A DNA stretch of 37,885 nt, taken from NCBI GenBank assembly GCA_028873925.1, contig JAPPNA010000150.1, forward strand, positions 1 to 37,885. Reading direction: 5' to 3'. The notes under the pieces were generated by a model. It was given only the letters and a program-made list of their open reading frames with translations. It had not been told where the DNA came from and did no database searches. How positions within the stretch are numbered: position 1 is the first letter of the stretch; the number at the start of each line of letters is the position of its first letter. Shown here piece after piece: positions 1 through 37,885 of the stretch. The translations under genes and the position numbers were made by a program. The stretch is from Bacteroidota bacterium. GTDB taxonomy: Bacteria; Bacteroidota; Rhodothermia; Rhodothermales; Bin80.

Positions 1-50
<50 letters not shown>

Positions 51-96
51 CTGACGCGCAAGACTCACATGGAGGCGTGCGGCAAGATTCCGGAGA

Positions 97-636
97 TTGA
101 GTCCTCGGTTGCGCTGCATAACCATGTTTGCCGAGGCGGGTGCCACCCATGTGGTCGTGGTGGGGCGTGCACACGATGAAATGCTGCGCCGCGTAGTCCG
201 GGCGACCCGCGAGTGCGAAGTTGAGGTTATGGGGGACAACCTGGCCTGTCCCGACAAGGTGCAGACCGCCAGATGTCTGGAGGATTTCGGATGTGACTAT
301 GTGATCTATCATATCGGCTATGATGAGCGCAACGGAATTGGGGAGCGGGGCGGCGTGCCGCCCAATCCGTTGGATGAGCTGCAGGCGGTCATTGAGGCGG
401 TGGAAGTGCCAGTATCCGCCATTGGGGGATTATCGGTAGCGGACGCGGTCCAAACCTGCCGGATGGGTGCGCCGATTGTGGGGATAGGGGCTCAGCTCGC
501 CATTGATTCCGAGGAATTCAAGCGTGCGTGCGGTGATGTGGAGACCATCCTATGGGAAGTCTGCATCCAGGTGCACGCCGTGGTGTCGCACGGACTCCGC
601 GCTGACCTTTGCGAGTGCGCCACAGCCGCAGACTAG
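97..636 (+). CDS. 3-hexulose-6-phosphate synthase / OMP decarboxylase-like protein, 5' end frameshifted or partial
   Basis: The 179-residue frame resembles the hexulose-6-phosphate synthase branch of the orotidine-phosphate decarboxylase superfamily, a (beta/alpha)8 enzyme acting on sugar phosphates in the cytoplasm. Visible cues are AGATHVVVVG (a beta strand plus turn), the later strand VEVMGDN, a DYVIYHIGYD strand, and VSAIGGL followed by GAPIVGIGAQL, which fits the phosphate-binding end of the barrel. The only start in this frame is a weak TTG. A different frame (51-122) encodes KTHMEACGKIPEIE, which fits the family's N-terminal KT...E region and would join this frame after a one-base shift near 115-125. 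The gene is therefore probably truncated by the contig edge and frameshifted. The family assignment is by pattern only. Confidence 0.6.
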   Translation: MSPRLRCITMFAEAGATHVVVVGRAHDEMLRRVVRATRECEVEVMGDNLACPDKVQTARCLEDFGCDYVIYHIGYDERNGIGERGGVPPNPLDELQAVIEAVEVPVSAIGGLSVADAVQTCRMGAPIVGIGAQLAIDSEEFKRACGDVETILWEVCIQVHAVVSHGLRADLCECATAAD

Positions 637-1097
637 TTGACTGGTCAACTCAGCGGCGCAGGCCATTGGGCCATCATTAGCCGGGACGGGAATCTCCGGC
701 AGATGGTGTTCAGCAGCGGATCGGTGTAGGAACTTTGGAGAGGCGGATCCTTTTCCGGGCCGCGTGCAATGCTGTGTGACTGAGTGAAGCTGGCTGGAGC
801 ACACCACGGATACCTCCAGCAGCATATGTGAAGTTCAGGCATCGCACCATTAGCCTCAAACTTCCTCCGTGAGCCTATGGCCGGCACCGCCAGGAGGAAG
901 CGTGGCCCGGCTGCTAAATGCATCAAGGTGCTGTCCGCATCGTGGTGAGCCGCCCGGGCTGTATGTTCACAGTGGCGGGCAAACCGGCGATGGTATCCGA
1001 TCTGCACAGATTGTGGCGCAAATGAGACCTGTCAGGCTGAGCTGGATTAGCTGATGTGAGCTTACTTCCATTGTGATCATGCGCAATCCTACATTGA
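637..1097. other. Gap with no recognisable gene
   Basis: About 460 bases lie between the synthase-like gene and the lipoprotein-like frame. Short frames exist on both strands, but none has domain-like sequence, and no tRNA or clear hairpin was seen. The stretch may hold the promoter of the downstream small gene, but no convincing promoter was recognised. Confidence 0.5.
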
Positions 1098-1127
1098 CGG
1101 GTAAACTTCTGCCTCTCTATATCCTTA

Positions 1128-1568
1128 GTGGTCGCTATGGTGGCCGGATGCGAACAGGCCATTGAAGAGTCCGCACACGATTTCGGGGCTGAATTTCAGG
1201 AACTGTTCACGGACCATATCCCGCCTGATGGGACAGTGTGGCTGGCCAGGACCAGTGAGGTCGTTGAGGCGGTGGGGATAGAGGCCGAAGAGGGAACCTC
1301 CAGTGGTGTGCGCTTTGCCACCCTTTCCGCATTTGAATCTGGAACGACATTCTTCGGCATTAGCTTTACGCACCGAAAAATGGTAGAATCAGCGGGCATG
1401 GTGCATTGCTCAAAGAATGTCTCGTCGCCAATTGACTGGCGTGCGATAGGTAGGTACATCGACGAAGTACTAATGACTGCGATGGAGTCTGGGGGCGATA
1501 TAGGGGCAACAATATTGAAGTACCGGGTTACGGCGCGGCACACAAGGATGATGGCACAATCCAGTTGA
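1128..1568 (+). CDS. Hypothetical small lipoprotein-like protein, start uncertain
   Basis: This 146-residue frame begins at a GTG and has VAGCEQ at its N-terminus, a good lipobox (V-A-G-C), but the signal segment is far too short from that start. Reading the same frame upstream to 1098 gives FCLSISLVVAMVAGC, a convincing lipoprotein signal without any usable start codon. An ATG at 1079 in another frame (MRNPTLTGK) would supply a normal basic N-terminus after a one-base shift near 1100-1110. The mature part (EFQELFTDH, DWRAIGRYIDEVLMTAME) has no family I recognise. Hairpins at 1576-1598 and 1612-1650 follow the stop closely, which supports a real transcription unit. If real it would sit in the outer membrane or periplasm. 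It could also be a decayed gene. Confidence 0.4.
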   Translation: MVAMVAGCEQAIEESAHDFGAEFQELFTDHIPPDGTVWLARTSEVVEAVGIEAEEGTSSGVRFATLSAFESGTTFFGISFTHRKMVESAGMVHCSKNVSSPIDWRAIGRYIDEVLMTAMESGGDIGATILKYRVTARHTRMMAQSS

Positions 1569-1575
1569 TGCTCTG

Positions 1576-1598
1576 CCGTGTGCCTAATCCTCACACGG
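1576..1598 (+). terminator. Hairpin 8 nt after the small lipoprotein-like gene
   Basis: CCGTGTG (1576-1582) pairs perfectly with CACACGG (1592-1598) around a 9-nt loop. It lies between convergent genes. There is no T-tract, so an intrinsic terminator role is only plausible. Confidence 0.35.
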
Positions 1599-1611
1599 GA
1601 TGAACCCGGTG

Positions 1612-1650
1612 ATCACAGCCATCTGCGGATTCAGTGATACCCGCTGTGAT
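1612..1650. terminator. Second hairpin in the convergent gap
   Basis: ATCACAGC (1612-1619) pairs with GCTGTGAT (1643-1650), an 8-bp perfect stem with a 23-nt loop. Being symmetric and between converging genes, it could serve either strand. The U-tract is weak on both sides. Confidence 0.3.
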
Positions 1651-1710
1651 TTGTGGCGCGCAGGGGAGTACGCGTTGGTAGTCGGTGCCTATGGTCAGTT
1701 CCGCGAGGAT

Positions 1711-3147
1711 TCATGACCCCGGCGGCGAGGTGAACAGGCGTTCCTGACGAATAGGAAACGGGAGCTGATCGTCTATCCGCGGCAGGGAGCCCTCCTGCCA
1801 CCGCAGTTCAATCTGACCGATTAGCTCGCGCATGGAAGGCTTTCCCTGGGCTACCAGAAAGGCGCTCAGCAGCTGGGCTCCGGTGGAATCAAACAGAATC
1901 ATCGCCCCGTTCTGCCGCGCGTAGATGGCTTCAACCGGATTGCCCTCGCGGTCCAGCCCTCCGTAGAAGCCCTGCGTACCGGTGGCTCCCCCAACAGTGG
2001 CGTAAAGACCAATCCATCCACGTAATATCAGTCGCTCATCCGAATCCTCCGGGAACATACGCAGCGCCGTGGCCAGGGCATCCACGGTTACGATGGTTTC
2101 CTGGGAGCTTTGCTGGCGCTGCCGGGCCGCCAGACGGTTCAAGCCGTTATCCAACAGAAATCCGCCGCCGTGCGGACCGGCCGAATAGATTCCGGGAACC
2201 CTGTCATAGACGGCCGCATCCAGATAGGAGTAGAGCACATTGTATAGCCCGTTACGCATGGAATCCGTCAGATCCACGGGGTCAACCGCCAGCAGCGAGT
2301 GAAAATACTGATAGGCGCTGCCATTGCGGGCGAGCGGAGTCTGAATTGTGTGCGAACCCGTGGTTGAGGCGGGATGGGCGTTAACCAAGGCGTTCTGTGC
2401 TGCAATCATGGATTGCCAAGAGTTCAATCCGGCTTGCGGATCAGCGATCATGGGCGTGCCTCCGATAAAATACGCCAGCACAAAGGCAACGCTGGCGTAG
2501 TAACCGCCAAAAAGCAGGTTGATTCCCATCGGGTCAACACCGAACAATCCCGCGTGCGCAAACGTCGGCATAAAGCCGGATGATTGGGCCAAAGCCTGAT
2601 TGTATCCAAGCTTCTGCTTCTCCAGGAAGGTCAGTGCCTTATCCCCGGTCGACGTTCCACTGAACAACTGGGCAGCCATGGCCACGCGCGCGGATAGGAC
2701 CGCGTTATCGGTAAACGAATACTCCAGCGTGGCCGGAGCAAGCTGCCCGGAATCCACCGACATGCGAGGCAGCATGTTGCGGTAATTCCTCGGCGGGCGG
2801 TCCGAAATCTGAGCCTCCAGCAGGTGCGTCAGCATGGTATCCACCACATCCCGGTTGCCCGCATGCGCCAACAGGTGCTGGAGCCGGAAAGCTATCGCAA
2901 TGGGGTCGGTTTCACGTACAAGGGTGTTGCCCCGCAGCTCACGGTAGGGCAGCCGGGTAACCGGGTCAAGGCCGGTGCCGTAATAATTGGCGTTCAATGC
3001 AATGAATTCCTGCTCGTCAATAACCGGCCCGTCAAACAGGGGCGACTCCTCCTCCAATCCAAGGTCTGAGCATGCAGCTGCGGCAGCTACGAGCGAAAGC
3101 TGAAGGAATTGGCGGCGGGAAAAGGACTTATCCGGTTCGGCAGGCAT
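1711..3147 (-). CDS. Tat-exported lipoprotein, putative (alpha/alpha) toroid-type protein
   Basis: The 478-residue protein starts with a twin-arginine motif (SRRQFLQ, about residues 10-16), a hydrophobic stretch and a Cys at about 26 (AAAACSD), so it is likely exported folded and lipid-anchored. The remainder is largely helical with small-residue turns and no membrane segments. Segments such as MSVDSGQLAPATLEYSFTDN, with the later GPHGGGFLLDNG and GGLDREGNPVEAIYARQNGAM, recall (alpha/alpha)-barrel glucoamylase-like proteins, where conserved acidic residues line the active-site cleft. I cannot assign a family or substrate, and catalysis is not shown. It is transcribed away from the dehydrogenase cluster, so the roughly 100-bp interval 3148-3254 is a divergent promoter region. 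Confidence 0.75.
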   Translation of the reverse strand: MPAEPDKSFSRRQFLQLSLVAAAAACSDLGLEEESPLFDGPVIDEQEFIALNANYYGTGLDPVTRLPYRELRGNTLVRETDPIAIAFRLQHLLAHAGNRDVVDTMLTHLLEAQISDRPPRNYRNMLPRMSVDSGQLAPATLEYSFTDNAVLSARVAMAAQLFSGTSTGDKALTFLEKQKLGYNQALAQSSGFMPTFAHAGLFGVDPMGINLLFGGYYASVAFVLAYFIGGTPMIADPQAGLNSWQSMIAAQNALVNAHPASTTGSHTIQTPLARNGSAYQYFHSLLAVDPVDLTDSMRNGLYNVLYSYLDAAVYDRVPGIYSAGPHGGGFLLDNGLNRLAARQRQQSSQETIVTVDALATALRMFPEDSDERLILRGWIGLYATVGGATGTQGFYGGLDREGNPVEAIYARQNGAMILFDSTGAQLLSAFLVAQGKPSMRELIGQIELRWQEGSLPRIDDQLPFPIRQERLFTSPPGS

Positions 3148-3254
3148 GGCGCAGTTGTGCTTACAGGTTCGTTACCGCAGCCTTGCACCGGCGGTTCCCC
3201 ACAGTGCAAGGGTGCACCAATTCCGTTAGCTTGGATGACCGACTGTATCCGACC

Positions 3255-4259
3255 ATGTGGCAGACTGCCTTGGTAAACTATGCGCCCGCACCGTACAGTG
3301 TGGAGCTCAGACAGGTGCCTGTTTCTGATCCCGGACCTGGAGAAGTGCTGGTGGATGTCCGAGCAGTGGCTGTCTGCGGGTCGGATTTACACCAGTGGCA
3401 TGGATCGCACGGCTGGGAGGTCAATTATCCGGTCGTGCTGGGTCATGAGTTTGCAGGCGTAGTTGCGCAGGTGGGCGACGCGTCGTGCCCATTTAAGGTG
3501 GGATCACGGGTTGTAAGCGAAACTGCAGCGGTGATTGATCCGATCTCAGTTTGGTCCCGAAGCGGGCTCTATAATCTTGACCCGGCCAGAAAAGGATTCG
3601 GCTACGGGGTGGACGGAGCTATGGCACGATACGTTCGTGTTCCTGATCGCTGCCTGCATGGACTGGCCGACGAATTGACGATGGATCAGGCGGCACTGAC
3701 TGAGCCGTGCTGCGTGGCCTACAACGCAACGGTAAACAACGCTAACATCAGACCGGGAGACAGCGTTGTCGTCCTGGGTCCCGGCCCTATCGGCATTCTG
3801 TGTGGTGTTATCGCTCAATTGCAGGGTGCCGATGTGGCCATAGTCGGACTGGACCGGGACAGGTTGCGATTGAAAATTGCAGAGCAGTATGGCATGATGG
3901 CACTGGTCGGCGATGCTGAAGCCTGGGCCGATGCGGATGTTGTGATAGACGCGACTGGCAGTTCAAGGGCTTTGGAGGTGGCACTGAATCTGGTGCGGCC
4001 GGCAGGCTGGATTACCAAAGTGGGCTGGGGCACCGAGCCGTGCGGGTTTTCGCTGGACCCATTGGTGCAGAAGAACGTCACACTGCGCGGCAGTTTCAGT
4101 CACAACTATCCAGTGTGGGAAAAGGTACTTCGTCTTCTCACCGCCGGCAGACTTGACGTAAAGCCCCTCATGGGCGGCTGCTGGCCTCTGGCGCAGTGGA
4201 GGGACGCGTTTGAGGCCATGGACAGTGGTCGAATCATAAAGGCAGTAATCAATCCCTGA
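3255..4259 (+). CDS. Zinc-type alcohol dehydrogenase (MDR family) lacking structural-zinc cysteines
   Basis: This is a 334-residue medium-chain dehydrogenase of the threonine/sorbitol-dehydrogenase type, expected to oxidise a polyol or hydroxy acid with NAD(P) in the cytoplasm. Catalytic-zinc residues are present: C41 (VCGSD), H64 and E65 (GHE) and E150 (TEP). The Rossmann motif GPGPIG is at 175-180. The structural-zinc lobe normally has CX2CX2CX7C, but here the equivalent positions 95, 98, 101 and 109 are D, S, S and D with spacing intact. The ATG at 3255 (MWQTALV) is preferred because it gives a standard N-terminus; the frame is open further upstream but that part is not family-like. The stop lies 6 nt before the SDR gene, so the two are probably co-transcribed. 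Confidence 0.92.
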   Translation: MWQTALVNYAPAPYSVELRQVPVSDPGPGEVLVDVRAVAVCGSDLHQWHGSHGWEVNYPVVLGHEFAGVVAQVGDASCPFKVGSRVVSETAAVIDPISVWSRSGLYNLDPARKGFGYGVDGAMARYVRVPDRCLHGLADELTMDQAALTEPCCVAYNATVNNANIRPGDSVVVLGPGPIGILCGVIAQLQGADVAIVGLDRDRLRLKIAEQYGMMALVGDAEAWADADVVIDATGSSRALEVALNLVRPAGWITKVGWGTEPCGFSLDPLVQKNVTLRGSFSHNYPVWEKVLRLLTAGRLDVKPLMGGCWPLAQWRDAFEAMDSGRIIKAVINP

Positions 4260-4265
4260 ATCCTG

Positions 4266-5048
4266 ATGCGGCTGGCAGAAAAGACTATCATCGTAACCGG
4301 AAGTGCGGCGGGCATAGGCCGCACCATGGCCTCAGTTTTTGTTCGCGAAGGGGCGAACGTAATCGTTACGGACCGCAATGAGAAAGAGGCCAAAATGGTG
4401 GCCGATGAACTCGGTGCCGGCGCAGCCCTCCATGTGGATGAACTGTCCGACCCCGCCGCTTCCCGGCGAATTGTGGAGGCTGCCCTGAGCAGCTTTGGCC
4501 GGATCGATGGCCTGGTCAACAACGCGGCGTTTATTCCGCGGTCAAACATCCATACGACAGATGTGGCGCTGTTTGACAAGGTTATGCACATCAATGTGCG
4601 GGCCCCCATGCTGTTGATTCAGGCTGCCCTGCCGCATCTGACCGCCACCAAGGGCAGCGTGCTCAATATCGGTTCCATTAATGCGTATTGCGGCGAGCCG
4701 CCCCTGCTGGGTTACAGTGTTTCCAAGGGAGCACTCATGACCCTGTCGCGCAATCTGGGTGATGCACTCTTTGCCGAATACGGCGTGCGCGTCAATCAGA
4801 TCAACCCGGGCTGGATCCTGACTAACAATGAGTACAAACTGAAACTGGCCGACGGCCTGCCGCCGGATTGGCCAAGTCGGCTGCCTGTTGGGGTAGCTCC
4901 ATCCGGCGGACTTATTGGGCCGGAGACCATTGCTCAGGCCGCCATCTACTGGCTCAGCGACGAGTCCCTCCCCATCAGCGGCACCGTGGTGGATCTGGAG
5001 CAGTACCCCATGATTGGCCGCAATCCTCCTAAAGAGGTTTCTACCTGA
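4266..5048 (+). CDS. SDR family oxidoreductase
   Basis: This is a classical short-chain dehydrogenase/reductase of 260 residues, the usual length. The NAD(P)-binding motif TGSAAGIG is at 11-18, D36 at the end of the second strand favours NAD(H), NNAA is at 85-88, and the catalytic tetrad is N110, S137, Y150 and K154. NPGW follows in the expected place, and the C-terminal ISGTVVDLEQ corresponds to the usual SGxxxxVDGG element but with the final glycines replaced. It is cytoplasmic. The 6-nt gap after the alcohol dehydrogenase suggests the two work in sequence on one substrate, for example oxidising a sugar or polyol at two positions. The substrate cannot be read from sequence. Confidence 0.93.
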   Translation: MRLAEKTIIVTGSAAGIGRTMASVFVREGANVIVTDRNEKEAKMVADELGAGAALHVDELSDPAASRRIVEAALSSFGRIDGLVNNAAFIPRSNIHTTDVALFDKVMHINVRAPMLLIQAALPHLTATKGSVLNIGSINAYCGEPPLLGYSVSKGALMTLSRNLGDALFAEYGVRVNQINPGWILTNNEYKLKLADGLPPDWPSRLPVGVAPSGGLIGPETIAQAAIYWLSDESLPISGTVVDLEQYPMIGRNPPKEVST

Positions 5049-5051
5049 GGA

Positions 5052-5069
5052 TCGGGAATTCGATCCCGA
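5052..5069. other. Small inverted repeat after the SDR gene
   Basis: TCGGGA (5052-5057) and TCCCGA (5064-5069) form a 6-bp stem with a 6-nt loop just past the SDR stop. It lacks a T-tract. It may attenuate read-through, but the evidence is slight. Confidence 0.25.
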
Positions 5070-5080
5070 CCGCCTATACC

Positions 5081-5203
5081 CTACATCCATGCCAAGCCGT
5101 TTTGCATGCGCTCGTGGCCGTAGTGATGGCTTATCAGCAGTGTTTCTGAGCCATCGGGATAATAGGCCAGCGCATTAGTGGAATGCATTCCGGCGAGCCT
5201 CAC
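5081..5203 (-). pseudogene. Orphan C-terminal coding fragment of an unidentified gene
   Basis: Read on the minus strand, the gap between the SDR and isomerase genes encodes AGMHSTNALAYYPDGSETL and then LISHHYGHERMQNGLAWM before a TAG stop. This is far more protein-like than an antisense frame usually is, and it lies outside the neighbouring coding regions. Upstream on the same strand it runs straight into the isomerase gene, so a full gene cannot exist here. I read it as the preserved 3' end of a lost gene. The family is not recognised. Confidence 0.35.
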
Positions 5204-6076
5204 GATGGCCGACAACCCCGCCTGGCCGTGTTTCCCAAGGCGTATATGGATCCGCTCTGTATAAGCGGGGCCATGGGCCTTGAGGAATGGATTCGGCTGG
5301 CCGCCACATTGGGCGTGTCGGGGCTGGAATTCTATGCGGGGTTTTTGGATCTGGCCAAGGAATCCGACTGGAGCCGCTATCGGAAAACAGCTGCGCAAGA
5401 GGGGCTGGAGATCCCCATGCTGTGCTGTTCTCCAGATTTTGTCTGGCCCGACCGGGCGAAGCGCAGGCGCGCTGTAGACTGCCAGAAGCACTGGATGCAA
5501 ATGGCCCGCGGGGTGGGTGCCCGCTATTGCCGGGTACTGTCCGGCCAGGCGCGCCCCGAGGTCATGCGCGAGGACGGCTTAGCGATGGTTACCGATGCCA
5601 TTGAGGAGTGTCTGGAATTTGCGGAAACCCTGGACCTGGTTCTCATTCTTGAGAATCACTATAAGGACAACTACTGGGAGCATCCCGAGTTCGCGCAGTC
5701 GCTGGAAGTCTTCTGTGAACTGCTGCTGCGCATTTCCAGTCCCCGGCTGGCCGTCAACTACGATCCTTCCAATGCACTGCTGGCCGGGGACGATCCGATG
5801 ACCTGGCTGGATGCCGTGATAGACCGCGTGGCCACCATGCATGCCAGCGATCGGTACGTGTCGGATGAACGGACACCGGATGCCGCTGTACGTCTGTGTC
5901 ACGGAGAGATTGGCTGCGGCCTTGTGGATTATCCGCGAGTCCTGAACAAGCTGAACGACAAAGGTTTTGATGGCTGGATCAGTATTGAGGATGGCATTGA
6001 AGGCATCGGCCAGCTACGCCGCAGTGTGGCGTTCCTGAAAAACCTGATCAGTAAAGTCTGGACGCAAAATGGATAG
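5183..6076 (+). CDS. Sugar phosphate isomerase/epimerase (xylose-isomerase-like TIM barrel)
   Basis: A protein of about 280 residues of the xylose isomerase-like/AP endonuclease 2 TIM-barrel family, which isomerises or epimerises sugars and keto acids using a divalent metal. Conserved-looking elements are LGVSGLEFYAGF near the first strands, LILENHYKD with the metal-ligand glutamate, NYDPSNAL, MHASDRY (His/Asp) and WISIEDG near the C-terminus (Glu). The first residues from the ATG at 5183 (MHSGEPHDGRQP) do not look native. An ATG at 5205 in another frame reads MADNP and would continue into RLAVFPKAYMD if a CCCC run near 5214-5217 had one more C. A one-base loss is therefore likely. It overlaps the nitrilase gene by 8 nt, so the two are coupled. 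Confidence 0.85.
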   Translation: MHSGEPHDGRQPRLAVFPKAYMDPLCISGAMGLEEWIRLAATLGVSGLEFYAGFLDLAKESDWSRYRKTAAQEGLEIPMLCCSPDFVWPDRAKRRRAVDCQKHWMQMARGVGARYCRVLSGQARPEVMREDGLAMVTDAIEECLEFAETLDLVLILENHYKDNYWEHPEFAQSLEVFCELLLRISSPRLAVNYDPSNALLAGDDPMTWLDAVIDRVATMHASDRYVSDERTPDAAVRLCHGEIGCGLVDYPRVLNKLNDKGFDGWISIEDGIEGIGQLRRSVAFLKNLISKVWTQNG

Positions 6077-6896
6077 GTTACCACTAAAGGTCGCTCTGGT
6101 CAGGGAGGTATTTACCGGCGGCGATGCGTCCGGGACGCTCGAGCTGCGTTTGGCCCGGGCCAAAGAGCAGGGCGCGGAGCTTGCGGTGTTGCCGGAACTG
6201 CCCTACAACGTCTGGTCTCCTGCCACAACCCGGCTGCGCAGCTCCGACGCGGAATCCCCGGGAGGAAGGCGTGAAGAGATGCAGAACCTGGCCGCCGGGA
6301 AAACGGGGATGGCGCTACTGGGAGGAGTGATTCAGCAGGTGGATAACCGGCGGTTCAATCGGGCCATTCTGTCGGACAGCTCGGGCAGAACGGTGGCCCG
6401 GTATGATAAAGTTCACCTTCCGGATGAGGAGGGATTCCGCGAGCCCTGTCACTATGAACCCGGTCGCAATCCTCCGAGCGTGATTGAATTAATGGGTGCT
6501 CGGTTCGGAATCCAGATCTGTTCGGATGCCAATCGACTGGCGGGCAGCCAGTATCTGGCAGCTCAGGGTGTCCAGGTCATCCTGGCACCCCCGTGCGAGC
6601 AGCCCGGACAGTTGGCCCAGATGGTGCCTTGTATACCGAGCCATGGCCTTGACCTGTGCGCCTGGGTGATTTCCGTGGGGCGGCCGAAGGCCGAGTTCGG
6701 TGTACCAATCGGCGGCCCGGCGCTGGTTGTGGATCCTATGGGGCGGGCGGTTGCGGAGTCCAAGGACCCGCTTATCATCGTTACTCTGGATGTGGCCCTA
6801 GCGGATGCCGCCCGCCAGGAGTATCCCGGCTACCTGGCCTGGCCAGCGGATTTGTATGCGGATGGTTGGGCGGCTTGGGCCACGGGCCACCGGTAG
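6069..6896 (+). CDS. Carbon-nitrogen hydrolase (nitrilase superfamily)
   Basis: This 275-residue cytoplasmic enzyme belongs to the nitrilase/amidase superfamily, which hydrolyses C-N bonds in amides, carbamoyl compounds or nitriles. The complete catalytic triad is visible: E43 in VLPELPYN, K114 in YDKVHLP and C151 in IQICSDAN. The GREPCHYEPG-like stretch before the Cys, and the later SVGRP and VDPMGR segments, fit the alpha-beta-beta-alpha sandwich. Length is normal. It is the last gene of the dehydrogenase/SDR/isomerase cluster and overlaps the isomerase gene by 8 nt. A good hairpin follows its stop. The cluster probably degrades an amide-bearing or carbamoylated sugar acid; the substrate is unknown. 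Confidence 0.93.
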   Translation: MDRLPLKVALVREVFTGGDASGTLELRLARAKEQGAELAVLPELPYNVWSPATTRLRSSDAESPGGRREEMQNLAAGKTGMALLGGVIQQVDNRRFNRAILSDSSGRTVARYDKVHLPDEEGFREPCHYEPGRNPPSVIELMGARFGIQICSDANRLAGSQYLAAQGVQVILAPPCEQPGQLAQMVPCIPSHGLDLCAWVISVGRPKAEFGVPIGGPALVVDPMGRAVAESKDPLIIVTLDVALADAARQEYPGYLAWPADLYADGWAAWATGHR

Positions 6897-6908
6897 GGGT
6901 TCGCATAC

Positions 6909-6941
6909 ACGGGCGGCGCTCCTACTGGGGATACCGCCCGT
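6909..6941 (+). terminator. Terminator-like hairpin after the catabolic cluster
   Basis: ACGGGCGG (6909-6916) pairs perfectly with CCGCCCGT (6934-6941) around a 17-nt loop, 13 nt after the nitrilase stop, and is followed by a short TTT. It is a plausible end of the 3255-6896 transcript. Confidence 0.5.
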
Positions 6942-7444
6942 TTGGCGCACCGGTGCGTGCAGTCGGAGAGAAGCGGTTTGATCAGCAATCAGGATTGAAG
7001 TGGTGGCGGCACATGCGCTTGACAGCCGGGATGAAAACCCGCGAACCCCGAGTCCGTGATTGGAATGTGAAAGCGCGCCCTTCCACGCCGTACGGGAAGT
7101 GATGGCAAGAAAGTGCTGGGGTGTCACGAAATCTGGATAATTCCGGCTGAGGAGGCCCTTGAAACCATGGCCGCCATGTACTGTTAATGGCGTTCTTGCA
7201 AGACGCTCCGACGGGAACAACTGTCGCTGACTCCCGCTGTTAGGTGTCGCAGAACAGATTTGGACTGATGCAGATTGTGTTAAACGGTGCATTGATCTCC
7301 GGTACGTCGGTCAATGCTGGAACCGGTACGAAATGTGCCCGGATATCGGATGCCGCCGGTCAGCTGGTCTTTACCGCTGAAGCCCCGATCTTGCCCGTTC
7401 CCCTCCGCTCTCGCGTTCCACTCCGCCAAATTCAGTAGGAATTC
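6942..7444. other. Intergenic region upstream of the first propeller cassette
   Basis: About 500 bases without a convincing gene. Short frames exist on both strands but look random. It presumably carries the promoter for the cassette. I could not identify a Bacteroidota-type TAnnTTTG element with confidence. An AGGA lies just before the ATG at 7445. Confidence 0.45.
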
Positions 7445-7738
7445 ATGACAACTCTTCGCACCCTAAAGCTCGTCAATATTCTCCTAAGTGTGGCCCTAAT
7501 CACCACAGCGCTGGCTATCGGCCTGCGTGAGATATACCCAGTGGGTGCAGACCAGAAGACACCCGACCAAGAATACCGAGTAAGTTTTGGCCTAGGCTGT
7601 CTACTCCCGTCACTGGAATTCGTTCCAGCACCCTGCTATAGTGTGGATTGCGAACGGAGAGGGAAGGGCTGCTCCCATTGGGCGGGGGCCTGTTTTACTT
7701 TGGATGAGGATGACGAAGATGGGTATTTCGACGTTTGA
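7445..7738 (+). CDS. Small Cys-rich exported or membrane-anchored protein, copy 1
   Basis: The 97-residue protein has an N-terminal hydrophobic segment (about 8-26) behind a basic start, then a PVGADQ box at 32-37, cysteines at 52, 64, 69, 76 and 83, and a strongly acidic tail (LDEDDEDGYFD) resembling a calcium-binding loop. It aligns without gaps to the 97-residue protein at 9650-9943, about 44% identical by hand count, with all five cysteines conserved. In Bacteroidota, small NVEALA proteins with an N-terminal hydrophobic segment and C-terminal cysteines are found next to 6-bladed propeller genes. The architecture and context match, but the NVEALA motif itself is absent. It is probably exported with a disulfide-bonded core. 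Function is unknown. The propeller gene starts 46 nt downstream. Confidence 0.8.
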   Translation: MTTLRTLKLVNILLSVALITTALAIGLREIYPVGADQKTPDQEYRVSFGLGCLLPSLEFVPAPCYSVDCERRGKGCSHWAGACFTLDEDDEDGYFDV

Positions 7739-7784
7739 GCATGATCTCCCGATTACCTAGGTCCTGCCTGCTCAGCTGCGATTC

Positions 7785-8819
7785 ATGATAGTGCGTTTGG
7801 CGAATTCTCGGGCTTTGGTTACGCTCCTACTGATAACGGGTGCCTTATGGGGTCCGCATGCGGGTGCTCAGCACCCCACGCCTGCTGAATTGAAATACTT
7901 CACGCCGGTTCGGTCAGTCATATTTGACGTGCCGGATACGCTGCTTATAGCGACCATTGACCATTTGGATGTGGACGCTTCAGGCAGATTACTGGTAACC
8001 GACAAATTGGGCCAGCAAGTGCTGCTGTTTGATTCAACGGGAGCTTTGCTCGCATCGCTGGATCCACGAGTTTGTCATCCCGGATTCACGTTTAGGCCGG
8101 TGAAAGCCATGTTCGGCGGAAGTGAGTTTATTTTGCTCTTTAATGCTGGCCCCTGGGGATATCGCTTCACTTCGGATGGGGCCTGTCTGGGTGGCGTGCA
8201 TTCTGACTTCGGCCTGTCCAAATTTGTAGATATCGACCCGAAAGGAGGTCTTATTGGAGTTGTGGATGGACCTGAATGGGAGGTCCGGCAAATGGATGGC
8301 TCGGGAAAGCCGCTTAACTCGTTCCCGGTAGCTGAGCCTAAGTTCCCCAATGCTAGTTATCGATTTTCCGGCGGCGGGCTCGTTGCAGACGGGTTTCATG
8401 TCTACTTCGCTTGGGCCCCGGAACCAACTGTCATGAAGTATACGCTGGATGGCGAGTTTGTGCGCAGAATCCGGAAGAGCTCGCGGTACTTCCGTTCGCA
8501 ACATGCCGACATGCCTTTTGAAGTCTCCCCAGAGCAAGTCGCTGCCCTTAGAAATTGGACCGGCACCTTTACGCTGGCGCTATATGAGCTAAGCGAACAC
8601 TTAATCATGGTCCAGTACCTTGATAATCGAAGTGGCACCGGATACCAGGTATTCAGCAAGGACGGGGAGCTGGTTGCTGAAGAGCTCGGGATCGGGGGCT
8701 GGTTCTTTATACACGGAGGAAACGGACTCGCTTACGGCCTCTTCCAGCCGGACCTTGACGACCAAAGAGAATTGCCCAACCCCTTTATCACGGTTTACAA
8801 GTTTTTGCCCCCACAATGA
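7785..8819 (+). CDS. Exported 6-bladed beta-propeller protein, copy 1
   Basis: The 344-residue protein has a signal peptide (about 1-28, ending AGAQ) and a repeated beta-rich body typical of the 6-bladed propeller family (PF17170 type/NHL-like) of Bacteroidota. Repeating blades are visible as IDHLDVDASGRLLVTD, VLLFDSTGALLASLD, FVDIDPKGGLIGVVDG, VRQMDGSGKPLNSFPV and VMKYTLDGEFVRRI. Such proteins are periplasmic or surface-associated binding scaffolds, and no catalytic residues are apparent. It is closely related to the propeller at 9996-11018 along its whole length. Its stop overlaps the next gene's ATG by 4 nt, indicating translational coupling. Confidence 0.87.
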   Translation: MIVRLANSRALVTLLLITGALWGPHAGAQHPTPAELKYFTPVRSVIFDVPDTLLIATIDHLDVDASGRLLVTDKLGQQVLLFDSTGALLASLDPRVCHPGFTFRPVKAMFGGSEFILLFNAGPWGYRFTSDGACLGGVHSDFGLSKFVDIDPKGGLIGVVDGPEWEVRQMDGSGKPLNSFPVAEPKFPNASYRFSGGGLVADGFHVYFAWAPEPTVMKYTLDGEFVRRIRKSSRYFRSQHADMPFEVSPEQVAALRNWTGTFTLALYELSEHLIMVQYLDNRSGTGYQVFSKDGELVAEELGIGGWFFIHGGNGLAYGLFQPDLDDQRELPNPFITVYKFLPPQ

Positions 8820-9442
8820 CGAACCATCTGTCCTCTCCCTTAAAAGCTGAAGCAATAAAGGTGCTGGTGTTGACCACGCTCCTGATTCTGGGTATCGGCT
8901 ATCTCGCATTAAGTGGCAGCGACGAACTCGCCGCTTCAGCCGAGGAATTTCACATTGATGTTGATATCAGTTCCGTAGATTCACTTAGAATTGCCCTCGT
9001 GGGAAAAGCAATTGCGCCTCTTCACGCCCATAATACCTCACCCGACCCCCAAGTAGATGACCTTAACTTAACTGCACCGAGCCTGCTCATCCCGATTCCT
9101 GGTAATTCCTGCATCCAGCGCCAAGTTACGGCACTGAGACGCATTCTTGCGTTGCATGCTATCATTGGCGAAGAACTACCTGTCCGGGTAGTGCTAATGT
9201 CTGAGTTTGATGAAAACGCCACGAGAGTGAAGGCTCTCCTCCTTCGGAAAGCCATTCGCCCCTCGTTTGAGTTATGGTACACCAGCGAGCTGACCAAACT
9301 CACTACGGCCGTGACTTTCCGGCAGTTGGAGCCAGTCCTTTTGGTCAGCAAGTCCAAGGTAGCTCAGGTGTATCATGCCGTTGAGCATCTAGCGATCAAG
9401 CGGGCTGTCGCAGACTTGAAGGCGGCTCTGTCTACGAATTGA
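8816..9442 (+). CDS. Membrane-anchored thioredoxin-like protein (putative)
   Basis: The 208-residue protein has one N-terminal membrane segment (about 15-32) and an extracytoplasmic domain. The central stretch SLLIPIPGNSCIQRQVTALR, followed by VRVVLMSEFDENATRV, resembles the strand-Cys-helix-strand start of a thioredoxin/peroxiredoxin fold, in which the Cys sits at the helix N-terminus. C99 is the only cysteine, so a CXXC dithiol is absent and activity would be of one-Cys type or lost. It is coupled by a 4-nt overlap to the propeller gene, which suggests it acts on or with the propeller and the Cys-rich small protein. The fold assignment is an inference from pattern, not a firm family hit. 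Confidence 0.6.
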   Translation: MTNHLSSPLKAEAIKVLVLTTLLILGIGYLALSGSDELAASAEEFHIDVDISSVDSLRIALVGKAIAPLHAHNTSPDPQVDDLNLTAPSLLIPIPGNSCIQRQVTALRRILALHAIIGEELPVRVVLMSEFDENATRVKALLLRKAIRPSFELWYTSELTKLTTAVTFRQLEPVLLVSKSKVAQVYHAVEHLAIKRAVADLKAALSTN

Positions 9443-9649
9443 ATCCATCGGCCAACCAGATTGACCTTGACTGATGCTAGAATGTGCCGGTAGGAAAGTG
9501 CCTAGACCGCCTTGGGTGGAGAATTTCGGTGCAGAACGACCCTTGCTGAGAGTGAGTGCCTTCGGCCAGAAAGTCACGTATGAGGCAAGACCGGTTCATC
9601 TGTCCTGCTCCGCTCACCTGCTCCATTTCACCAGCTGTATTTTAGAATT

Positions 9650-9943
9650 ATGAATACCCTTCGCATTCTTCAGATCATCAAAATCCTGCTGGCTGTTACC
9701 GTTGTGGTCATATTCGCGGCAATCGGAATGCGCGAGACTACTCCTGTGGGTGCAGATCAACAAACTGAGGAACAGGACCGCAAGATGGAGTGGCGTAGAG
9801 GCTGCATTTTTTCAGACAAGTCCCGCGCCAGACTACCCTGCTACCGCGCGTTTTGCAAGAAGGAAGGAACCGAATGTTCTGCATGGGGCGGTGCCTGCTT
9901 CAGTGCGGATGAGAATGACGAAGATGGCTTTTGCGATTACTGA
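9650..9943 (+). CDS. Small Cys-rich exported or membrane-anchored protein, copy 2
   Basis: A 97-residue paralogue of the protein at 7445-7738, colinear with no gaps. It keeps the AIG.RE..PVGADQ block at 24-37, cysteines 52, 64, 69, 76 and 83, the WGGACF segment and the acidic tail (DENDEDGFCD), and adds a sixth cysteine at 95. The N-terminal membrane segment keeps its hydrophobicity but diverges in sequence, as expected for an anchor or signal. The region from 64 to the end is the most constrained, so this is likely the functional part. The propeller paralogue begins 52 nt downstream. Function is unknown. Confidence 0.8.
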   Translation: MNTLRILQIIKILLAVTVVVIFAAIGMRETTPVGADQQTEEQDRKMEWRRGCIFSDKSRARLPCYRAFCKKEGTECSAWGGACFSADENDEDGFCDY

Positions 9944-9995
9944 TCCTGGTTGCTTAATTGGCTGAAAAGAACAAGGGAACACAGGACCCGTAGAC

Positions 9996-11018
9996 ATGCG
10001 TCAGGTGCACCGAAGTCTCCGATTGATCTTTGTGCTGCTGCCAGCAGCTATCCCAACCATTCAGGCGCAGGATCTATCGCCCGCTGAGCTGAAGTACTTC
10101 ACGCCAGTGCGTACGATCAAGTTCGACGAACCGGATTCGCTGCTGATTGCAGCCATAGAGCATCTTGATGTGGATGCCGCAGGTAGACTGCTGGTAACTG
10201 ACCCGCTCGGCATGCAGGTGTTCTTGTTTGATTCAACGGGGGCCTTGCTGGCCTCCCTTGATTCGCGTGAATGCCACCCCGGTTTTGAGTTTGATCCCAC
10301 GGGTGCCATTTTTGGGGCCAACGAATTTATTCTTGTTTTGAACGCCGGATCTCGCGGGTATCGCTTCAATTGGAACGGCGGCTGCTTGGGCAGCATGGAC
10401 CCCGGGTTTCGCTCAACGTCATTTATGGATATCGATCCGACCGGAACATTCTTCGGGGTTGAAGAAGGTCCCTTCTGGGAAGTGCGGCGAATGAACTCCA
10501 CCGGCAAGATACTGGACACGTTTCCCGTCCCGGAACCCAAGTTCCCCAATGCCAGCATCCGGTGGGCTGATGGCGGGCTGGTAGCCGATGGATCGCATGT
10601 CTACTATGCGTGGGCACCGGAGCCGGCGGTCATGAAATTCACAGTGGATGGCAGGTTTATACGCAAAATCCAGCAGCACTCGCGGTACTTCCAGTCACCG
10701 CGTGCTGACTTGCCCGCCGAACTCTCGCCGGAACTGTTCGCAGCAATCAGGAAATGGCGGGGAACGAGTACGCGGACTGTTTTTGAACTCACGGACCGGT
10801 TCATCATGCTCCAGTACATTGATCACAGCAATGGTACCGGCTACCAGGTCTTTGACAAGGGTGGCGCATTGATCGTAGAAGAATTGGGGACAGACAGCAG
10901 GTTCTTCATCCATGCAGGCTACGGGCTGGCTTACGCCCTCACCCAGCCGGACTTGGACGAGGAGGGAGAGTTACCCAACCCCTATCTCACAGTTTACAGG
11001 TTTGAAGCTCCGCAGTGA
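9996..11018 (+). CDS. Exported 6-bladed beta-propeller protein, copy 2
   Basis: A 340-residue paralogue of the propeller at 7785-8819, with a signal peptide (about 1-24, ending IQAQ). Long identical stretches include PAELKYFTPVR, DSTGALLASLD, EPKFPNAS and PDLD at matching positions, while loops such as FGANEFILVLN versus FGGSEFILLFN vary. This is the pattern of an old tandem duplication under selection for the fold. It is likely periplasmic or surface exposed, with no enzymatic motif visible. The next frame (11015) overlaps its stop by 4 nt, as in copy 1, but that frame is not homologous to the thioredoxin-like gene. Confidence 0.87.
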   Translation: MRQVHRSLRLIFVLLPAAIPTIQAQDLSPAELKYFTPVRTIKFDEPDSLLIAAIEHLDVDAAGRLLVTDPLGMQVFLFDSTGALLASLDSRECHPGFEFDPTGAIFGANEFILVLNAGSRGYRFNWNGGCLGSMDPGFRSTSFMDIDPTGTFFGVEEGPFWEVRRMNSTGKILDTFPVPEPKFPNASIRWADGGLVADGSHVYYAWAPEPAVMKFTVDGRFIRKIQQHSRYFQSPRADLPAELSPELFAAIRKWRGTSTRTVFELTDRFIMLQYIDHSNGTGYQVFDKGGALIVEELGTDSRFFIHAGYGLAYALTQPDLDEEGELPNPYLTVYRFEAPQ

Positions 11019-11245
11019 ACTCAATTATATCCTCCAGTCCAGTATCCGCACGTATTGCTGAGGCTCCCATTATTCTGGCCTCCTCGCGGGACGAGAAGGT
11101 GGAACGCACATTTGCCTACCCGGAAGGTTGCCGCCTCTGTAAATCTGCAGAGACAACAATGTTCCTGTTCACGGTGTTTTGGGCCGATGACTCAAAAAAT
11201 TACTTTATCTATTCCACTACACTTTTGTGGGCCTTGCCTCTTTGA
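11015..11245 (+). CDS. Hypothetical 76-residue protein or remnant
   Basis: It starts with a GTG overlapping the propeller stop by 4 nt, exactly where copy 1 of the cassette has its thioredoxin-like gene. The translation contains GCRLC (a CXXC) around residues 38-42 and an aromatic, hydrophobic C-terminus. I see no convincing similarity to the 208-residue protein. It may be a decayed or replaced third cassette gene, or chance. Confidence that it is expressed is low. Confidence 0.3.
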   Translation: MNSIISSSPVSARIAEAPIILASSRDEKVERTFAYPEGCRLCKSAETTMFLFTVFWADDSKNYFIYSTTLLWALPL

Positions 11246-11573
11246 GTTTTTGGGCAAATCCATTTGGATTGATCCCCATTACTGAGGCAATATGGCGTTG
11301 GAATGGGGTCGGGTCCGTGTCCTGGATGACTCGGATGCACCGGTCCTGGCTCCGCGGCAGCTCGGTCGTGATCCACTCCCAGTAATCAAGCACGAATCGC
11401 ATGGCGGTTCAGCTCTGATGGACACCGCGCATCTTGAGTCGCGAGCGGATCAGGTGCACCGCGTGGTAGGCAAGCACCAAGATAGACAGATGTCCGGCAA
11501 TGCGGTGGTCTTTGCGGTGATACAACGGTCGCAGACTCAACTCGAATTGTATCCGACCGCACCGGCCGGTTAG
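11217..11573 (-). pseudogene. C-terminal remnant of an IS4/IS1634-type transposase
   Basis: On the minus strand one frame reads FELSLRPLYHRKDHRIAGHL, then SILVLAYHAVHLIRSRLKMR and GVHQS, stop, TAMRFVLDYWEWITTELPRS, and continues to a stop at about 11217. This matches the C-terminus of DDE transposases of the IS1634/IS4 group, where 'LRP..H....R..GH..I..LAY' is followed by 'SW..IR..L....ITT.LP'. The in-frame TGA at 11409-11411 stands where the family has Trp, so a nonsense change or read-through is indicated. The N-terminal two thirds with the DDE residues is missing, so the copy is dead. It abuts the 3' end of the phospholipase D-type gene. No terminal repeats were identified. Confidence 0.7.
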
Positions 11574-13060
11574 TCACGCGTTTTGGATGGAGCCCTGCAT
11601 ACATACCAGGGCCGATAATCCGGGAGGCACCGTTTGGGCCAGGCGACCCGGTACTCGTCAGAAAAGTCCCTGTAATGGGTCGTTGACAGCCAACGGTGTG
11701 GAGGCAATTCCGGCAATGGGGGTGGAACGGCGCTGCAGCCCGGGTCGTCAGCGTCAACCAGACCGTCAAAATCGTTATCTGCGCCATCGCGGCAGGCATG
11801 CCCGGACTGCGCAGATTCCGGGTCAGGACGCGCATTCCTACGCTGCCAATGCGCGGGAATACTATCCCAGATCCGGTCATAATAGTCGTCAAACTGAGCC
11901 GCAAGGCGCGCAGACCGAATAAGGAGGGAGTTTTCATCGTTGGTCCATTCACCGGCCGATGTCCAATTCATCGACCCGCCAATCAGCACCTCCCCGTCAA
12001 TGGAGGCGCTCTTCATGTGCATTTTTCCGCCCCAATTCTCAATTTTTACGAGGATTCCCGCTTCCCGCAGGATTTCGTGCTTGGTGTAGCCATTCTTTGC
12101 TGCCGTTGCATCTACAATCACGCGAACCTTTACACCGCGCTGATGTGCAGCGATCAAATCCGCGGCCAGCTGCTTGCTGGTCAGAAAGAATACACCCACA
12201 TTGATCCTGTGTCGGGCACGTGCGATCAGCGTTGAAACCCCTCTGTAAACAGTCCTGTCCTGGGGAGAAAACATAACCACCAGTTCCGAATCTCCCAGGA
12301 CAAATTCAGCCGGAGCCTCAGGGGTCTTGTTACAGGTGCTGTGTTCCCGGTTCCAGACTTGTTCAAATTCGTTCAAGTACGCACGCGCGACCTTTGCCGA
12401 GTGAATGATCAGCACCGCGTTAGCATTGTATCCGCCGGTGCCTGAATCGGAAATATTTGCTGATCCGGTCCACACATGTTCCTCATCGATCACAAAAAAC
12501 TTGTGGTGCATAATCTGATTCACCTGCCCGAATGGCTCGCGTGCCGCGTGACTGGCCGCAAGGAAGCGGTCGCCAATCCGGTAAGCCGAGCATTGCAGCG
12601 GACCGGTAAAACCACGGGGTTGCTGGCACTTCAGGTCGGTCGGCTCAATGGACTCGCGGCAGCGCAGCTCCCGCTCCTCATCGTCGCGGATATTGCCGAT
12701 GCGGTGGACCCATGATTCGGTTGACGTGTAGTAATTCTCACCCTCCGCGTCACGATCCACATAGCCGCGAATCCGCACACCACGATTCCGGGCGCGCACT
12801 ACGGAATTCATGATGGCCGACTGATTGCGCGCTCCGTAAATGGCAAAGTTAATCGATGACGCGGCATCATCTATCAACGCAACCAGACTCGTGCAAAGAT
12901 CGCTTTCGCAGCGGTCCGCAGGCCGGTCAAATTCCAGCGGATCCTGAAGGATCAGCTCAACAGTCTGGGCCTGCGCAGACCTGCATGGGACTGAATATGC
13001 TGCAAGCACTATCACCGCGCTCAAGGAGAGGCAATACCATGATCCGCGGCGGTCTGGCAT
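11570..13060 (-). CDS. Secreted phospholipase D-like protein with calcium-loop tail
   Basis: The 496-residue protein carries two HKD motifs, the signature of the phospholipase D superfamily (phosphodiesterases cleaving phospholipids or nucleic acids through a His intermediate): H185-K187-D192 (MHHKFFVID) and H348-K350-D355 (MHMKSASID), each followed by the expected GSxN segment (TGSANIS; GGSMNWT). The ATG at 13060 is preferred because it puts a signal peptide (CLSLSAVIVLAAYSVP...AQAQ) at the N-terminus, so the protein is exported. A Cys-flanked, Asp-rich loop (C..DG.DND.DG..D..DPGC, about 423-442) near the C-terminus looks like a calcium-binding module of surface proteins. The C-terminus ends beside a transposase remnant and may have been altered by that insertion. 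Whether it acts on DNA or lipid is unknown. Confidence 0.9.
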   Translation of the reverse strand: MPDRRGSWYCLSLSAVIVLAAYSVPCRSAQAQTVELILQDPLEFDRPADRCESDLCTSLVALIDDAASSINFAIYGARNQSAIMNSVVRARNRGVRIRGYVDRDAEGENYYTSTESWVHRIGNIRDDEERELRCRESIEPTDLKCQQPRGFTGPLQCSAYRIGDRFLAASHAAREPFGQVNQIMHHKFFVIDEEHVWTGSANISDSGTGGYNANAVLIIHSAKVARAYLNEFEQVWNREHSTCNKTPEAPAEFVLGDSELVVMFSPQDRTVYRGVSTLIARARHRINVGVFFLTSKQLAADLIAAHQRGVKVRVIVDATAAKNGYTKHEILREAGILVKIENWGGKMHMKSASIDGEVLIGGSMNWTSAGEWTNDENSLLIRSARLAAQFDDYYDRIWDSIPAHWQRRNARPDPESAQSGHACRDGADNDFDGLVDADDPGCSAVPPPLPELPPHRWLSTTHYRDFSDEYRVAWPKRCLPDYRPWYVCRAPSKTRD

Positions 13061-13671
13061 CAACAAGCCGCCCCGACAAATTGTCAGGCGACTGCCGGAT
13101 TTCCTCACACGAAATCCTGATGGACGCATGGCTCCGCTGTAGAATTGTGAATCCGATCAAGGTAGGTCCTGGCGTATGGATATACAAGCCCGGATTGCGG
13201 CCAGGCGCACCAGCATGAGGTTGACAAACCCGTGAGCCTCCTGACTCAATGCATATGCGGCCATCCGAATGATGCGCACCACAAAAAATGTCTGCGATTC
13301 CGCCTTTAAGTGCGACACCCGATGCGGGCAGGGTGCAGGTGGTCAGCCAAACTTCCACGGCGGATGCCGCGGACGGATGCCATGCGGTGCATTCTACCGA
13401 AATCCGGCATCGGGGTCTAATGCCCGCGCGGCATCAGTCAGCTGATGGGGCTGAAGTCGCACCATGCCCCGGCCTGTGCTCCGCGTTTGGCCGCCCTCAC
13501 CGCTGGCAGGATCAATGCACGTTCCCGTCCAGCCGTGTTCAGCACCCAGGCCTAAAGAGGTAGGACCGGTACGGTCCAGAGCCGTTCGGGGCTAAGGTGC
13601 CGATGGATCTTCACGCAGTTAAGGCACAGCTGTAATGCCTTATCTTTAAGGACTGAGAACCGATCGCCATC
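13061..13671. other. Divergent intergenic region
   Basis: About 600 bases between the divergently transcribed phospholipase D-like gene and the M20 hydrolase gene. It must hold both promoters. A minus-strand stretch around 13150-13260 reads AYALSQEAHGFVNLMLVRLA before a stop and may be a coding relic, but no family is recognised. No tRNA or strong hairpin was seen. Confidence 0.4.
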
Positions 13672-15093
13672 ATGCCCAGAATATTACTCGCGGTTTGCTT
13701 TTCCGTGCTGGTCACCATTCCCGCAACGGGTCAGACAAATGCCCTGATTGAAAGCTTGGACGCGCGGGCGGACGAGTACTTCGGCGTGGCCCGGCAGATC
13801 TGGGAGTGGGCTGAATTAGGGTACCAGGAAGATCAGAGCAGTCAGCTGCTCATGGAAACGCTCGCGCACGAAGGGTTTGACGTTGATGCCGGTGTGGCGG
13901 GCATTCCGACCGCTTTTGTGGCCGAGTACGGCTCCGGCGCACCGGTAATCGGCATATTGGCCGAGTATGATGCGCTGCCCGGATTGTCTCAGGCGGCACG
14001 GCCTCAGCAGCAGGCCCTCATGCCTGAGGGTAACGGACACGCCTGTGGGCATAATCTCTTCGGCACCGCGTCAGTCGCATCCGCCATTGCGGTCAAGGAT
14101 TGGCTAAGCAGCAGCGGCAGTTCAGGCACGATTCGTGTCTACGGCACGCCGGCGGAAGAGGGAGGTGCGGGCAAAGTCTACCTGGTCAGAGAAGGCCTGT
14201 TTGATGATGTGGATGTCGTACTGCACTGGCATCCGGGAGATCGTAATGATGCCAGCCCCACCACCACCCTGGCGAATCGTTCGGCTAAGTTCAGGTTCTA
14301 CGGACATTCCACACACGCGGCCGGTGCCCCCGAACGAGGACGCAGCGCACTGGATGGGGTGGAGGCAATGAACATGATGGTCAATATGCTGCGGGAACAT
14401 GTGCCTCAGGAAACCCGCATACACTACGTCATTACGCGGGGCGGTCTGGCCCCCAATGTGGTGCCGGACTTCGCCGAAGTATACTACTATGTGCGCCACC
14501 CCCTGGCGGCCACGCTTGAGACCCTATGGCCGCGCGTCATCGCCGCCGCCGAGGGAGCTGCCCTGGGTACCTCCACGCGTATGGACTACGAAATTATTCA
14601 CGGTATTCACAGTCTGCTGCCCAACGAAACCCTGGCCAACGCGGTTTACGCCAATCTCCAGGAGGTGGGCGGGATTACGTATTCAGCAGAAGAACTGGAA
14701 TTTGCGCAGGAAATCCGCGGAACCCTGGGTGACAATCTGCCCCCTATGGGATCGCAGGAAACCATCCGGCCCTACGCACTTCGCATGGGTCTGGGCTCAA
14801 CGGATGTGGGGGATGTGAGCTATATGGTGCCTACCGCTGGATTCTATGCGGCCACCTGGGTGCCCGGCACCGCCGCACATAGCTGGCAGGCCACGGCCGC
14901 AGGTGGGATGAGTATAGGGGGTAAGGGTATGATGCTGGCGGCGAAAGTGCTTTCCATGACAGCGGTGGACCTGTTTACGACACCGACGCTGGTGCAGCAG
15001 GCCAGGCAGGAGTTTGCGCAGCGGCGCGGCCCTAACTTTACGTACCGGCCGCTTTTGGGTGACCGGGATCCCCCCTTGGATTATCGGCGATAG
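13672..15093 (+). CDS. Exported M20 amidohydrolase (AbgB-like)
   Basis: A 473-residue metallo-hydrolase of the M20 amidohydrolase branch, near p-aminobenzoyl-glutamate hydrolase subunit B, cleaving amide bonds of acylated amino acids. EYDALPG lies at 98-104, the metal-binding H123-A-C125-G-H127 follows, the catalytic/metal E162-E163 is in PAEEGGAGK, and H187 lies in HWHPGD. STDVGDVS near the C-terminus is typical of this branch. A hydrophobic N-terminus (about 1-20, ending ATGQ) indicates export, unlike the cytoplasmic E. coli AbgB. The 3' end overlaps the convergent symporter gene by 56 nt. A supporting role in supplying amino acids to the neighbouring uptake operon is possible but inferred. 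Confidence 0.92.
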   Translation: MPRILLAVCFSVLVTIPATGQTNALIESLDARADEYFGVARQIWEWAELGYQEDQSSQLLMETLAHEGFDVDAGVAGIPTAFVAEYGSGAPVIGILAEYDALPGLSQAARPQQQALMPEGNGHACGHNLFGTASVASAIAVKDWLSSSGSSGTIRVYGTPAEEGGAGKVYLVREGLFDDVDVVLHWHPGDRNDASPTTTLANRSAKFRFYGHSTHAAGAPERGRSALDGVEAMNMMVNMLREHVPQETRIHYVITRGGLAPNVVPDFAEVYYYVRHPLAATLETLWPRVIAAAEGAALGTSTRMDYEIIHGIHSLLPNETLANAVYANLQEVGGITYSAEELEFAQEIRGTLGDNLPPMGSQETIRPYALRMGLGSTDVGDVSYMVPTAGFYAATWVPGTAAHSWQATAAGGMSIGGKGMMLAAKVLSMTAVDLFTTPTLVQQARQEFAQRRGPNFTYRPLLGDRDPPLDYRR

Positions 15094-16954
15094 AATCGCC
15101 GAAGAACTTCCGAATAAGCGATTCCGGGTTGGGCGATCCCCAGTGCGTCCCCATCCACGCGGCGACCAGCGACGCGACAAACCCCCAGATTAGCGGATCC
15201 AGTCCGAACGGCCGGATCGGTGCCGTGCTGCCATAGGCCAGGAAGCCGGCCGCGTATAGCCCGAGATAGACCGCAAAGCCGCCGCACATGGAAGCCATCG
15301 CCCCAGCCTTGCTGAATTGGGGCCAGTAAAGCCCCAAGGCTACCGGCCCCAGAAATGCCACGGCCAGGCCGCCACCGGTGAATACCACCACATACTGCAG
15401 GAACTGCGGCGGATACAAGGCCCCCAGCGTTGCCACAAGCCCGACCAGAATCGTTACGCAGTAGCTCATCAGTCGCAGTCGTGCGGCGGGGGCCCGGGGG
15501 TTGATCGAACGCTGATAGACATCACGCACCACGCTGGAAGTGATCATCAGAATAAAGCTGTCTACCGTGCTCATGGCCGCCGCAAACGGTGCCGCAATCA
15601 GAAAACCGGCCAGCCACGGGATCCCCGCATTATCCGACAGCAAATAGGCCATAGCTGGCATGATGCGATCCGGGGTATGGTCCAGGCCCGGCACCAGCAG
15701 GCGGGCGCAGCAGAAGATGATCACCAGCGGGAAATAAATCAGGGCAAAATACATCGTCAGCGAAGCGATAGCGCGCTTGAGCGTTACGGTACCCGTAAAG
15801 GCCATTAGCCGGACCATGCTGCTGGGCTGCCCGGTACCTGCCACGGCCCAGAAGGCAAAAAACGAAATGGCCAGCCCGATAGGCAAAAAGCCGTTGGGAT
15901 CCGACGGACTCGGCCCGGGTGCCCGCATATAGGTGCCGGATTTACCGCTGCCGCGTGCGTACGCCCTGAGCTCATGAACGCGCGGTTCAGCTGGCAGTGA
16001 GGGCAGCGGTGAAGCTTTGATGCGGGTAATTTCGGAGGGAGTCATGATCCGGGTGACCTTTACGACACCGGAAAGCGTATCGCCCGCCGGAATGTATACC
16101 GGTTCCCCGGTGCGCAGCAGCCGCCCGTCATCTTCAAACCATGTGCCCATAGCAATGCGGACACCACTGGAAGGAGCGGCGCTATCCAGCGCAAACGAAG
16201 CCGTTCCCAGTTCCGGTGGCTCCATGACCTGCATGTCCTCGCTCGCTGAGCGAAGCCCGCCGACCTGATGCAGTGCCAGAAAGAGCATAATCAAAACTCC
16301 GGCCAACATCACGAATCCCTGCAGGACATCGGTCCAGACCACGGCCCGAAAACCGCCAAACATGGTGTAGACAATCACCAGCCCGGCGAAGATCAGCAGC
16401 CCCAACACATATTCCGGATCACCGTTCTGGGCGGCCAGCATGGGGACTGCCTGCTGCACCGCGAAAGCGGCATCCTGATAGAGTGCGGAAGAGCCCAGCA
16501 GCTGCTGCATGATCAGGGCCGCCAGTGTGAACTGGGGGATCAGATATACGCACAGCAGCAGGGCGAGCAGCAGGGTGCTAAGCACGGCGAGCGCCGGACT
16601 GCGGAAACGCTCCCGCAACACATCCGGCACGGTTACCGCTCCGGTTCGATGCGACAGCTGGCTGAGCCGTTTGCCCAACAGACCCATGGCACACAGCGGA
16701 AAGACCATGTAGCTGGCAATCCATAGGGCGAGCACCCAGCCGTGGGCGTAAATCAGCGAAGGGAATCCGGCAAAGGATCCCGCGGATGCGCTGGTTGCCC
16801 CGAAGGTAAGGGCCAGGGCAATCACCCCCAGACTGCGGCTCCCCAGGAAGTACTCGCTTATAAAGGACTTGCCGGATCCAACCCGGTGGGAAAGCCACGC
16901 CAGTACCAGCACCAAGCCGGTGTACCCCAGAAAGGCCAACAGGGAGATGTTCAT
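15038..16954 (-). CDS. Sodium:solute symporter (SSS family, PanF-like)
   Basis: The 638-residue inner-membrane transporter has the SSS fold (about 13 membrane helices), with hallmark segments such as EYFLGSRSLG, TFGATSASAGSFAGFPSL and AAPFAAAMSTVDSFILMITSS. It would import a carboxylate, amino acid or small peptide-like solute with sodium. It is longer than typical family members because of a roughly 115-residue soluble insertion (about 235-352) between membrane segments. The ATG overlaps the upstream YhdT-like gene by 4 nt, the arrangement of E. coli yhdT-panF. It is the last gene of a six-gene operon starting with a TonB receptor. Its 3' end overlaps the convergent M20 gene, an unusual arrangement with no room for a terminator. 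Confidence 0.92.
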   Translation of the reverse strand: MNISLLAFLGYTGLVLVLAWLSHRVGSGKSFISEYFLGSRSLGVIALALTFGATSASAGSFAGFPSLIYAHGWVLALWIASYMVFPLCAMGLLGKRLSQLSHRTGAVTVPDVLRERFRSPALAVLSTLLLALLLCVYLIPQFTLAALIMQQLLGSSALYQDAAFAVQQAVPMLAAQNGDPEYVLGLLIFAGLVIVYTMFGGFRAVVWTDVLQGFVMLAGVLIMLFLALHQVGGLRSASEDMQVMEPPELGTASFALDSAAPSSGVRIAMGTWFEDDGRLLRTGEPVYIPAGDTLSGVVKVTRIMTPSEITRIKASPLPSLPAEPRVHELRAYARGSGKSGTYMRAPGPSPSDPNGFLPIGLAISFFAFWAVAGTGQPSSMVRLMAFTGTVTLKRAIASLTMYFALIYFPLVIIFCCARLLVPGLDHTPDRIMPAMAYLLSDNAGIPWLAGFLIAAPFAAAMSTVDSFILMITSSVVRDVYQRSINPRAPAARLRLMSYCVTILVGLVATLGALYPPQFLQYVVVFTGGGLAVAFLGPVALGLYWPQFSKAGAMASMCGGFAVYLGLYAAGFLAYGSTAPIRPFGLDPLIWGFVASLVAAWMGTHWGSPNPESLIRKFFGDSIADNPRGDPGHPKAAGT

Positions 16955-17211
16955 GCCGCAGGTCGGGCATCATCATCCTGAATGGCTACCAGCGCATACC
17001 AGATGGAAAAAACTGTCGCCAGGGCCCAGGGCAGGACGATGCCGAACAATACCCATGAAGGTAGACCCCAGATGAGTGCAGGCGGCTCCTCGCTGTATGC
17101 AAAGAGAGCGCAATAGCCGAGGGTCCAAGCACCGCAGACAAGCCAGGCGGTTACGATATGGAGGGACTCTTTCCGGGCGCGCACAAACGATCGGCTGAGT
17201 TTGTCCATCAC
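16951..17211 (-). CDS. YhdT/DUF997-like small membrane protein
   Basis: The 86-residue protein has two hydrophobic helices (about 20-40 and 48-70) separated by a short polar loop (YSEEPPALIWGLPSWVLFG). The W-x-LPSWVLFGIVLPW segment fits YhdT-type proteins encoded directly upstream of PanF-type sodium symporters, which probably form a small subunit of the transporter. It overlaps the RidA gene at its 5' end and the symporter gene at its 3' end by 4 nt each, giving strict stoichiometric coupling. Confidence 0.8.
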   Translation of the reverse strand: MMDKLSRSFVRARKESLHIVTAWLVCGAWTLGYCALFAYSEEPPALIWGLPSWVLFGIVLPWALATVFSIWYALVAIQDDDARPAA

Positions 17212-17678
17212 GCCTTAAGCTCCAGAATTAACTCCGTCTCCACTGTACTGCCCAGTGGCAGCTGGGCCATACCGACCGCTGAACGCGCTCCTATACCGGC
17301 ATCCCCAAACACATGCCGGAGCAGTTCTGAGGCACCGTTGATCACCAGATGGGCCTCCGTGAATGTCGGGGCTGAATTGACATATCCGGTCAGGCGCAGC
17401 ACGCGGCTGATGTGCTCAAGAGAGCCAAGATCCTGGCGGACCATTCGAAGATTGTTGGCTGCGCACAGCGCGGCCGCTTGGATCGCATCTTCCACGCTGA
17501 TGTCGGTGGGCACTTTGCCCGCGTACCTCAACCTGCCGGTGGCCATCGGCACCGCGCCGGACACATACATTATCCGGCCGGTTACCGTGACCGGTTTGTA
17601 GATGGCTCCCGGTGTGGGGATATCATCAAGCGAATAGCCGAGGGCCGAGAGTCGCGAGTCTGGAGAATTACGGGTCAT
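17208..17678 (-). CDS. ridA: RidA family enamine/imine deaminase
   Basis: A 156-residue protein of the YjgF/RidA family, trimeric cytoplasmic enzymes that hydrolyse reactive enamines/imines such as 2-aminoacrylate to keto acids and ammonia. The longer N-terminus is typical of the about 150-residue branch. R132 in GARSAVGMAQLP sits at the position of the catalytic Arg of RidA, and E147 in VETELILE follows at the usual spacing. It lies between an M19 dipeptidase and the transporter subunits, joined by 4-nt overlaps. Placement next to a dipeptidase suggests it detoxifies or processes enamine products released from peptides. Confidence 0.9.
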   Translation of the reverse strand: MTRNSPDSRLSALGYSLDDIPTPGAIYKPVTVTGRIMYVSGAVPMATGRLRYAGKVPTDISVEDAIQAAALCAANNLRMVRQDLGSLEHISRVLRLTGYVNSAPTFTEAHLVINGASELLRHVFGDAGIGARSAVGMAQLPLGSTVETELILELKA

Positions 17679-18757
17679 CTGAGACAGCGGGTGAACAGTC
17701 GGCGCAGGTTGCCGTGAAAAATGCCGTGTACTTCTGCGGCAGTATAGCCGCGATTCCGCAGGATGCCGGACAGCTTCTGGATGTCACGATAGCGATCCAG
17801 TCCAAGAGGTGTCTGGTCACTGCCGAATCCACCATCCAGATCACTGCCGATAGCGCAGTGCCGGGCATTGCCGGCGAGCGAACAGATGTGGTCAATGTGG
17901 TCGGCGGCTGCGGCCAGGGACACCACGCTGCGATGAGTCTGCCCTCGCTGCCAGCCGGCGTACAGCATCCAGGCATCCAGGGCGGTGCCGATAACGGCAT
18001 CGCGGTCAATCAGCAGTCGGATCTGTTCATCGGACAGCTGTCGTTGGCCCGGCACCAGTGCCCGGCAATTGTGGTGACTGGCCAGCACCGGCCCGGTAAA
18101 GTCCTCCAGGACCTGCGCCATGCTCTGATCGGAGAGATGGGTAACGTCCAGCACAATCCCCAGCTCTTCAAAGGCCTGCAGCAGGTCCGCTGCCTGTGGC
18201 ATCAGCGGCCCTTCATGCCCGGTACCATGGGCATACTGACCGATGCCGTAGTGCGTCAGGCCCGCTGCACGCACCCCCTCCCCGTACCAGAAGTACGCAT
18301 CATCCGGGTCCAGAATCGGGTCACAGCCTTCAAAACTCAGAATTATGCCCAGCGGAGCGGACGAACCCTCCGCCCAATGGTCCTGGAGCTCCCGAGCAGT
18401 GCGCACCAGACGGACATCCCCGCTGTCGGCGAGCCATTGATAGTAGGCCAACTGACCGATGGCATGCGCGCGGGCAATGGGGCAGCTTGCGTATTCCAGG
18501 TCTTTGCGCAACACCGGAAATATCTCGGGCCTGCGCTGGCCCGATCGGACCAGCAGGGTGGCAATGCACACGCGTACGCCGGACTGTTGGAATTCGGGCA
18601 GGGAAGCTACGCAGCGCCCCCGGAAGGATCCGTCGGTGGCATGCGTTTCGGCCTGCTGAAGTTCCTCAAGGGGCAGTGATAAATCGCGATTGAACGACAG
18701 CGCGTTCCACGCAAGGTCCAAATGTGCGTCAAAGATCGGTATCAGAGGTTCCATCAC
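17675..18757 (-). CDS. M19 membrane-dipeptidase-type peptidase (cytoplasmic form)
   Basis: A 360-residue binuclear-zinc dipeptidase of family M19 (renal dipeptidase type), which hydrolyses dipeptides, including D- and dehydro-residues. Metal ligands are present: H12 and D14 (AHLD), E143 (SFEG), H207 (VTHLS) and H228 or H229 (ASHHN); D306 (GSDLDGG) is the catalytic acid region. There is no signal peptide, so it should be cytoplasmic, unlike many M19 members. It overlaps the upstream DUF4249 gene and the downstream RidA gene by 4 nt each. The operon therefore moves a substrate from the outer membrane through a symporter to cytosolic cleavage. Confidence 0.93.
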   Translation of the reverse strand: MMEPLIPIFDAHLDLAWNALSFNRDLSLPLEELQQAETHATDGSFRGRCVASLPEFQQSGVRVCIATLLVRSGQRRPEIFPVLRKDLEYASCPIARAHAIGQLAYYQWLADSGDVRLVRTARELQDHWAEGSSAPLGIILSFEGCDPILDPDDAYFWYGEGVRAAGLTHYGIGQYAHGTGHEGPLMPQAADLLQAFEELGIVLDVTHLSDQSMAQVLEDFTGPVLASHHNCRALVPGQRQLSDEQIRLLIDRDAVIGTALDAWMLYAGWQRGQTHRSVVSLAAAADHIDHICSLAGNARHCAIGSDLDGGFGSDQTPLGLDRYRDIQKLSGILRNRGYTAAEVHGIFHGNLRRLFTRCLR

Positions 18758-19659
18758 GATTCCGCGCCCGATTCGCCCAGTACATAGAATCCTGCCCGTC
18801 GGATCAAGGCCAGCGGCGGGCGGAAGGTTACAGACTCGGTGAATCCGCTGCCGAAGTAGCCAAATCCGTTTTCCACATTGGAGAACGAGCCCGGTTCAAC
18901 CAGATAATCGGGATCAAACACGCCAATCGGAGAGACCCAGCTCTGGTCGCCGACATGAACGGTTACGTTTATCTGGCGCAGGTCAATGATGTCCGTTGTT
19001 ACCGAGTTATCCTCATTAAAGGCCCGATAGATTTCATTGTAATCCCGAATCAGGTCCACTTCCAGCAGGAATCCGTCCGGCACCGGACTCGGCTCGCCGA
19101 CATAATTGAATAGGAGAGGCTTGAATATCGGGTTGCTGCCGCCCTCGCTGAAGCCCACCAGAATGTATTCCACATCTATGCGGGGCAATGCCGGAGGGCT
19201 GCCGCGGATCAGCAGGGGCATAAGGGCCTCTGCGGGTCGTAGGGTGTCGGGCTCCAGCGGCTCCAACACCACCGGGTGCGGCACGGTTGTCACAGCTGCG
19301 GTAGTGGCACCATCCGAGCGGAGCACTTCAAGTCGGTACGTCTCGCCGCCGTTGGCCTCAAAAACGGCCCAGAACACATGGCGGTAATCACCATCCTCCA
19401 GGGTTACGACCGAGTCTTCCCAGATGGTCCGTACCCCTGTATCCAAATTGGTCGTTGACACGATGGCATCCAGTGGTTCGGGCCGGACGAGTGCAATATT
19501 GGATTTAATTTCAAAGAGGCGTACTGCGTGGGTGTCTGACTTCGGGTTCATCATGCCGAAGAGCGAGAACGGCTGGTCTATATCCAGTCGGGTATTAACA
19601 GTTTCGCGGCAGGCCGCAAGAAGCAGCAGTGCGGCGAGGGCTGACACCATGTGCTTCAT
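18754..19659 (-). CDS. DUF4249 lipoprotein
   Basis: The 301-residue lipoprotein has a lipobox ending at C17 (LLLLAAC) and an all-beta body with segments such as SFSNVENGFGYFGSGFTE near the C-terminus, typical of DUF4249. These Bacteroidota proteins are encoded directly after TonB-dependent receptors and are thought to be surface-exposed lids or binding partners of the receptor barrel. Here the gene starts 3 nt after the receptor stop and overlaps the M19 gene by 4 nt. No enzymatic residues are recognised. Confidence 0.85.
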   Translation of the reverse strand: MKHMVSALAALLLLAACRETVNTRLDIDQPFSLFGMMNPKSDTHAVRLFEIKSNIALVRPEPLDAIVSTTNLDTGVRTIWEDSVVTLEDGDYRHVFWAVFEANGGETYRLEVLRSDGATTAAVTTVPHPVVLEPLEPDTLRPAEALMPLLIRGSPPALPRIDVEYILVGFSEGGSNPIFKPLLFNYVGEPSPVPDGFLLEVDLIRDYNEIYRAFNEDNSVTTDIIDLRQINVTVHVGDQSWVSPIGVFDPDYLVEPGSFSNVENGFGYFGSGFTESVTFRPPLALIRRAGFYVLGESGAES

Positions 19660-19662
19660 GGC

Positions 19663-21924
19663 TCAATTAAAGGTCGCCTTCATGCCCAAAGTCGGTACGA
19701 TCGGAAGCTGCCAGTTATACTGGGTGGTAAAGATGTCCAAGGCAAAGAGGTTGCGGCGGTTGTAGAGGTTTATGGCCCCAACCTGGGCGGTCAGGCCGAC
19801 ATTGCCCACCACAAAATCCCGCTCAACGGACACATCCAGCCGGTGGTAGGTAGGCAGGATGCCCCGGAAGGGGCGGCCGTAGATCACGCGCTGATCATCC
19901 TCAACGGAAAACATGTCCTGCACACCATCCATCATGACAAATCCGTCAAAGCCGTAGACATGGTTGAACGGGCGTCCGCTGCCGAAATTCCAGCGCGCAC
20001 TGATATCAAAATCGCGTACCCGGGTCGCCAGCACCAGGTTCAGCTGATGGCGCCGATCGTGCGGGGGACGAAAAGTCAGATTCTCTGCGCCGAACCAAAG
20101 CAGGGCCGAAGGCTGCCGCGACGTATACTCCACCGATGCCAGTCCGTAGTTGACGTAGCCGTACATCCGTCGGCGCCGCACTTCGGCGCGCAGCTCAAGG
20201 CCCGCCGCTTCCCCGTCCGCCCGTTGCAGCCTTGAGGTGAAGCGCGGAAACGATGTCCACTCAGAAATAAACAGATCCTTGAGCCGCTTGTAGTACACTT
20301 CGGCGGACACTTCCAGCCAGGCAGCCGGACTTACCCGGTACCCTGCCAGCGTATGGAACGCCTGGGACAGCTCCTCGATGGGAGCGCTGCGCCAGGAGGT
20401 AAACAGATTGGTCGCATCCCGGCGGTCATGCAGGCCGAATATCTCCTGATGGTACCAGCCGGCTCCGGTGCTGACTTCATGCTCGCCTCGCTGCCATATG
20501 ACGCGAAAGCGGGCTTCGTAGGGACCCCTCTGCTCCTGGCCCGGAAACAGTTCGGCCAACAGGGTGACGCGCGCCTTCAGGCCTCCAGCGATATAGAAGT
20601 CCGGCTCCAGATAGACACCGGCCTTATGCCGGCGGCTGAAGCCCTCTTCAAGGTCCTGAAAGAGTCCGCCCAAGTGTGCGGTAACTTGGGGTGCCCGCCA
20701 GTACAGGCCCCATTTCCACTGGGTACGCTCATAGAAGCTGGTCATCTTCGCGGCATACTGGAACCCTTCAATTCGCGCCCAGCGCACCGGGTCATCCGCC
20801 GGGCCCTGGTCGGTTTCCATGCGCGAATACGACAACAGAATCTCCGCGATAAAGGGAAGCGCGCGCGGCAGCACCACATACCGCAGGCCGATGGCTGTGT
20901 TCGTCCACCCGACTTCCTCCAGGATGCGGTCTTCTGACTCAAGTCCGATTCTGCCCCGATCACGCGTATGCAGTGCGCTGACCGACAACTGACTGTTAGC
21001 GCTGAGGATGCCGTGCATTTTGGCAAAACCGTCTCCGAAGGTATAGGGCATATCCTGGCTTACGTACTGTTGGGCCAGCGGCTCTACCAGGGATTGACGC
21101 ACAGAACCGATCAGTGAGAGACGGTCCCGGATCAGCGGCCCTTCAAACTGTCCGGCGCTTACAAACGGCGACAGCGAGACCGTGCCGCCGTAGTCCCGCT
21201 TATTGCCATTGCGGGAGCGGATGTCAATGACTGACGAAATTCGTCCGGTAAAGGGCGCACCGTATCCGGCGGTATGGATGTCGGCTTGTTGAATAATGTC
21301 TGACGGGAAGGCCGAATAAAAGCCCAGAATATGGTAGGGCTGGTACACGTACATACCATCAATCAGGGTCATGTTGTGGGAGGGTTCACCACCCCGAATG
21401 AAGTACTGCCCCCCGCGGTCTCCCAGACTGACCACGCCCGGCAGTGTTGTCAGATAACTGGCCAGATCGCCCGACACATCCGGCGTGGGCAACAGGTCCA
21501 TGTCCTTGGGCGTGATGGTCTGCAGGCCAGCGGTTACGCGGGCCGCGCCGGTTTCCGTTGCGGCTTCCACCGTGATTTCGCCCAGTTCCGCCCCGCCTGC
21601 TGTAAGTTCGATGTTGAGTGTCAGCCGCTGGCCACTGCGGAAGATGAGTGTGTCTGACCAGGACGTGTAGCCGACATAGGAAACGCGCAGGATGTAGGTG
21701 GCGGGCACGATACGGGTCAGGTTGTAAATTCCGTCCGAGTTGGTGGAACCGCCGCGCAGATCTCCGTTGAGGCTCTCCAGGATCACATTTACCCCAACCA
21801 GCCCTTCCCCATCGGCGGCATCGGTAATGAAGCCCCGGATGCTGACCGTCTGCGCCAGGGTGATCTGGGATGACAACAGCGCTGCGACCCATAGGGCAAG
21901 AGCAAATCGCGAATGTGCAGTCAA
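19663..21924 (-). CDS. TonB-dependent outer-membrane receptor with carboxypeptidase-regulatory-like N-domain
   Basis: From the TTG at 21924 this gives 753 residues: a signal peptide (FALALWVAALLSSQITLAQ), a carboxypeptidase-regulatory-like beta-sandwich (about 20-105, ISIRGF...GVNVILESLNGDLRG...SYVGY), a TonB plug (PDVSGDLASYLTTLPGVV, YFIRGGEPSHNMTLIDGM) and a beta-barrel ending in aliphatic and aromatic residues. The frame extends to another TTG at 22008, but that adds residues unlike a leader. It would import a substrate with TonB energy. It is the first gene of the operon with the DUF4249, M19, RidA, YhdT-like and SSS genes. The start lies opposite the divergent gene at 22030, so the roughly 105-bp interval carries both promoters. 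Confidence 0.9.
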   Translation of the reverse strand: MTAHSRFALALWVAALLSSQITLAQTVSIRGFITDAADGEGLVGVNVILESLNGDLRGGSTNSDGIYNLTRIVPATYILRVSYVGYTSWSDTLIFRSGQRLTLNIELTAGGAELGEITVEAATETGAARVTAGLQTITPKDMDLLPTPDVSGDLASYLTTLPGVVSLGDRGGQYFIRGGEPSHNMTLIDGMYVYQPYHILGFYSAFPSDIIQQADIHTAGYGAPFTGRISSVIDIRSRNGNKRDYGGTVSLSPFVSAGQFEGPLIRDRLSLIGSVRQSLVEPLAQQYVSQDMPYTFGDGFAKMHGILSANSQLSVSALHTRDRGRIGLESEDRILEEVGWTNTAIGLRYVVLPRALPFIAEILLSYSRMETDQGPADDPVRWARIEGFQYAAKMTSFYERTQWKWGLYWRAPQVTAHLGGLFQDLEEGFSRRHKAGVYLEPDFYIAGGLKARVTLLAELFPGQEQRGPYEARFRVIWQRGEHEVSTGAGWYHQEIFGLHDRRDATNLFTSWRSAPIEELSQAFHTLAGYRVSPAAWLEVSAEVYYKRLKDLFISEWTSFPRFTSRLQRADGEAAGLELRAEVRRRRMYGYVNYGLASVEYTSRQPSALLWFGAENLTFRPPHDRRHQLNLVLATRVRDFDISARWNFGSGRPFNHVYGFDGFVMMDGVQDMFSVEDDQRVIYGRPFRGILPTYHRLDVSVERDFVVGNVGLTAQVGAINLYNRRNLFALDIFTTQYNWQLPIVPTLGMKATFN

Positions 21925-22029
21925 GGGCGCAGCCGATTGATGATGGCTAAAAAATAGCCCAATGCACGCACTCAAACATAAACCCGGATCATCGGTAGAT
22001 TGCCACAATTAAGGAGAACCTCTCACCCC

Positions 22030-22881
22030 ATGCATTCGCGACGCACATTTCTTGAAATTCTCACCGGAGGAGCCGCTTTGGGCGCATTGAGCGCATGCGG
22101 GCAGCAACAGATGGCGGCCCCAGGTGCCCAGGTTGCGCTTCAGCTGTATTCGGTACGTAGCTCTATGGCGGAAGATCTGCAGGGCACCCTGGGTCGTGTG
22201 GCCCGGATGGGCCTGCGCCGGGTGGAGACAGCCTTCTGGCCGGAGCATGTATCGCTTGGGGAGGCGGGCCGGCTGCTGGCGGACACGGGCTTGGAGGTGA
22301 TCAGCGCCCATGTGGAGCTGCCCGTTGGGGAGCACCGCGATGCCATGTTGGAGGCGGCCGATGCGTATGACTGCACACGCATGGTCTGGCACGGATGGCC
22401 GGAGGATGAGCGTTACGCCACCTTGGAGGGTGTGCGCATACTGGCAGAGGAATACAACGAGTCGCATGCCTTTGCCAGCCGAAACGGGTTGGAGCTGTAT
22501 CTGCACAATCACTGGTGGGAGTTTGAAGAGGTGGAGGGGCAGTTGCCATTCTATGTACTGCTGGAGGAGCTGGATGAGGGAGTTCTTTTTGAATTGGATG
22601 TCTGGTGGGCAAAGGTGGCGGGGCAGGACCCGGCCCGTGTGGTCAGCGATTTTGGCGCGCGCGCGCCGTTGTTGCACATCAAGGATGGCAAGGTGCTCGG
22701 TACGGAAGGCCCTATGGTGGCCGCCGGTCAGGGTTTGCAGGATTTCTTTGCCATTGCAGCGGCGGCAGCGGGCCATACCGCATACTTGATTATTGAGCTG
22801 GATAACTGTGAGACCGACATGTTTTCGGCCATCGAGCAGAGCCGGACATTTCTGATCGAAAACAGTCTGGGTGCCCCATAA
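22030..22881 (+). CDS. Tat-exported lipoprotein, sugar phosphate isomerase/epimerase-like TIM barrel
   Basis: The 283-residue protein begins with a twin-arginine signal (MHSRRTFLEIL) and a lipobox Cys at 23 (LSACG), so it is exported and lipid-anchored. The body is a xylose-isomerase-like TIM barrel: GAQVALQLYSVRS near the first strand, MGLRRVETAFW, ELYLHNHWWEF (Glu/His metal site), GVLFELDVWWAK, LLHIKDG (His/Lys/Asp) and LIIELDNCE near the end. Exported members are common in this phylum, and activity on keto-sugars or inositols is possible but not shown. An AAGGAG at 22011-22016 precedes the ATG by 13 nt. A TTG start at 22000 in the same frame would spoil the Tat signal and is rejected. Confidence 0.9.
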   Translation: MHSRRTFLEILTGGAALGALSACGQQQMAAPGAQVALQLYSVRSSMAEDLQGTLGRVARMGLRRVETAFWPEHVSLGEAGRLLADTGLEVISAHVELPVGEHRDAMLEAADAYDCTRMVWHGWPEDERYATLEGVRILAEEYNESHAFASRNGLELYLHNHWWEFEEVEGQLPFYVLLEELDEGVLFELDVWWAKVAGQDPARVVSDFGARAPLLHIKDGKVLGTEGPMVAAGQGLQDFFAIAAAAAGHTAYLIIELDNCETDMFSAIEQSRTFLIENSLGAP

Positions 22882-22922
22882 GGGCGCAAGACAAAGCCCG
22901 GTGGCGGGCCGGATTACACCTC

Positions 22923-23588
22923 ATGCGCGAGCCGATTGCCCTGTGCTTCAGTGGCGGTAAGGACAGTATGCTGGCCCTTCATACGCTGCGCGCCGGGAAG
23001 CACTACGAAGTGGGACACCTTATAACGACTGTAACGGACGCGTATGATCGCGTAAGTATGCACGGGACGCGCCGGAGCCTGTTGCGCCGGCAATGCGCCG
23101 CATTGGGTCTGCCGGTAATGGAAGTGGTCGTGCCACCGGAATCCTCCAATCTGGTCTATGAGGAAAAAATGGGGCACGCGTTTGCGGCGCTATCCGAAAG
23201 AGGCCTTCGGAAGGTCGCGTTTGGCGACATCTTACTGGAGGACCTGCGCGCCTATCGGGAAAAGCAGCTGGCAGAATTCGGGCTGACAGGCGTGTTTCCC
23301 TTATGGATGCAGTCCACGCGGACTCTGGCGCATCAGTTCCTTGGAGATGGTTTCCGGGCAATTACGGTGTGCGTGTACGCAAAGGTATTGGGCGAGGCTT
23401 TTGCCGGGCGAGATTATGATGCCTCGTTCTTGAGTGATCTGCCGGATGGTGTTGACCCGTGCGGCGAGAATGGCGAATTCCACACGTTCGTGCATGTCGG
23501 GCCCGGGCTGTCGGATCCGATTTCGTTTACACCCGGACGGACCGTTCGGCGCGGTGAATTTTTCTTCCACAACCTGCTGCCCACCTGA
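22923..23588 (+). CDS. Dph6-type (DUF71) ATP-binding protein
   Basis: A 221-residue PP-loop ATPase of the diphthine-ammonia ligase (DUF71/PF01902) family. The PP-loop SGGKDS is at 10-15, AFGDI at 99-103 and GVDPCGENGEFHTFV at about 176-190, the conserved family block. In archaea and eukaryotes the family amidates diphthine on EF2; bacteria lack diphthamide, so the substrate here is unknown. It starts 41 nt after the TIM-barrel gene and may be co-transcribed. It converges with the cupredoxin gene, leaving a 37-nt gap. Confidence 0.92.
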   Translation: MREPIALCFSGGKDSMLALHTLRAGKHYEVGHLITTVTDAYDRVSMHGTRRSLLRRQCAALGLPVMEVVVPPESSNLVYEEKMGHAFAALSERGLRKVAFGDILLEDLRAYREKQLAEFGLTGVFPLWMQSTRTLAHQFLGDGFRAITVCVYAKVLGEAFAGRDYDASFLSDLPDGVDPCGENGEFHTFVHVGPGLSDPISFTPGRTVRRGEFFFHNLLPT

Positions 23589-23625
23589 GGCGGCGGTTGC
23601 TGTTATCCGGTTTTGGCGTACTCAG

Positions 23626-25566
23626 TCAGGTATCAACCACGCGCAGTACGCCGCGCATGGTTGCCGCGTGACCGGGGAATGTGCAGACGTAAACGTAGGT
23701 GCCGGACGTGTCCGGGGCCTCAAAGAAGATGGTTTCCGACGCGCCCGGTTCAAGAAGTCCCGTGTGAGCCACTACCGCCTCCGACTCGGGCACGTAGGCC
23801 AGTTCGTGGCCCCGCAGGCCCAGCTGCATGGCGGCCAGGGCAATGGCATCGGTGGAATCGGCCGGCACGATGACGAGATTATGCAGCATATCGTCATTGT
23901 TGTCAAATGTGAGCGCCACCCGGCTGCCACGGCCAACCGTCAGCGTTTCACGGTCAAACAGCAGATCGGGTAGCGTGCCTACCGTTAGCCGGTGATCAGC
24001 TTCGCCGGGCCAGGATGTCGGCCGGTCAGGCTGTCCGCTTGCGGCGGTCTCTATTGCCATTGGGGTCACCGCCAGCGCCGGTCCTGAAGGGATGCGGTTC
24101 AGGGTGTAGTATCCCGTATCGTGCAGCAGCGGGTTGGCATCTTTGGAGTGCACGCCGACCAATGCGACCTGATAGATGTAACCTTCACGCAATTCTCCGA
24201 CAGCGAGGCGTACAGACAGGCCATCTTCAGCCACCACAGCCGCGTGCACGGGATGTGTACGGATATTGATTGCTGGGCTGCCGTAGCCGGAATGGTACTT
24301 ATAGGTGAAGCTCTCAACCGTATAGGCACTTACGTCGCCTGCCGCGGCAGCATCAACGGGTAAGGTAAAGGTGGCGATAAAGCCATCCGGCATGGCCTTT
24401 AGCTCATGAACTTCAAAGGGAATCTTTCCGGTCCAGACCAGGCGCTGGAGTCCGTAGGGAGCTTTTCCGGTGGACCCCCATCCCCGGCTGGTCATACCGA
24501 CCATCATACCTCCTTCGGGGTCCCACGCCATTCTCAGCACGCCGGAAGAAAAACCCTCGCGGAACGGAAACGCCGCCCCCTGATAAACGCCATCGACGAT
24601 TTCAAGGCTGACGCGCGCAATCTTGCTGTGCCCCTGATCACCGACAAACAGTTGGTTTGCGAACGGTCCGAATGCTCCGCCTGTGGTGTCGGGCACGATA
24701 TCCGAGGTTGATATCCCCAGAATCCCGTGCGGAAACCAAACCGCGGGCGGCTTGAGGTCGGGCAGGGTTTGGGCCACTTCAAACAGCGGCTGTCCCGTAT
24801 CCGGTACGTCCGCCGGCGTAAGTGAAAGCGGAGAGCCGGGTTGCGAGGTCCAGCGCAGTCCGGCGGGATTGCCCACAAAGTCACCCGTTTCAACATGAGT
24901 GATGAATCCAGAGCCCACCCAGTCGCCTTGGTTTTCGGCATAGAACAGCGCGCCATCCGCAGTCATGCCCATGCCGGCCGGCGAGCGCATCCCGGTTGCA
25001 ATCGGGGTCATATCTCCGTCCGGCGTGATGGAAATCATCCAGCCCCGCCACAGGGACTGACTGGCACCGTAACCGATCCATCCCAGATTCAGGGCAACAA
25101 CCATAGCGCCATCAGGCCTGATAAGCGGTCCGTAGGAGTACTCATGGTAATTGCCTTCCAAGGGCCAGGCGTATACGACCTCGTAGTGATCGGCGGTGGC
25201 ATCACCATCGGTATCCACCAGCCGGGTCAATTCGCTGCGCTGGGTGCTGTATAGGCTGTTGTTGTGCCAGGCCAGCCCCAGCGCCTCATGGAGGCCATGC
25301 GCAAAGCGATGATAATGGGGCAGTCCTCCCTCGGCCATGGTGGGATTATCGATGAGCCAGACTTCCCCGCGGCGCGTGGCGACCGCCAGTCGGCCATCGG
25401 GCATGAACGTCATGCCGCCTATTTCCAGCATGATGTTCTGGGGAATCGGGATCGTTACGATCCGATAATAGTTCGATTCTTCGGGATTTTGAGCGGCTGC
25501 GGGAATTCCAGGCAGCACCAGGCAGAGGCACCCAAGTATGCGCGTCATGCTACCAGACGATTTCAT
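23626..25566 (-). CDS. Exported propeller (sorbosone/glucose-dehydrogenase-like) fused to auracyanin-type cupredoxin
   Basis: The 646-residue protein has a signal peptide (RILGCLCLVLPGIPAAAQ), a large beta-propeller of the PQQ-dependent sugar dehydrogenase/membrane-bound dehydrogenase type (IGGMTFMPDGRLAVATRRGE, LALNLGWIGYG, GMRSPAGMGMTADGALFY), a linker, and a C-terminal cupredoxin with type-1 copper ligands H562 (LHNLVI), C628, H633 and M637 (CTFPGHAATM). The copper domain probably accepts or relays electrons from oxidation in the propeller, in the periplasm. The start at 25566 is chosen because GGAGG stands 6 nt upstream. It overlaps the DUF1080-PA14 gene by 17 nt, so the two are coupled. 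Confidence 0.88.
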   Translation of the reverse strand: MKSSGSMTRILGCLCLVLPGIPAAAQNPEESNYYRIVTIPIPQNIMLEIGGMTFMPDGRLAVATRRGEVWLIDNPTMAEGGLPHYHRFAHGLHEALGLAWHNNSLYSTQRSELTRLVDTDGDATADHYEVVYAWPLEGNYHEYSYGPLIRPDGAMVVALNLGWIGYGASQSLWRGWMISITPDGDMTPIATGMRSPAGMGMTADGALFYAENQGDWVGSGFITHVETGDFVGNPAGLRWTSQPGSPLSLTPADVPDTGQPLFEVAQTLPDLKPPAVWFPHGILGISTSDIVPDTTGGAFGPFANQLFVGDQGHSKIARVSLEIVDGVYQGAAFPFREGFSSGVLRMAWDPEGGMMVGMTSRGWGSTGKAPYGLQRLVWTGKIPFEVHELKAMPDGFIATFTLPVDAAAAGDVSAYTVESFTYKYHSGYGSPAINIRTHPVHAAVVAEDGLSVRLAVGELREGYIYQVALVGVHSKDANPLLHDTGYYTLNRIPSGPALAVTPMAIETAASGQPDRPTSWPGEADHRLTVGTLPDLLFDRETLTVGRGSRVALTFDNNDDMLHNLVIVPADSTDAIALAAMQLGLRGHELAYVPESEAVVAHTGLLEPGASETIFFEAPDTSGTYVYVCTFPGHAATMRGVLRVVDT

Positions 25567-27403
25567 AAGAGACCTCCGCACGGCCGTTTTCCAACTGGAC
25601 GGGCAGCAGCAGGACCGGCCCGGATTGCAGGGCGGCGTTGCCCGCTTTTTCGATGTACCATGACCGGTCGCCGACCGCATAGCTGCCGGCATCCATAGAC
25701 TCAATGAGGGAATTCGCCGCGGCCTGTACACGAAGGAGGTGATCAGTTTGGCCTTCAAAGGTCAGGGTCCGTGTCAGGTGTTGTCCTCCTTCATCGGGCC
25801 GGATGCGGTCTGTGATGCGTAGGTCTCCAAAGCGGTACAAAAACTGCGGCCGCCCGCCAGCATCAATTCGGTATCCGGTAAATGTGAGCCCCTCTGCAGG
25901 ATTATCACCAGCCACGAGAAAGGTCGAACCGGAAAGTGTAAGCGTACTGCCGCACGGGATCGCCAACTGATTGTGACCGCGATTATGCCACATCTGCGTA
26001 AGATCCACAAACGGGCCGCGCCAGGCGTGGAGCATCGCACCGATGGCCAGGTCATAACTGTAATGCACTCCGCTGGGATCGCCGACGCTCACGGCGTGCG
26101 TGCGCTTGGCGGACCTGTGCCGGACGAATCCCCGCAGGATCACGGGCTCTGTGGCGGTGTCCATCAGGATTGGCGGCGTGGGCGACTGGATTTCCAGTTC
26201 CCGGAGCCACCGCACCGGGGTGCCGGGGCCCTCTACGCTCAATCCGAAATTCGGCTTGTGCCCTCCTGTTGACTTGAATACGACAAACGTGAACGGGTGA
26301 GTTCCGGCATCAAGCTCCACATCAGCATGGAGGTAGGGGTGGTTTTGATCGTGTTCCAGCACCAGGTTGCCATTGATATGGAGCCGGGCACCTCCGATGC
26401 GCTGGCCGCTGAAGTGAGGATCGCCGGTAATCCAGTCCAGTGTGACGCTGAAGCGGTGCAGACCGCTTGCGGGTACATGAAGCCGTCCATTGTACGCAAT
26501 CGCCGCGGGCGAAGCCGGGCGTACAGCATGGCCGGAAAAATCCGCAGCCTGCCCGGCAGCGACGGGTGTCATCCGGGCCAGATCTTCCGGCCATGCTTCA
26601 AACCGTTCTTCGTATTCGCGAAATTCCAGCCCGCTTACGGTGATGGCCTCGGAGCTGTATGTCTTGTAGCGGATATGGCGGAAAGCAACGGGACCGTGGT
26701 CACCCTGAATCATGAGCGGGCCCGTTGGTGCCTCATTGTTGAATGCAGCTGCCCGTGTGGGGCCGGTGACCGTTACGTTTTCCTGCACGATGCTGCCGTT
26801 TAATTCCACGCGCACAAACCGTGCATGGCGGGCCTTCTGCCCGGATGCATCGAATTGGGGGGCCTCAAATACTATGCGGAGTGTCTGCCAAAGCCCGGGC
26901 GCACGGCTCGCATTCAGTCTCGGCGGGCGCCCTTCAAAGCCGCGCCCGGCTTCCTCATCCCACCGCTGATAGACACCGCCCACATCGCCAATGGTTACAT
27001 GGGTCTCTCCCCAGCTATCAAGAAGCTGGATTTCGTAGCGTCCCTGCAGATAGATGCCGGAATTTGACCCCTGGGGCATCATAAACTGCAGTTCAAGCTC
27101 AATGTCGCCGTGGGTCCAGATCGTAAAGAGGTTCTCCCTAGACCGGGATGTGGGCAGGTTTACGAGCACCCCCTGACCGGGCTCTGCGGTCAGGTCATGC
27201 CGCTTACGCCGGTCGCTGCGGACTTGGCCCGCCAGCTGCCAATTGGTCCCGGGTTCGTTAAAGGCCTCCAGGGTCTCAAGGGCCAGGGCCTGCATGGGCA
27301 GGCGCTCCTGAGCCTGCGCGGGCCCCATGGCAGCAGCGGCCAGTATCCCGGTCAGAAGTACAGCGATCAGGCGGGCATTCACCGTAGAAGCAGGGAGCGG
27401 CAT
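25550..27403 (-). CDS. Exported DUF1080 (3-keto-disaccharide hydrolase-type) and PA14 domain protein
   Basis: From the ATG at 27403 (MPLPASTV) the protein is 617 residues with a signal peptide (about 1-32, ending AQAQ). A DUF1080/3-keto-disaccharide hydrolase-like domain (about 40-250) shows IELELQFMM, NSGIYLQGRYEIQL and GPLMIQGDHGPVAFRHI, a jelly roll acting on or binding glycans. A PA14 domain (about 290-400) follows (YNGRLHVPASGLHRFSV, GARLHINGNLVLEHD). The C-terminal third is beta-rich and unassigned. The frame is open far upstream, but that part has no signal-like start. The upstream gene of a pair with the propeller-cupredoxin protein, it suggests periplasmic processing of an oxidised (keto) sugar. 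Confidence 0.88.
   Translation of the reverse strand: MPLPASTVNARLIAVLLTGILAAAAMGPAQAQERLPMQALALETLEAFNEPGTNWQLAGQVRSDRRKRHDLTAEPGQGVLVNLPTSRSRENLFTIWTHGDIELELQFMMPQGSNSGIYLQGRYEIQLLDSWGETHVTIGDVGGVYQRWDEEAGRGFEGRPPRLNASRAPGLWQTLRIVFEAPQFDASGQKARHARFVRVELNGSIVQENVTVTGPTRAAAFNNEAPTGPLMIQGDHGPVAFRHIRYKTYSSEAITVSGLEFREYEERFEAWPEDLARMTPVAAGQAADFSGHAVRPASPAAIAYNGRLHVPASGLHRFSVTLDWITGDPHFSGQRIGGARLHINGNLVLEHDQNHPYLHADVELDAGTHPFTFVVFKSTGGHKPNFGLSVEGPGTPVRWLRELEIQSPTPPILMDTATEPVILRGFVRHRSAKRTHAVSVGDPSGVHYSYDLAIGAMLHAWRGPFVDLTQMWHNRGHNQLAIPCGSTLTLSGSTFLVAGDNPAEGLTFTGYRIDAGGRPQFLYRFGDLRITDRIRPDEGGQHLTRTLTFEGQTDHLLRVQAAANSLIESMDAGSYAVGDRSWYIEKAGNAALQSGPVLLLPVQLENGRAEVSYEIVW
25573..25577 (-). promoter_or_regulatory. 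Shine-Dalgarno deciding the start at 25566
   Basis: On the minus strand GGAGG lies 6 nt before the ATG at 25566. The alternative ATG at 25548 has no comparable site. The SD is inside the 3' end of the upstream coding region, as expected for coupled translation. Confidence 0.6.
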
Positions 27404-27641
27404 GGGATTCCTTACGGGCACAAAAGGGGCAACGCATGAATGTACTATCGGCCGTCGTAGTTTGCAAAATTCCGCAGAATGGTCAGCACGGCGTGGGGCG
27501 GCTTCTTTGGGAGCTTCGGTCGGGTGTTCCGCGTAACGGCGCGACACAGCCAACCGATCCCAAATCGGGCCCGAAGCGGTCTCTATTCCGTGTAGCCATG
27601 AAAATGAGACACGGTTAGACACTAATTTGTGTAGTCGGATC
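27404..27641. other. Intergenic region
   Basis: About 240 bases between the divergently read DUF1080-PA14 gene and the hsdS remnant. No gene is recognised. It should hold the promoter for the DUF1080-PA14 unit and possibly for the remnant/DUF4062 pair, but no convincing element was found. Confidence 0.4.
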
Positions 27642-27842
27642 ATGATGGTGGTATTGCCTATGCTATCCGAGCAGCGCGTGATTCCGGCTGTCCTATTCGC
27701 AATGGATGCGGAGATGGGTGCATGTGAACAGAGATTGGACCGGACTCGCGCAGTCAGGAAGGGCATGATGCAGCGGCTGAAAGCCGGAGTCATTTGGCGG
27801 CCGATTCCAGAGGAGATTTCCGAGCCGGACTTGCGTCAATGA
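27642..27842 (+). pseudogene. hsdS: C-terminal remnant of a type I restriction specificity subunit (HsdS)
   Basis: The frame reads VVLPMLSEQRVIPAVLFAMD, then AEMGACEQRLDRTRAVRKGM and MQRLKAGVIW, matching the conserved helical C-terminus of HsdS proteins, which typically reads LP.L.EQ..IA.VL...D.EI..LE.RL.KTR..K.GMMQ.LLTG. Both target recognition domains are absent and no usable N-terminus remains, so it cannot specify DNA recognition. Its TGA overlaps the ATG of the DUF4062 gene at 27839 by 4 nt. The original arrangement was therefore an operon of hsdS followed by this DUF4062 gene, as in type I restriction loci that carry accessory genes. Confidence 0.75.
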
Positions 27843-29473
27843 CCCCAATCGGAATCTTCATCAGCAGCGTTCAGGACGAGTTCGTTCTGGAGCGGGAACA
27901 CCTGCGCAATTATCTGCGCGGCGATCCCCTGATGCGGCGCTATTTTGAAGTCTTCGTCACTGAGGAGTTGCCCGCCGATAAGCCGGACGAGGTGTACCTG
28001 GATGAGGTTGGGCGTTGTGATATTTACGTTGGAATTTTCGGGTTTGACTACGGGTTTGAGGGTGAAAACGCCGTATCGCCTACCGAACGCGCATATAATC
28101 GGGCCACCGAGTTGGACAAACATCGGCTGATTTTTGTCAGGAATTCCAACGGAGGCACCCGCCATCCGAAGATGAGCGCGCTCATAAATCGAACGCAAAT
28201 GGGTCTGATGAGCAGCCGTTTCACCTCATCGGCGGAATTACTGGCCGGGCTCTACGCTTCGCTTGTCCGCTACCTGGAAGAGCAGCAATTACTACGCGTC
28301 GGTCCGTTTGATGCCAGTGAGTGCACGGGCGCTACGATTGATGACTTGGACATTGGTCGTATGTACGGCTTCATAGGCTGGGCCCGTTCGCAGCGGCAGT
28401 TTGTACTGCCCCCGGACGCGGAGCCTGCGGACCTTCTTCGGCATCTGCACCTGCTCAACGGGGGGCAACTTACAAACGCGGCCGTGCTGCTTTTCGGCAA
28501 AGCTCCACAACGATTCATTATCAGTTCGGAAGTTAAATGCATCCTCAATTACGGAACCGAATTGGCTACGCCGATTCCCTACTACCGGATTTGTAAAGGC
28601 ACGGTCTTCCAGATGGTGGATCAGGCTGTAGGGTTCGTCATGGGCAATATTGGCCGAGCCGTGGGGACCCGGGCGGAAAGTGTTCAGGCACCGGTGACCT
28701 ACGAACTTCCAGAGGGAATTGTACGGGAAGCCATAGTCAATGCGGTGGCGCATCGGAATTATGCTGACAACGGCAGCATTCAGGTCATGGTCTTTAGGGA
28801 TCGGCTTGAAGTTCTGAATTCCGGGAGGCTGCCATCGCCGCTTACGGTAGAGAAACTGCGTGTGCCGCACCCGTCAATTCCGGCTAATCCGTTGATTGCG
28901 GAAGGCATGTACCTGATGCGGTACACGGATAAGATTGGGAGCGGAACATTGGACATGATCCGGATGTGTGCTGAGGCAGGCATTCCGGAACCTGAATTTG
29001 AAGCAGGGGCGGGCTTTGTGACGCGGATTTGGCGATCTGGTCATTATGCCAGGCAATTTGGTTTTGCGAGAGCGGAACGAGTTGATATAGAGAACTCCCC
29101 GGCATGCCTACCGGGGAAAGCGGGACTGGCCGAGAAACCACGAGTAACGGCCTTGGAAATAGGCAATACTGGCCGAGAAATCAAGAATACTGGCCTGGAA
29201 ACAGGCAAGACTAGCCGAGAAACAGGCGGGACTGGCCGAGAAACTGAATATGCTGACATAAAAACCAACACGGAGGGATCAGGGCCTACTCAAGAGCGCA
29301 TCGTCAACCTAATTGCTCAGGATCCAGCAATAACTCGCGGCGATATTGCCATCCAGGTCGGCATCTCATTGGGAGGCGTAAAGTACCATCTGGGAAAGCT
29401 GCGAAAGGCGGGCCGAATTCGCAGAGCTGGGGCAACCAAAAAGGGGCGCTGGGAAATCCTGGACCCGTCTTGA
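27839..29473 (+). CDS. DUF4062 / GHKL-type ATP-binding / winged-helix protein, restriction-locus accessory
   Basis: The 544-residue protein begins with a DUF4062 domain (1 to about 140: IGIFISSVQDEFVLERE, CDIYVGIFGFDYG, SPTERAYNRATE), seen in defence-associated and NTPase proteins. Next comes a HATPase_c_4 (RecG-C-like) module with the N-box E297..N301..HRNY (305-308) and a GSGTLDMI G-box near 380-390, known from putative ATP-binding transcriptional regulators. A repeat-rich linker (about 429-471) leads to a winged-helix domain (about 485-544). The ATG at 27839 overlaps the hsdS remnant stop. Such proteins are often found inside type I restriction loci. It may sense and regulate or act as an effector; here its partners are gone. 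Confidence 0.85.
   Translation: MTPIGIFISSVQDEFVLEREHLRNYLRGDPLMRRYFEVFVTEELPADKPDEVYLDEVGRCDIYVGIFGFDYGFEGENAVSPTERAYNRATELDKHRLIFVRNSNGGTRHPKMSALINRTQMGLMSSRFTSSAELLAGLYASLVRYLEEQQLLRVGPFDASECTGATIDDLDIGRMYGFIGWARSQRQFVLPPDAEPADLLRHLHLLNGGQLTNAAVLLFGKAPQRFIISSEVKCILNYGTELATPIPYYRICKGTVFQMVDQAVGFVMGNIGRAVGTRAESVQAPVTYELPEGIVREAIVNAVAHRNYADNGSIQVMVFRDRLEVLNSGRLPSPLTVEKLRVPHPSIPANPLIAEGMYLMRYTDKIGSGTLDMIRMCAEAGIPEPEFEAGAGFVTRIWRSGHYARQFGFARAERVDIENSPACLPGKAGLAEKPRVTALEIGNTGREIKNTGLETGKTSRETGGTGRETEYADIKTNTEGSGPTQERIVNLIAQDPAITRGDIAIQVGISLGGVKYHLGKLRKAGRIRRAGATKKGRWEILDPS
29125..29249 (+). repeat. Degenerate 21-bp tandem repeats in the DUF4062 gene linker
   Basis: About six units with the core ACTGGCCGAGAAA recur at 21-nt spacing (one spacing is 22-24 nt), encoding heptads such as TGREIKN, TGLETGK, TSRETGG and TGRETEY. 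The repeats form the linker before the winged helix and differ from one another, so they are not a recent expansion. Confidence 0.75.
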
Positions 29474-30131
29474 TTTCTCCATGAGTAAAATCGGAAAACC
29501 CGAACGGGAAACTCAGGGGCGGGTCATGGATCTCTTTGAGGGAATGGGCATAGTGAAAGGCAACACCCCACAAATGGGCCTTTGAAGTGCCGCCGGACGG
29601 GGAATTTGTAAGGGATGACGTTCGGCCCAGGCAATGATGGTAATTCTCATCACACCGGATTTTCCCTGGAAGGTCCATTATCCGAGCGTTGATGAAGCTA
29701 CCGGCCAAACACCCCGCGGTAGCGGGGTTGTAATTGCGCGCAATAGCGGCGCAGTTGAAGCAGTCGGCCTCAACGAATTTGCGCGTTGCGGCGCAATAAC
29801 CGGTGGCAGCAATGCTCCCAAGGGGGCCTACTGTTTGACCTTCAGGTGCCGCAGTGCAGTAGCCGCACAAGGGACTTCCAAACCTATAGCCGCCAAGCAT
29901 CTGTCCATGGCCACGGCGGGGCTGGAGGCCGGATCAGGTATCGGACCGGTTCCGCCCTCAGAGGAAGCGTTACTCCGTATCAGCGAATCACCGGCTCGCG
30001 GGCGGCGATTTGCGCTTGCGTCGCATGAAGCCGGATGCCGGACTGATCCTGCCCGCCGCCGGAACGGCTCCAATCAGGCGCTTGACGGGTATTTCCTATA
30101 TTGCGGCGTGGTTGCCTCCCTGCCGGTACGC
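29474..30131. other. Long leader region before the efflux operon
   Basis: About 660 bases precede the outer-membrane efflux gene. A frame from 29634 is open into that gene, but its translation is not protein-like and has no signal peptide, so it is treated as non-coding. A hairpin lies at 29711-29728. This stretch could contain the operon promoter or a decayed regulator; I recognise none. Confidence 0.45.
29711..29728. terminator. Perfect 7-bp hairpin
   Basis: ACCCCGC (29711-29717) pairs with GCGGGGT (29722-29728) around the loop GGTA. The strong GC stem is followed by TGTAATT rather than a T-run. It may end transcription from the DUF4062 gene or have a leader role. Confidence 0.35.
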
Positions 30132-31646
30132 ATGACCCCATCAGTGGCTCTATTTCGGTCTGCCAGGCCGGTTCTGCAGCTCGCGCGCCGGTTTCTGGCC
30201 GCGGGGGTGATTGCTACAACGCTGTTGGCCGGGTGCTCAATGGCCCCTCGCCTGGCGGATCCTGACATCCCTCTGCCTGAACGATTTGCAGCCGCTACCA
30301 TCGCAGAGCCAGCCACGCAGCAGTACTGGTGGCATGGGTTTGGTGATGCCGAACTGAACGCGCTGGTGGATTCGGTCATTGTGCGCAACCTGGATCTGCG
30401 CGTGGCCATCGCGCGTGTGGCAGAACTGCAGGGCCGCTACCGAATCACGCGGGCCGGACAGTTTCCGTCGGCCCAGTTGTCGATCCAGCGTGACCAATTG
30501 GATACCCCTTCCAATACAGGTATCGGAGGGCAGCTCAGCGACCGTGTGAGCGTTCCGGGCGGCCCGGGATTCCCGGACCGGTTTGAGTACACCGTGTACA
30601 ACGCTTCGCTGAGCTTCGCCTACGAGTTGGACTTCTGGGGACGGTTGCGGGGAGCGAATCGGGCCGCCCTGCAGGAATTTTATGCCACGCAGTCCGATGT
30701 GCGGACCGCCCTGCTTGGCGTGATCGGTGAAACCATCGCGGCGTATTTCGAAATTGCCGCGCACCAGCGTACGCTTGGGCTGATGCGCCAGCACACGGAA
30801 GTGCTGATTGAGCGCGCAGAAGTCACGCTGAACCGATACACACGAGGGCTGGTCCCGGTATCGGCGTTGTATGCTGCACAGCAGGAGCGGGATGTGACCC
30901 TCGCTGAGTTGCCGTTGCTGGAGAGCCGGCTGGAGATCGCCCGCGGGCGGCTAGCATTGCTGCTGGGCCAGCCTCTGGTCCCGGCGGACTCCGTACTGCT
31001 GCCGGAGCGCACCCGTTCATTCGCACTTGAAGACATTCCGGCCGGTCTGCCTTCGGACCTGCTTCGGGAGCGCCCGGATGTGGCCGCCGCATTCCAGCGG
31101 ATGGAGTCGGCGCGTGAGCGCGTCGGCGCTGCCCGCGCGGCGCGCTTTCCCAGTTTTTCGCTTACCGGTGCGGCCGGTACGCAAAGCAGCACCCTGTCCG
31201 AGATTATTCAACCGGACCAGATCTTCTGGCAGCTGGGTACGGGCCTGCTGGCCCCCATATTCAACGCGGCTACCCATAAAGCGAATGTTCGAGCGGCGTG
31301 GGCTCAATATGAGCAGATGGCCCTGCGGTACGAAAAGACCGTTCTGGCCGCGTTCCGGGATGTGGAGAACACGCTGGTTACCTATGCTAATCTCAGGAAA
31401 CGGCACGCTTTGCTTTACGCTGCCCTGGAGGCAGCGCGGGCAAGCATGGAGAATCGGCAACGACAGTACCTGCGCGGTGCGGGCGATTATCTTGAGCTAC
31501 TGGGTGCCCGCCGCAATCTTCTGCAATCGGAAACCGCCCTGGTAGCCTCAAAGCGGGCACTGGCGGATGCCCGTCTGGCGGTCCACCGCTCGCTTGGAGG
31601 AGCATGGATTGATGCAAGGGGTCAGTCGGCTCAGGGAGGCCCCTAA
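30132..31646 (+). CDS. Outer-membrane efflux lipoprotein (OEP/TolC-like, NodT family)
   Basis: The 504-residue outer-membrane factor forms the exit duct of a tripartite RND pump. The signal (FLAAGVIATTLLAGC) ends at C35. Two OEP repeats of long helices and beta strands follow, with typical segments WWHGFGDAELNALVD, SFAYELDFWGRLRGANRAAL (repeat 1), then LLRERPDVAAAFQRMESA (repeat 2) and ending QYLRGAGDYLELLGARR and SLGGAW. The ATG at 30132 is chosen because it puts the basic N-terminus directly before the signal; the open frame upstream is not credible. The adaptor gene starts 36 nt downstream. Confidence 0.93.
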   Translation: MTPSVALFRSARPVLQLARRFLAAGVIATTLLAGCSMAPRLADPDIPLPERFAAATIAEPATQQYWWHGFGDAELNALVDSVIVRNLDLRVAIARVAELQGRYRITRAGQFPSAQLSIQRDQLDTPSNTGIGGQLSDRVSVPGGPGFPDRFEYTVYNASLSFAYELDFWGRLRGANRAALQEFYATQSDVRTALLGVIGETIAAYFEIAAHQRTLGLMRQHTEVLIERAEVTLNRYTRGLVPVSALYAAQQERDVTLAELPLLESRLEIARGRLALLLGQPLVPADSVLLPERTRSFALEDIPAGLPSDLLRERPDVAAAFQRMESARERVGAARAARFPSFSLTGAAGTQSSTLSEIIQPDQIFWQLGTGLLAPIFNAATHKANVRAAWAQYEQMALRYEKTVLAAFRDVENTLVTYANLRKRHALLYAALEAARASMENRQRQYLRGAGDYLELLGARRNLLQSETALVASKRALADARLAVHRSLGGAWIDARGQSAQGGP

Positions 31647-31682
31647 TCATTTTGTAGTTTAGTGTGAACAAGCACTGAAGTC

Positions 31683-32852
31683 ATGAAGCGCCGGACATGG
31701 ATTCTGCTGGGAGCCGGTATCGCAATTCTTGCGATTGGGACCGTGTGGCTCCAGATGCAACAGCGGGGTGGAGAGTCCGATGAATTGCCGGAACGGGTGC
31801 TGCCGGTGGTTGCCACCGTAATGCCCTCACCCGACAGCGGGCGTGTTACGGTATACGGCACAGGCGCGGTAAGGCCGCTGCGCGAAGTGACGCTCGCTGC
31901 GGAGGTGGCTGGCAGGATAGTCTGGGTAGCGGAGCAATTCGTGACCGGCGGGTCGTTCCGTGCGGGTGACGTAATCCTCCGCCTAGATTCCACCGATTAT
32001 GTCAACGCCATCACGGTAGCGCGCGCGGAAGTAACCCAGCGCCAACTGGATCTGCTGAGAGCCACAGAGGAGGTGGCTGTTTCCATGGAGGACCGGGTAT
32101 CGCTCCAGCAGCGGACCGGTGTGGAGGTTCAGATTGACAGTACCGAACTGGGCAGCCTGCTGCTTAGAGAACCCCAACGTAATGCTGCCGCGGCTATGCT
32201 CAGGAGTGCGCAGGCCCGTCTGTCGGATGCTGAGGCCCGCCTTGACAGGACGCGCATAAACGCTCCATTTAACGGGCGCGTGCGGAGCAAGAATGCGGAT
32301 CTCGGACAGTTCGTCGGCCCCGGATATGTGGTTGCCTCCTATTACGGCACGGATGCAGTTGAAGTAGATGTGCCGATTGCAGGCCGGGATGTCGGGCTGC
32401 TGGGTGACTTGCTCACACCCGGAGCGAGACCCACCCATGCCAGGATCATCGTTAGAAGTGCCGGTGGATCCCATGAATGGGAGGGAATCGTCCACCGCAC
32501 CGAAGGAGCATTGACCGAGGCTACCCGCACCCTGAACGCGGTTGTTCGCGTGCATCGGCCCTATGAGCAGCGCGGTGCCCGCCCTCCGTTACTGGTAGGT
32601 ACCTATGTGGGTGTGTATTTGGAGGGCAGGCATCTTGACCATTATTTCAAACTGCCGCGAAGGGTCCTGCGGGAAAGCTCGGCGGTATGGGTGGTCCAGA
32701 ACGGCCGCCTGATCTCACAATCGGTGGAAGTGCTGCAGGAAGTCGAGGACACCCTGTTTGTGACCGGCGGCCTGACATCAGCGGACTCGGTGGTTACCAG
32801 CCTGCCGGAAGCGGTGGTTGAGGGCATGCGGGTACGGATCCAGGACAACTAG
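31683..32852 (+). CDS. RND efflux periplasmic adaptor (MFP)
   Basis: A 389-residue membrane fusion protein with one N-terminal membrane segment (about 7-24), a lipoyl-like half (VTLAAEVAGRIVWV...GSFRAGDVILRLD), a helical hairpin (about 115-190, ITVARAEVTQRQLDLL to AEARLDRTRINAPF), the second lipoyl half (APFNGRVRSKNADLG.FV) and C-terminal beta domains. It bridges the permease and the outer-membrane duct. The pump permease gene follows 17 nt downstream. Confidence 0.93.
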   Translation: MKRRTWILLGAGIAILAIGTVWLQMQQRGGESDELPERVLPVVATVMPSPDSGRVTVYGTGAVRPLREVTLAAEVAGRIVWVAEQFVTGGSFRAGDVILRLDSTDYVNAITVARAEVTQRQLDLLRATEEVAVSMEDRVSLQQRTGVEVQIDSTELGSLLLREPQRNAAAAMLRSAQARLSDAEARLDRTRINAPFNGRVRSKNADLGQFVGPGYVVASYYGTDAVEVDVPIAGRDVGLLGDLLTPGARPTHARIIVRSAGGSHEWEGIVHRTEGALTEATRTLNAVVRVHRPYEQRGARPPLLVGTYVGVYLEGRHLDHYFKLPRRVLRESSAVWVVQNGRLISQSVEVLQEVEDTLFVTGGLTSADSVVTSLPEAVVEGMRVRIQDN

Positions 32853-32869
32853 GCTAGGGTGTTGCCGAC

Positions 32870-35800
32870 ATGAAGAACGCCATTGCCTATATGGCGCGGA
32901 ACAGTGTGGCAGCCAACCTGCTGATGCTGCTCATTCTGCTGCTGGGTGTTCTCAGCGTGACCGGAATCCCGCAGGAGGTGTTCCAGGAAGCCAGTTTGGA
33001 TACCATCGAAATCCGGACCGAATATGCAGGTGCATCTCCTGAGGAGGTGGTGGATGGTGTCGTTCGGCGGATTGAAGAAGCCATTGAGGGGGTCGATGGC
33101 ATTGACCGGATTTCGTCAACCGCGGCCGAAAATGTGGGCATTGTAACAGCCAGCCTGAAACTGGGCGCAGATGTGGATAAGGCCCTGGATGAAATCAAGA
33201 GCGGCGTAGACCGGATCATCACATTTCCGGCTGAAGCCGAGCGCCCGGTGGTTCGGGAGTTGACCAATCGCCGGAATGTGCTGCAGATTGCCATTTACGG
33301 GGAAACCAGCGAGCGTACCCTAAAGGTGCTGGCTGAGAGGATGAAGGACGACCTGACCCAACTGGACGACATTTCCTATGTGCGCCTCACGGGGGCGCGT
33401 GACTACGAGATTGCGATCGAGGTCTCAGAGCATACATTGGCCGCGTACGGACTCCGGCTATCGGATGTGGCGGCGGCGGTTCGTCGCGGCAGCCTGGACC
33501 TGCCTGGAGGTAAATTGGAGACGCATGACGAGGAGATTCTGATCCGTTCCACTGGCCGGAACTATACGGCCAGAGATTTTGAAGACATCATCGTCCTCGC
33601 CAGTCCGGCGGGCGCAAGTATTCGCTTGGCCGATATCGCGACCGTGACCGACGGGTTCACCGACGGTGACCTTTCCGCGAGATTTGAAGGGCAGCCGGCG
33701 GTGCTGGTTTCCGTTTCACGCACCGGTGACGAACGTGTCCTGGACATTGCGGAAGCCGTTGATGAATATCTGACCGGATTCCGTGCCACCGTACCGGACG
33801 GAATATCCATTGACACCTGGCGTAATGAGCACCTTTTCCTGGAGAGCCGCCTTAATCTCCTGATCAAGAATGGAATAGCGGGATTTGTCCTGGTGACCGT
33901 AGCACTGATCCTGTTCATGAATGTTCATTTGGCGCTCTGGACTGTGCTGGGTCTTCTTCTTTCAATTGTCGGTTCGTTCACGGTCATGGCTATGTTGGGC
34001 GTGTCCATAGACATGACCTCCCTGTTCGCCTTTATTGTGGCCATTGGCATTGTGGTGGATGATGCCATCGTGGTAGGGGAGAACATCTATCGGGAGCAGG
34101 AGAATGGCCTACCTCCCCTTCGCGCCGCCATCCAAGGGGCCACGCGATTATGTGTGCCGGTTACGTTCGCCGTGCTGACGACAATTGCGGCCTTCTCGCC
34201 GATGCTCTTCGTTCCGGGATCCATGGGTAAGCTGATGCGATCCATCCCGACCGTTGCGATCACGGTGCTGGTATTTTCACTCATAGAATCCCTCTTCATC
34301 CTGCCCGCACACCTCTCCCATATGAAGCGCAACCCAAATCCGGGCCGGGTGATACGGTGGCTGGAACGACTTCAGTCGGCGACAACCCGGGCTCTTCAGA
34401 GATTTGTCCAAGGGCCGCTGGACGCAGCCCTGCGCTACGCCACACGGCGGTATGGACTGGTGCTGATGGTGTCGGCGGTTACCATTGTCGTGTCGCTCGC
34501 AGTTGTGCGCGGCGGTCTGGTGAATTTCATTTTCATTCCCGAAATCGAAGGTGAGGTTGTTTCGGCGCGTATTGAAATGCCGCTGGGCACGACCGCCGAC
34601 CGAACGCAGCAGGTCTTGGACCGCGTGGAGGTGGCGGGGCGCAGGGCGGCAGCCGCCCTGCAGGCACAGCTGCCGGATGATCACCCGCCCCTGGTGACCA
34701 AAACCCTTTCAATTGTCGGGGATCAACCTTCGCTGGGACTTTTCCCGATGGCAGCCAATCAGGAGGTCATTGTTCAACAGCATCTGGGGGAGATCAGCTT
34801 TGAACTGGTAAATGCGGAAATCCGCCGGCTGCCGGCACTCCGGTTTGAGGAAGAGTGGCGGCAGGAGGTGGGCGAACTGCCGGAAGTCAGTTCTCTGGTC
34901 ATTCAGTCGGCACTGCTTTCGCTGGGAAGCAGCATTCGCGCGGAAATCAGCGCACCTACTGTGGCGGCGTTGGAAGATGCCGTAACCCGATTCCGCGCAG
35001 AGCTCACGGAAGTCGCGGGGGTCTCCAACATTGATGACGATCGGACGACGGGTAAGCGGGAGGTGCAGCTTGAACTGTTGCCGGAGGCACGCACGCTCGG
35101 ATTGACCTTTGAAGATATGGCGCAGCAGGTACGGAGCGCCTTCTTCGGCACCGAAGCCGTACGTGTTCAGCGGGGCAGAGACGACATACGGGTAATGGTG
35201 CGTCTTCCAGAGCAGGAGCGCAACACACTGGCAGATCTCCAACGACTGCAGATTCGGACAGCCGCCGGGGCTCGAGTCCCCCTAAGCGAAGTCGCCACGG
35301 CGAGTTTCGGCACCGGACCCTCTTCCATTGCACGGAGAGACCGGCGCCGGGTCGTCACCGTGATGGCGGATGTGGATGAAGATCGCAACACGCTCACCAA
35401 TGTTGTGTCCCGTCTTGAGACCGAAGTAATTCCTGCTATGCAGGTCGCGATACCGGGCATGCGCGTTTCCTTTGAAGGGGAGCTGCAGCAGCAGGCCGAG
35501 GCGGTGTCAGCACTCGCGCGGGGCTTTATCATTGCTCTGTTTATCATGTACGCACTGCTGGCGATTCCCTTCCGCTCCTACTCCCAGCCGTTCATCATCA
35601 TGGCCGTGATCCCGTTCGGCTTTGTCGGCGCTCTGATAGGGCATATTGTGATGGGGTTGAGTTTGAGCATGCTGAGCCTCTTCGGCATTGTGGCGTTAAG
35701 CGGAGTTGTTATTAACGACTCGCTGGTCATGATTGACTTCATTAATGAACGGACGCGCGCGGGGGTGTCGATCCAACAGGCCATTTGGGAAGGGGGTAAG

Positions 35801-36022
35801 GCACGTTTCCGGCCGATTCTGCTCACCTCAATAACCACATTCCTGGGAGTGCTGCCCCTAATACTGGAGCGCAGCACACAGGCACAGTTTCTGATCCCGA
35901 TGGCAGTGAGTCTGGGAGTGGGCGTGCTTTTTGCCACGGTCATTCTGATGATGCTTGTACCCGCACTCATGATGCTGCATTTTCGTCTGGGCCGATTGAT
36001 GCGTCCCGCTGAAGCGGACTGA
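32870..36022 (+). CDS. RND efflux permease (AcrB/MMPL-type, HAE-like)
   Basis: The 1050-residue proton-driven pump has the classic 12-helix layout: N-terminal helix (NLLMLLILLLGVLSVTGIP), first periplasmic loop from about residue 40 (ASPEEVVDGVVRRIEEAI), the helix 4 motif VAIGIVVDDAIVVGENI with the paired Asp residues required for proton relay, a second periplasmic domain (about 560-860), and the helix 10 region FGIVALSGVVINDSLVMIDFI. The length is typical. With the adaptor and outer-membrane genes it forms a complete three-gene export operon. Substrates cannot be predicted from sequence. Confidence 0.95.
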   Translation: MKNAIAYMARNSVAANLLMLLILLLGVLSVTGIPQEVFQEASLDTIEIRTEYAGASPEEVVDGVVRRIEEAIEGVDGIDRISSTAAENVGIVTASLKLGADVDKALDEIKSGVDRIITFPAEAERPVVRELTNRRNVLQIAIYGETSERTLKVLAERMKDDLTQLDDISYVRLTGARDYEIAIEVSEHTLAAYGLRLSDVAAAVRRGSLDLPGGKLETHDEEILIRSTGRNYTARDFEDIIVLASPAGASIRLADIATVTDGFTDGDLSARFEGQPAVLVSVSRTGDERVLDIAEAVDEYLTGFRATVPDGISIDTWRNEHLFLESRLNLLIKNGIAGFVLVTVALILFMNVHLALWTVLGLLLSIVGSFTVMAMLGVSIDMTSLFAFIVAIGIVVDDAIVVGENIYREQENGLPPLRAAIQGATRLCVPVTFAVLTTIAAFSPMLFVPGSMGKLMRSIPTVAITVLVFSLIESLFILPAHLSHMKRNPNPGRVIRWLERLQSATTRALQRFVQGPLDAALRYATRRYGLVLMVSAVTIVVSLAVVRGGLVNFIFIPEIEGEVVSARIEMPLGTTADRTQQVLDRVEVAGRRAAAALQAQLPDDHPPLVTKTLSIVGDQPSLGLFPMAANQEVIVQQHLGEISFELVNAEIRRLPALRFEEEWRQEVGELPEVSSLVIQSALLSLGSSIRAEISAPTVAALEDAVTRFRAELTEVAGVSNIDDDRTTGKREVQLELLPEARTLGLTFEDMAQQVRSAFFGTEAVRVQRGRDDIRVMVRLPEQERNTLADLQRLQIRTAAGARVPLSEVATASFGTGPSSIARRDRRRVVTVMADVDEDRNTLTNVVSRLETEVIPAMQVAIPGMRVSFEGELQQQAEAVSALARGFIIALFIMYALLAIPFRSYSQPFIIMAVIPFGFVGALIGHIVMGLSLSMLSLFGIVALSGVVINDSLVMIDFINERTRAGVSIQQAIWEGGKARFRPILLTSITTFLGVLPLILERSTQAQFLIPMAVSLGVGVLFATVILMMLVPALMMLHFRLGRLMRPAEAD

Positions 36023-36063
36023 TCCATGCACCGTTTGTATCCTTCGGTATTGTGCACCTGAAG

Positions 36064-37218
36064 ATGTTGACCCCACCTACGGCTTACTTGAATGGCTATC
36101 CGAAAGCCTGCACGGCGGACGCTGAGGCAGCGGACAATTACATCCACCATACGCAGATTGGCGATCCTGCGCTGGATCCCGTGCTGGAGGAAATTGCCGA
36201 CCTTCCTACTGGTGATTTCCATCGGTTTCTCAAGGCGGGAATTGAGTCGAACGATGAAATGCTGCGGCGTGCGCCGGAGGTACTCCGCAATTTCTTTCGC
36301 GACTATTCCGAGCCGGACTGGCTGGATCATGAGGCGTTTCGCCCTGGCGTTCGTGCTTTTCACGTCAACGCGGATCTGATGCTGGCCGCTTTTGTGGCCG
36401 GAGTACTGGTAGAGGGCTTTTCTACGACCATTTCGAAATCATTCGCGATGACAGGAAGAGTGGCCTCCACGAGTCGCCGGTTGCGTCAGAACAACCGTCA
36501 GCTGATGGAAATCTTCTACCCGGACGGATTACTCCCGGAAGGGGATGGGTGGCGGCTTTCATACCGGGTGCGGTTTGTGCATGGCCGCATCAGACAGCTC
36601 CTGGCGGCTTCGGACCAATGGGACAATGAGGTTTATGGAGTGCCGCTTCATGCGGCCAATTTGGGATTTGCCATTTCTGTGTTCTCCCAGCGTCTGCTGG
36701 ATTATGCCGCCTTATTGGGGGCCCGTTTCACACCGGATGAGCAGGCGAGCATTCTGGCTGTTTGGCGCTATTCCGGCTATCTGATGGGCATTCCAGAGTC
36801 AATTCTCTACAACACGGGCACCGAAGCGAAACGGATTCATCGGATTGCCCTGCTGTGCGAACCGCCGCCGAACGAGGATTCGGCCTTGATGGCAAATGCG
36901 CTGATCAAGTCTATCCCCAGTGTCGCGAAAATCACGGATCCTGTTGAGCAGAGGAAGACTGTCATGTTGGCCTACCGGGTTTCCAGAGCGCTCATTGGCG
37001 GCCAACTCGCTGATGGTTTTCAGTATCCGAAGACACGCGTTGCGGGGGTGCTCTTCGGTTTTCGCACCAAAGAACGCCTTAAGCGGTGGATGAAATCCAG
37101 TAAATTGGTCCGGGCAGGCAACTTCGTTCAAATGCTGGACATTTCGATCTTTGACTCAGATGGCATTGGTTACCGGATGCCGGACCATTTTCATCACGAG
37201 AATTCGTCCCCCTGGTGA
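36064..37218 (+). CDS. DUF2236/MpaB-type oxygenase
   Basis: A protein of about 384 residues of the oxygenase MpaB/rubber-oxygenase-like family (DUF2236), heme or metal enzymes with an all-helical fold. Features that fit are the N-terminal helices, AFHVNADLMLAAFVAGVLVE and GFSTTISKSFAMTGRVASTS, then YRVRFVHGRIRQLL with the conserved His, and YSGYLMGIPE. No membrane anchor or signal is evident. The ATG at 36064 is preferred over the GTG at 36052. It follows the pump by about 40 nt and may be co-transcribed. The substrate is unknown. Confidence 0.85.
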   Translation: MLTPPTAYLNGYPKACTADAEAADNYIHHTQIGDPALDPVLEEIADLPTGDFHRFLKAGIESNDEMLRRAPEVLRNFFRDYSEPDWLDHEAFRPGVRAFHVNADLMLAAFVAGVLVEGFSTTISKSFAMTGRVASTSRRLRQNNRQLMEIFYPDGLLPEGDGWRLSYRVRFVHGRIRQLLAASDQWDNEVYGVPLHAANLGFAISVFSQRLLDYAALLGARFTPDEQASILAVWRYSGYLMGIPESILYNTGTEAKRIHRIALLCEPPPNEDSALMANALIKSIPSVAKITDPVEQRKTVMLAYRVSRALIGGQLADGFQYPKTRVAGVLFGFRTKERLKRWMKSSKLVRAGNFVQMLDISIFDSDGIGYRMPDHFHHENSSPW

Positions 37219-37612
37219 ATCACGGAGCACAAGTCCGAACCCAAATCATCCGCTCCACCGGCCACGGTTGATTCTCGAGCCCCGATTGATTGTGCAATTC
37301 AGCGCTTATCAGTTCGGCTGCAAGATCCATAGCCATGATTGTGCCCCAAGTGTTCTCGCGCAGTCTTGAGCGCGGACACGCGGAATGGTCGGGCTGTAGG
37401 ACTTATGGCATCAGCCACCATTCAGACTGCTGATAATACGGGAGTCAGCCCGTCGGTGCCTTTTCGGGCTCCGCCCCCAAGGGGTTCGGATCAGCGGCTC
37501 GCAGATTTCGGCCAACCGCGGGGCGATGCTCCCCGCTCATCCGGTTGCGACCGGCTCAGCATCCGCGGTGATTTCTCTAAACGCTGATTGCGTAGATTGC
37601 ATATAGACAGAC
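37219..37612. other. Intergenic region
   Basis: About 390 bases after the oxygenase gene. A plus-strand frame (37339-37587) exists but looks Pro/Arg-rich and random. No RNA gene or convincing hairpin was found. Confidence 0.45.
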
Positions 37613-37795
37613 TTGATTCAACAGTACGTGGCCCGTACGAGCGAACCGGCAATCAACGCTCTGCTGGGGGAAGCACTGCGGCGCATGCATCCCCAGTGGA
37701 GACGGCACCTATACGTTGAGGCGACCGGGGTACTGGAAGGTCATCCTGCGCTTAGGCCGGATATATCTGCCCGCTTGGAGCGCAAGCCATCGTGA
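37613..37795 (+). pseudogene. Truncated fragment with PD...ExE pattern, possible nuclease-like N-domain
   Basis: The 60-residue frame (TTG at 37613, or GTG at 37628) reads EPAINALLGEALRRMHPQW and then VEATGVLEGHPALRPDISAR before a stop at 37793-37795. A one-base shift near 37785 opens another frame with AIVMETEFVPGAPG. The combination of a PD followed by ExE across about 20 residues resembles the core of PD-(D/E)XK-type domains in restriction- or defence-related proteins with an N-terminal nuclease fold. That frame also stops soon after, so the gene is broken or the sequence is poor at the contig end. The family is an inference. Confidence 0.35.
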
Positions 37796-37885
37796 TGGAA
37801 ACAGAATTCGTTCCTGGTGCGCCAGGCTAACTCTGCCCTTACCCCAAGTTATGGCCTAGTAAAACCTTTTGAGGTGGATCTGGTG

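What the first reader, a model, noticed from the sequence alone, without database searches (positions are those of the whole stretch)
7445..11018. Tandem-duplicated cassette: Cys-rich small protein plus exported 6-bladed propeller
Two copies of the same module lie head to tail: a 97-aa protein with a hydrophobic N-terminus, a PVGADQ box, five invariant cysteines (52, 64, 69, 76, 83) and an acidic tail, each followed within about 50 nt by an exported propeller. The small proteins align gap-free with about 44% identity by hand count. The layout parallels Bacteroidota NVEALA/6-bladed propeller pairs, but the NVEALA motif is absent. A secreted disulfide-rich peptide with a dedicated propeller partner would be a plausible unreported signalling, adhesion or toxin-type system. 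Seen: architecture and conservation. Inferred: pairing and function.
Basis: partly seen in the sequence, partly recalled or inferred. Interest (0 to 1): 0.75.

Follow-up and report, generated by a model that had tools for sequence, protein, structure and literature searches.

The report
Exported cysteine mini-protein–propeller–thioredoxin gene module
Two neighbouring copies of a small exported cysteine-rich protein, each with an exported propeller-shaped partner, belong to a conserved but undescribed bacterial gene module that also carries a thioredoxin-like helper, which suggests a disulfide-bonded two-part complex at the cell surface with its own assembly enzyme.

Summary
Two 97-aa Cys-rich proteins (45% identical, no gaps) each precede an exported propeller (60% identical) by 46 and 52 nt. 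So the unit is small protein - propeller - thioredoxin; copy 2 lacks the thioredoxin.

The unit is not confined to this contig. A third copy lies on contig C61, and it recurs in other Rhodothermales MAGs and in distant families of the phylum. Searches seeded separately with the small protein, propeller or thioredoxin recover the same gene order. The 'PVGADQ box' is best read as a signal-peptidase I site. dN/dS of the small genes is 0.10-0.27.

In the distant family a MauE membrane protein joins the cluster, and its thioredoxins keep CxxC; the window's version has no MauE and only one Cys. The parts list mirrors methylamine dehydrogenase assembly, but the TTQ tryptophans are not conserved. NVEALA membership is not met; the layout parallel is real.

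Best model: dedicated disulfide maturation of a mini-protein that pairs with its propeller. The final function is unresolved.

The parts
7445..7738 (+). small exported Cys-rich protein, copy 1 (97 aa; signal peptide, VGA cleavage site after residue 35; 5 Cys, sixth lost)
   Evidence: homologues
7785..8819 (+). exported NHL-type (probably 6-bladed) beta-propeller, copy 1, with the two invariant Cys of the family (C97, C134)
   Evidence: profile match to NHL propellers of TRIM2/Brat, E 2e-11
   Evidence: AlphaFold2 pLDDT 83; Foldseek 41 hits at E<=0.001, the listed ones thioredoxin/peroxiredoxin; VIA Z 12.4-13.5; alignments; active sites
9650..9943 (+). small exported Cys-rich protein, copy 2 (97 aa; six Cys)
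   Evidence: AlphaFold2 pLDDT 84: helix 3-27, then strands 44-53, 59-72, 79-85; no PDB fold match
9996..11018 (+). exported NHL-type beta-propeller, copy 2 (no thioredoxin gene behind it)
   Evidence: no thioredoxin remnant found downstream

Best explanation
This is a conserved envelope gene module of Rhodothermales and other members of the same phylum. It encodes (a) a mini-protein exported by a Sec-type signal peptide, cut at the xxA site, and folded into a small disulfide-bonded beta sheet; (b) an exported NHL-type propeller; (c) a membrane-anchored thioredoxin-fold protein facing the periplasm, with (d) a MauE membrane protein in many of the versions whose thioredoxin keeps CxxC. Most likely the thioredoxin, recharged by MauE where present, makes or proof-reads the disulfides of the mini-protein (and perhaps the two invariant Cys of the propeller), and the mature mini-protein then sits on its own propeller as a two-part binding complex in the periplasm or at the surface. 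In the window's lineage MauE is gone and the thioredoxin has one Cys; the general VKOR system of the cell would supply oxidising power and the single-Cys protein would act as an isomerase or holdase. Shown: gene order, homology, purifying selection, a predicted thioredoxin fold, MauE neighbours in relatives. Inferred: secretion, disulfides, the physical complex, the direction of the redox step. Not known: the ligand and purpose of the complex.
For: The three-gene order small-propeller-thioredoxin is present in copy 1, in own contig C61 and in relatives G001, G002, G004 and G013 of the same family, in G037 of another family of the order, and in G085, G360 and G474 of a distant family; G008 has it too on C18, with the small gene truncated. 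Small ORFs with a hydrophobic N-terminus and at least 4 Cys lie upstream of 16 of 37 family propellers against 2 of 90 background genes, and those two are themselves propellers, p = 1.6e-8; leaving out loci found through the small protein, 6 of 24, p = 0.001. A thioredoxin-seeded search found new modules in G378, G409 (two in tandem), G085, G011 and own contigs C66, C78 and C138: 8 of 9 with enough flank carry the small Cys gene before the propeller. MauE (PF07291) lies in the clusters of G085 (two), G360 and G409 (E 1e-20 to 5e-23), and in G474, G125 and G378 by a profile built here. CxxC is kept in 8 of 8 thioredoxins with MauE in the cluster and 3 of 17 without. The own genome has no MauE but has VKOR. 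Thioredoxin fold. dN/dS.
Against: The MauE/CxxC correlation is confounded with ancestry: the MauE clusters are all from one family (f26). Many propellers of the family have no recognisable small gene upstream (21 of 37 by the automatic criterion), so the propeller can exist without it or the small gene decays fast. Copy 2 and the second G002 copy have no thioredoxin behind them. In G002 the two small genes are identical while the propellers differ, so pairing is not strictly one-to-one. Physical contact was not modelled (no complex prediction available). The small-protein model rests on 13 sequences.
Confidence: 0.5

Rival explanations
1. Secreted peptide effector or signal: the mini-protein is cleaved, disulfide-bonded and released as a bacteriocin-like or signalling peptide, and the propeller is its carrier, receptor or immunity partner. 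Duplication with a conserved leader and variable Cys-rich tail is diversification of the product.
For: In G125 four small genes share a near-identical leader but have quite different Cys-rich tails, each before a propeller. G409 has two units in tandem. Types with 6 and with 8-10 Cys coexist in the own genome. MauE, in one case with MauD, with precursors of at least 8 Cys was reported as candidate RiPP clusters in Streptomyces (PMC7794033).
Against: No dedicated exporter, immunity-like membrane protein or peptidase is seen in the units read. The window copies are under purifying, not diversifying, selection. Conserved aromatic and Gly positions between the Cys (CY..xC...G.xCS.W.GACF) look like a structural subunit.
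Confidence: 0.25
2. Envelope redox or metal sensor: the mini-protein's cysteines bind metal or sense oxidants, the single-Cys thioredoxin-fold protein acts like a 1-Cys peroxiredoxin, and the propeller transmits or scaffolds.
For: Top Foldseek hit of the thioredoxin-like model is a 1-Cys peroxiredoxin, with peroxiredoxins again high; single Cys in the window's lineage; the acidic tail next to the last Cys could bind Ca2+ (by eye).
Against: Sequence around the Cys (GNSCIQRQ) lacks the peroxiredoxin PxxxT/SxxC pattern (own knowledge); homologues with CxxC and MauE point to thiol-disulfide exchange; the acidic tail is missing in most homologues.
Confidence: 0.12
3. Enzyme of the methylamine-dehydrogenase kind: propeller as large subunit and mini-protein as catalytic small subunit, matured by MauD/MauE-like proteins.
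For: Same parts list as the mau operon (own knowledge of that operon): exported propeller, small Cys-rich subunit, thioredoxin-like protein, MauE; MauE is speculated to help form disulfides of the small subunit (PMC7794033).
Against: No Pfam match of the small proteins to a known enzyme subunit and none to PDB sequences; no pair of conserved Trp; no MauG noticed in the loci read; the propeller matches NHL repeats.
Confidence: 0.08

Closest known systems
Bacteroidota NVEALA / 6-bladed propeller (PF14055 / PF17170) gene pairs
   Same: Small exported Cys-containing protein followed by an exported propeller, often repeated; the distant relatives G125, G378 and G409 have an O-antigen-ligase-type gene, small gene, propeller order like the annotation order of B. 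thetaiotaomicron BT0662-BT0664 (PMC10434189)
   Different: No PF14055 match in the window proteins or own genome; NVEALA motif absent; a thioredoxin gene is part of the window's unit
Methylamine dehydrogenase operon (MauA small subunit, MauB propeller, MauD, MauE)
   Same: Same four kinds of part; MauE homologues sit in the distant relatives' clusters
   Different: Small protein shows no sequence match, no conserved Trp pair, no MauG noticed, propeller of NHL type; MauE missing from the window's genome
DUF6520 (PF20130) small proteins next to MauE or MauE fusions
   Same: MauE homologue plus a long exported domain plus a small Cys protein in one cluster; one of our small-protein family (G381) matches DUF6520 weakly, E 0.013
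   Different: Match far below the curated cut-off; fewer Cys; no match for the window proteins; that the long exported domain is a propeller is by eye only
Candidate MauE/MauD RiPP clusters of Streptomyces (decRiPPter, PMC7794033)
   Same: MauE, in one case with MauD, beside a predicted precursor with at least 8 Cys
   Different: Different phylum; no propeller is mentioned in the passage read; not compared by sequence here

Membership tests
NVEALA (PF14055) | profile match to PF14055 | tested here: not met
   no hit for either window protein or own genome; none for the homologues scanned
NVEALA (PF14055) | small exported Cys protein directly before a propeller | tested here: met
6-bladed propeller PF17170 (DUF5128) | match above the gathering score | tested here: inconclusive
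   window propellers 10.2 and 16.1 bits against 22.9; a related-cluster propeller of G409 scores 63 bits
NHL-repeat propeller | profile match to solved NHL propellers | tested here: met
   TRIM2/TRIM3/Brat NHL domains, E 2e-11 to 1e-6
Thioredoxin superfamily | thioredoxin fold with Cys at the N-terminus of the first long helix | tested here: met
   C99 before helix 100-117 in the predicted model; Foldseek and VIA matches
Thioredoxin superfamily (dithiol oxidoreductase) | CxxC active site | tested here: not met
   window CIQR; CxxC only in homologues
Methylamine dehydrogenase | MauE in the operon | tested here: not met
   none in own genome; present in distant relatives
Methylamine dehydrogenase | two conserved Trp of the TTQ cofactor in the small subunit | tested here: not met
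   no invariant Trp in the small-protein alignment
Methylamine dehydrogenase | MauG | not tested
   no family search run; none noticed among the ORFs read
DUF6520 (PF20130) | match above the curated cut-off | tested here: not met
   best 16.3 bits against 25.4, on a homologue only
RiPP precursor | post-translational modification of a core peptide | not testable with these tools
   needs mass spectrometry

The most novel reading that the evidence does not exclude
A phylum-wide, undescribed class of envelope systems in which a diversifying family of disulfide-bonded mini-proteins is matured by a dedicated thioredoxin/MauE pair and displayed on, or read by, cognate propellers, with several differently specific units per cell.
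Probability: 0.3. Interest if true: 0.8.

Novelty: new variant of a known kind. Interest (0 to 1): 0.6.

Why it matters
Small Cys-rich proteins beside propellers are annotated in Bacteroidota as unknown function. Tying them to a thioredoxin-fold partner and, in distant relatives, to MauE turns a curiosity into a testable idea: a dedicated disulfide-maturation line for an exported mini-protein/propeller complex. Multiple differing units in one genome (six with a visible small gene here: two on C55, one each on C61, C66, C78 and C138) suggest specificity worth mapping, and the own-genome copies provide natural replicates.

Tried and rejected
Direct back-translation scan of genome contigs with one small protein found nothing; searches of whole genomes were needed. 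Pfam and NCBIfam give nothing credible for the small proteins or the window's thioredoxin-like protein. PDB sequence search with the small and thioredoxin profiles found nothing. Foldseek and VIA found no match for the small-protein model, which does not show the fold is new. A thioredoxin remnant behind copy 2 was sought and not found. Promoter and terminator scans of 6890-11600 gave no more than shuffles. Plasmid records hold no propeller homologue. Sub-cutoff PF14055 hits elsewhere in the phylum: the best, L102, has no propeller nearby. Papers: no text for NVEALA or DUF6520 in the library. Possible iron regulation of B. thetaiotaomicron BT0662-BT0664 was dropped: the reported P values are 0.13-0.44. 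Weak small-gene candidates in G076, G272 and G422 had no propeller beside them and were dropped.
Full report
What is there. On the + strand lie small gene 7445-7738, propeller 7785-8819, a third gene 8816-9442, small gene 9650-9943 and propeller 9996-11018. The small proteins are 45% identical without gaps, the propellers 60%.

Own genome. The window is contig C55 of a 3.93-Mb genome in 185 contigs. A third full unit, small-propeller-thioredoxin, is on C61 (L012 622-2613). C66, C78 and C138 carry units of a second type, with 8-10 Cys in the small protein, before a more distant propeller and thioredoxin. Close relatives are MAGs titled Rhodothermales or Bacteroidetes.

Spread. The small protein alone finds homologues in G001, G002, G004, G008 and G037; its profile adds G013, G381 and, outside the order, G085. 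In the distant units (G085, G360, G474) the order small-propeller-thioredoxin is the same. Searching with the thioredoxin gave G378, G409 (two units in tandem) and a second G085 unit, again in the same order. Upstream small ORFs with a hydrophobic N-terminus and at least 4 Cys: 16 of 37 family propellers against 2 of 90 other genes, and those two are propellers of the G125 array; p = 1.6e-8, and 0.001 for loci not found through the small protein. The background genes come from the same loci and related sequences are not independent, so the test is approximate.

The small protein. Invariant or nearly so: C52, Y65, C69, G73, C76, C83, F84. Copy 1 has lost C95. The model (13 sequences, pLDDT 84) is a helix 3-27 and three strands 44-53, 59-72, 79-85; no PDB match. 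dN/dS between own-genome copies is 0.10-0.27; dS is saturated, so read this as purifying selection, not as a rate.

The propeller. The profile of 17 homologues matches NHL propellers of TRIM2, TRIM3 and Brat. Two Cys (C93 and C130 in copy 2) are invariant over the phylum. Signal peptide by eye. Blade count was not modelled.

The third gene. AlphaFold2 model (pLDDT 83): an N-terminal helix 9-32, then a thioredoxin fold with C99 at the start of helix 100-117. The Foldseek hits listed are thioredoxin-like, most of them peroxiredoxins and ResA/TlpA-type proteins; VIA Z 12.4-13.5. Window and same-family versions have one Cys (CIQR and similar; CSGN/CSGD in the second type); the distant family has CNPC, CNKC, CNLC, CAKC or CSQC.

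MauE. In the distant family a MauE homologue is in the cluster: Pfam E 5e-23, 1e-20, 2.5e-21, 1.2e-20, others by a three-sequence profile. None in the own genome, which has a VKOR homologue. CxxC is kept in 8 of 8 thioredoxins with MauE nearby and 3 of 17 without, p = 1.5e-4, but the MauE clusters are all in one family, so ancestry alone could give this. Three of these clusters also carry an O-antigen-ligase-type TPR protein, in the order annotated for B. thetaiotaomicron BT0662-BT0664 (PMC10434189); that BT0663 is a small Cys protein is a guess.

How it probably works. From the parts, I infer an exported mini-protein whose disulfides are made or checked by the adjoining thioredoxin-fold protein, recharged by MauE where present, and which pairs with its propeller. 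MauE has been speculated to help form disulfides of the small subunit of methylamine dehydrogenase, and MauE/MauD genes beside Cys-rich precursors were noted in Streptomyces (PMC7794033). The purpose of the complex is unknown. Rivals: released peptide effector or signal; redox or metal sensor; dehydrogenase.

Membership. Not NVEALA by profile, though the layout is parallel. Not methylamine dehydrogenase: no conserved Trp pair, no MauE in the genome; MauG was not searched for. DUF6520 is a lead only (best 16.3 bits on a homologue against a cut-off of 25.4), but its genes also sit beside MauE.

Limits. No complex could be predicted; the small-protein model is shallow; more than half of the family's propellers have no small partner visible by the automatic criterion; in G002 two units share an identical small gene while their propellers differ at residues about 118-260. 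No paper describing the module was found in the library searched, which lacks most subscription journals.

Noticed in passing
window 11334-11455: About 120-nt dispersed repeat, five copies in the genome (71-100% identity), one of them upstream of the C61 unit.
   Followed up: partly
window 11570-13129 (-): Exported-looking phospholipase D-family protein (PLDc_2, E 2e-45) with a Cys-containing CRDGADNDFDGLVDADDPGC tail.
   Followed up: no
L181 2295-3261 (own contig C78): Thirteen repeats of about 37 nt at 75-79 nt spacing, a CRISPR-type array, next to a unit whose propeller is frameshifted.
   Followed up: partly
L125 (G125:C3) 2800-8775: Four small genes with a near-identical leader and different Cys-rich tails, each before a propeller.
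   Followed up: partly
L014 (G002) 6498-9859: Tandem units with identical small genes but propellers differing mainly at residues about 118-260, segment dN/dS about 0.5.
   Followed up: partly
L176 228-2054, L177 7032-8858, L125 873-2777: O-antigen-ligase (Wzy_C) plus TPR protein inside three of the MauE-containing clusters.
   Followed up: no
L095 (G008:C18), L075 (G009:C37): Truncated or decayed small genes before intact propellers, a hint of repeated loss.
   Followed up: no
window 7700-7735 and 9905-9940: Acidic tail (DEDDEDGYFD / DENDEDGFCD) resembles a Ca2+-binding loop; seen in the closest copies only.
   Followed up: no
L128-L136 (DUF6520 loci): DUF6520 small genes sit directly beside MauE homologues, several of them fused to a long C-terminal exported domain; possibly a sister system.
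   Followed up: partly

Follow-up and report, generated by a model that had tools for sequence, protein, structure and literature searches.

Comparison with described systems

The ong gene cluster of Pseudoalteromonas prydzensis ACAM 620 is involved in oxidative chitin use. Its pathway handles N-acetylglucosaminate by means of a fold-III PLP enzyme, a RidA protein, an SSS symporter and OngB, which is described as a D-aminoacylase-type deacetylase and not an M19 enzyme (PMC9537276). The RidA-family protein of the cluster is reported to be essential for growth, its role being unsettled, and the term "dipeptidase" is absent from the main text of the paper (PMC9537276). The window, the whole 37,885-nucleotide stretch of DNA that was analyzed, contains six co-directional minus-strand genes (21924 to 15038) encoding, in order, a TonB-dependent receptor, a DUF4249 lipoprotein, an M19-family amidohydrolase, a Rid-family protein of the PF14588 branch, a DUF997/YhdT-like small membrane protein and a PanF-like sodium:solute symporter (SSS). 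These genes have in common with ong a TonB-dependent uptake step, an SSS inner-membrane symporter, a cytoplasmic amide-hydrolyzing enzyme (predicted in the window) and a RidA-family protein; however, the window operon lacks a PLP deaminase, a KDG kinase and a beta-hexosaminidase, adds DUF4249 and DUF997 genes, and has an M19 amidohydrolase in place of an OngB-type D-aminoacylase.

The last two genes resemble the yhdT-panF gene pair of E. coli, in which a DUF997 protein likewise stands beside a PanF-like SSS. The window symporter (15038 to 16954, minus strand; SSF, 190.6 bits) scores above the cut-off of the SSS superfamily model TIGR00813 (187.7 bits, cut-off 184), however it falls below that of the panF equivalog TIGR02119 (252.8 bits, cut-off 328) and, as a further difference from the E. 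coli pair, holds an extra segment of ~115 amino acids (approximately residues 236-350) that is common to planctomycete SSS-M19 loci. Its putative partner, the DUF997 protein (16951 to 17211, minus strand), matches PF06196 under threshold (21.7 bits, cut-off 26.3, E 1.9e-4), with a position beside the SSS gene that fits this assignment; using our own HMM, a DUF997 protein was found to adjoin 13/13 same-strand SSS genes near M19. TonB receptors and DUF4249 proteins are a known functional pair, as in BT2172-BT2173, which are adjacent and work together (PMC11003636). The window shows the same adjacency, although here the pair is joined to an M19-Rid-DUF997-SSS module. Elsewhere in the genome, further TonB-DUF4249 pairs (C120, C37) adjoin seemingly unrelated genes.

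Organization of the operon

The receptor gene (19663 to 21924, minus strand) encodes CarboxypepD_reg and plug domains identified by Pfam and starts with TTG at 21924, in a frame that remains open to 22008. Three nucleotides separate it from the gene for its DUF4249 partner (18754 to 19659, minus strand; PF14054, 30.4 bits, above the cut-off of 28.5), which is followed by the M19 gene (17675 to 18754, minus strand; alternative GTG start at 18757) and the Rid gene (17208 to 17678, minus strand). The M19/Rid, Rid/DUF997 and DUF997/SSS junctions are 4-nt overlaps, confirming the tightly packed six-gene unit of the preliminary description except that the DUF4249/M19 overlap is 4 nt only with the GTG start and 1 nt with ATG. 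The same six-gene order, receptor included, recurs in seven further loci and is therefore not a product of chance, and the six genes are a genuine operon; the M19-Rid-DUF997-SSS portion is found in three more loci (L056, L067 and L010, the last cut by the contig end).

Upstream on the minus strand, genes for an azurin/plastocyanin-domain protein (23626 to 25758) and a 3-keto-disaccharide hydrolase-domain protein (25550 to 27793) are conserved neighbors, each accompanying the operon in six of the eight six-gene loci. At the other end, a convergent M20 amidohydrolase gene (13672 to 15093, plus strand; TIGR01891) overlaps the 3′ end of the SSS gene by 56 nt with its own 3′ end and is also a neighbor in L058 and L059, but is probably outside the operon. 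Rfam and tRNA searches of the window returned no match. The recurrent gene family c16 of the neighborhood survey was discarded as a shadow ORF antisense to M19 (17612 to 18679 of the window, plus strand).

The Rid protein, a predicted enamine/imine deaminase, matches PF14588 (64.3 bits, cut-off 35), the Atu1372-like branch (PDB 3d01, 9bk9), and PF01042 (33.2 bits, cut-off 27.3), placing it in the Rid superfamily. Against the archetypal RidA model TIGR00004 it reaches 27.3 bits, below the NCBIfam cut-off of 106.25, and by these profile scores it is a Rid-family protein rather than an archetypal RidA. R132 and E149 are invariant in 14 aligned rows and presumably correspond to the active-site Arg and Glu of the E. 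coli protein (R105 and E120), an equivalence drawn by eye. PF14588 proteins are common, occurring in 161 of 296 genomes; a second PF14588 gene of the window genome (C138) lies near a gene that appears, by eye, to be glycerol-kinase-like.

The M19 protein

The M19 protein belongs to PF01244 (Peptidase_M19; 160.5 bits, cut-off 26), and comparison of its AF2 model (pLDDT 95.5) with M19 chains shows the TIM-barrel fold of the family, a VIA search of PDB structures giving 17 M19 entries at Z 36-42 and the next group at Z 17. Identity to solved M19 chains is 18-24%, and the best solved matches are dipeptidases, including a complex with an L-Ala-D-Ala phosphinate. The fold, the metal ligands and the carboxylate-binding residues are in common with the M19 (renal/membrane) dipeptidases, such as Sco3058, Lmo2462 and human DPEP1, however the window protein has its own signature motif, DAHLDLxxNAxxxNRDL, and its own genetic neighborhood (Rid, SSS or GntP, or a D-serine-dehydratase/D-threonine-aldolase-like PLP enzyme, here DSD). 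It falls in a distinct subfamily that is spread over many phyla and has no name in NCBIfam.

Eight positions (H11, D13, E142, H168, H206, H227, R238 and D305) are invariant among 86 aligned subfamily members, bearing out the catalytic residues seen earlier; we take these to be the metal ligands and catalytic residues, among them the presumed counterparts of R230 and H152 in the human enzyme (matched by counting by hand). R238 is presumably the arginine for the C-terminal carboxylate, and the retained residues would be expected to bind a carboxylate-bearing amide. The catalytic motif IFDAHLDL stands at the very start of the protein, and no signal peptide is apparent by eye, which is consistent with cleavage following import, as first proposed.

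Neighborhood survey

The M19 subfamily was surveyed at 101 loci, with 20 ordinary M19 loci serving as control. A Rid gene lay on the M19 strand at a distance of no more than 5 kb in 34 subfamily loci; DSD was a same-strand neighbor in 23, and both genes were present in 20, whereas Rid, DSD, SSS, DUF997 and GntP were absent from all 20 ordinary loci (Fisher's test: Rid 0.0008, DSD 0.013, SSS 0.12; as genomes and loci are related, these p-values are only indicative). The adjacency of M19 and Rid is conserved across relatives, lending weight to the functional link that the preliminary description had put forward. SSS and DSD never occur in the same locus (0/101) and each occurs with Rid, as expected of interchangeable modules; the surveyed partners are absent from 48/101 subfamily loci. 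No link of M19 to Rid or to sugar-acid enzymes was found in the literature searched, the coverage of which is incomplete, and the accessible part of Niehaus 2015 mentions neither dipeptidases nor D-serine (PMC4433059).

Several loci carry sugar-acid enzymes near M19, including KDPG aldolase with a PfkB sugar kinase (L109, L132) or with DGOK (L052), a PfkB kinase (L105), FAH (L053, L137), aldehyde dehydrogenase (L137, L141) and a HpaI/GarL-type aldolase (L066), and a gluconate-type GntP permease is present in 13/101. These loci are reminiscent of the ong pathway, M19 standing where OngB would be, the further common elements being a fold-III PLP enzyme at other M19 loci and, at L109 and L132, the KDPG aldolase and PfkB kinase.

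The window operon contains no DSD, and the only PF14031 (fold-III PLP) protein of the whole genome is encoded outside it (L063:8752-9894). This protein belongs to an order-wide clade that is present with and without M19 and whose genes in relatives adjoin a zinc alcohol dehydrogenase and a hemA-like gene; it was dropped as a dedicated partner on the basis of this placement. The operon-encoded DSDs fall in two separate clades of the tree, with D-threonine/D-3-hydroxyaspartate aldolases as their nearest solved structures, a likeness that counts against an enamine-forming step because an aldolase would make no enamine. In a phylum sample of 296 genomes, PF14031 is present in 32/32 genomes with the M19 subfamily versus 84/264 without, and outside the class of the window in 23/23 versus 21/199. 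For the lineage of the window this test is uninformative, because in its order outside its family all 23 sampled genomes have PF14031 and only one has the M19 subfamily.

Proposed pathway and alternatives

The conserved gene order supports the earlier view of a single import-and-breakdown unit, and we propose, with confidence that is evenly balanced, a catabolic import operon. The TonB receptor and its DUF4249 partner would mediate outer-membrane uptake, and passage through the inner membrane would depend on the sodium symporter and the DUF997 protein. In the cytoplasm, M19 would then act on a D-configured beta-hydroxy-alpha-amino acid that carries an N-acyl or aminoacyl group, hydrolyzing its amide bond. 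The amino acid may be D-serine or D-threonine or, as the slightly favored option, the substrate may be a 2-amino-2-deoxy sugar acid (N-acetylglucosaminate, for example). A fold-III PLP enzyme whose gene lies outside the operon would dehydrate the freed amino acid in trans, and Rid would hydrolyze the resulting enamine or imine to a 2-keto acid. Points that tell against this proposal are the lack of a DSD gene in the window operon, the order-wide distribution of the genome's PF14031 protein, the 48 subfamily loci devoid of surveyed partners, the wide occurrence of PF14588 and the non-M19 nature of OngB. Because subfamily relatives adjoin DSD and Rid in many phyla, a D-amino acid or amino-sugar acid, and not a reactive enamine, is the probable product of M19.

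A wider proposal, which we regard as tentative and somewhat doubtful, is that the subfamily is an N-acyl-2-amino-2-deoxy-aldonate amidohydrolase rather than a dipeptidase, matching OngB in function but with an origin outside the D-aminoacylases. Many phyla would share a modular pathway for amino-sugar acids with this enzyme at its center (import by GntP or SSS, M19, a fold-III PLP dehydratase and Rid, followed by KDG kinase with KDPG aldolase, FAH or HpaI), of which the window operon would be the Rhodothermota form. Membrane dipeptidase is the default annotation of many M19 proteins, and their neighborhoods set apart a subfamily consistently tied to Rid and to D-amino-acid-type PLP enzymes; its substrate, and the unexplained need for RidA in amino-sugar-acid breakdown, are now directly testable.

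It is less probable that the operon scavenges ordinary L,D-dipeptides, such as those of peptidoglycan or D-amino-acid peptides, with Rid as a general guard against enamines from D-serine, D-threonine or other PLP chemistry. The dipeptidases among the nearest solved structures, one with an L-Ala-D-Ala mimic, the fold-III PLP enzyme in trans and the conservation of R238, with its presumed carboxylate role, are in keeping with such a function, however the absence of Rid, DSD and SSS from 20/20 ordinary M19 loci argues against it, and KDPG aldolase, sugar-acid kinase, FAH and HpaI partners would be unexpected for dipeptides.

The preliminary description had combined uptake, cytoplasmic cleavage and an M19-Rid link, all of which were supported, with a role for M19 in splitting imported dehydro-amino-acid peptides and releasing 2-aminoacrylate-type enamines for Rid, leaving no need for a PLP enzyme. 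Dehydropeptidase activity is known from the M19 family, the catalytic residues are intact, and the M19 and Rid genes overlap by 4 nt in an operon that lacks a PLP enzyme; however, a DSD-like PLP enzyme is adjacent in 20/34 Rid-bearing loci and is more likely than M19 to be the enamine source, and sugar-acid enzymes and gluconate-type permeases do not fit dehydropeptides. M19 as a direct enamine source was set aside because of the DSD adjacency in most Rid-bearing loci and is improbable. Least probable of all is that the subfamily is no longer an amidase and instead catalyzes a different hydrolytic step of sugar-acid breakdown, for instance lactone opening, since the invariance of all catalytic positions, including the presumed human R230 and H152 equivalents, and the many loci tied to amine chemistry (DSD, Rid, class-III aminotransferase) speak against it, despite sugar-acid enzymes without DSD at L052, L105 and L137 and an Amidohydro_2 gene, a family with some lactonase members, beside M19 at L099, L120 and L140.

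Outside the operon, the window genome encodes a PfkB kinase and a KDPG aldolase adjacent to each other (G000:C156). A GH20 match is also present in the genome (C88).

Operon organization

The six genes of the operon run along the minus strand from 21924 to 15038, and Pfam and NCBIfam name their products as a TonB-dependent receptor, a DUF4249 lipoprotein, an M19 protein, a Rid protein of the PF14588 branch and a PanF-like SSS symporter, with a sub-threshold DUF997 match for the fifth product. The preliminary description of a six-gene operon was right, and its 3-nt gap and 4-nt overlaps are borne out by the junction coordinates, the gap coming first; the DUF4249/M19 overlap is 4 nt with a GTG start and 1 nt with ATG. 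By eye, the M19 protein begins at its catalytic motif, without a leader. The genome comprises 3.93 Mb in 185 contigs, and the closest named relative of its M19 protein (62%) is encoded by a Rhodothermales MAG (L079). An M20 amidohydrolase gene (13672-15093, positive strand) runs 56 nt at its 3′ end into the convergent symporter gene (ending at 15038, minus strand); loci L058 and L059 carry the same convergent pair, but without overlap. A 355-aa open frame (17612-18679, positive strand) lies antisense to the M19 gene, and many loci have a similar frame opposite M19 (cluster c16). The frame is most likely a shadow ORF of a conserved GC-rich gene.

The symporter contains an additional segment of ~115 aa (about 236-350) that the match to the panF model does not include, and planctomycete SSS proteins encoded beside M19 (L077, L137, and L141; 47% identity) have a similar one. 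This ties the extra-segment SSS type to subfamily M19 in one more phylum. The genome has two other TonB-DUF4249 pairs that are related to that of the operon (contigs C120 and C37; loci L178 and L179), their receptors sharing 48% and 42% identity with the window receptor in the matched stretch, and no M19 or Rid gene was seen beside them. The genome's second Rid gene of the PF14588 branch (L181:8383-8946, contig C138) encodes a signal-peptide-like N-terminus by eye, suggesting that this protein may be exported.

Conservation of the M19 neighborhood

The M19 subfamily, with members in Bacteroidota/Rhodothermota, Planctomycetota, Verrucomicrobiota, Acidobacteriota, Chloroflexota, Deinococcota, Spirochaetota, Poribacteria and others, is alignable: the 85 relatives aligned share 41-62% identity with the window protein. 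It is present in 32 of 296 sampled genomes of the phylum (E <= 1e-20). The AF2 model of the window protein (pLDDT 95.5) matches 17 M19 entries with Z 36-42 (294-324 residues, rmsd 1.8-2.6); the group that follows, phosphotriesterases and COG3618, reaches Z 17. None of the metal- and carboxylate-binding positions varies among the 86 alignment rows, and neither fold match nor alignment gives a sign of lost amidase chemistry or singles out a substrate.

Neighboring genes were surveyed with HMMs in the window and 100 loci with wide flanks (20 from the phylum-sample search, 80 from a scan of genome contigs), counting same-strand hits within 5 kb of M19 at >= 60 bits, with a DSD called from Ala_racemase_N plus D-ser_dehydrat. 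Among these 101 loci, which are kin and may include near-duplicates between the two sets, Rid is found in 34 (10 of them of the window's SSS type), DSD in 23, both in 20, and SSS, DUF997 and GntP in 13 each; 48 have no surveyed family nearby, and SSS and DSD occur together in none. When only loci with a full 5 kb on either side of M19 are taken (71), the counts are Rid 28, DSD 16, both 15, SSS, DUF997 and GntP 12 each, and no surveyed family 29. By the same criterion, none of these five families adjoins M19 at 20 control loci, hand-picked from 75 M19 places in 99 genomes, one per genome, for a high general-M19-profile score (Fisher p: Rid 0.0008, DSD 0.013; SSS 0.12, not significant). The proposed M19-Rid adjacency is thus conserved in the subfamily, and the M19 adjacency in the operon is not accidental.

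The full TonB-DUF4249-M19-Rid-DUF997-SSS order occurs in eight loci (the window, L057, L058, L059, L060, L061, L065 and L079), six of which have azurin-domain and 3-keto-disaccharide-hydrolase-domain genes upstream. M19-Rid-DUF997-SSS is found in L056, in L067, whose contig begins at M19, and in L010, which has short flanks only and is cut by the contig end. In the M19 tree, the window groups with the seven other six-gene loci, then with L056/L067 and the verrucomicrobial L064/L066. A positive-strand run at 3072-6896 encodes a Zn-alcohol dehydrogenase, an SDR, a xylose-isomerase-like TIM barrel and a CN-hydrolase; in L058 and L059, too, the operon has homologues of the SDR, the CN-hydrolase and the M20 protein in its flanks.

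Association with a PLP enzyme

PF14031 is present in 116 of 296 genomes of the phylum sample: 32/32 with subfamily M19 versus 84/264 without and, outside the window's class, 23/23 versus 21/199. Every sampled genome of the window's order has PF14031, with or without subfamily M19, so the test is uninformative for this order. PF14588 Rid is common (161/296), and the argument for a Rid link is carried by adjacency, not presence. Operon DSDs form two separate clades, one of Bacteroidota/Verrucomicrobiota/Spirochaetota and one of Chloroflexota/Deinococcota. The DSD of the window genome (L063) falls outside both and tracks the order's own lineage; its relatives adjoin a zinc alcohol dehydrogenase and a hemA-like gene (named by eye unless Pfam was run).

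The preliminary description suggested that M19 cleaves dehydrodipeptides and RidA hydrolyses the released enamine. The M19-Rid link stands; M19 as the enamine source needs revision. Most likely, M19 would supply a D-type amino acid to a PLP enzyme, after which Rid would clean up. For the window itself this would require a PLP step in trans, the weakest point of the proposal.

A parallel is offered by the oxidative chitin (ong) pathway of Pseudoalteromonas prydzensis ACAM 620. In it, OngB deacetylates N-acetylglucosaminate, and OngC, a fold-III PLP enzyme that acts as a deaminase on D-serine and D-threonine as well, makes KDG; growth requires the RidA-family protein OngD, whose role is unknown, and the SSS symporter is OngIT (PMC9537276). 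The M19 loci are similar, with M19 standing where the ong pathway has OngB, a member of another family. D-glucosaminate resembles a D-amino acid, and M19 enzymes tolerate a D residue on the C-terminal side; an M19 enzyme could therefore perform OngB-type chemistry.

Putative sugar-acid and other partner genes

In the NCBIfam scans, the proteins discussed passed curated cut-offs only for subfamily-type models of GntP, SSS, eda and M20 amidohydrolase, so partner names denote family, not function. L109 and L132 share the order M19, Rid (PF01042 type), DSD, KDPG/KHG aldolase and PfkB kinase, the L109 kinase best matching KDG/KDGal kinase under the cut-off. KDPG aldolase and DGOK (2-keto-3-deoxy-galactonokinase) are encoded in L052, a PfkB kinase in L105, FAH and aldehyde dehydrogenase in L137, aldehyde dehydrogenase in L141, and GH109-type proteins in L130 and L143. 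The L053 FAH protein is closest to 2,4-didehydro-3-deoxy-L-rhamnonate hydrolase, and the L043 GntP scores 473 bits as a gluconate symporter versus 249 for DsdX. L066, a nearest outgroup, encodes Rid, an HpaI/GarL-type aldolase and a class-III aminotransferase; L064 encodes an MFS protein, a class-III aminotransferase, and DHDPS-type and MR/MLE sugar-acid-dehydratase-like proteins. The class-III (glutamate-semialdehyde-aminomutase-like) aminotransferase near M19 in these two loci is also seen in L048, there judged by eye from sequence.

Other genes of the window

On the positive strand, two genes encoding 97 aa and about 340 aa form a unit that is repeated in tandem, at 7445-8819 and 9650-11018 (clusters c44 and c45); the 344-aa protein has no Pfam match. 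The positive-strand gene at 27794-29473 encodes DUF4062, a RecG-C-type HATPase_c_4 and a winged helix, an odd combination that appears regulator-like or defence-like.
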